Positions 1-33,066 of a stretch of 33,066 nucleotides of DNA are shown one piece after another; position 1 is the stretch's first letter; each line of letters starts with the position of its first letter. A model generated the notes under the pieces. It saw nothing but the letters and a program-made list of their open reading frames with translations, made no database searches and was not told where the DNA came from. The DNA is from Flavobacteriia bacterium (GTDB taxonomy: Bacteria; Bacteroidota; Bacteroidia; Flavobacteriales_D; Crocinitomicaceae). A program made the position numbers and the translations under genes. The DNA is taken from positions 1 to 33,066 of the forward strand of contig JACPDW010000005.1 in assembly GCA_016183815.1 (NCBI GenBank). The letters are read 5' to 3'.

Positions 1-1
1 T

Positions 2-370
2 AATAATAATTTTGATCCAAGTATTGGAGAGGGTACTTATACAATAACCTATACTTATTCAGATGCAAATGCTTGTAGTAACTCTGATAATGGAAATTTA
101 ACTGTCATTGAATGTATAAATACAGCAAGTTTAAATGAAAGCACAATTTCTACTTTCAAAATCTACCCAAATCCTGCAAGTTCAGAAATAACCATTGAAG
201 TAAATAATGATTTCGAAAACAACGAAATAAAACTATTTGATTTGTCAAGTAAATTAATGTTTTCATCAAAAATCACTTCCAATAAATGTTCTATTGATGT
301 TTCTTCATTTTCAAAAGGTATTTATTTTGTTGAGATTGGAGGTGTGAGAGAGAAGTTTGTAGTGGAATAG
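2..370 (+). CDS. C-terminal part of a T9SS-secreted surface protein (repeat copy A), 5' truncated by the window edge
   Basis: This is the last 122 codons of a protein that begins outside the window. It first shows a surface-protein repeat (NNFDPSIGEGTYTITYTYSD, followed by A-N-A-C-S-N-S-D), common in large Bacteroidota adhesins. A type A T9SS sorting domain follows: FKIYPNPASSEITIEV, then SSFSKGIYFVEIGG and the basic end REKFVVE. Such domains direct export through the outer membrane and cell-surface anchoring. A hairpin terminator follows at 448-474. The same 3' end recurs at 1294-1645 and 2791-2867. Copy A is the only one whose sorting domain is intact, so it is probably the parental gene. 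The family call is firm; the passenger domain is unknown because it lies outside the window. Confidence 0.85.
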   Translation, partial: NNNFDPSIGEGTYTITYTYSDANACSNSDNGNLTVIECINTASLNESTISTFKIYPNPASSEITIEVNNDFENNEIKLFDLSSKLMFSSKITSNKCSIDVSSFSKGIYFVEIGGVREKFVVE

Positions 371-447
371 GTTTTTGAAAAATATATTTTTATCCCTCAA
401 CTTTTTGTTTGGCTTTTTTTTTGAAATTATACCAATTGTAATTATAA

Positions 448-474
448 AATAATCCCGAAAAAGTCGGGATTATT
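448..474 (+). terminator. Hairpin terminator after T9SS gene copy A
   Basis: An 11-bp perfect stem (aataatcccga pairing with tcgggattatt) closes a 5-base loop and is followed by an AT-rich tail. It lies about 80 bases after the stop codon. Its sequence differs from the terminator that follows repeat copies B and C. Confidence 0.75.
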
Positions 475-493
475 ATTAATTTTACAATGGTAA

Positions 494-566
494 ATACCGA
501 TATAACAAATAAATTAGCAAAATTTGATTTTTTCAAATTGGACTATTTTATTTGTATAATCGGTAT
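494..566. repeat. 73-bp nearly palindromic element upstream of the first TA module
   Basis: Two 34-base arms match at 27 positions as an inverted repeat around a TTTTT loop (528-532). The outer arms are ataccgat...acaaataaa and its complement; the inner arms are aatttga and tcaaatt. The right arm covers the presumed minus-33 TTG (552-554) of the TA promoter. It could be an autoregulatory operator, a transcript hairpin or a small non-autonomous inverted-repeat element. No target-site duplication was recognised. Confidence 0.6.
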
Positions 567-582
567 AAATTTTGTACCTTTG
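552..582 (+). promoter_or_regulatory. Bacteroidota-type promoter of TA module 1
   Basis: TTG at 552-554 and TACCTTTG at 575-582 fit the minus-33/minus-7 (TAnnTTTG) consensus with a 20-base spacer. Transcription would begin near 589, so translation should begin at ATG 609 rather than at the upstream in-frame start inside the promoter. Confidence 0.7.
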
Positions 583-608
583 TTAGGGATTTTGATAAAT
601 CAATAGTT

Positions 609-839
609 ATGACAAGAGCTGCAATTATTCAACACACAATTCAAATTATAAATAATTTGCCAGAAGATAAAGCGATAGAGATTTCAGACTTTGCTGATTT
701 TATTGCGAAAAAATATAATGAAGAAACGTTCTTAAAGGAGATTAACAATTTAAATTCAACTAGTTCTTCTTTTGATTTTTTAAATGAAGAAGAAGAACTT
801 TATACCTTGAAAGATATTAAGGAAAATAAAAATGATTAA
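609..839 (+). CDS. Antitoxin of a MazF/PemK-type TA module
   Basis: A 76-residue acidic protein beginning MTRAAIIQHTIQIINNLPED. It has a helical N-terminal half (about residues 1-38) and a low-complexity acidic C-terminal tail rich in Asn, Ser and Glu, the usual build of a type II antitoxin: a folded dimerisation or DNA-binding part and a tail that wraps the toxin. I do not recognise a named antitoxin family. The role is inferred from its position: its stop overlaps the toxin start by 8 bases, giving translational coupling. ATG 609 is chosen because the longer frame would start inside the promoter. It probably represses its own operon through the palindrome at 494-566. Confidence 0.7.
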   Translation: MTRAAIIQHTIQIINNLPEDKAIEISDFADFIAKKYNEETFLKEINNLNSTSSSFDFLNEEEELYTLKDIKENKND

Positions 840-1152
840 AGGCGATATTGTTTTAATCTCATTTCCTTTTACTGATTTAAGTGGTACTAAATTAAGACCA
901 GCAGTAATTTTAATTGAATCCTCTATCGATTTAACAGTTTGTTTTATCACTTCAAATTTGGATTGGAAAACACCAACAGATATTATTTTAAATCCATCAA
1001 CTTTAAATGGAATTAAAAAGACTTCATTAATTCGAACAAACAAAATAGCAACAATTCATAAGAACTTAAACAAAGGAAGAATTGGTCAATTAAATGAAAA
1101 AGAAGCACTTATGTTAAATGAGAAACTTAAAATATTATTAAAACTTGATTGA
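832..1152 (+). CDS. MazF/PemK-family toxin (endoribonuclease)
   Basis: A 106-residue protein opening with MIKGDIVLISFPFTDLSGTK followed by LRPAVIL. This is the signature of the PemK/MazF/Kid fold: G-D-I-V, then a loop, then R-P-A-V. Characterised members are sequence-specific mRNA or tRNA endonucleases neutralised by the upstream antitoxin. The K/R-P-A-V-I-L strand and the later SLIRTNKIATI segment, which carries the usual conserved Ser/Thr and Arg, are present, so the protein looks intact. The length is normal for the family. It overlaps the antitoxin gene by 8 bases in another frame. Cleavage specificity cannot be read from sequence. Confidence 0.88.
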   Translation: MIKGDIVLISFPFTDLSGTKLRPAVILIESSIDLTVCFITSNLDWKTPTDIILNPSTLNGIKKTSLIRTNKIATIHKNLNKGRIGQLNEKEALMLNEKLKILLKLD

Positions 1153-1293
1153 TAAATTTTAATTCTTCACTTTGATGGATTAGTAATCTAAGCCCTGTAT
1201 CTGTATCTGCATATAACATTAACATATAGGTAGGGAGATTAAAATAAATACGAGTTGCAAGTCAATAGGTCGTTTTAAAAACATGATTACTTC

Positions 1294-1645
1294 CCCCATG
1301 GAGGTCAATATTCAGGTACTTCGGTAAATAATAATAATTTTGATCCAAGTATTGGAGAGGGTACTTATACAATAACCTATACTTATTCAGATGCAAATGC
1401 TTGTAGTAACTCTGATAATGGAAATTTAACTGTCATTGAACCCAAATCCAGCAAGTTCAGAAATAACCATTGAAGTAAATAATGATTTCGATAACAACGA
1501 TATGAAACTATTTGATTTGTCAAGTAAATTAGTGTTTTCATCAAAAATCACTTCCAATAAATGTTCTATTGATGTTTCTTCATTTTCAAAAGGTATTTAT
1601 TTTGTTGAGATTGGAGGTGTGAGAGAGAAGTTTGTAGTGGAATAA
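1294..1645 (+). pseudogene. Truncated, frameshifted duplicate of the T9SS gene 3' end (repeat copy B)
   Basis: This nearly repeats the end of copy A. It opens with a partial surface repeat (PHGGQYSGTSVNNNNFDPS) and runs into the sorting domain. A 53-base deletion, corresponding to 113-165 of copy A, removes the linker and start of the sorting domain and shifts the frame at about 1440. The downstream frame (NPNPASSEITIEV to FVVE) therefore has no proper start. An in-frame stop at 1276-1278 closes the reading frame upstream. Copies A and B diverge right at the stop codon. It lies between TA modules 1 and 2. Confidence 0.85.
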
Positions 1646-1847
1646 CATAAAAGAAAAATAGCAAACAAGGCTGTCCAAATGGATGGCCTTGTTTGTTTAT
1701 TAAACTACCTGTGAAAATTAACTGTTTTACAACTTGAAACAGACACGATTTATCCCGTTTTTCGGGGAAAAGAATCTTTCAAAAAAGCTACTCAAGCTTG
1801 TAATCTTGTGTAATTTTGCCCTTTTAAAAAACATCATTAGCTTTTCA
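1569..1847 (+). repeat. 279-bp direct repeat, copy B (T9SS tail, terminator, promoter-like box)
   Basis: This block aligns without gaps to 2791-3069, with about seven differences by eye. It contains the last 25 codons of the T9SS tail, the hairpin at 1663-1694, a second small stem-loop (cccgtttttcgggg) and a TAATTTTG box at 1811-1818. It fills most of the space between the T9SS remnant and the HEPN gene; 1848-1955 holds only AT-rich sequence. Confidence 0.9.
1663..1694 (+). terminator. Hairpin terminator in repeat copy B
   Basis: A long stem (aaacaaggc pairing with gccttgttt, extended inward through two G-T pairs to gtcca/tggat) followed by a T-rich run. It lies 18 bases after the T9SS stop. 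The matching hairpin in copy C (2885-2916) has one base change that breaks a pair. Confidence 0.8.
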
Positions 1848-1955
1848 TAAAAACAAATTCTTATTTTATTTTTAGATAGTTAACATTTTTTATCAATTTT
1901 TGTTTGTCAGTAAAAACAAATTTAGAAGTTAACCAATTCATTGATTGTTTTTTTG

Positions 1956-1963
1956 TAACTTTG
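1956..1963 (+). promoter_or_regulatory. Minus-7 box of the HEPN/nucleotidyltransferase operon
   Basis: TAACTTTG matches the TAnnTTTG consensus and lies 19 bases before the ATG. The minus-33 element is not clear. The box is outside the 279-bp repeat, so the module brought its own promoter. Confidence 0.65.
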
Positions 1964-1982
1964 TTTTTTTAGCCAACAATAA

Positions 1983-2363
1983 ATGATTGACGTTAAAAAA
2001 CAAATAGATTACTGGATGAATGGGGCTGATGAAGATTTGGTAACAGCTGCATTGTTAATTAAAGAAAAAAGAATATTGCATGGCTTGTTTTTCTGTCATT
2101 TAGTAATTGAAAAAGCTATTAAAGCTCATGTTGTTAAGAATTCTGGTGAGGTAGCACCAAGATCACATAATTTGATATATTTATCCGAAAAAACAGATTT
2201 ATCATTTGAGAACGATTGCGAAATGTTCTTGGGAATACTAATGAAATATCAATTGCAAGGAAGATATCCAGATTATAATCCTGTTCTTCCAGACATTTCA
2301 AAAATTAATGAATATTTCGAAAAAACTAAAATTATATTAGAATGGTTAAAAGAGAAATTATAG
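1983..2363 (+). CDS. HEPN-domain protein, presumed toxin of a HEPN/MNT module
   Basis: A 126-residue all-helical protein with the HEPN features of the PF05168 type: an early helix with AEDLxxA-like sequence (GADEDLVTAALLI), a hydrophobic helix FFCHLVIEKAIKA, the motif RSHNLIYL at about residues 60-67, and QGRYPDYNP near the C terminus. HEPN proteins next to a minimal nucleotidyltransferase usually act as RNase toxins or as targets that the partner nucleotidylates. I do not see the canonical R-x4-6-H nuclease motif; the only close pair is R60-S-H62. Activity could therefore differ from HepT. The gene overlaps its partner by 22 bases. Confidence 0.8.
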   Translation: MIDVKKQIDYWMNGADEDLVTAALLIKEKRILHGLFFCHLVIEKAIKAHVVKNSGEVAPRSHNLIYLSEKTDLSFENDCEMFLGILMKYQLQGRYPDYNPVLPDISKINEYFEKTKIILEWLKEKL

Positions 2364-2650
2364 AGATATTGAAGAAATATATTTTTGTTTTAAGATCGGA
2401 GGGTATTTCTGTTGAAAAAGCATTTTTGTATGGAAGCTATTTATCAAATACAGCTACCGAAGAAAGCGACATTGACGTAATGATAGTTACTGAAAAAGAG
2501 GATGACAATTTATCTGGGAGAATTTGGAGTTTGACAAAAAAAGTGAATTCCAAAATAGAACCATATCTTGTAGGTAGAGCAAAATTTGCAGATAACGAAA
2601 ATTCACCCTTGATTGATTTAGTTAAGCGAACTGGATTAGAAATTGCTTGA
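2342..2650 (+). CDS. MNT-type minimal nucleotidyltransferase, presumed antitoxin partner of the HEPN protein
   Basis: A 102-residue protein of the DNA polymerase beta-like nucleotidyltransferase superfamily. The signature G-S-x10-D-x-D is complete: G31, S32, D43 and D45 in LYGSYLSNTATEESDIDVMI. The third acidic residue of the catalytic triad would be E73 in SKIEPYL. In studied HEPN/MNT pairs the nucleotidyltransferase neutralises the toxin by adding nucleotides to it. Here the catalytic residues are intact, so enzymatic neutralisation is possible. The start overlaps the HEPN gene by 22 bases; ATG 2342 gives the family's usual length. Confidence 0.85.
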   Translation: MVKREIIEILKKYIFVLRSEGISVEKAFLYGSYLSNTATEESDIDVMIVTEKEDDNLSGRIWSLTKKVNSKIEPYLVGRAKFADNENSPLIDLVKRTGLEIA

Positions 2651-2687
2651 CTTTGTAAAAACACTTTCTTTTTTGAAAATTGAGTAA

Positions 2688-2867
2688 ATTGAAGAAGACA
2701 AACCTAGGTATAACGCAGAAACAGAAAAAGCGATAAAAGATACTCGTGCTGGTAATGGATTAAAAAAAGTGAAAAATTCCAAAGAACTTTTTGATGTTTC
2801 ATCATTTTCAAAAGGTATTTATTTTGTTGAGATTGGAGGTTTGAGAGAGAAGTTTGTAGTGGAATAA
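2688..2867 (+). pseudogene. Antitoxin C-terminal fragment fused in frame to the T9SS tail
   Basis: The open frame after a stop at 2685-2687 reads IEEDKPRYNAETEKAIKD and then TRAGNGLKKVKNSKELFD, which looks like the C-terminal half of a RelB/Phd-like antitoxin (AxEAI...GKGL...ELF). It continues without a break into VSSFSKGIYFVEIGG and the end REKFVVE of the T9SS sorting domain. The junction falls in the shared bases ttgatgtttc at 2791. There is no start codon and no toxin, so it is a remnant of a further TA module. The antitoxin resemblance is by eye. Confidence 0.65.
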
Positions 2868-3069
2868 CATAAAAGAAAAATAGCAAACAAGGCTGTCCAA
2901 ATGGATGGCCTTCTTTGTTTATTAAACTACCTGTGAAAATTAACTGTTTTACAATTTGAAACAGACACGATTTACCCCGTTTTTCGGGGAAAAGAATCTT
3001 TCAAAAAAGCTACTCAAGCTTGTAATCTTGTGTAATTTTGCCCTTTTAAAAAACTTCATTATCTTTTCA
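2791..3069 (+). repeat. 279-bp direct repeat, copy C
   Basis: This is the second copy of the block at 1569-1847, of equal length and with about seven substitutions. It carries the T9SS tail end, the hairpin at 2885-2916, the ccccgtttttcgggg stem-loop and a TAATTTTG box at 3033-3040. It separates the antitoxin remnant from the YoeB-type module. Confidence 0.9.
2885..2916 (+). terminator. Hairpin terminator in repeat copy C
   Basis: Same hairpin as at 1663-1694, but the 3' arm reads ggccttcttt instead of ggccttgttt, turning one C-G pair into a mismatch. This is consistent with relaxed selection on this copy. Confidence 0.7.
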
Positions 3070-3093
3070 GACTTCATCTTTTCAACTAGAAAA

Positions 3094-3125
3094 TTGATTT
3101 TTCTATAAAAATTGTTATAACTTTG
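3094..3125 (+). promoter_or_regulatory. Promoter of the YoeB-type TA module
   Basis: TTG at 3094-3096 and TAACTTTG at 3118-3125 are spaced by 21 bases. The minus-7 box lies 16 bases before ATG 3142, so transcription would start after the TTG codon at 3136, which is therefore not the start. Confidence 0.7.
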
Positions 3126-3141
3126 TATAAATTGTTTGAAA

Positions 3142-3357
3142 ATGGCAACAATAACTTTAAAAATTAACGAAAAAACTAATACAGGAAAGGCAATCAAAAA
3201 CATGATATTAGCTTTGATAAACGTGCCAGATGTAGAAATTATTTCCGAAGAAAAAAGCCCTTATTCTCCTGCATTTATTAAAAAGGTAAGCAAAGCTCGT
3301 GCTGAAAAAGGAGGCATTACTGTAAATCCCGACAATTTATGGGAAAGTATAAAATAG
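3142..3357 (+). CDS. Antitoxin of the YoeB-type module
   Basis: A 71-residue protein beginning MATITLKINEKTNTGKAIKN. The first half has a beta-strand then helix pattern suited to a small DNA-binding dimer. The C-terminal half (SPYSPAFIKKVSKARAEKGG, then NPDNLWESIK) is charged and ends in the Asn-Pro-x-x-Leu-Trp-x-Ser-Ile pattern often seen in antitoxins paired with YoeB/RelE toxins in Bacteroidota. The function is inferred from this and from the 19-base overlap with the toxin gene. ATG 3142 is preferred to the in-frame TTG two codons upstream, given the promoter position. No named family is assigned. Confidence 0.75.
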   Translation: MATITLKINEKTNTGKAIKNMILALINVPDVEIISEEKSPYSPAFIKKVSKARAEKGGITVNPDNLWESIK

Positions 3358-3620
3358 TTCTTAAACCAACGGCGGTTAAAGATTTATTAAAACATAAAAA
3401 ATCAGGAAATGTAGCCACTAACAAAAAAATTGTCGCTATATTTAAAGAGCTTGAAAATCATCCGTTTACTGGAATTGGAAACCCAGAACAATTAAAATAT
3501 AATTTCATAGGGCTGTGGTCCAGAAGACTAAATCAAAAAGACAGAATTATTTATGAAGTCCATGAAAATATTGTAACTGTTGATGTAATCTCTGCATTGG
3601 GACATTATTCTGACAAATAA
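3339..3620 (+). CDS. yoeB: YoeB-like mRNA interferase toxin (RelE/ParE superfamily)
   Basis: A 93-residue protein with the YoeB core HPFTGIGNPEQLKYNFIGLW followed by SRRLNQKDRIIYEV. YoeB toxins bind the ribosomal A site and cut mRNA there. The residues aligned with the E. coli catalytic set are present: E50 in NPE, R62-R63 in WSRR and H89-Y90 near the C terminus (ALGHYSDK). The protein carries three or four residues after the usual terminal His-Tyr, a small departure from E. coli YoeB. It starts inside the antitoxin gene (19-base overlap), so the pair is translationally coupled. It looks intact. Confidence 0.88.
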   Translation: MGKYKIVLKPTAVKDLLKHKKSGNVATNKKIVAIFKELENHPFTGIGNPEQLKYNFIGLWSRRLNQKDRIIYEVHENIVTVDVISALGHYSDK

Positions 3621-3761
3621 AATTGGTTTGCACCAAAAAAAACCGATGTGAAAGTCTTTTCAAAGGATTTTAGTCCAAAAGAATGGTCTTTTTGTTTATA
3701 TGATGAAATGCATTATAAAAGGATTTTGCAAGTCAGTTCATATTATCAAAATGGATGCTAA
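3621..3761 (+). pseudogene. Unidentified reading-frame remnant downstream of the YoeB-type toxin
   Basis: The frame directly after the toxin stop continues for 46 codons (NWFAPKKTDVKVFSKDFS, PKEWSFCLYDEMHYKRILQ) to a stop at 3759-3761. It has no start of its own and a protein-like composition. I do not recognise it. It may be the leftover end of a replaced gene, or chance. Confidence 0.25.
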
Positions 3762-3803
3762 TTAATTCGAAAATATTTCACAAATTTGCTAAAACGAATA
3801 AAA

Positions 3804-3973
3804 ATGGAAACAGTTAATATCAGTTCAAAAACAAAAAATGATTTGCTTCTTTTACTAAACTTAGAAAAAAATTAGGAATGAACGCAAAAATGATAACAAA
3901 ATCTGAAAAAAAAGATTGGGATTTTGTTCAAAAAATCGAACTCAGGTTAATACTAAATACAACTATTAATTAG
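3804..3973 (+). pseudogene. Frameshifted antitoxin remnant
   Basis: The ATG at 3804 opens METVNISSKTKNDLLLLL and then runs into a stop at 3873. Shifting frame near 3850 restores TKLRKKLGMNAKMITKSEKK, then DWDFVQKIELRL, ending at 3971-3973. The reconstruction looks like a small antitoxin of the kind that precedes RelE/ParE toxins (KLAKxLGI...T..EKED). No toxin follows. The rest of 3621-4016 shows nothing else recognisable. Confidence 0.5.
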
Positions 3974-4016
3974 ACCATAGTTAAAAAGTTTCCTGAAATA
4001 AATTCGGTATTAAAAA

Positions 4017-4961
4017 TTATATAAGAACAATTTTAGAACGTTCAATAATTAAATTTATGTATTCTTGTTTATTGTCATCTTCTAAAAATGAATCGTTTAT
4101 TAAATGAATTGCTTTTGGTAACCACTTTTCAATTCTATTGTACGTTGTAATTATTTGTTTTTCATTCAGTTTTAATACAAATCCTAATCTGTCAAAATAA
4201 TCTTTTGTGAAGTTACTTTTTTTTCCACCCAACAACAAAGCACTTTCCTCTTTATCACTAGGAAGAATCAATTTGACGTTTAACAAATCATAAAAAGGGG
4301 AAAGAACCCAGCCAATATCTGATAAAAACATAGAAAAATTTTTTAAATGCATGTCATTATTACCAATCAAATAATTAAACAAGGTAACTTCAAAAAAACG
4401 CATTTTGTCCAATAAAGTATTAACAGAAAGCTCTCCAATTGTTTTTCCAAGAATTTCCATAGTTCCAAGATATTTATCGGCTAATTCTAAAATTTGTAGA
4501 AAATCAATCATGTGAATTTTAGATCCATTTCGCTTGCGATCAATGCGTTTGCTAATGAAACATAATTCTCCAGATTCTAAACGAATTAGATTAATAGGAA
4601 CAATATTTATTTTAAATAATTCAGCGAGTTTCATACTCAAATGTTCATTCTCTGGCATTTGAGGGTATTCAATGTTTTGAGGTTTTAATATATATTGACC
4701 ATCTAAGGCATTCAAAATCGTTAACCTACCGTGATGCCCATTTTCTAATTCAGACTTAATCCAACCCAAGGATAATTTTGCTTGAACACCTGGAACAGCA
4801 ATGGACAATTCAACAGCTTCTTTTGCTAATTTCTCCAGCTCAGAAAATTTGTAAGGTAAAATTGGGGCATCTGTAGTTCCATAAAACTTTTTTGAACATT
4901 TAGTATGATAATCAACTTCATTTTCATTCAATATTTTATAACAAGATATGCATTTATTCAT
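4017..4961 (-). CDS. hipT: HipT-type Ser/Thr kinase toxin (HipA core kinase domain)
   Basis: A 314-residue protein carrying only the HipA core kinase, without the N-terminal subdomain that is encoded separately upstream. It starts with a zinc-knuckle-like C4-x2-C7...H19-x2-C22 segment typical of Bacteroidota members. SIAVPGVQAKLSL (53-65) matches the Gly-rich/autophosphorylation loop, YILKPQN holds the ATP-binding lysine, LIGNNDMHLKNFSM is the catalytic loop (D-x-H-x-K-N) and LSPFYDLL is the metal-binding Asp motif. HipA/HipT kinases phosphorylate aminoacyl-tRNA synthetases (GltX or TrpS) and induce dormancy. A longer frame exists upstream but overlaps hipS; ATG 4961 lies 2 bases after the hipS stop. 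E. coli HipT has Ser-Ile-Ser in the loop; here it is Ser-Ile-Ala. Confidence 0.85.
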   Translation of the reverse strand: MNKCISCYKILNENEVDYHTKCSKKFYGTTDAPILPYKFSELEKLAKEAVELSIAVPGVQAKLSLGWIKSELENGHHGRLTILNALDGQYILKPQNIEYPQMPENEHLSMKLAELFKINIVPINLIRLESGELCFISKRIDRKRNGSKIHMIDFLQILELADKYLGTMEILGKTIGELSVNTLLDKMRFFEVTLFNYLIGNNDMHLKNFSMFLSDIGWVLSPFYDLLNVKLILPSDKEESALLLGGKKSNFTKDYFDRLGFVLKLNEKQIITTYNRIEKWLPKAIHLINDSFLEDDNKQEYINLIIERSKIVLI

Positions 4962-4963
4962 GG

Positions 4964-5290
4964 TTATTTGCTTTTTATTGCGTGTACACTTACTGCACCA
5001 ATTGCACTTCGACAACAAGCTAATAAAAGTCCCATTCTATCATTTTTATTAATTCTCCAGTTTTCAGCTGCAATATTTAATAACCAACCTTCAGGGATTA
5101 AACCATCAAAAAATGGAAATAAACGTTTACTTTTATACACGTTCCTTGTAACAGGCATATTGAAAGTAATAAACTGTTTTGGAAAGTTTGAGATATACTG
5201 TTCATCGTATTCAAATAAATACAAGCCTTGATCATTTTCAGTTAAAACACCAGCTTTTATCGAATTGTATTTAATAATTGCCTGTCTCAT
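4964..5290 (-). CDS. hipS: HipS-like protein (free N-terminal HipA subdomain)
   Basis: A 108-residue protein equivalent to the first domain of full-length HipA. It shows ITFNMPVTRN (the I-S-L-S-M-P strand), LFPFFDGLIPEGWLL (the F-F-x-N-L-L-P-E-G motif) and CRSAIGAVSVHA (the D-x-x-G-A-V-x-V motif). In the E. coli O127 HipBST system the free subdomain acts as the antitoxin for HipT, and HipB augments it. The same role is inferred here from domain content and gene order. It overlaps hipB by 20 bases at its start and lies 2 bases before hipT, so all three are likely translated from one message. Confidence 0.85.
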   Translation of the reverse strand: MRQAIIKYNSIKAGVLTENDQGLYLFEYDEQYISNFPKQFITFNMPVTRNVYKSKRLFPFFDGLIPEGWLLNIAAENWRINKNDRMGLLLACCRSAIGAVSVHAIKSK

Positions 5291-5486
5291 TTAATACTTT
5301 TATAGGACCCAATTCATGACCAAACATTAGTAACACTTGATTTACTTTTAACAAACTTAAATTTTCTTTCCCTTGTTCTATTTTTCGAACTACAGTAAGT
5401 GCGACACCCGTTTTTTCGGCAAATTCCTCCTGAGTTAAATTCAAATATTTTCGTCTTTTTTTAACGAAATCAGCTAGCACATTCAT
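5271..5486 (-). CDS. hipB: HipB-like helix-turn-helix regulator
   Basis: A 71-residue XRE-family protein. After MNVLADFVKKRRKYLNLTQE comes the helix-turn-helix EFAEKTGVALTVVRKIEQGK and a short tail GHELGPIKVLNETGNY. This matches HipB-type DNA-binding antitoxins that repress their own operon. The start at 5486 is chosen because it follows a TAATTTTG promoter box at 5505-5512; the longer in-frame extension would run through the promoter and operators. Three near-identical dyad sites upstream (5489-5586) are the likely binding sites. Confidence 0.85.
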   Translation of the reverse strand: MNVLADFVKKRRKYLNLTQEEFAEKTGVALTVVRKIEQGKENLSLLKVNQVLLMFGHELGPIKVLNETGNY

Positions 5487-5488
5487 TT

Positions 5489-5586
5489 TATATGTATTTA
5501 CATACAAAATTAGCAAAAATAAATTAATTATACGCATATACATATAAATAGTTTAAATTAGCACAAATTATATGCATTTAGATATA
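5489..5586. promoter_or_regulatory. Three phased HipB operators with the hipBST promoter
   Basis: Three related sites start at 5489 (tatatgtatttacatac), 5529 (tatacgcatatacatata) and 5569 (tatatgcatttagatata), spaced exactly 40 bases apart. The first contains a perfect dyad tatgta-tt-tacata. The minus-7 box TAATTTTG (minus strand, 5505-5512) directly follows site 1 and touches its edge, so binding there would block the promoter. The even spacing would place all three on one face of the helix. Confidence 0.75.
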
Positions 5587-5638
5587 ATATTAACTCATTT
5601 AAAATAACACAAATTTGATTTTGTTGAAATAGTCAGAA

Positions 5639-6937
5639 TTACTCCAAACCATATTTCTCCATATATTTATTGTATAACTCTTTTTGAAAATTTTCCACTT
5701 TAACAAAATTTCCGTTAATTAAAATATGGCTTAATTGATTTGTTTTCATATCTAAAGCTGAACCTTTAGAAACAAAAAAAGTAGCATTTTTACCAATTTC
5801 TATAGAGCCAAAATCTTTATCGATACCAATAATTTTACATACATTAAAACTGATTGCTTTAATTGCTTCTTCTTCAGGAAGTCCATATGCCATTGCAGTC
5901 CCAGCTAAAAAAGGGATATTTCTTGCATTCATCGCTTCCATATCTCCTTCATTCTGCAAGCCAAATAAAATTCCCTGCTTAAACAATAAATAGGGGAGAC
6001 GATAAGGTAAATCAATTGCTTCGTCATCGTGTGAAGGTAACGAATGTACTCGAGTCAATAATATTGGTATTTCTGAATCCCTTATTCTATCTAAACAAAG
6101 ATACGATTCATACCCTCCAATAAAAACTGGATTTTTGATGTGATTTTCTTTAACAAAAGCTATAATATCTAAAAGTTGTCGGACGTGATTGGCATGAAAA
6201 TAGACTTTTTTATTCCCATTAAATAAATCTTTCATTGCTTCAAATCTTAAATCAAGGTCTTGATCTTTTTTTTGAAGTGAATAATGGTAAGCACTTTTAA
6301 AAAACAATTCCAATTCTTCGCACTCTTTTAAATAATTTTCATCTTGAGTTAAATCATTGTCTTTTTTTTGTTCTTTTTTAAATTGAATTGGATTGGGCCA
6401 GTGGACATGAATACCATCATCAGCTTTTATAAGTGCATCTTCCCAATTCCAGCCATTAGAGAAAAAAATGGAAGAAGAACCACTAATTGTATTGCCTTTT
6501 GGAGTAGCTTGAACGATTAATATTCCATTTGTTAAGACCGTTTGTAACACCTTTGAATCAGTGTTAAACGTAGTAGCTGTTCGTATATGAGGATTCATCT
6601 TTCCTACATCGTGAAAATCTAAAGTCGCTCGGACGGCATCGATTTCTGTTAAACCTAAGGTTGAGTTTGAACTGACAAAAGCTGGATAAAGTGCTTGTTC
6701 ATTCAAATCAATGATTTTATTCCATTTTGTAGAATCAATTTTAAAAGAAAAAATATTTTGTAAAAAAACAATTTTGTTATTTTCAATTCCAACACTTGTG
6801 TTTTTTAAAACTGTTCCAAGTCCAGTGTGAACGGTAGCATTATGAAAAAGTATTCTATTTTTTTGACAGAACACATGCTGTAAACTTAAAAAACAGCATA
6901 CCAATAAAAGTTTTTTAAAAGGAATTTTCATAATCAA
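5639..6937 (-). CDS. Exported amidohydrolase-like protein, probably without metal ligands
   Basis: A 432-residue protein with a signal peptide (KLLLVCCFLSLQHVFCQ) and the layout of the imidazolonepropionase/dihydroorotase-like amidohydrolases: an N-terminal beta-sandwich strand set (RILFHNATVHTGLG), a long barrel, and a C-terminal IGIDKDFGSIEIGKNATFFV segment that closes the sandwich. The usual metal-binding H-x-H after strand 1 (G-x-x-D-x-H-x-H) is replaced by FVSSNSTLG, so catalysis is doubtful. It overlaps the 3' end of the larger amidohydrolase gene by 4 bases, suggesting a co-translated pair that may form a mixed complex. Substrate unknown. Confidence 0.8.
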   Translation of the reverse strand: MIMKIPFKKLLLVCCFLSLQHVFCQKNRILFHNATVHTGLGTVLKNTSVGIENNKIVFLQNIFSFKIDSTKWNKIIDLNEQALYPAFVSSNSTLGLTEIDAVRATLDFHDVGKMNPHIRTATTFNTDSKVLQTVLTNGILIVQATPKGNTISGSSSIFFSNGWNWEDALIKADDGIHVHWPNPIQFKKEQKKDNDLTQDENYLKECEELELFFKSAYHYSLQKKDQDLDLRFEAMKDLFNGNKKVYFHANHVRQLLDIIAFVKENHIKNPVFIGGYESYLCLDRIRDSEIPILLTRVHSLPSHDDEAIDLPYRLPYLLFKQGILFGLQNEGDMEAMNARNIPFLAGTAMAYGLPEEEAIKAISFNVCKIIGIDKDFGSIEIGKNATFFVSKGSALDMKTNQLSHILINGNFVKVENFQKELYNKYMEKYGLE

Positions 6938-9900
6938 TGCATATTTTCTTCTTCAGTTGCTTCTTCTCCAATGGTGTTACAATGAAAAGTACCACGTCTT
7001 TTTTTCACGTAAGGTTTAGATTTTGCACCACTTTGATTTTGATTAAGCATTTTTGTAATTAACCTCATTTTTTCTTCATTATTCTGTTTTTCAAGAACTT
7101 GGTTGTAAGAACGGTCATAAAAAATTATCCCATCAATTATTGTATAATCTGCAATGGCTTCAATAGATAAAGGATTTGCTGTCCACAATACAACATCTGC
7201 ATCTTTCCCTACCTTAATACTTCCAATTCTGTCGTCTAAATGCAATAATTTAGCTGGATTTATTGTAACTAATTTAAGTGCTTCTTGTTCGCTAATATTA
7301 CCATATTTGATAGCTTTAGCTGCTTCTTGATTTAATCTTCTACCCATTTCAGCATCATCAGAGTTGATTGCACATATAATTCCCATTTTTGTCAACAAAG
7401 CTGCGTTGTGTGGGATTGCGTCATTTACTTCGTATTTATATGCCCACCAATCAGAAAAAGTGGAGGCACCAACACCGTGTTTTTTCATTTTATCAGCAAC
7501 CTTATATCCTTCTAAAATATGTGTAAAGGTATTTACTGTAAAGCCAAAAGAATCAGCTACATGCATTAACATATTAATCTCAGATTGAACATAAGAATGG
7601 CAAGTTATAAATCGTTTTTTTTCAATAATTTCTGCTAAGGCTTCTAATTCCAAATCTGTATAAAAATCAGGTTTATTGGCTTTTTTTTCCTTTAAATACT
7701 TTTGGGCACGGGTGAAAGCATCCATCATCACTTGTTCAACACCCATTCTTGTCTGTGGAAAACGATGTCTATTAAAATCACCCCAATTGCTTTGTTTAAC
7801 ATTTTCACCAAGAGCAAATTTTATAAATTTAGGAGCGTTAGAAATCAACATTTCATCAGGCGAATAACCCCATTTTAGTTTTATAATTGCCGATTGTCCA
7901 CCAATAGGATTTGCAGAGCCATGTAATAGCTGAGAGGTACAAACCCCACCACTTAATTGCCTGTAAATATTTATATCATCGGGTTTGATGACATCGCTTA
8001 ATTTCACCTCTGAGGTTATAGCATGTGATCCTTCATTAACACCTTTAGTTATTGCTATATGTGAATGTTCATCTATAATACCCGCTGTAAGATGTTTACC
8101 TTTGCCATCTAAAATAATATCTACTTTTTCAGATATTTTATCCTTGCTGATTTGTTTAATTTTACCATTCTCAATCAATACATTGGCGTCTTCTAAAACA
8201 CCTTCTTTTTCGTTCGTCCAAACAGTTGTATGTTCGATTAAAATTTTCTTTTGTTGTGGTTTTTCTTTAAATCCAAATGAAGTATTTGGAAACCATAAAG
8301 CACCCAGTTCTTCTGTTGATTTTTCGTCTTTTTTGTCTTCATTAACTATTTTCGATTCATGATTTTTAACGGCTGTCCATTTTATCCAATTTCCTTTACT
8401 ATCAAGACCATCTCCTTCAATGATTGAATGTTTTTTTAAGTATTTTCCATGTAAAGTAAAAGTTAATTTATTTGAGCCAGTGTCTTGTATAATTTTAAGT
8501 ATGAGGTCGTCGCTTGACTTTTCTAAACTACTTGAATACAATACAGTATCCACTAAACTAATTTTTTCTTTGACGTTAATTTTATTTTTTGGGTTATTTT
8601 GAGTTTTTACTTCTTTTTTTTCAATAATTTGATAAACTTTTGTACTTGGTTTAAGCCAGTTTTCGCCAAAAATTTTTAGTTTATACAGCTCATTTCCAAT
8701 GTTTAAATTGTATTCACCTCTTATGTCAACCAATTCATTAACTTGATGAATTTTACGTATGCCATCACACCAAGTTTCTGAAGCTTGAGTTTCTTTTTCA
8801 AAAGGATTGACTTCATAAATACTAAAAAAAGCCAATTTATTTTCTTCGATAGAACCGTATTCCTTCTCAATACCTAATATTTTTGCAGGTGTTAAAGTCA
8901 GGGCTTTTAGAATGTGTTCAAAACTAACGCCTGTTTTAATTATTTTATGAATATTTTTCCAAAAATCGTTAGCTGAAATATTATTTGAGCTAAAAGCAAT
9001 CTCCCATTTTTCTTTTAGTAAAAATTTAAAATTATAAGGAGCTAATTCCCAATATTTTAAATCTTTTAAGGGAATTTCTTTTGAAATATAAGGGTCTGAA
9101 ATGTCATAATTATCAGGAAAAGTTAAAGGTAAAATAAGTGATTGAATTTGATTTTTTTTCAAATCATCGATAATTTCAAATTCATTACCTGAAGTAATAT
9201 AGTGAAAAGAAATAGAAAATTCATCCGCAATTTTTTTTGCTCTAATGATGTCGTATTTGTCTTCTGCTAAAAAAAATAATTTTTTAACTTTCTGTTTATT
9301 TAACTCCTCTAAAGAAATATTTACATTTTTTTTCGTTGCTTTAGAATACCAAATAGCATCATAAAAGGTTTGTCTCAAAAGAGCAACACTTCCCATTAAA
9401 GAGGAGGGATAATCGTTTTTTGATGTGCCTTTATTGAATGAAAAATAAGCTGCACTTTGATTTTTAACAAGATGGTTTTGGTCGTAATTTGTAACAGTTT
9501 TTAGCAAACAAGAATATCCTCTAGCAATACCGTCATTCAGATGGTTGTTTACTAATCCAAAACCCATTTTATTGTATTCGTCAATTTCTTTTGAACTTTT
9601 TAATGGAATTAAAGAGGCATCAAATTCGGGATGAATAGCTTCGTTCCAATAATACGGAGAAGTTGATTCTTCTTGTTGATTCTTCTTGTTTAAATATTCT
9701 GGTTTAGATAGTGAAATGGAAGCGTTTAATTCAATAAAAGATGGAAGAATAAATTTGTTTGTATAATCAAGAACTAAAATTTCTTCAGAAAATGAAAGGT
9801 TTTTTCCAATTTTAACAATTTTGTTTCCTTCAATTAAAATATCGCAATTGTTTATTATTTCTCCATTTTTAGAGAATACATTTGCATTTGTAAGGGCTAT

Positions 9901-10008
9901 TTTTTTATATTCTGATGGTTTAGAACCATTAAAAGGAACTTGTTGTTGAGTAAAGTTTGAATTAAAAAATACAGACAAAAAAAGAAACAGAAATATTCGT
10001 TTTTGCAT
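6934..10008 (-). CDS. Large exported two-domain amidohydrolase
   Basis: A 1024-residue protein with signal peptide MQKRIFLFLFLSVFFNSNFT. Two amidohydrolase-like units are visible. The first (about 30-420) keeps the fold signature (IALTNANVFSKNG; ILGIEKEYGSIEENKLAFF) but has FIELNAS where the H-x-H should be. The second (about 590-980) has an intact GIIDEHSHIAI motif near residue 646, ITCHSYVQSEIN near 800, FTHILEG and INSDDAE near 880, the expected metal and catalytic positions. It may hydrolyse cyclic amides or peptides in the periplasm; the substrate is not predictable. Its first 22 codons and promoter region are duplicated at 12059-12201. Confidence 0.85.
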   Translation of the reverse strand: MQKRIFLFLFLSVFFNSNFTQQQVPFNGSKPSEYKKIALTNANVFSKNGEIINNCDILIEGNKIVKIGKNLSFSEEILVLDYTNKFILPSFIELNASISLSKPEYLNKKNQQEESTSPYYWNEAIHPEFDASLIPLKSSKEIDEYNKMGFGLVNNHLNDGIARGYSCLLKTVTNYDQNHLVKNQSAAYFSFNKGTSKNDYPSSLMGSVALLRQTFYDAIWYSKATKKNVNISLEELNKQKVKKLFFLAEDKYDIIRAKKIADEFSISFHYITSGNEFEIIDDLKKNQIQSLILPLTFPDNYDISDPYISKEIPLKDLKYWELAPYNFKFLLKEKWEIAFSSNNISANDFWKNIHKIIKTGVSFEHILKALTLTPAKILGIEKEYGSIEENKLAFFSIYEVNPFEKETQASETWCDGIRKIHQVNELVDIRGEYNLNIGNELYKLKIFGENWLKPSTKVYQIIEKKEVKTQNNPKNKINVKEKISLVDTVLYSSSLEKSSDDLILKIIQDTGSNKLTFTLHGKYLKKHSIIEGDGLDSKGNWIKWTAVKNHESKIVNEDKKDEKSTEELGALWFPNTSFGFKEKPQQKKILIEHTTVWTNEKEGVLEDANVLIENGKIKQISKDKISEKVDIILDGKGKHLTAGIIDEHSHIAITKGVNEGSHAITSEVKLSDVIKPDDINIYRQLSGGVCTSQLLHGSANPIGGQSAIIKLKWGYSPDEMLISNAPKFIKFALGENVKQSNWGDFNRHRFPQTRMGVEQVMMDAFTRAQKYLKEKKANKPDFYTDLELEALAEIIEKKRFITCHSYVQSEINMLMHVADSFGFTVNTFTHILEGYKVADKMKKHGVGASTFSDWWAYKYEVNDAIPHNAALLTKMGIICAINSDDAEMGRRLNQEAAKAIKYGNISEQEALKLVTINPAKLLHLDDRIGSIKVGKDADVVLWTANPLSIEAIADYTIIDGIIFYDRSYNQVLEKQNNEEKMRLITKMLNQNQSGAKSKPYVKKRRGTFHCNTIGEEATEEENMH

Positions 10009-10082
10009 TTTTTTTTGATGTAAAACTAATAAATTCTTTTAAATTTAAAGGTTGTGGTTTGATGTTTTTTTTGAAATAGAAT
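9942..10082 (-). repeat. 141-bp direct repeat, copy 1: promoter and signal-peptide region of the amidohydrolase gene
   Basis: This is nearly identical to 12059-12201, differing by two T residues in a homopolymer and one substitution. It covers the first 22 codons plus about 75 bases upstream, including a weak minus-7-like box (TAGTTTTA, minus strand, 10021-10028). Confidence 0.9.
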
Positions 10083-10124
10083 TAGATTAATTTGGAAAAA
10101 GGTGTTGAGAATGTTAGATTAGTA

Positions 10125-10862
10125 CTATTTTCCTAATTTAAATACTAAAGAGCCATAAAAACCTGAAAAATCTAAATTTATCGGATAATAGCCAAGGACA
10201 ATCCAATCAGTGTTATCTTTGTCTTTAAGTACTTTGCTTTCAAGCTGATTATAGCCTATTTTAATTCCTATTGAACTAAAAAACAATTTTTTAGTAATTT
10301 TATAATCAATCCCTAAAGCAAAACTTGCAAAAATATTTCGTGCTTTAAAATCTAATTGACGATTTACGGTGGAATAATTAAGTAAAGATTTGGTATAAGC
10401 ATAACCAAAAGTTGCATTAATTGAAGAAGAAAAATGCTTTGTATAAAAGTTTGTTTTTTTTCTGAAAAAAGGTAAGTAATAAGCAACTGATAAACCAAAA
10501 ATTTTAGCATCATTTTGAATTATTATGTCAGAATTTATAATATTAGAAGACTCATTATAAGGAAAATCAATTGTTGCATTTTCGAATTTTTCTTTGGAAT
10601 ATAAATAAGTAAATGTTGTTCCTATACTGAAAGTCGAAGAAATGAAATAATGAAAAACAACACTTCTATTGAACCCTTTTGTTGTTTTCACATCGTGGAT
10701 ATTATTGATTTTTGCAAAAGAATCAACATAATATTGATTAAATCGTTCCATAGCAAACGAGTTAACTCCTCCTGATACTTCAAAAAAAAATCTGACACCT
10801 TTTTGTGCTTGAAGTTCACCAACAAACAGCAGCAAAAACACCAAGACAATTTTTATTTTCAT
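10125..10862 (-). CDS. Outer-membrane beta-barrel protein
   Basis: A 245-residue protein with a clear signal peptide ending ELQAQ. It then alternates polar and hydrophobic residues in strands with aromatic girdles (VVFHYFISSTFSIGTTFTYL, FGLSVAYYLPFF, FASFALGIDYKI, LFFSSIGIKIGY) and ends FYGSLVFKLGK, as in the porin-like barrels of the OmpA/PorT type. It is probably an 8-10 strand barrel. It overlaps the upstream lipoprotein gene by 4 bases (ATGA), so the two are co-translated and may form a surface complex. Cargo or ligand unknown. Confidence 0.75.
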   Translation of the reverse strand: MKIKIVLVFLLLFVGELQAQKGVRFFFEVSGGVNSFAMERFNQYYVDSFAKINNIHDVKTTKGFNRSVVFHYFISSTFSIGTTFTYLYSKEKFENATIDFPYNESSNIINSDIIIQNDAKIFGLSVAYYLPFFRKKTNFYTKHFSSSINATFGYAYTKSLLNYSTVNRQLDFKARNIFASFALGIDYKITKKLFFSSIGIKIGYNQLESKVLKDKDNTDWIVLGYYPINLDFSGFYGSLVFKLGK

Positions 10863-11854
10863 GGAATAACAACTTCATCCGTATAAGTACTCAAGCTAAA
10901 TTTCACAATAGAATAGTCATATTGATAATAGGGACTAACCCTTCCTTCAGCATCATATAAGCATTTGTAATAACGTTTTGTTGCTAACAAATTTTTTCCA
11001 TCTGGAGAACAACTGATTTCCTCATATCCATAAGCACTACATTTTTGAGTTAAATTTTTTAGACTTTTCGTTGCAATATTTAGTTCAATAATGACACCTG
11101 AAACATTCTCCGTAAAATATAATAAGTTTTCGTCCTGCTTATTACAGGTGATACTTCTTGGAGTATAATCATCAAATTCTCTAATTAACTCAAAGTCATA
11201 AGGGAAGCTTGTTTTAACTCTTCCAATTGAATATTTAAGCTTATTCTGACTCGCTGGGCTTATAAACGAAAAATAAAGATTATCTTCTTTAGAGATACTT
11301 CCATATGCCATATCTGTAATTCTAACCGTATCAACTTGATTGGTAACTAAATCTTGACAAAAAATGTAGCTTTCCCCATAGAAAGGACTACTAATGTTAT
11401 CGTTTGTATGCTCATAAAATAATTTATTGCCCTCTTGATTAAAAATTGGATTACGGTTTTTTTCTGAAAGATCATATTGTGGGAATAGATTGTCTAAACT
11501 CATAAAAAATAATTCAAAACCTGTCGATAAATAAATTAATCCATTTTTATTGATACAATAATCATTAAAAATATATGATGATGAAAAAAGAGGTGTTGTA
11601 ATTTTGCTAGAAAAATCGTACTGACACATAACATATCCTTTTGGAGGGTCTGTAATCTTTCGATATAAAAATAGATTATTATTATTTGGAAAATAAAAAG
11701 GATTTTTCACAGGGTAACTTTCAGTGTTAATAGACATCATTACTGGTCCTACTTTTTTATTCGTAGTGGGAGCAGTACATTGGTCAAAAGGGATGTTGTC
11801 CACTTTGTTGCAGGAATATAATAAAATAATAAATGTAACGCAAATTAATTTCAT
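10859..11854 (-). CDS. Lipoprotein with a beta-propeller-like (TolB-like) repeat layout
   Basis: A 331-residue protein with a lipobox (VTFIILLYSC), so it is predicted to be a lipoprotein. Repeated segments with the PIFNQEGNKLFYEHTN, TCNKQDENLLYFTENV and SCSPDGKNLLATKR pattern resemble WD40/TolB-type propeller blades. The last has the classic S-P-D-G-K motif. Such proteins usually bind partners rather than catalyse. It lies 4 bases after the chimeric ORF and overlaps the barrel gene by 4 bases. The three form a single cassette between the two copies of the amidohydrolase leader. Confidence 0.7.
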   Translation of the reverse strand: MKLICVTFIILLYSCNKVDNIPFDQCTAPTTNKKVGPVMMSINTESYPVKNPFYFPNNNNLFLYRKITDPPKGYVMCQYDFSSKITTPLFSSSYIFNDYCINKNGLIYLSTGFELFFMSLDNLFPQYDLSEKNRNPIFNQEGNKLFYEHTNDNISSPFYGESYIFCQDLVTNQVDTVRITDMAYGSISKEDNLYFSFISPASQNKLKYSIGRVKTSFPYDFELIREFDDYTPRSITCNKQDENLLYFTENVSGVIIELNIATKSLKNLTQKCSAYGYEEISCSPDGKNLLATKRYYKCLYDAEGRVSPYYQYDYSIVKFSLSTYTDEVVIP

Positions 11855-11858
11855 AATC

Positions 11859-12125
11859 TTATTTTATAATCTTATGTGTATGATGTACATCCTCTATCAC
11901 ACCACTATTTTTTATTTTCTCTAAGTGTAAGGCAGACGTTGTACCATTTTTTACATTGCTGAATTGGTAAATATTAGCTTGATTATCAAGGGCATTGCTG
12001 TCTTGTCCTATGTCGCCAATATTTCCGCTGTTTGTTATCCAATCACGATTAATACATAGTTGTTGAGTAAAGTTTGAATTAAAAAATACAGACAAAAAAA
12101 GAAACAGAAATATTCGTTTTTGCAT
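11859..12125 (-). CDS. Chimeric small exported protein with a borrowed amidohydrolase signal peptide
   Basis: An 88-residue ORF. Its first 22 residues, MQKRIFLFLFLSVFFNSNFT plus QQ, are identical to those of the amidohydrolase at 6934-10008. The remaining residues (CINRDWITNSGNIGDIGQDS, then ALDNQANIYQFSNVKNG and a His-containing tail) match nothing I recognise. The join coincides with the end of the 143-bp duplicated segment at 12059. It may be a new gene made by duplication of a promoter and signal peptide onto a truncated reading frame, or a non-functional leader for the lipoprotein and barrel. Export is predicted; function is unknown. Confidence 0.6.
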   Translation of the reverse strand: MQKRIFLFLFLSVFFNSNFTQQLCINRDWITNSGNIGDIGQDSNALDNQANIYQFSNVKNGTTSALHLEKIKNSGVIEDVHHTHKIIK

Positions 12126-12201
12126 TTTTTTTTTTGAAGTAAAACTAATAAATTCTTTTAAATTTAAAGGTTGTGGTTTGATGTTTTTTTTGAAATAGAA
12201 T
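12059..12201 (-). repeat. 143-bp direct repeat, copy 2 of the amidohydrolase leader
   Basis: Second copy of 9942-10082, two bases longer because of an 11-T rather than a 9-T run just upstream of the start codon. It probably drives the chimeric ORF, lipoprotein and barrel genes. Confidence 0.9.
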
Positions 12202-12251
12202 ATAATTTTTGTCAGTTCTAAAATTTAAATAAGGCCTGATAAAAATACAAA

Positions 12252-14087
12252 TTAATAAACTTTTTTATATTTTAAAAGTTCAATTTGTAAATTTTTAATA
12301 CCAGATGGAGGAATATTTTTAGTAAAGTAAACGACTAAAGAATCATATTTATTTTGTTTAAATAAATTTTTAAAAAAAACGAAATGTGTTATTTTTTGAG
12401 CTTTATTACAAAACTTTATTCTTGATCCTATAAAAATATTTTTTTTTCTTTTAACTAAACCTTCTTTATATAAAAGATATACAAAACCTGGGTTAGTATC
12501 GGGATTATATATTATATGTTCTGAACTAACTTTTAATCCAATTCCAGAGTCATAATCTTTTAAAAGAATAGATTTAAAAATTTTCAAATCTTCATTCTTT
12601 TTTCCAAAATCAAAATTTGTTTGTTGTGGAGTTTGGAACCATATTTTTCTAAAGTTGTTATAATATATTTTTTTTGTATTCTCTAACTTCAAATTTTTAG
12701 GAACAGAACTGTCTTGGAAATATACAAACCAACAAAATCTTGAGCTAGTTCTTAAAAAAGGTGTCCAGAAATTTGATGAATTCATCTTTTCATAATGTAA
12801 AATATCTTTATTAAATTGGATTTGATATATTTGATAAAGAAAAATTGCAAACAATAAAAAACCAATAAAAATACTTTTTAAAAAGGTTGAAGATTCTTGA
12901 AATAAAAAAACAATAGGAATAGCTAATAAAATATAAAAATCAATATAAGTTCTCATTCCTAATCCTCCACCATACCACCAACACCACCACGATGATATGA
13001 GATATGTTATTAAAATAAAATTTAGAATAAATAGAAAAAAAAGCGATTTATTTTTTAAAAACAAAATTAAAATACCTGGAATTATTAAAAAAAATATTGG
13101 TGCATATATAAAAAGACCTTTTTTAAAGCTAAATAAAACTTCAAGCATTTTTGGATTTGTCCAACTTGAAAAGGATTCATTAGAATAAGAATTTAATTTA
13201 TAATTACCAGTTTGTAAATAAATATTCAGTATTTGAAGTGAAAATAAAAAGAATATTATTGCTAATAAGAGAATATTATTCCGATTTATTTTTAATAAAT
13301 ACAGCTTTAAATAATGCTTAAATTCTATTTTGTTTCTAAAAAAAAAAGGAAAACTAAATAATACAATTCCATTAGTGGGTCTAATTAAAATAACTAATGT
13401 TATACTAATCCAAAACATAAAAAAACTCGATTTTGAATATTGCATTTTGCTTTTCAAAAAAAAGTAAAAAGAGGCATTTATTAAAGCAAAAGAATATATA
13501 TGAGAATATGATGGCAAATAAACTACATAATGTTGCAACGAACTCCCCAATGATATAGCAATAAATACTAGTAGTATAATCCTTTTTTTAATTCCCAAAA
13601 GAATAAAAAAATTATAAAAAAAATAGAATGCAATGATAAAGTAAATTATTGCAGTAAAAGAAATAGTAAAACGATAACTATTAGAATATCCATCATTGTT
13701 ATGACTAAATGCACTTTTATAAAAATGATTAATTAAAAAAAAGGGACTTTGTAAAATTGCCGTTCCAATCCAATACTTATTTTTTATTTCATTAGGTTTA
13801 GCATATGGATTGGTTCCATTTATTAAATTTAATGTTTGGTATTTGTTCTTTATTTTTTTTAAAAATGAAAATTTTAAGTCACGATAAATAAAAACAGCAG
13901 GAAGATATGCATAATATCCTGAGCCATCACTAATTATATTGAAATTTGTTGTCTCTTTATCTGAAAACCATTCAAATCTGTCAAAAGAAAGAATTAAATA
14001 AAAAACTGAAATAGAAACAATTATTATAATTGGAGTTAATCTAAATGTATTTTTATTTAAGGAATTTTTAGTAATTTTAGAAAGCAT
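12252..14087 (-). CDS. Polytopic membrane protein, probable GT-C-type glycosyltransferase
   Basis: A 611-residue protein with about ten or more hydrophobic segments between residues 18 and 430, followed by a soluble C-terminal domain of about 180 residues. An acidic loop after the first membrane segment reads IISDGSGYYAYLPAVF. This placement and the D-G-x-G-Y-Y-A-Y-L-P sequence are typical of Bacteroidota GT-C-like (family 39-like) proteins that use polyprenyl-phosphate sugars. A conserved SWWCWWYGGGLGMRTYIDFY segment lies in a later loop. It is 23 bases downstream of the M1 peptidase gene in the same direction, so co-transcription is likely. The acceptor is unknown and the enzymatic role is inferred from topology and motif. 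Confidence 0.6.
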   Translation of the reverse strand: MLSKITKNSLNKNTFRLTPIIIIVSISVFYLILSFDRFEWFSDKETTNFNIISDGSGYYAYLPAVFIYRDLKFSFLKKIKNKYQTLNLINGTNPYAKPNEIKNKYWIGTAILQSPFFLINHFYKSAFSHNNDGYSNSYRFTISFTAIIYFIIAFYFFYNFFILLGIKKRIILLVFIAISLGSSLQHYVVYLPSYSHIYSFALINASFYFFLKSKMQYSKSSFFMFWISITLVILIRPTNGIVLFSFPFFFRNKIEFKHYLKLYLLKINRNNILLLAIIFFLFSLQILNIYLQTGNYKLNSYSNESFSSWTNPKMLEVLFSFKKGLFIYAPIFFLIIPGILILFLKNKSLFFLFILNFILITYLISSWWCWWYGGGLGMRTYIDFYILLAIPIVFLFQESSTFLKSIFIGFLLFAIFLYQIYQIQFNKDILHYEKMNSSNFWTPFLRTSSRFCWFVYFQDSSVPKNLKLENTKKIYYNNFRKIWFQTPQQTNFDFGKKNEDLKIFKSILLKDYDSGIGLKVSSEHIIYNPDTNPGFVYLLYKEGLVKRKKNIFIGSRIKFCNKAQKITHFVFFKNLFKQNKYDSLVVYFTKNIPPSGIKNLQIELLKYKKVY

Positions 14088-14110
14088 ATTTTTAACTTTA
14101 TAAAATCCAT

Positions 14111-17100
14111 CTAAAACATATTTTTAATCCTAAATGGAACATTAACGAAATTGATTTTTAAAGTCCATCGTATAGTTTCTGCATATGAGAAACCTGTTAA
14201 AGATTTTTCTAAATTATCGCTCATATACAAAGGGAAATATATACCTACTATTCTAAATAATCGTATTCCTAATCCAAATTGAGCGACTTTTTCAACACCT
14301 GAGACACCAGGAACAAAACCTAAATCACCATAAACTCCAAAAATTTTAGGAAGATACGGTAATTGTGCATATAAATTAAATGCATGCATATAACTTACGG
14401 AAGTTCCGTAATTACTCACACTTTTCAATCCTCCCATATTTTCCATTCTTTGCACAGAAGAATTTAAATTTTCACCATTTCTATTAATAAAATATTCCTC
14501 TAAAAATAAATCTTGAAGTCCAGCCGCTCCTGATAAAGCAAAACGATAATCTAAATTTGTTTGATTGAAGTTTATGTTTTGAAATGACCAGATGTTCCCA
14601 ATAAAATACCTTAATTCTATATATCTCTCACTTTTCTTTTTAATATAATTATAGGATCCTGTCATTTCATAAGAAGACCTAAACACATGGTCTTTATTCT
14701 CCATATTGTCCATGTAATCAATGCGTAGAATGCTATGGTATTTCCAATCTCTGTTCTCAAATCTTTCTTGATACTGAACAAAAAAACCAGCATGATGTGT
14801 GTAATTGTCTTCTAAAACACTATACACAGTAATCAATTTAGGATGATTATTAAAACTTTGGTCATATCGATAAGTCCCTTGAATATGAAGAGTATGTAAC
14901 ATTGAAGGACTTTTTTTTCTGTCGCCAAATTTCCAAAAAACATAAGGATTGAAACCGATAAAATAGGCATTTTCTACTCCATCCTCTTCTAAACTAAAAT
15001 GTTTTAAAGCAAAACCAACTCTTATAAGTTTGTTGAAATTTCCTGGGTGATAGGTTTTAGAAACTTCAGCAATTCCTTTAATTTTACCACTTTGAGTTGA
15101 AATGAATGGACTAATTAAAAATTGTACAGGTTTGAAAGGAAGTCCTAAATTGTGAACAGCAACACCTACAAGAAATTTATCATAAGAATTAAAAGCAAAA
15201 GTAGGAATAAGAAAAAGATTGGTTCTATTCTTTTCATGATCACCAATAAACATCTCAATTTTTAAAGGTTCTAATCGATGAAATCCTTTTTTCTTCCAAA
15301 TATTATCGTGCAAATACATTTCAGGGATTCTATTTGTAGGATTTAATTCTATTTTGTTGACACCAGTAATAGGTAATTCAAAAGTTTTTTTACCTTTAAA
15401 AGTTTCAGTTACAAAAAAAGATGAGTTTTCATTGGAAGTATAGGAAAAATTTATTGGTAAGGCAATTTTACTTTTGTTTTTGATACTTACATAAGTTTTT
15501 TCACCTTTAGTTTTTACCTTTTTTATTTGGAAATTTACAGGATAAGTTTTATTGATAAGATCATCAAAAAGCCACGATAAAGATTGATTATTAGATTTTT
15601 CAAAAATCAATTTTAAATCTTCTGGCTGAGGATGTTTAAATTTCCACGTTTGATAATATTCTTGCATCGTTTTATCAAATTTTTCTTCGCCAAATATTTC
15701 CTTTAAATAATGAAATGTTAATCCAGTTTTTTGGTACATGGTTAAACCGTAATTAATTGAAGAAAAATTTTCAGAAGAAGTTTCAATTGCTTGGTCTTCA
15801 CCTAAATAAGCCAATAATCTACATCCGTACTGACCTTGATGATAGTGACTTAAATCACTAAAATGTAGAACATCACCAAAACCATCTGAAAGTTGAGTAT
15901 TTTTCGGATATTTGGTGTACATATACCTCATTTCATTAAAAGTATTTAGTCCCTCATCCATCCAACCATGGACTCTTTCGTTTGATCCTAAAATACCATA
16001 AAACCAATTGTGTCCTACCTCGTGCACAATAACAGTTTCTAAAGTAATGTCACTATTAACTGAACCGATTATAGTAATGTTTGGATATTCCATTCCACCA
16101 CCAGCAGCTATTGTTCCATCTATGGCTGTTACTTGTTTGTAGGGATAATCACCATTCCAAAGAGAGTAATAGTAAATGCCATCGTGCAAATATTCTAAGG
16201 ATTTTTTCCAATATCGTGTATTTTGAGGAGTAAACATCGCCCATGTTGTTACTTTTTCTTTTGAATGAGGTAAAACGACGTCACCTTTTAAAACTAAAAA
16301 TCTTTTGTCGGCAAACCAAGCAAAATCGTGGACATCTTTTTGTGTGAATCGAATTGTTTTGTATTCAGTTGAGGACGGAGGAAATACTTTGTTGTTTTTT
16401 TTTCTTTCTTCCTTGGTTAATGATTTCCTTTTAATCGAATCATTTTCAATAATACTTTTAGATTCCTCACACTTATTATTCAAAAATTCTTCTTCCTGAG
16501 GCGATTGTAAATCACCTGTTGCCCCGACAACATAATTTTTAGGTAAAGTAATTTCCACTTCAAACGAAGCAAATTCAGAATAAAATTCACCTTGGTTAAG
16601 ATAAGGAATAGGATTCCAACCGTTTTTATCATAAACAGCAGGTTTGGGATACCATTGAGTAATCTGATACGATTCGCCTACATGACCTAATCGTGAAAAT
16701 TTAGAATTGGGAAGTTTTACATAAAAAGGAGTAGTAATGATGATTTTTTCACCTGAAATAAGCGGTTTGTTTAAAGTAATTTTACATATATCGATGTTTT
16801 TTTTATCTAATTCCCATTTTACTATTTCACCATTTATCTTAAAATTTAATGAATCAACCCAACCTTTGTCTTCATTTTTAGCATAACTCAACTCCTTTTC
16901 TCCCGCTTGATATAATTGTTTAGCTAGAGCTGTATGTTTATTTTTATAGGCATTTGGCCATAAGTGAAAATAAAGTTCATTTATTGTATTTGGAGAATGA
17001 TTAATATATTCAATCTCTTCAAAAGCACTTAAGGAATGAGAGACGTCGTTTAAACGAACAGATATTTTATAATTCACTTCTTGTTGCCAATATTGTGCAT

Positions 17101-17149
17101 AAATTGAAAGTTGCACAAATAAAAAAAATAAAATTAGAAATTTTCTCAT
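14111..17149 (-). CDS. M1-family zinc metallopeptidase with a C-terminal barrel-like region
   Basis: A 1012-residue exported protein (signal peptide ending QLSIYAQ). The N-terminal half is a gluzincin aminopeptidase of the M1 type: GGGMEYPN near 347-354 stands in for the G-A-M-E-N substrate motif, and HEVGHNW gives zinc ligands H376 and H380 and catalytic E377, with the third ligand E399 in GWMDEGLNTF. This fits H-E-x2-H-x18-E exactly. The region after about residue 620 contains amphipathic strands rich in aromatic residues (LFLIPTFAFNSYDKFLVGVA) and resembles an outer-membrane barrel, so the peptidase may be surface anchored. This combined form recurs in Bacteroidota. No TAnnTTTG box was seen upstream. 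Confidence 0.85.
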   Translation of the reverse strand: MRKFLILFFLFVQLSIYAQYWQQEVNYKISVRLNDVSHSLSAFEEIEYINHSPNTINELYFHLWPNAYKNKHTALAKQLYQAGEKELSYAKNEDKGWVDSLNFKINGEIVKWELDKKNIDICKITLNKPLISGEKIIITTPFYVKLPNSKFSRLGHVGESYQITQWYPKPAVYDKNGWNPIPYLNQGEFYSEFASFEVEITLPKNYVVGATGDLQSPQEEEFLNNKCEESKSIIENDSIKRKSLTKEERKKNNKVFPPSSTEYKTIRFTQKDVHDFAWFADKRFLVLKGDVVLPHSKEKVTTWAMFTPQNTRYWKKSLEYLHDGIYYYSLWNGDYPYKQVTAIDGTIAAGGGMEYPNITIIGSVNSDITLETVIVHEVGHNWFYGILGSNERVHGWMDEGLNTFNEMRYMYTKYPKNTQLSDGFGDVLHFSDLSHYHQGQYGCRLLAYLGEDQAIETSSENFSSINYGLTMYQKTGLTFHYLKEIFGEEKFDKTMQEYYQTWKFKHPQPEDLKLIFEKSNNQSLSWLFDDLINKTYPVNFQIKKVKTKGEKTYVSIKNKSKIALPINFSYTSNENSSFFVTETFKGKKTFELPITGVNKIELNPTNRIPEMYLHDNIWKKKGFHRLEPLKIEMFIGDHEKNRTNLFLIPTFAFNSYDKFLVGVAVHNLGLPFKPVQFLISPFISTQSGKIKGIAEVSKTYHPGNFNKLIRVGFALKHFSLEEDGVENAYFIGFNPYVFWKFGDRKKSPSMLHTLHIQGTYRYDQSFNNHPKLITVYSVLEDNYTHHAGFFVQYQERFENRDWKYHSILRIDYMDNMENKDHVFRSSYEMTGSYNYIKKKSERYIELRYFIGNIWSFQNINFNQTNLDYRFALSGAAGLQDLFLEEYFINRNGENLNSSVQRMENMGGLKSVSNYGTSVSYMHAFNLYAQLPYLPKIFGVYGDLGFVPGVSGVEKVAQFGLGIRLFRIVGIYFPLYMSDNLEKSLTGFSYAETIRWTLKINFVNVPFRIKNMF

Positions 17150-17395
17150 AATTTGCTTTTGGATTAAAATACTGTTAATAAATATTTAACATTACATATT
17201 GCTCAATTTCAGTATTTTCAATTTTACTATTTTTTTAATAAAATACCTAATTGAATGAATTTGACTATATAAATTGTAATTTATACTAAAAAATTTAATG
17301 AGCAAAAGTAAAAAAAAATATTTTTAAATATTTAGTTTTTAAATTAATTTATACCTATAAACAATTATTGAATTGTAAAAATGAAAAAAATAAAT

Positions 17396-17524
17396 TTAAT
17401 TTTGGACAATACGTTTATCAACACCTGCAACAGTATATAACTGCTGGTTTTCAAAAACAACCAAATTGCTTTCAATTGCATTTTCATGATACGATAGGTT
17501 TTTCTCAAAATTAAATTCTTTCAT
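17396..17524 (-). pseudogene. 42-residue stub coupled to the RhuM-Fic gene, resembling the start of a type III restriction (Res/DEAD helicase) subunit
   Basis: The frame begins at the ATG that overlaps the stop of the RhuM-Fic gene (TGATG, one shared base) and reads MKEFNFEKNLSYHENAIESN, LVVFENQQLYTVAGVDKRIV and Q-N before a stop. The pattern F-x-x-N-L-x-Y-x-x-x-A-I-x-S-x-x-x-V-F-E is how Res/DEAD-box restriction subunits commonly begin, and RhuM genes are known near such loci. The helicase itself is absent; 17150-17395 holds only AT-rich sequence. It is probably the leftover of a deleted restriction system. The resemblance is by eye. Confidence 0.4.
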
Positions 17525-18492
17525 CACTTATTGGTGTTTAAAAGTAATTGTACTATTCCTACCATTCTATCTTTTTCGTTTGGGTTTGACTCTGCAATTA
17601 AAATTGTTAATGTTGTTAAAGTTTCGGGACTTATTTTATTTTTAAAATTATATCCTGCTTTGTGCAATAACCAAACAAAACTAAATGCGCCACTTCGTTT
17701 GTTTCCGTCATTAAACGGATGATTTTTGACGATAAAATACAATAAATGGGCTACTTTTTCTTCAACTGTTGGGTAGGCATCTTGCCCAAAAACACTTTGA
17801 AAAACTGTTCCAAAAATTCCTTCAAGGTTGCCTTGTACTTTTTCTTGAGCAAATAGTTCTGTAGCTTCTCCTTTTTTGATTAATTCGTATTTTAGGTGTT
17901 GCAAATCTTTTTGTAATTCTTGTGCGTTGGTTTCTATTTCTTTCTGCTCACCTTGTTTAGGAAATTCATTTTTATCATAACTATCAAGAGCAAAAAAGGT
18001 GTTTGAAAAATTTTGAATCAATAATATGATGTCTTTAGCTTCTAATTGTGTATTATTTTGGGCTAATAATTTTAATTCTTCTAAGGTTTGCAAAAACTTG
18101 AATTTGTTTTCTTCTATTCGTTTTTGATTAAGAGCATATCCTTGTACCAAATAATCTTTTAGTCGTTGTGTTGCCCATTGTCGAAATTGTGTGCCTTGCT
18201 TTGATTTTACTCTGTAACCAACTGAAATGATTACATCTAAATTGTAATAATCAATTTTTCTTTTTACCCTTCTATTTCCTTCAATTTGAACTGTCAAGGA
18301 TTCCTTGACAGTTCCTGCTTTATTTAATTCCCCCTCTTTAAAACAATTATTTATGTGCAAACTTATACTTTGTTTAGTTTGATTAAACAATGTTGTCATT
18401 TGACTTTGTGTTAACCAAACAGTATCATTTTCAAATTGTACTTCAATTTGAGTTTGATTATCGTTTGATTGATATATTAAAATTTCATTCAT
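17524..18492 (-). CDS. RhuM-family protein with a C-terminal Fic/Doc domain
   Basis: A 322-residue protein. Residues 1-125 are the RhuM region (QIEVQFENDTVWLTQSQMTT, LFNQTKQSISLHINNCF, YYNLDVIISVGYRVKS, GTQFRQWATQRLKDYL). A linker follows, then a Fic/Doc domain with HPFNDGNKRSG starting at H258. The motif has Lys where AMP-transferring Fic enzymes have Gly (G-N-K-R rather than G-N-G-R), as in Doc, which phosphorylates EF-Tu. An accessory regulatory or toxin role is inferred. RhuM is associated with pathogenicity islands and restriction loci. The stop codon is coupled to the stub ORF downstream. Confidence 0.85.
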   Translation of the reverse strand: MNEILIYQSNDNQTQIEVQFENDTVWLTQSQMTTLFNQTKQSISLHINNCFKEGELNKAGTVKESLTVQIEGNRRVKRKIDYYNLDVIISVGYRVKSKQGTQFRQWATQRLKDYLVQGYALNQKRIEENKFKFLQTLEELKLLAQNNTQLEAKDIILLIQNFSNTFFALDSYDKNEFPKQGEQKEIETNAQELQKDLQHLKYELIKKGEATELFAQEKVQGNLEGIFGTVFQSVFGQDAYPTVEEKVAHLLYFIVKNHPFNDGNKRSGAFSFVWLLHKAGYNFKNKISPETLTTLTILIAESNPNEKDRMVGIVQLLLNTNK

Positions 18493-18598
18493 TTTTTTAT
18501 TTCTTCTAAGGCTTATAGAAATTGGGCTTATTTTCTACTAGTCGTTTTTGAATGAATGTAGAGCCCTTTATAATGTGTTGTTTCAATGTTTAAAAATT

Positions 18599-19207
18599 TT
18601 AATCTACTTCTTCAGCCATTAATTCAACTGAATTAGACTGTAAAGGTAAGTTTTTTATCCATTTTATTTCATTGCTTTTTTCTAAGATTACGGGCATTCT
18701 TTTTTTATGGTTATGAATTTTCTCCATTAATTCGTTGGCTTTTGTAGTAATGATGGTGTAAGTCAGCTTTTTTTCTTGATTCAACGGATTTAACCAAATT
18801 GACCATAAACCAGCGAAAGAAAAAATTTCGGCTTCCTTACTTTTAATAAGATATTTCTGTTTTTTTCGACCTTTTTCGTCTAACCATTGCCATTCATAAA
18901 AACCATCTGCAATAACTAAACACCGTTGTCGGTAAACCTCTTTAAAACTGGCTTTTTCTTTTAAAGTTTCGACTTGTGCATTGAGAGTGTTTTTTTGAAA
19001 CGATGACTCTTTAGCCCATGATGGTATTAAGCCCCATTCCCCCAATTGAATTTCAGTCGGATTATAACTGCAAATAATAGGTGTTTTTGGATGTTCAAAA
19101 CCGTTGAGAATACTTTTCGGTTGATGTTTTTCTTTTTGAATAAATTGAGCATTAAATCGACGTTCTAATTCGACAGCTTCTTTGCTTTGTTTAGTAAAAA
19201 AACACAT
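18599..19207 (-). CDS. yedK: SOS response-associated peptidase (YedK/HMCES family)
   Basis: A 202-residue SRAP protein. Members bond covalently through Cys2 to abasic sites in single-stranded DNA, protecting them from breakage. The protein begins MCFFTK, giving Cys2 after Met removal. Other family positions are visible: LGEWGLIPSWAKE, LNAQVETLKEKASFK (the N-A-R/Q-x-E motif), RCLVIADGFYEW (with the catalytic Glu) and NHKKRMPVIL (with the conserved His region R-M-P). Slightly below the usual 220 residues but complete. It follows the DUF5686 gene by 9 bases, so they probably share a transcript. Confidence 0.9.
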   Translation of the reverse strand: MCFFTKQSKEAVELERRFNAQFIQKEKHQPKSILNGFEHPKTPIICSYNPTEIQLGEWGLIPSWAKESSFQKNTLNAQVETLKEKASFKEVYRQRCLVIADGFYEWQWLDEKGRKKQKYLIKSKEAEIFSFAGLWSIWLNPLNQEKKLTYTIITTKANELMEKIHNHKKRMPVILEKSNEIKWIKNLPLQSNSVELMAEEVD

Positions 19208-19216
19208 TTTTAAAGG

Positions 19217-21718
19217 TTAATATGACCATTTTCCATTAAACGAATCGTAAAAATTCACTCCTATTTTAAATCTAAAATTGGCTTTGTTTAAATTACTATC
19301 TGAACTAACCAAATAAAACCCTAATTTAAAAATACTTCGTCTTATTCTTAATTTTCTTTCCAATCCAGCATAATACTCCACTTGAGCAAATTTTGCATCT
19401 GGAATATATAACATACTACCACCAATGGTTTCCTCTAATTTTAATTTGTTTATCAACCAAATTTTATTCAAAAAATAACCATTAAAATGATGAATAAAAT
19501 TGAATTGCAAATAACTGTTTGAAGTGTTTAATGTCGTATCTAATAATTGTAAGGTATTAACAGGATTTGAGAAAAAATAGTAATCAGAAGTTCGAAAAAA
19601 TTTATATTCAATTAACCTTAAATCTTTTTTCTGTAAAAAAGCTCCAAAAACAAATTTTGTTTGTAAATTTCCTAAAGTATTGAGTTGAGCTTCATCAGAC
19701 ACTTTTATTTCAATAAAATCAAAATCTGCAACAGTATTGGCTAAATTTGGAATTCCTTTTTTGTACTGAAAATAAAGAACGGGCCAAGGAGTTCCTAATA
19801 CAATTTTTTTGTTTTTTCTTATATAATATTTTTGTCTGAAATGGTATTCAAAATCAAACGTGGTTAAAAATATTTTATATTGTGGAAAAGGTTGAGGTTC
19901 AGAAAAAATTCCCCAAATTGTATCTAACCAACTTGGATATTTAATGTTTGTTATTGATTCTCTATTAGAATATTGAAAAGAACACTGAGCATACAATCCA
20001 TTTGTGAGTTCTGTTCGGTATCCTATTTCAATCATTCGATTTCTTACTCTATTTCCTGGAGCAAAAGTTCCTTGAATATTTTGAACTGAAGTGACAAAAT
20101 CATAATCGTCTCCTATATCAAAAAAAACTTTAGTAAATTTTAAAGGATTATACATGTATGACGCACCAATTCGACCTTTTAAATCTTCATTATAAAAGCC
20201 ATAATCAATTTTAGGATGTAATGTTAAAATATGATTGTTTTTAAATTCTTTTTTAAAATCACATTCTAAACGATATCGAAAACCACCCACACCAAAAGGG
20301 ATCAGTTGAGCAATTACAGGACTAAACCACAACTCATATTTCTTAAAAGAATTGACATGACCAATCCCCTCAAAAATTACATTCAAAAAACTCAATTTAT
20401 TTCGAGTGCTATCGGAAATTCTTTTGTATTCATCTGATTCATGATAAAGTATTGCTGAATCTTGTTGATAAACAAATCTTTTTTCAAAATCTTTTAAGGT
20501 AAAAGGACGACTTTCATTCCAAAATGAGCTGTCTTTATCAAAAGCATCTTCTTTAAACACTTTTGTTTCTAACCAAAAACTAGCTTTTTTATCTTCTAAA
20601 TCAAAACGATAGTCATCATGTTGAATTTTGATAGAACCATTCATTTTATTTCTTCCTTCTTTCACATAATAGACAAATTCTCTTTGTTTTGGCAAACATT
20701 TCCCTTCAACATTTTCAAAACTAGTGATAATTCGTAATTCTTTAAAAAAAGTTAAGGCCCTTGGATTTATTCCTAAATCAAATGATTTAATTTCCCATTT
20801 TTCATCTAATATATACAAGGTACCATAAAATAATGCTTCTTCTTTAAATTTTGGTTTGACTTCAATTTGATAAATAAAATTACTATCCAAATCAATAAAA
20901 GTAGTATCAAGATAAAAATTATAATAAATAAAAGCATTATACGCCAAAGGAGAAATTATGGGATTAGAACACAAACGAGGTAAGGACAACTGATTTTCAA
21001 ATATATTGATTGAAACGTCTTTAAATCCATCACAAAAAAGATATTCATTTCCACCATGACGAGCTACTCCGGAAGAAATACTTTGTTCACTACCATCTAA
21101 ACTAATTGAAACACTGTTGCCCGTAAAAACTTGATTTTCATCTTTATAATCATTGTAAGCTAAAAATTCGTCTTTAAACAAACGATCTGCTTTGTAATAA
21201 GAACGTGCTTTCCATTCTAATAAATTCATACTTTGTTTGCCAATAATTGAATCTTTAACTAATGAATCTTGCACTTCTTTTTCTAAGGAACCAAAACAAT
21301 AAGTATTACAGCTAAAAGCACTATTTTGTTCGTAAAATTCAGGTCGCCTTTCGATTACCTTTTTCATAATTTCTTTTCCACGATCTTTTTTAGTTTTGGA
21401 GACCACTACTACTTCTCCCATTTCTTGGATAAAATCTTGAAGAACGATGTTGTGCACATTAATTTCATTATTTAATACAAGCGTATCAAAACGATCTTTA
21501 TATTCCATTGCACTCGTATGTAAAACAATACTTTTAGCATTATATTCCAATTGATAATTACCAATAGCATTAGCAACAGTACCATTAGAAGTCTTATGAA
21601 TTCTAATCTTTGCAAAGGGAATAGGTTCACCTTTAGCATTAAGCACTTTACCTTTAATTACTTGAGAATAATTATAAAAAACAAATGTGGAGAATAAAAA
21701 AAATAAATATACCTTCAT
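19217..21718 (-). CDS. DUF5686 outer-membrane protein with carboxypeptidase-like regulatory domain
   Basis: An 833-residue exported protein. A signal peptide (MKVYLFFLFSTFVFYNYSQ) is followed by a CarboxypepD_reg-like beta-sandwich, about residues 20-95 (VIKGKVLNAKGEPIPFAKIR), and a conserved segment VVVVSKTKKDRGKEIMKKVI typical of DUF5686 proteins. The rest (about 400-833) has barrel-like alternation and ends with a strand (FRFKIGVNFYDSFNGKWSY). These proteins are widespread in Bacteroidota surface systems, with unknown function, and lack a TonB plug domain. A canonical TATTTTTG minus-7 box (minus strand, 21730-21737) lies 12 bases upstream. Confidence 0.85.
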   Translation of the reverse strand: MKVYLFFLFSTFVFYNYSQVIKGKVLNAKGEPIPFAKIRIHKTSNGTVANAIGNYQLEYNAKSIVLHTSAMEYKDRFDTLVLNNEINVHNIVLQDFIQEMGEVVVVSKTKKDRGKEIMKKVIERRPEFYEQNSAFSCNTYCFGSLEKEVQDSLVKDSIIGKQSMNLLEWKARSYYKADRLFKDEFLAYNDYKDENQVFTGNSVSISLDGSEQSISSGVARHGGNEYLFCDGFKDVSINIFENQLSLPRLCSNPIISPLAYNAFIYYNFYLDTTFIDLDSNFIYQIEVKPKFKEEALFYGTLYILDEKWEIKSFDLGINPRALTFFKELRIITSFENVEGKCLPKQREFVYYVKEGRNKMNGSIKIQHDDYRFDLEDKKASFWLETKVFKEDAFDKDSSFWNESRPFTLKDFEKRFVYQQDSAILYHESDEYKRISDSTRNKLSFLNVIFEGIGHVNSFKKYELWFSPVIAQLIPFGVGGFRYRLECDFKKEFKNNHILTLHPKIDYGFYNEDLKGRIGASYMYNPLKFTKVFFDIGDDYDFVTSVQNIQGTFAPGNRVRNRMIEIGYRTELTNGLYAQCSFQYSNRESITNIKYPSWLDTIWGIFSEPQPFPQYKIFLTTFDFEYHFRQKYYIRKNKKIVLGTPWPVLYFQYKKGIPNLANTVADFDFIEIKVSDEAQLNTLGNLQTKFVFGAFLQKKDLRLIEYKFFRTSDYYFFSNPVNTLQLLDTTLNTSNSYLQFNFIHHFNGYFLNKIWLINKLKLEETIGGSMLYIPDAKFAQVEYYAGLERKLRIRRSIFKLGFYLVSSDSNLNKANFRFKIGVNFYDSFNGKWSY

Positions 21719-21729
21719 CTTGACTTAGA

Positions 21730-21737
21730 CAAAAATA
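21730..21737 (-). promoter_or_regulatory. Minus-7 box of the DUF5686/SRAP operon
   Basis: On the minus strand it reads TATTTTTG, matching TAnnTTTG, 12 bases before the start codon at 21718. That implies a very short leader, common in this phylum. Confidence 0.6.
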
Positions 21738-21836
21738 AAGCAAAAATGTTACATATAATTGTAAATTTTAATAAATATTGAAATATTTTTTTTCACATAA
21801 AACGGCAATTAATCCTATTTACGTACATTTATGCAA

Positions 21837-21956
21837 ATGAAAATCGAAAACTCACAATTAGCACAACTTTTTTATCCAAAACAAAGATATAAAAAAGCAA
21901 ATGATTTGTCCAAAAATCGCACCTTGTATGATGCTTTAAACGAAATGATTGTATAA
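21837..21956 (+). pseudogene. Truncated small ORF, twin copy 1
   Basis: A 39-residue frame, MKIENSQLAQLFYPKQRYKK and then ANDLSKNRTLYDALNEMIV. The DNA from about 21795 to 21965 aligns with 22365-22525, with the same spacing to an upstream cggcaatta motif. In copy 2 the frame is broken, so both are probably relics of the 5' end of one gene. The family is not recognised. Confidence 0.4.
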
Positions 21957-22012
21957 AATCAGCTTGTAAAAATAAAAGTAGATTCATACAAACTTAATTT
22001 TACTATTTCATG

Positions 22013-22156
22013 TTACAAAAAAAAATGTGAAACGAAAATTTGTTGTATGAACATTTTACTATTATAGTTTGATTCTAAGTAAATTATCTTAAATTCATCT
22101 TTGGACATATTTTGATATAAAACTTTTGTAGAAGATTTAATTTTATTCGTTGCCAT
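22013..22156 (-). CDS. Possible small ORF or remnant, 47 residues
   Basis: The minus-strand frame MATNKIKSSTKVLYQNMSKD continues with EFKIIYLESNYNSKMFIQQI to a stop. It follows the dead antitoxin copy at 22180-22240, where a toxin gene would be expected, but shows no resemblance to the GNAT toxin. No family is recognised; it may be chance in AT-rich DNA. Confidence 0.25.
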   Translation of the reverse strand: MATNKIKSSTKVLYQNMSKDEFKIIYLESNYNSKMFIQQIFVSHFFL

Positions 22157-22179
22157 TAGCGTTTTTTTTTGAAGCTATA

Positions 22180-22240
22180 TTTAAAGTTAATCCATTACAT
22201 TTTTTTCTAATGCAAGAATACTTTAAATTGCAATTGTCAT
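22180..22240 (-). pseudogene. Dead copy of the GNAT-module antitoxin start
   Basis: The minus strand reads M-T-I-A-I, stop, S-I-L-A-L-E-K-N-V-M-D, stop, which aligns with MAIAIKSIPTLENQVASNF of the intact antitoxin at 23203-23364. The upstream promoter region is preserved nearly unchanged (22243-22337). This shows that the module, or its 5' end, was duplicated and one copy decayed. Confidence 0.7.
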
Positions 22241-22337
22241 TTTTTTACTATTTTACTATTACAAATTTATTACTTTTTTTAAAAATACGAAAATAATTTC
22301 AAAAATATCGTTAAGGTTAAAGCCATTTCATGTAAAA
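22203..22337 (-). repeat. Direct repeat, copy 1: antitoxin start and promoter region
   Basis: Aligns with 23331-23462. The outer 95 bases (from acaaatttattac to gttaaggttaaagccatttc) are nearly identical. The part inside the antitoxin frame is more diverged. Confidence 0.85.
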
Positions 22338-22392
22338 AATTTGAATAAAAATTTTTCATCTCAAAAAACACGGCAATTAAACCTATTTGCCG

Positions 22393-22400
22393 TATATTTG
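22393..22400 (+). promoter_or_regulatory. Minus-7 box before twin remnant copy 2
   Basis: TATATTTG matches TAnnTTTG and lies 5 bases before the remnant ATG at 22406. The matching position in copy 1 has decayed to TACATTTA. Confidence 0.5.
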
Positions 22401-22405
22401 TGCAA

Positions 22406-22525
22406 ATGAAAAACGAAAACATACAATTAAATGAACTTTTTATCTAAAATAGGGGATAAGTAAAGGCAAAAGATTTGGCTAAGAATCGTATATTGTATGA
22501 TGAATTAAATGAGTATCCAATAAAA
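22406..22525 (+). pseudogene. Broken small ORF, twin copy 2
   Basis: The frame starts MKNENIQLNELFI and stops at once. After a frame change the DNA continues to match copy 1 (KAKDLAKNRILYDELNE on reconstruction). Together the copies suggest a gene whose N terminus was MKxENxQLxxLFYPKQxYKK. The rest of 21719-22595 shows only AT-rich sequence. Confidence 0.4.
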
Positions 22526-22595
22526 ATCAGTTACTTTTTTACTGTATCTACATAATAAATTTATTTATTGAATTATTTTATTAATGTATTTGGTA

Positions 22596-23198
22596 TTAAT
22601 TCCCTGTAGCCAACAAAATTAAATCAAAATACATCAATCTTGTATTTAATGGATCATCACTAATAATCCCTGAATATTCTTTTTCTTCCTCTTCAGAATC
22701 AAAGATAAATTTGAAGCCATTTTTTGAATAGTAAGAAATAGGTCTTTCTTTATTGTAAGAATCGACTACAAGAAATCGGCACCCAGTTTTATTTTCTTCA
22801 TCAATAAACCATGCTTTCACAAAATTCATCAATTCTTGTCCTATACCATTTCCTTCAAAATTAGTATTGACACCTAATCGTCCAATTAATACAGCTGGAT
22901 AGCTTTTTAGACTACGTTTTTGATTATTTATTTTCCGATTTAATTTGTTTTGTGAAACCTTAGGAAGTAATTTCGCTTTGATACTATCATTTGAAATCGT
23001 AAAAGCACAAACTATTTTTTTTGGATTTTTATCTAGTGTGAAACAGTATGTTTTCCCGAATAAATCTTTAGAATATGCCACACAATCCTTTAAGAAAAAT
23101 TCATTCAAATCATTTTCTGAACAAGCAAATGGCTCACATTGTGTAATTAGTATTTTGTTGAGAACTCGAAAAGTGCAATTGTTTGTAATAAAACTCAC
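22596..23198 (-). CDS. GNAT-family acetyltransferase, presumed toxin of a TA module
   Basis: A 200-residue GNAT protein. The acetyl-CoA motif A is visible at RLGVNTNFEGNGIGQELM (pyrophosphate loop about 115-121, E-G-N-G-I-G-Q), followed by FLVVDSYNKERPISYYSKNG, which contains the motif B tyrosines. TacT/AtaT-type toxins of this family acetylate aminoacyl-tRNA and stop translation. Such a role is inferred from a small antitoxin 4 bases upstream and from the island context. It could instead be an ordinary GNAT enzyme. The start codon is GTG at 23198. It is somewhat longer than typical TacT (about 160-175) because of an inserted basic segment KLNRKINNQKRSLKSYP at about 85-101. Confidence 0.8.
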   Translation of the reverse strand: MSFITNNCTFRVLNKILITQCEPFACSENDLNEFFLKDCVAYSKDLFGKTYCFTLDKNPKKIVCAFTISNDSIKAKLLPKVSQNKLNRKINNQKRSLKSYPAVLIGRLGVNTNFEGNGIGQELMNFVKAWFIDEENKTGCRFLVVDSYNKERPISYYSKNGFKFIFDSEEEEKEYSGIISDDPLNTRLMYFDLILLATGN

Positions 23199-23202
23199 AA
23201 AA

Positions 23203-23364
23203 TTAGTTTTTTAATTTTGCCTTTTCTAATATTTTCTTAGCTGTTTTAAGTTGCTCTACAAAACTTATTGAACCTCTTTTTTTTGAGGATAATCTTGCAT
23301 TTTCAACAAAATTACTTGCAACTTGATTTTCTAATGTAGGAATACTTTTAATTGCAATTGCCAT
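23203..23364 (-). CDS. Small antitoxin of the GNAT module
   Basis: A 53-residue protein, MAIAIKSIPTLENQVASNFV, then ENARLSSKKRGSISFVEQLK and a lysine-rich helix TAKKILEKAKLKN. The short N-terminal strand followed by helices suits a small DNA-binding antitoxin, but I cannot name the family. It ends 4 bases before the GTG of the GNAT gene. The minus-7 box TAAATTTG (minus strand, 23385-23392) lies 20 bases before its ATG. A dead copy of its 5' end is at 22180-22240. Confidence 0.75.
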   Translation of the reverse strand: MAIAIKSIPTLENQVASNFVENARLSSKKRGSISFVEQLKTAKKILEKAKLKN

Positions 23365-23462
23365 TTTTAACTATTTTAATATTACAAATTTATTACTTTT
23401 TTTAAAAATACGCAAATAATTTCAAAAATATCGTTAAGGTTAAAGCCATTTCTTGTAAAAAA
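23331..23462 (-). repeat. Direct repeat, copy 2: antitoxin start and promoter region
   Basis: Intact partner of 22203-22337. It contains the first codons of the antitoxin, its leader and the TAAATTTG minus-7 box at 23385-23392. The GNAT gene and most of its antitoxin lie between the two copies. Confidence 0.85.
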
Positions 23463-23539
23463 AAAGCTTTAAATTTTAAAAGATTTATTATTTATATGCT
23501 TGTAAATAAAAAAATTAAAATATATTAGAAGAGTTCATT

Positions 23540-24748
23540 CTATTGCTGTTTAATAGCTTCTTTCCATGAGCTATTATCAATATTATTTTTGGAATAATAA
23601 TTTTCTCCCTCTTTGATAATTTCTTCAACTATCTTTTTTTCACCTAATTTTTTTGCAATTCGATAATGATAAATGTATAATTCTGCTTTAAGTTCAGGTA
23701 TTTCAATTCTTTTTTGTATCTGTATTAAGTTTTTTCTTAATTTTTCAAGATTTTCTTTTTCAGTGAATAAGTGAGAAAAATATGAAATTTGATAAACTAA
23801 ATTATGTGGTTTTAATGAATCTAATGACATTAATTTAAATGCCAATTCAAGTGCTTCTTTCTCTTTTCCAAATTGTACGAGTTTGCTGGATTCTTCTTCC
23901 CAAAAAAAACTGTATGGATTACTGCTCAGTCCACTTATTTCTATGTATTTTCTAATCTTAGAATAGTCATTAATACTCCATTTTTTTTTGTTATAATTTA
24001 TTTCATTCATGATTAATTCATGAAAAACCTTTTTTTTATCCACAGTTTTATCAAATTCAATTTTGTCTAATTCTGCCCAATTTTCGATCCAAAATTTGAA
24101 AAAACCATTATTTATTGAGGTAACATAATTAGCTAAAATTATAAAACTTTGTTTTGAATTTAATTCTGATTTTGGAAATAAATCGAAAATATCATTCCCT
24201 AATTTGTTACTAACAGAGGTATCTTTTTGTATTTGTGCCCATTTAGAATATCTTTTTAACATTGTCAATTCTCTTTCACCGCTTTGGTATCTATTTTTTA
24301 AATTACTTGTCCTTTCAAATGGATCTAATGCCGTTTTTCCAGTTTTTATTACAGCTGAAGATTCTTGTTTTGGATTTCCATAATGAAGAAATTGTCTATT
24401 TGAATCAAAAAATAATAAATAGGGGACATTTTCAAAATACAATTTATTTTTTTTAAGGAAATCGAGATCGTCTTTACTGGCATGTTCAAATTCAATACGA
24501 TAACAGATGAAATTTTGTTGATAAAAAGTTTTAACACTATCTGTTTCAAGTACTGTTTGTAATTGTTTACAATGTGAACAATTCTCACTATAATATTTAA
24601 TAAATACTAACTTATTTGTATTTTTAGCTTTATTGAAAGTTTCATCTAATGATTTTTCATATTCAAATTGTGAAAATAGAATTTGAGGTTTAATTAAAAT
24701 GATGAATATTATAAATAGTACTAAAGAAAATTTTAATTTCAAAACCAT
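23540..24748 (-). CDS. Exported thioredoxin-fold protein with a C-terminal helical domain
   Basis: A 402-residue protein. After a signal peptide (LVLFIIFIILIKPQILFSQ), residues about 30-135 form a thioredoxin fold with the redox motif YYSENCSHCKQLQ (C-S-H-C) and a VPYLLFFD strand carrying the cis-Pro. The remaining 260 residues are helical with repeats such as EKEALELAFKLMSLDSLKP that look like TPR-type helices. The C-S-H-C motif resembles disulfide reductases/isomerases of the periplasm. It lies upstream of no clear partner, and the nearest gene (24835-25281) is another thioredoxin-fold protein in the same direction, 86 bases away. Confidence 0.8.
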   Translation of the reverse strand: MVLKLKFSLVLFIIFIILIKPQILFSQFEYEKSLDETFNKAKNTNKLVFIKYYSENCSHCKQLQTVLETDSVKTFYQQNFICYRIEFEHASKDDLDFLKKNKLYFENVPYLLFFDSNRQFLHYGNPKQESSAVIKTGKTALDPFERTSNLKNRYQSGERELTMLKRYSKWAQIQKDTSVSNKLGNDIFDLFPKSELNSKQSFIILANYVTSINNGFFKFWIENWAELDKIEFDKTVDKKKVFHELIMNEINYNKKKWSINDYSKIRKYIEISGLSSNPYSFFWEEESSKLVQFGKEKEALELAFKLMSLDSLKPHNLVYQISYFSHLFTEKENLEKLRKNLIQIQKRIEIPELKAELYIYHYRIAKKLGEKKIVEEIIKEGENYYSKNNIDNSSWKEAIKQQ

Positions 24749-24834
24749 TGTTGAGGTGGATTCTAAAAATTCTTTTTTTGACGTATTTATATTTAAATAA
24801 ACGATAGATTAAATCTTTTTTAAATACAAACTAT

Positions 24835-25281
24835 TTACAAAGACTTTCCAGCAATTATCAGTTGTTCAGCGGTTTGTAAACCTACTAAGGATTTTTTTAA
24901 ATTACCCTCAGCATCAATATACAGTAAAGTAGGATATGCTCTGATACCATAAGTGCGTTGAATAAATTTACCGTCCTCGGTTTTCTCAACTTCTATCTTT
25001 AAATTAATGAATTTACTGTTGTATAATTTACCCACTTCTGCATCCATAAATGAGGTTGCAGCCATTCTTTTACATGGTCCACACCATTCTGTGTATGCAT
25101 CAATAAAGATTATTTTACCACTTGATTTTGCCATTTTTTTAGCTTCATCAAGACTGATGTTCTCAAATTTAATTCCAGTTGCTTGAGCTTGATTATTCAC
25201 TTTATTTATACTTGAAGAATCAGAAAAAGTAAAGGACAATCCTAAAAAAGCCAACATTACCAAATAAATCATTTTTTTCAT
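24835..25281 (-). CDS. Exported thioredoxin-family protein
   Basis: A 148-residue protein with a signal peptide (YLVMLAFLGLSFTFS), a linker, and a thioredoxin fold with DAYTEWCGPCKRMAATSF, the classical W-C-G-P-C active site. The cis-Pro is in YGIRAYPTLLYID. The fold is complete and of normal length. It probably keeps exported cysteines reduced or delivers electrons. The gene is transcribed away from menE, from which it is separated by 76 bases of AT-rich sequence. Confidence 0.88.
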   Translation of the reverse strand: MKKMIYLVMLAFLGLSFTFSDSSSINKVNNQAQATGIKFENISLDEAKKMAKSSGKIIFIDAYTEWCGPCKRMAATSFMDAEVGKLYNSKFINLKIEVEKTEDGKFIQRTYGIRAYPTLLYIDAEGNLKKSLVGLQTAEQLIIAGKSL

Positions 25282-25357
25282 ACTTGTTTATTTTATAAAT
25301 TTACTATTACTTTTGTTTTATGTATTTTAAAAACATAAAAATACAACTTTTTTTATA

Positions 25358-26422
25358 ATGTCAAATTTCATACCAAAAATAATTATAAACAATTTTGAGT
25401 TTCTAACTTCAGATCAGAAACAAAAAATGGATATTTATACTTTCATTGAGGAGTGGAATAATGATTCCGATAACATAGAAATCCAAACTTCTGGTTCTAC
25501 TGGAGTTCCAAAAAGTTTTGTTTTTTATAAAAAACATCTAATTGAATCAGCAAAAGCAACTTTACGTTATTTTAAATCTTTTTCTGACTATCCTATTTTA
25601 TTGTGTTTGTCTGCAAATACAATTGGAGGAAAAATGCAAATAATTCGGTCTTTAGTTTGGGATAAAAAAATTCTAATTTTACCTTTAGAAAGAAATCCAA
25701 TTAAAAATCTAAACCAAAAAAGTTCATTTTTAACTTTAACACCAATACAATTAAATGAAATTCTTCAAAATACTCCTGAAAAATTAGATTTAATTGATAA
25801 AATTTTATTAGGTGCTGCTCCAATTGACGATAATATTTACCATAAAATACAACATTTAAAAACTCTTTTTTTTCAAGGTTTTGGAATGAGTGAATCGTTA
25901 AGCCATTTTGCTATCAGAAAATTAAATAATCATACAAAATCCATACAAAGTATTGAAAAAATCCCCTATCAATTATTAGAAAAAGTAGAGTTAATCCATG
26001 AGAGCAATGATTTTTTTTTAACAATCCCTTATCTTGATATAAAAAATTTACTCTTGTCTGATGATTTTGAGCTTGTTGATAAAAACTTGTTTTTTTGGAA
26101 AGGGAGAAAAGACTGGTTAATTAATTCAGGTGGATATAAATTTAATCCTGAAATACTTGAAAAAAAATTACAAGATATCATTTTAAATCCCTATTTTATT
26201 ATAGGAGAAAAAAATGAAATCTATCATCAAATCGTTACCCTTTTTATCGAAGAGGAGAACCACCAAATCAATATTGAGGAATTAAAACTGCAAATGTATA
26301 AACGTTTAAAAAGGTACGAAATACCAAAAAAAATTATTCAAGTCGGTCGTTTTTTATATACTGAAAGCGGTAAAATTGATCGTTTAAAGACACAAAATAA
26401 ATATCTTGAAAACAAAATTTGA
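25358..26422 (+). CDS. menE: AMP-forming acyl-CoA ligase, probable o-succinylbenzoate-CoA ligase (MenE)
   Basis: A 354-residue member of the adenylate-forming superfamily. The phosphate loop TSGSTGVPKSFVF is at about residues 45-57; then LLGAAPIDD, the adenine-binding region FFQGFGMSESLSHFA and the hinge/lysine region DWLINSGGYKFNPE. MenE converts o-succinylbenzoate to its CoA ester in menaquinone synthesis, the normal quinone of Bacteroidota, whose MenE proteins are about this short. No other men gene is in the window, so the assignment rests on family and length. The catalytic C-terminal lysine is in SGKIDRLKTQ. It overlaps the next gene by 17 bases. Confidence 0.75.
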   Translation: MSNFIPKIIINNFEFLTSDQKQKMDIYTFIEEWNNDSDNIEIQTSGSTGVPKSFVFYKKHLIESAKATLRYFKSFSDYPILLCLSANTIGGKMQIIRSLVWDKKILILPLERNPIKNLNQKSSFLTLTPIQLNEILQNTPEKLDLIDKILLGAAPIDDNIYHKIQHLKTLFFQGFGMSESLSHFAIRKLNNHTKSIQSIEKIPYQLLEKVELIHESNDFFLTIPYLDIKNLLLSDDFELVDKNLFFWKGRKDWLINSGGYKFNPEILEKKLQDIILNPYFIIGEKNEIYHQIVTLFIEEENHQINIEELKLQMYKRLKRYEIPKKIIQVGRFLYTESGKIDRLKTQNKYLENKI

Positions 26423-27230
26423 GTATTTAAATTTATTGGGTTTGTCCGAAAATGCTTCCAAAAAAGACATAAGAAAAGCATATAGAATTCAAGCATTTAA
26501 GTATCATCCTGATTATAATAAAGACAAAGGAGCAAACGAACGATTTATCCTTTTAAAAGAAGCTTACGATTTTTTAATTAATGATTCACCTTCAACAAAA
26601 CCCAAACAAAAAAAACAAAAAACAAAAGAAGAAAGGGAATTTGAAGCAAAAATACGTTTTAAAAAACAACAAGAACGTTATTGGAAAGAACAAAATGCTT
26701 ATTTTCAGAATATTACCAATGGTAAAAGTTGGTTAATTTATAAATTTTTGTGCTTTTTATCTCTTTATATCGCTATTCTATTGCTTATAGAACCCGTTTT
26801 ACCAAAAATCTATGAAAAACAGCAAATTGTTGCTAAAACTGAATTGTATAATGGTTTAAAAAATGGACAAGTAGTCGGTATTTTGACGGACAAAGGTGAA
26901 AAAATGTTCATCAAAAATGCTTATGCCAATATATTTTATCAAAATCCTGAGGTCATCATCGAAAAATCGTTTATATTTCACCATCCCAATAGAATTATTT
27001 ATGAAAATTTTAAACAAATAAGTTTTGAGATTGATTTTTCTGTAATCAATTTATATCCAGCTGTTTCGCTGGTTTTTTTTCTACCATTTATTGTTTTTAA
27101 ATACAGAAGAAGGAGTTATTGGTTTACCTTTGGTTTACTTTTGAGTAAATTTATAATTTTCCCTTGTATGTTTTATTTTCTGCTTACACAAAACCGCTTA
27201 ATTCATTTTTTAACATTCGGACTTATCTAA
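26406..27230 (+). CDS. Membrane-anchored J-domain protein
   Basis: A 274-residue protein. Residues 1-60 are a DnaJ J domain with the obligatory H-P-D in FKYHPDYNKD and the usual AYDFLIND end. A lysine-rich linker (PKQKKQKTKEEREFEAK) follows, then three to four membrane segments (FLCFLSLYIAILLLIEPVL, AVSLVFFLPFIVFKY, LLLSKFIIFPCMFYFLL). It presumably recruits DnaK to the inner membrane. The J domain proper requires the TTG start at 26406, inside the end of menE; no ATG fits. Confidence 0.8.
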   Translation: MKTKFEYLNLLGLSENASKKDIRKAYRIQAFKYHPDYNKDKGANERFILLKEAYDFLINDSPSTKPKQKKQKTKEEREFEAKIRFKKQQERYWKEQNAYFQNITNGKSWLIYKFLCFLSLYIAILLLIEPVLPKIYEKQQIVAKTELYNGLKNGQVVGILTDKGEKMFIKNAYANIFYQNPEVIIEKSFIFHHPNRIIYENFKQISFEIDFSVINLYPAVSLVFFLPFIVFKYRRRSYWFTFGLLLSKFIIFPCMFYFLLTQNRLIHFLTFGLI

Positions 27231-27253
27231 ACTAAACCCAAATTTATACAATT

Positions 27254-27442
27254 GTGTCGAAAAAAATTAATTTAGAACAATACCGTCAATATCAAACGAA
27301 TTGGAAAAAAATTGTCAAATGGATAATCTATTTAATAGTTTCCATTTTTTTAATTATTTATGCGATGAAACTAAATAAAAAACAAAATGAACAACAAAAA
27401 CAAAAAAACATTGAATTACCTCAATTTTCTATAGAAAAATGA
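27254..27442 (+). CDS. Small single-pass membrane protein
   Basis: A 62-residue protein starting at GTG 27254. It has a basic N terminus (KKINLEQYRQYQTNWKK), one membrane helix (IVKWIIYLIVSIFLIIYAM), and a polar tail (KKQNEQQKQKNIELPQFSIEK). It ends with a 4-base overlap onto the next start, so it sits tightly in the operon, 23 bases after the J-domain gene. No family is recognised. Confidence 0.65.
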   Translation: MSKKINLEQYRQYQTNWKKIVKWIIYLIVSIFLIIYAMKLNKKQNEQQKQKNIELPQFSIEK

Positions 27443-28050
27443 AACAAAAATCAACAAATAATGCTTTAATTATTTTTATTAAAAATCCAATTTTAGGAAA
27501 GGTTAAAACCCGACTTGCTGCTGATATTGGTGAAGAAAAAGCACTTCAAATTTATAAAGAGTGTATTCAACTTACTTTAAAAGAGTGTACTTCATTTCCC
27601 AAAATAGAAACTTTTATATTTTTTTCTGATTTTATTGAGGAATCGTTTGAAAATCAAGACCATTGTTTTGTACAAAAAGGTGATGATTTAGGAGAAAAAA
27701 TGAAAAATGCATTTAAAAAAATGTTTGATTTAAATTACAAAAACGTTATGATTATAGGGAGTGACTTGCCTCAAATTAACAAAAAGTTAATCACAAATGG
27801 GTTTAATTGCTTACAAAAAAACGATGTTGTTATCGGCCCTTCAATAGATGGTGGATATTATTTATTGGCAATGAAAAATCTACATGATTTTTTGTTTGAA
27901 GACATGACGTGGAGCAATTCTGAAGTATTCAATAAAACCATCTCAAAGTTGAAAAACAATAATTTATCGCTCTCATTATTAGAAACTCATAGAGATTTAG
28001 ATAACTTTAGAGATTTGCTTTATTTTATGAAAAAGGGATATTTTTCATAA
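27439..28050 (+). CDS. TIGR04282-type glycosyltransferase (DUF2064)
   Basis: A 203-residue GT-A-fold protein with the family signature IIFIKNPILGKVKTRLAADI at the N terminus, GDDLGEKMKNAFKKMF, VMIIGSDLPQI (the D-x-D-equivalent metal site) and VIGPSIDGGYYLLAMK. The family is named for arsenosugar biosynthesis in a few organisms but is widespread with no arsenic genes nearby, as here. A role as a nucleotidyl- or glycosyltransferase is likely. It overlaps the preceding small membrane protein by 4 bases. Confidence 0.85.
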   Translation: MKQKSTNNALIIFIKNPILGKVKTRLAADIGEEKALQIYKECIQLTLKECTSFPKIETFIFFSDFIEESFENQDHCFVQKGDDLGEKMKNAFKKMFDLNYKNVMIIGSDLPQINKKLITNGFNCLQKNDVVIGPSIDGGYYLLAMKNLHDFLFEDMTWSNSEVFNKTISKLKNNNLSLSLLETHRDLDNFRDLLYFMKKGYFS

Positions 28051-28066
28051 AGTACAGGTTAGATAT

Positions 28067-28732
28067 TTATTGTTTTATTATTTTATAATGATAAAGTTCA
28101 TCCTCTGAATAAAAATTAATAAAATATAAACCCTTTGCTTCTTTACTTAAATCTAAAAGCATTTGATTACTTAATTGCGAGATTTGGATAGTTGAAATGT
28201 CTTTTCCGTAAGAATCAAAGATTTGTATGGAGTTTATTACATTGAACCCTTTTATTTGAACTTTACTGTTTGTTGGATTAGGAAACAAAGTTAGAGTTTG
28301 ATTTTTATTTTTATCAATTGAGTTTGCTACACTTTCGTAATTGTACTTCATACAACTTGTATCAGGATGAATACGGTTGAAAAAACATTCTGCCGTAACT
28401 ACATATTGAGTATCTAAAATTAATCTATAACAATAAGTGTTACCTTTTTCAAAGGGACCAAAATCAGTAAAAAAATAAGTTGAAGTATCTCCTGTATCTA
28501 TGTTTCCTGAAATAGTATGAACATTATAATAAATGTCATTAAAATTTTCTGAGCGTTCAACATAAAAAGTACAAAAATTTCGTTCATTCACCGTTTGCCA
28601 AAAAACATGTATTTGAGGTACATCTTCTATAATTGAATCATTGGTGTATAAGTTTATTATTTCTTGACCAAAAATTTTAAAGTTTAGAATTAAACTTAAT
28701 ACTACAAGGAATAGAATTTTTTTTGTTTTCAT
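28067..28732 (-). CDS. T9SS type A sorting domain protein
   Basis: A 221-residue exported protein (signal peptide ILFLVVLSLILNFKIFGQ). Residues about 25-125 look like a fibronectin type III or other beta-sandwich (VFWQTVNERNFCTFYVERSE), with two cysteine pairs possible. The C terminus, LTLFPNPTNSKVQIKGFNVI to SKEAKGLYFINFYSEDELYH, is a type A T9SS sorting domain, so the protein should reach the cell surface. Its function is unknown. It is convergent with the glycosyltransferase at 27439-28050, 16 bases apart. Confidence 0.82.
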   Translation of the reverse strand: MKTKKILFLVVLSLILNFKIFGQEIINLYTNDSIIEDVPQIHVFWQTVNERNFCTFYVERSENFNDIYYNVHTISGNIDTGDTSTYFFTDFGPFEKGNTYCYRLILDTQYVVTAECFFNRIHPDTSCMKYNYESVANSIDKNKNQTLTLFPNPTNSKVQIKGFNVINSIQIFDSYGKDISTIQISQLSNQMLLDLSKEAKGLYFINFYSEDELYHYKIIKQ

Positions 28733-28800
28733 ACTATTTATTTTAATGAATAAAAAATATACTGGAATTATTACATTTTGTTATAGCAATAAATATTTTG

Positions 28801-29748
28801 TTAAAATGCTGGTAATTTTTCTGTTTCAAAAGCAGCTATAATTCTTTTCACTAGGGGATGACGAATAACATCGTTTTGATTTAAGGTAACAATAGAAATT
28901 CCGTTTACATTCTGAAGGATACTCAATACATGTTGAAGTCCAGATTTATGTTTTTCAGATAAGTCTATTTGTGTTAAATCGCCAGTAATAACGAATTTAG
29001 CAGTTTGTCCCATTCTGGTAAGAAACATCTTCATTTGCATCACCGTAGTATTTTGAGCTTCATCTAATATCACAAAGGCCTTGTCTAATGTTCGTCCTCT
29101 CATAAATGCAAGTGGTGCTATCTCAATGATACCATTTTGCCACATATCATTTAACTTTTCAGGAGGAAGCATGTCTCTTAAAGCATCGTATAAAGGCATC
29201 AAATAAGGATCTAATTTTTCTTTCATATCCCCTGGTAAAAAACCCAGGTTTTCTCCCGCTTCAACAGCTGGTCGTGTGAGAATAATTCGCTTTACTTCCT
29301 TGTTTTTTAATGCTCGAACGGCTAAAGCGACTGCTGTATAAGTTTTTCCTGTTCCCGCTGGTCCGACAGCAAAAACCATGTCGTTTTCATTAACAGCTTT
29401 AACCAACTTCCTTTGATTGATTGTTTTAGCTTTAATTTTAATCCCAGAATTGCCATGAACTATAATGTCGTCTGTTTTTTCATCATGAAAATGATTGTTT
29501 TCTTCCAACATTAATTGTTCGATAACATTTTCATTCAAAAGATTATATCTGTGGTAATAATTGATGATTTGATCCATTTTTTTTTCAAACATCAATACCA
29601 GATTTTCTTCACCAATCACATTAAGCACATTACCTCTTGAGCTTATTTTTAAATTAGGGTAATATTTTTGAATTAATTTGAGATGATGATGATTTACACC
29701 AAAAAACTCCGTCGGATTTACACCTGTTACTTCTATTTGAATTTCCAA
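28801..29748 (-). CDS. phoH: PhoH-family ATPase
   Basis: A 315-residue PhoH protein. After an N-terminal region (VTGVNPTEFFGVNHHHLKLI) the P-loop GPAGTGKT is at about 126-133. LTRPAVEAGENLGFLPGD, FVILDEAQNTT (Walker B) and ITGDLTQIDL complete the set of PhoH motifs. These proteins are RNA-related ATPases. I chose the TTG at 29748 as the start, because a TAATTTTG box (minus strand, 29760-29767) lies 12 bases upstream and the longer frame would run across the promoter and the divergent gene. The resulting length is normal for the family. Confidence 0.9.
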   Translation of the reverse strand: MEIQIEVTGVNPTEFFGVNHHHLKLIQKYYPNLKISSRGNVLNVIGEENLVLMFEKKMDQIINYYHRYNLLNENVIEQLMLEENNHFHDEKTDDIIVHGNSGIKIKAKTINQRKLVKAVNENDMVFAVGPAGTGKTYTAVALAVRALKNKEVKRIILTRPAVEAGENLGFLPGDMKEKLDPYLMPLYDALRDMLPPEKLNDMWQNGIIEIAPLAFMRGRTLDKAFVILDEAQNTTVMQMKMFLTRMGQTAKFVITGDLTQIDLSEKHKSGLQHVLSILQNVNGISIVTLNQNDVIRHPLVKRIIAAFETEKLPAF

Positions 29749-29759
29749 TTTTTTTCTTG

Positions 29760-29807
29760 CAAAATTACATTTTTTCTTACTTTTTAAACAAAATAAGACT
29801 AACTTTG
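29760..29807. promoter_or_regulatory. Divergent promoters for phoH and the SAM hydrolase gene
   Basis: Minus-strand TAATTTTG at 29760-29767 serves phoH (start 29748). Plus-strand TAACTTTG at 29800-29807 serves the gene at 29818. Both leaders are very short, about 5-10 bases, which matches the lack of Shine-Dalgarno sequences here. Confidence 0.65.
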
Positions 29808-29817
29808 AAGACCATTT

Positions 29818-30678
29818 ATGCAAATTATTACTCTGACTGGCGATTATGGTGTAAAGGACCATTATTTGGCATCCTTAAAAGGGCTGATTTATTCCTATGT
29901 ACAAAATGTGCAGATTGTAGAAATATCTTCTTATGTACGTTCTTTTGATGTCAATCAAGCTGCTTTTTACATAGAATCTTGTATTGACGATTTTCCTGAA
30001 AACACGGTTCACCTCAATACTGTTGGTGCAGAATTATATATTGATTCAAAATATCCTGAAAAATCTTTATTACCTGGAGTTTTACAATACAAAAATCAAT
30101 ACATTATTAGTTTTGATAATGGTTTTTTTAGTTTATTTCTTAAAGACAAAAGTTTTGATAATTTTTGGATAGCCAATAATATGGAGATCGATTCATCATC
30201 GTATCAGTTTCCTGTAAAAAAAATGCTAATTCCCCTTTTAATTTCTTTAGTTAAAAAAGAAAACTTTAATAAAATGGTAGAAAAAACAGATTATTTTCAA
30301 AGAAAAATTAATTTATCTCCTGTTATTGAAACAAATGTTATCAAAGGAAGTGTTATTCATATAGATATTTATGGGAATTTAATTACGAACATCGACAAAG
30401 AAACTTTTTATCGTTTTGGAAATGATATTCCGTTTACCATTTTCTTTAGAAAAAAAGAATACTATATAGATAAAATTTCAAAGACTTATAATGAAGTAGT
30501 TGAAGGTGAAAGTGTGGCTATTTTTAACTCTAACAACATAATGGAAATTGCGATAAATATGGCAAGCAATGAATTAACAGGTGGTGCTTCCAGATTATTA
30601 GGCATTCAAATTGGAGATATTGTAAGAATTGAATTTTCTCCAAAAGGTTCAGTAGAAAATTTAAATCAATTGTTTTAA
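29818..30678 (+). CDS. S-adenosyl-L-methionine hydrolase (adenosine-forming) family protein, DUF62
   Basis: A 286-residue protein of the SAM hydroxide adenosyltransferase family: ITLTGDYGVKDHYLASLKG (T-D-F/Y-G), DVNQAAFYIESCIDDFPENT, HLNTVGAELYID (the V-D-P/V-G region) and HIDIYGNLITNID. The C-terminal beta-barrel domain (FTIFFRKKEYYIDKISKTYN) is complete. These enzymes split SAM to adenosine and methionine, and relatives form 5'-halo-adenosines. A conserved Bacteroidota neighbour of PhoH. It begins 11 bases after its minus-7 box. Confidence 0.85.
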   Translation: MQIITLTGDYGVKDHYLASLKGLIYSYVQNVQIVEISSYVRSFDVNQAAFYIESCIDDFPENTVHLNTVGAELYIDSKYPEKSLLPGVLQYKNQYIISFDNGFFSLFLKDKSFDNFWIANNMEIDSSSYQFPVKKMLIPLLISLVKKENFNKMVEKTDYFQRKINLSPVIETNVIKGSVIHIDIYGNLITNIDKETFYRFGNDIPFTIFFRKKEYYIDKISKTYNEVVEGESVAIFNSNNIMEIAINMASNELTGGASRLLGIQIGDIVRIEFSPKGSVENLNQLF

Positions 30679-30679
30679 A

Positions 30680-30985
30680 ATGATAACAAGAGTAGTAAAA
30701 ATAAATTTTAAAGAAGACAAAATCAACGATTTTCTTCAGCATTTTGAAACCATTAAATGGATGGTAGCCTCGCAAGAAAATTGTCATGGCATGAAGCTGT
30801 ATCAAGATAAAAATCAAGAGAATATAGTTTTTACTTATAGTATTTGGTCGGATGAAAACGCTTTAGAAAACTATAGAAAATCAATTTTTTTTAACGATTT
30901 ATGGTCCACTATCAAACCTTGGTTTAAAGAAAAGGCAGAAGCATGGACTTTAAATGAACATTTTAACGGATTTAATAACAAATAA
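30680..30985 (+). CDS. Antibiotic biosynthesis monooxygenase (ABM)-domain protein
   Basis: A 101-residue ferredoxin-like (dimeric alpha+beta barrel) protein of the ABM/YgiN type: ITRVVKINFKEDKINDFLQH, CHGMKLYQDKNQENIVFTYS, IWSDENALENYRKSIFF. Members are small cofactor-free oxygenases or heme-binding proteins, and the substrate cannot be predicted. It begins 1 base after the SAM hydrolase stop and ends 0 bases before the next ATG, so it is part of a tight operon. Confidence 0.82.
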   Translation: MITRVVKINFKEDKINDFLQHFETIKWMVASQENCHGMKLYQDKNQENIVFTYSIWSDENALENYRKSIFFNDLWSTIKPWFKEKAEAWTLNEHFNGFNNK

Positions 30986-31474
30986 ATGAAAATAATTAGC
31001 ACTAAAAGTATAGAAGACGCTTTTAATTTTTTAGAATCTGAAAGCGATGAATTGGTTCATGCTTATAATGAAAAAATTATAAAGGAACAGGAATTGTTGC
31101 TTCATTTTGCAGCTGATACAGTAAACGCCTTTTATCAAAAAGAAGAAGATATTGAAAAAGGTTTTTATGACGTTTTTTATTATCTCACTATTTTTTACAA
31201 AGCTTTTGAGAATGAAAATTGTACCATACAAAAAATAAATGAAGCTGATTTGGAAGAGTTAGATAAAGTTTTTCCACCATTTTTGGAAGAATATTATGAA
31301 GAAGGAGATCCAAACACAATTTTGGCATTCATTAATCAGCCGTATTTAATTGATTTTATACTTTATGAGTTGTCAGAAGAAAACGAAGAAAATGAATTTG
31401 ATGACAATGAATCCAATCTTCTTTTTATGGCTGGATTATCCATTTTATATTTGCTCAACAAAGTTCAAAAATAG
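30986..31474 (+). CDS. Hypothetical acidic helical protein
   Basis: A 162-residue, strongly acidic, mostly helical protein: IEDAFNFLESESDELVHAYN, DTVNAFYQKEEDIEKGFYDV, LEELDKVFPPFLEEYYEEGD. I do not recognise the family. It has no signal peptide or membrane helix and is presumably cytoplasmic. It starts directly after the ABM stop, and its TAG stop overlaps the GTG of the thioesterase by one base. Confidence 0.7.
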   Translation: MKIISTKSIEDAFNFLESESDELVHAYNEKIIKEQELLLHFAADTVNAFYQKEEDIEKGFYDVFYYLTIFYKAFENENCTIQKINEADLEELDKVFPPFLEEYYEEGDPNTILAFINQPYLIDFILYELSEENEENEFDDNESNLLFMAGLSILYLLNKVQK

Positions 31475-31890
31475 TGCAAACTCAAAAAACACCTGAAGAA
31501 ATTGTTGCATTAATGCTTGAAAAGGACCACTACAGCAAAGAAATGGGAATGAAAGTGCTGTCTTTAGGTTTGGGTACTTGTGAGATTCAATTAAATGTAC
31601 AAAAAATGATGCTCAACGGTTTTATGATTGCTCATGGGGCTGTAACTTATGCATTGTCAGATACTGCATTGGCTTTTGCTTCAAATGCTTATGGACAACA
31701 ATGTGTTAGTCTAGAAACCTCTATATCCCATCTGAAACCTGTTTTTGAAAACGATGTATTAACAGGATTTTGCATTGAAATTCATCGTGGAAAAAATAGT
31801 GGAATTTACGAAGTGAAAGTTTTTAATCAAAAAAAAGAATTAGTTTCACTTTTTAAAGGTATTGTATTTATAAAAAACACCTCTTGGTGA
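31474..31890 (+). CDS. PaaI-family thioesterase (hotdog fold)
   Basis: A 138-residue hotdog protein with the PaaI signature: MMLNGFMIAHGAVTYALSDT and ALAFASNAYGQ. The H-G-x-x-x-x-x-x-D motif holds the catalytic Asp, where N-G-x-x-H-G is typical. Known PaaI hydrolyses ring-hydroxylated phenylacetyl-CoA; the rest of that pathway is not in this window. The start is GTG 31474, sharing one base with the preceding stop. Confidence 0.85.
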   Translation: MQTQKTPEEIVALMLEKDHYSKEMGMKVLSLGLGTCEIQLNVQKMMLNGFMIAHGAVTYALSDTALAFASNAYGQQCVSLETSISHLKPVFENDVLTGFCIEIHRGKNSGIYEVKVFNQKKELVSLFKGIVFIKNTSW

Positions 31891-32891
31891 GCAATTTACA
31901 CTCCACTTCTCAAGTGAAAAAAATACTTATTTCACGTACAGACAATATTGGCGATGTTGTTTTAACCCTTCCTCTTGCTTTTTATCTTAAAAAAGAATTC
32001 CCAAATATTGAATTGGTTTTTTTATGTAAAAATTATACTAAAGCCATCGTAGAATGTACAGATGTATTTAATGAAATTTGGACTTTGGAAGAATTAAAAC
32101 TAAAAAGTGCTGAGGAAGTTAAAAAATCAAAAATTGATGCTGTAATTCATGTTTTTCCAAATAAAGAGGTTTCTTCTTTTTTTAAAAAATGTAAAATTCC
32201 AATTCGAATAGGGACTTCTCATCGTTGGTTTCATTGGTTGACCTGTAATAAAAAAGTGGATTTTACTAGAAAAAATTCCGATTTACATGAAGCACAACTC
32301 AATTTCAAATTATTACAAGCACTTTTTGAAATAAAAATTCCAGCTTTATCAGAATTAAATGATTTATTTGAAAAATTTTTCAAAGTTAATAATGAAGTGT
32401 TGTTAAAGAAAGAAAGTTTACCAATTCATTCGATAATTATCCATCCAAAGTCTAATGCGAGTGCTGTTGAATATCCAATAGAAAAATACATTGCTCTTGC
32501 TAAAAAATTACTTGAAAAAGGGGAAAAAATAGTTTTTACAGGTACAGAAAAAGAAGGAATAGAATTCAGACATTTGATTCCAATACATCCCAATTGTTTT
32601 GATTATACTGGTCGCTTTACTTTATCCGAATTTATTTCTTTTTTATCCAAACAAAAATCATTTATTTCTTGTAGCACTGGACCATATCATATTGCTGGAG
32701 TGTTGGGAATACAAAGTATTGGTCTTTTTTCTGCACAAAAACCTATACATCCAGGAAGGTGGAAAGCTTTAGGAAATAATGTTAAAGTAATTCAATATGA
32801 TTCAAATTGTGAAAATTGCAGAAAGAAAAAAAGATGTTACTGTATTCAAAATATTGAAGTCGATGAAATCATCAGAAATATTAATTTTTAA
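31887..32891 (+). CDS. Glycosyltransferase family 9 (heptosyltransferase-like)
   Basis: A 334-residue GT-B protein. The N-terminal ILISRTDNIGDVVLTLPLAF and C-terminal FISCSTGPYHIAGVLGIQSI match the GT9 signatures for ADP-heptose-type donors in lipopolysaccharide core assembly. KKILISRTDNIGD near the start shows no signal sequence, so it acts at the cytoplasmic face. A C-terminal cysteine cluster, NCENCRKKKRCYC, could bind zinc. The start is either TTG 31884 or GTG 31887, inside the thioesterase gene's end. Confidence 0.88.
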   Translation: MSNLHSTSQVKKILISRTDNIGDVVLTLPLAFYLKKEFPNIELVFLCKNYTKAIVECTDVFNEIWTLEELKLKSAEEVKKSKIDAVIHVFPNKEVSSFFKKCKIPIRIGTSHRWFHWLTCNKKVDFTRKNSDLHEAQLNFKLLQALFEIKIPALSELNDLFEKFFKVNNEVLLKKESLPIHSIIIHPKSNASAVEYPIEKYIALAKKLLEKGEKIVFTGTEKEGIEFRHLIPIHPNCFDYTGRFTLSEFISFLSKQKSFISCSTGPYHIAGVLGIQSIGLFSAQKPIHPGRWKALGNNVKVIQYDSNCENCRKKKRCYCIQNIEVDEIIRNINF

Positions 32892-32952
32892 TACTTCGTT
32901 ATCTTTTTTCTTGAAAAGGATTGTAAGGTTGAGGTGCGATATTTAATATTTA

Positions 32953-32980
32953 GTTGAGGTGCGATTAATCGCACCTCAAC
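32953..32980. terminator. 28-bp perfect palindrome between convergent genes
   Basis: The left arm gttgaggtgcgatt is exactly complementary to the right arm, with no unpaired centre. It lies between the ends of the GT9 gene (plus strand) and a T9SS gene (minus strand) with AT-rich flanks, fitting a bidirectional terminator. An exact 13-base copy of the left arm lies just upstream at 32928-32940. Confidence 0.7.
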
Positions 32981-32992
32981 AATTAAAAATAC

Positions 32993-33064
32993 CTAATTTA
33001 CCACACCTTTCTCTAAACTCCTACTACTCTCTGAAATAATCTCTAAAAAATACACTCCTTTTGG
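32993..33064 (-). CDS. 3' end of a T9SS sorting-domain protein, truncated by the window edge
   Basis: Only the last 23 codons are visible, PKGVYFLEIISESSRSLEKG followed by V-V-N and a stop. The K-G-V-Y-F-L-E-I core and the following basic end are the final strands of a type A T9SS sorting domain. The sequence differs from the island copies, so it is an independent gene that continues beyond 33066. Confidence 0.75.
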   Translation of the reverse strand, partial: PKGVYFLEIISESSRSLEKGVVN

Positions 33065-33066
33065 CA

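Follow-up and report, generated by a model that had tools for sequence, protein, structure and literature searches.

Insertion with long target duplication was described in Helicobacter pylori (Nobusato et al., 2000; PMC3874152; PMC3031569; PMC1643837; PMC3154945). In the parts of these sources considered here, the process is described for restriction-modification genes in Helicobacter, such cargo being frequent rather than defining (PMC1643837). The locus analysed here lies in a window of 33,066 nucleotides, by which we mean the whole stretch under study, and it resembles the Helicobacter pylori system, as portrayed in those parts, in several respects: the insert lies between long direct repeats that are variable and on the order of 100 bp, the target is restored at one end, here as an intact amidohydrolase gene, and the structure is found in this genome often around toxin-antitoxin or restriction genes. 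The two differ in cargo, target and host, since the insert of the window is the remnant of a T9SS/lipoprotein/barrel operon with no restriction or toxin gene in it, the duplicated target consists of an upstream region and a signal peptide, and the host belongs to the Bacteroidota. The absence of a transposase and of terminal inverted repeats is our own criterion for setting such structures apart from transposons; the insert (10083..12058, minus strand; 1976 bp, GC 0.287) has no transposase among its three ORFs, and none of the 8 inverted-repeat pairs of at least 20 nt lies at its ends.

The duplicated segment and the amidohydrolase gene

The lower copy of the duplicated segment (9942..10082, minus strand) is 141 bp long and contains an upstream region of about 75 bp with TAGTTTTAC and codons 1-22 of the amidohydrolase, and the upper copy (12059..12201, minus strand; 143 bp) heads the inserted operon. 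Both copies share the same layout, with about 75 bp 5' of the ATG followed by 22 codons. They are direct copies with 97.9% identity (blastn E 1e-63) and a start-to-start spacing of 2117, and differ by one substitution and by a 2-base difference in the A-run just 5' of the start codon. This confirms the duplication of the amidohydrolase promoter-like region with 22 codons that had been claimed in the original prediction, and the chimeric ORF, lipoprotein and barrel that follow the upper copy bear out that it heads an operon unrelated to the amidohydrolase; the accompanying idea of a secreted gene built de novo did not stand (see below). Within its own genome the whole segment was found at these two places only, the three further matches being 21-58 bp long, so that a genome-wide scattered repeat family is ruled out for the segment as a whole.

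The amidohydrolase ORF (6934..10008, minus strand; 1024 aa) starts in the lower copy and is intact, remaining open over all 1024 codons, and its orthologues in the genus match it from residues 4-7 to 1024. A second amidohydrolase (5639..6937, minus strand) adjoins the first, both here and in four other genomes of the genus, where the pair has no operon beside it. The insert is absent at the amidohydrolase in all four of these genomes, in which neither the lipoprotein nor the barrel was found, compared at 51-54% protein identity. No empty-site strain close to this one was found, and because the nearest amidohydrolases are only 51-54% identical, the history is not readable base by base.

Upstream of the amidohydrolase start, the motif TAG[CT]TTTAC begins at a distance of 12-40 bp in all five genus genomes, which argues that the segment is native to this gene. 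In an 833-kb sample of the own genome, 647 ORFs reach a length of 100 aa or more, and two of them have the motif before the start, one being the amidohydrolase itself. The promoter-like element is present in both copies. The classic Bacteroidetes promoter reads TTTG...TAnnTTTG, to which the duplicated segment contains no full match, and strings of the form TAnnTTTG or TAnnTTTA are absent from the 204 bp that separate the lipoprotein gene from the upper copy. Since these 204 bp hold no such string, and the native start and upstream region of gene 1, the first gene of the operon, are absent from the insert, it is plausible, and a fair reading of the sequence, that the lipoprotein and barrel genes would inherit the regulation of the amidohydrolase via a putative promoter in the upper copy.

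The presumably inserted operon and its counterparts in relatives

Three ORFs follow one another on the minus strand: a chimeric ORF of 88 aa (11859..12125), in which the amidohydrolase leader is fused at a QQ to the remnant of gene 1, a lipoprotein-like protein of 331 aa (gene 2; 10859..11854) and a predicted OmpA-like outer-membrane barrel of 245 aa (gene 3; 10125..10862). The chimeric ORF is separated from the lipoprotein-like ORF by a gap of 4 bp, and the latter is overlapped by the 245-aa ORF. The assignment of gene 3 to the OmpA-like barrels is made with modest confidence from its AlphaFold2 model, which has eight long strands (pLDDT 72.5, pTM 0.68) and, in the PDB, is best matched by barrels of the OmpA/OmpX type (OmpA 9fzc, E 4.5e-5). 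The model of the lipoprotein is mostly beta (pLDDT 68.5), and the protein has no Pfam match at E 0.1 and only sub-threshold NCBIfam matches.

The genes belong to a recurring operon of a T9SS-exported propeller/subtilase of about 1,150 aa (gene 1), a lipoprotein and an OmpA-like barrel, for which we know of no published name. In six relatives (L045, L046, L048, L049, L051 and L073) a full-length gene 1 of 1,140-1,189 aa, in each case with Peptidase_S8, SBBP and Por_Secre_tail, stands before the lipoprotein and the barrel. Compared with this operon of Fluviicola, Brumimicrobium and their relatives, the window has a homologous lipoprotein and barrel in unchanged order and a chimera tail that matches gene 1, but in the window gene 1 is cut to about 200 bp, or about 66 residues, and is provided with the leader and upstream region of the amidohydrolase. 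The barrel is 34% identical to that of G209 (L022; E 7e-31), with a conserved PINLDFSG...GK end, and is found in 23 of the 240 family genomes, that of the window counted. The lipoprotein directly before it is homologous as well, with 16-22% identity in the alignment and a blastp E of 3.8e-9 to L045.

The original prediction had likened the chimera to a secreted gene being built de novo from a captured leader. This is rejected because of the homology of the tail to the mature N-terminus of gene 1: after removal of the leader and the QQ, the tail scores 27.1 bits against it, which is reached by none of 5,000 shuffles (best shuffle 16.0). The chimera as a whole, which has no Pfam match, aligns to gene 1 of L048 with 39% identity over 59 aa (E 9e-9), and to that of L046 and L045 with E 3e-7 and 5e-6, respectively; a full-length match to gene 1 was not found elsewhere in the own genome. 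A native full-length gene before the lipoprotein and barrel in relatives, which had been named beforehand as the finding that would reduce the chimera to debris, is what the relatives show. Since six relatives carry both genes behind a full-length gene 1, the chimera looks like debris by its sequence, and comparison with relatives unmasks a seemingly de novo exported gene as a remnant; it may still yield a short product with a function. A gene-1 N-terminal profile matches three other ORFs of the own-genome sample at E <0.001, two of which outscore the chimera over the whole protein, with the chimera having the top single-stretch score, so that the tail could derive from a paralogue; gene 1 is the favoured source, given that the tail stands directly before the lipoprotein and barrel. 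A different truncation is seen in Brumimicrobium mesophilum, whose gene 1 has lost its 5' part, and thus truncation and insertion in the window need not have been a single event.

Routes to the present structure

The locus probably arose by insertion of a 1976-bp operon remnant into the amidohydrolase gene with a 141-bp target duplication. Under this history, which we infer together with the acquisition of the operon, a 1976-bp piece with the remains of the acquired operon would have entered 3' of amidohydrolase codon 22, and 141 bp of the target would have been duplicated at insertion. The lower copy would have left the amidohydrolase whole, retaining its upstream region and export signal, and the upper copy would have joined the leader in frame, at the common QQ, to about 65 first mature residues of gene 1. 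The remaining 1,050 or so codons of gene 1 would have been lost, with the lipoprotein and barrel genes remaining open and presumably driven by the upper copy. The joint may have formed at a CAACAA microhomology, and the duplication could stem either from a long staggered break that was filled in or from a template jump backwards.

The amidohydrolase and three gene-1 relatives (L045, L046 and L048) have a QQ at the signal-peptide boundary, which is a possible source of the CAACAA microhomology. The position of this QQ resembles the Bacteroidetes Q-rule, which, in the portion of the source referred to here, concerns protein processing (PMC5837995), whereas the role suggested here would be one in recombination. 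By home-made rules applied to a 433-kb sample, QQ stands at this boundary in five of 124 signal-peptide-like ORFs, chimera and amidohydrolase included, and Q in the expected region in 76 of the 124, versus 123 of 329 background windows. With QQ in just 5/124, the idea that the Q-rule provides a hinge at which leaders are generally swapped is weak. Nothing pertinent stood out in the literature listed on signal-peptide shuffling.

An identical final structure would result if the full operon had first stood directly upstream of the amidohydrolase, if gene 1 and the amidohydrolase leader had then undergone slipped exchange at CAACAA to give a tandem duplication, and if most of one copy had subsequently been lost. 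Such a route would require no donor and accounts for both the in-frame QQ joint and the order of barrel, lower copy and amidohydrolase. It is nevertheless unlikely, as the barrel is found in 0/4 of the other genus genomes, where the operon is not beside the amidohydrolase, and as unrelated modules of the genome show the repeat-insert-repeat arrangement too. A further alternative is selected leader capture, according to which the chimera would be a functional small exported protein, favoured since export was restored. The in-frame fusion at the signal-peptide boundary, the complete leader and an ORF open for 88 codons agree with such selection, but a joint is in frame by chance in one of three cases, the mature part consists of about 55 propeller-region residues and an unmatched end, lacking the protease and sorting domains, and gene 1 has its 1,140-1,189 aa in the six relatives, all of which renders it quite improbable. 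An assembly artefact is hardly credible, since, although two contig ends of the assembly have exactly 141 bp in common, suggesting an assembler word of 141, a substitution and an indel distinguish the copies, both are embedded in a single contig and have unlike flanks on either side, and the insert that they enclose has the gene order of the relatives.

Repeat-insert-repeat structures elsewhere in the genome

Within the window, PemK-type and HEPN/MNT modules (1..3069, plus strand) each lie between long direct repeats (1-369/1329-1644 and 1569-1847/2791-3069), and a GNAT acetyltransferase ORF (22203..23462, minus strand) lies between repeats of 137 bp with 93% identity (22203-22339/23327-23462). 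The 833-kb sample of the own genome contains 15 such pairs, left from 25 raw repeat rows after removal of six that fell within one ORF or had a gap <300 bp and of four overlapping rows, and including the pair in L131, which brackets a transposase. Clear toxin-antitoxin or restriction genes are present in six of the 15, with part of the insert ORFs scanned for families. Five of the 15 are located in L129, where the repeats are partly multi-copy, so that fewer events than 15 are possible. Leaving the window aside, 11 pairs in 800 kb of the own genome stand against one doubtful pair in 420 kb of the genus relative G002 (one-sided p 0.046), which is a modest excess.

Direct repeats bracket seven of the 19 own loci of three toxin-antitoxin-type families, but only three of 150 random own segments (Fisher p 7e-6). 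The families (PF18765, PF05973 and PF06769) were picked after members had been seen inside such repeats, and outside the stretches of first sighting the count is 3/14 versus 3/150 (p 0.009); PF18765 is a nucleotidyltransferase family whose members need not all form part of a toxin-antitoxin pair, and at two of the own loci the family match is interrupted by a stop codon. In genus relatives none of the 11 loci of these families is bracketed by direct repeats, nor is any of 150 random G002 segments. In L129 one repeat of about 90 bp occurs five times around small modules, which raised the possibility of an integron-like cassette array; this was put aside since the repeats vary between loci. The literature listed on flanking repeats of toxin-antitoxin genes provided nothing pertinent.

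We know of no settled account of how short toxin-antitoxin or restriction modules without a recombinase of their own move, and a genome rich in repeat-insert-repeat structures offers a test ground for such movement. Tentatively, and with less assurance than for the insertion at the amidohydrolase itself, small gene modules might be inserted by a process in this bacterium that duplicates about 75-370 bp of the target, and a target spanning a promoter would then endow the insert with an expression signal, the donor gene being spared. If this is true, donor-sparing promoter capture would be exemplified twice, by the window locus and by an SBBP locus in L129, and the sparing of promoters would explain the immediate expression of acquired promoterless operons. 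The SBBP locus has an inserted T9SS gene that is preceded by a duplicated promoter-like sequence; the repeat there is 183 bp long, with one difference between its copies and the 3' end TATCTTTGT.

The duplicated segment and the amidohydrolase

The original prediction that a segment with the amidohydrolase promoter and leader is duplicated proved correct: a direct repeat of 9942-10082 lies 2117 bp away, at 12059-12201, the two copies differing by one substitution and a two-base length change within an A-run. Each copy holds about 75 bp ahead of the ATG together with 22 signal-peptide codons, and a search of the window's own genome found no third site for the whole segment. On the minus strand a 611-aa ORF with a weak glycosyltransferase-type match (12252-14087) comes first, followed by the upper copy with the 88-aa chimeric ORF (11859-12125), the genes for a lipoprotein and an outer-membrane barrel, the lower copy, which starts the 1024-aa amidohydrolase, and a second amidohydrolase.

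The large amidohydrolase is found in all four other genomes of the genus (51-54% identity), where the second amidohydrolase adjoins it and no such operon was found upstream. The promoter-like string TAG[CT]TTTAC (TAnnTTT) starts 12-40 bp ahead of the amidohydrolase start in 5/5 genus genomes, which amount to about four independent observations, since G001 and G004 are near-identical at this site. Counted up to 60 bp upstream of sampled ORFs of at least 100 aa from the own genome, it occurs at two of 647, one of them this amidohydrolase; a complete consensus promoter was not found in the duplicated segment. From these comparisons the segment is taken to be native to the amidohydrolase, with the inserted operon as the borrower, and inheritance of the promoter by the operon is plausible.

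Origin of the 88-residue chimera

Barrel homologues were found in 26/399 genomes of the order, 23/240 of the family and 7/395 of the class, the window's own being counted each time, and in none of the four genus relatives. At six loci (L045, L046, L048, L049, L051 and L073) a gene encoding 1,140-1,189 aa, here gene 1, is followed by the lipoprotein and the barrel, the genes overlapping or standing within about 10 bp of each other. L049 apart, these loci probably derive from a Flavobacteriia MAG, two Fluviicola MAGs, Brumimicrobium oceani and a Flavobacteriales MAG. All six gene-1 proteins contain Peptidase_S8, an SBBP propeller and a Por_Secre_tail. Some barrel homologues stand without gene 1 (e.g. 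L047 and L050), so that the set is not uniform.

The chimera had been likened to a secreted gene built de novo, a reading that is not supported, its tail being homologous to the N-terminus of gene 1: with the leader and QQ removed, the tail scores 27.1 bits against a profile built from the mature N-termini of six gene-1 proteins, while the top of 5,000 shuffles reached 16.0. In BLAST the 88-aa ORF matches gene 1 of L048 (39% identity, 59 aa, E 9e-9), L046 (E 3e-7) and L045 (E 5e-6), in alignments that take in some leader residues, and has no significant match at L049, L051 and L056. Besides the chimera, three of 767 ORFs sampled from the own genome match the profile at E <0.001; scores were 57.0 bits for the whole SBBP protein of L129 (best stretch 23.1), 41.8 for an ORF of L136 (best stretch 13.0) and 15.8 for one of L140, and the chimera's best stretch reached 28.7. 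The chimera was to count as debris if relatives without the insertion had a native full-length gene ahead of the lipoprotein and barrel; gene 1 stands there in full length in the six relatives' loci, and on that criterion the chimera is, judged from sequence, debris.

A QQ at the signal-peptide boundary is common to the amidohydrolase and the gene-1 proteins of L045, L046 and L048, so that a putative crossover within CAACAA at this position would account for the in-frame joint. The last ~12 residues (…VHHTHKIIK) gave no clear match; they resemble the ends of gene-1 proteins (…KRIIKN, …KKIIKK), which would fit an internal deletion, the likeness being too short for reliance. In Brumimicrobium mesophilum (L052 7464-10716) the lipoprotein and barrel are kept and gene 1 is cut to about its last 127 codons; direct repeats, 81 and 96 bp long, bracket the remnant in a stretch that reaches a contig end. 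Such repeats are absent at L045, L046, L048, L049, L051 and L073, tested alike. A CA microsatellite lies near the truncation point in L052.

Promoter-like targets at two loci

At L129 the copies of a 183-bp repeat (11384-11566/13972-14154) differ at one base, and its minus-strand 3' end is TATCTTTGT, which fits the Bacteroidetes -7 pattern. The motif is found 10 bp ahead of the T9SS SBBP propeller gene inside the insert, and a second time some 100 bp ahead of the next gene, which is lipoprotein-like by eye and has no Pfam match. Thus at two loci a duplicated, putatively promoter-bearing target precedes an inserted gene and its other copy precedes the downstream gene. These two loci, the amidohydrolase locus and L129, support a possible promoter capture that would spare the donor gene.

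Repeat-insert-repeat structures across the genome

Self-comparison of the window and 40 arbitrarily chosen stretches of 20 kb, 833 kb in all, produced 25 raw rows of local repeats, of which 15 repeat-insert-repeat pairs were left after rows within one ORF, gaps <300 bp and overlapping rows were dropped: four in the window, five at L129, two at L132 and one each at L130, L131, L136 and L161. In Pfam scans, genes clearly of toxin-antitoxin or restriction type appeared in six inserts (PemK; HEPN with a nucleotidyltransferase; YoeB with a weak DUF2683 match; Gp49 with a helix-turn-helix protein; a nucleotidyltransferase with NTase_sub_bind; Eco57I-type methylase with Fic and ResIII proteins), and PDDEXK_3, DUF4160, GNAT, Bro-N, DUF559, a DDE transposase and the SBBP protein in further ones. 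The same filter gave one pair in 420 kb of the genus relative G002, both copies lying within large ORFs. For three families, 7/19 own loci were bracketed by direct repeats versus 0/11 in genus relatives, where four loci cut by contig ends showed no bracketing repeats when re-tested with other placements; outside the discovery stretches the own count was 3/14 (p 0.009 against random own segments). Random segments were bracketed in 3/150 cases in the own genome and 0/150 in G002.

This pattern corresponds to what is known as insertion with long target duplication. Some restriction-modification systems are described as inserting in such a way that a long and variable stretch of the target, on the order of 100 bp, is duplicated (PMC3874152); the phenomenon was found through comparison of two H. 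pylori strains and such insertion is frequently tied to restriction-modification genes (PMC1643837), and the same account is given in PMC3031569 and PMC3154945. In the literature searched, no paper joined toxin-antitoxin, long target duplication and Bacteroidetes, and none of those on long target duplication named Bacteroidetes in its title. The primary papers are Nobusato 2000 and Furuta 2010.

In the window at 1-3620, the toxin-type modules DUF2281/PemK, HEPN/MNT and DUF2683/YoeB stand in a row 3' of the end of a T9SS-type gene, and the first two are flanked by copies of that end and the following stretch, as if successive insertions had occurred near one place. At 22203-23462, a GNAT acetyltransferase and a 53-aa partner ORF, possibly a GNAT-type toxin-antitoxin pair, lie between 137-bp repeats. 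Two islands stand on contig C16 of the own genome: L129 7500-15700 is dense in small modules, with several repeat families of 46-183 bp and one ~90-bp repeat in five copies, and L130 6026-12757, a restriction-type island, carries Eco57I methylase, Fic and ResIII/T5orf172 between 183-bp repeats that are 89% identical. The contig ends L126 1-141 and L136 1-141 have exactly 141 bp in common in opposite orientation, probably the assembler's word length. A HipA-type locus (window 4017-5543) consists of three ORFs, helix-turn-helix-like (by eye), Couple_hipA and HipA_C, and resembles tripartite HipBST systems; ORFs like these stand together in L056.
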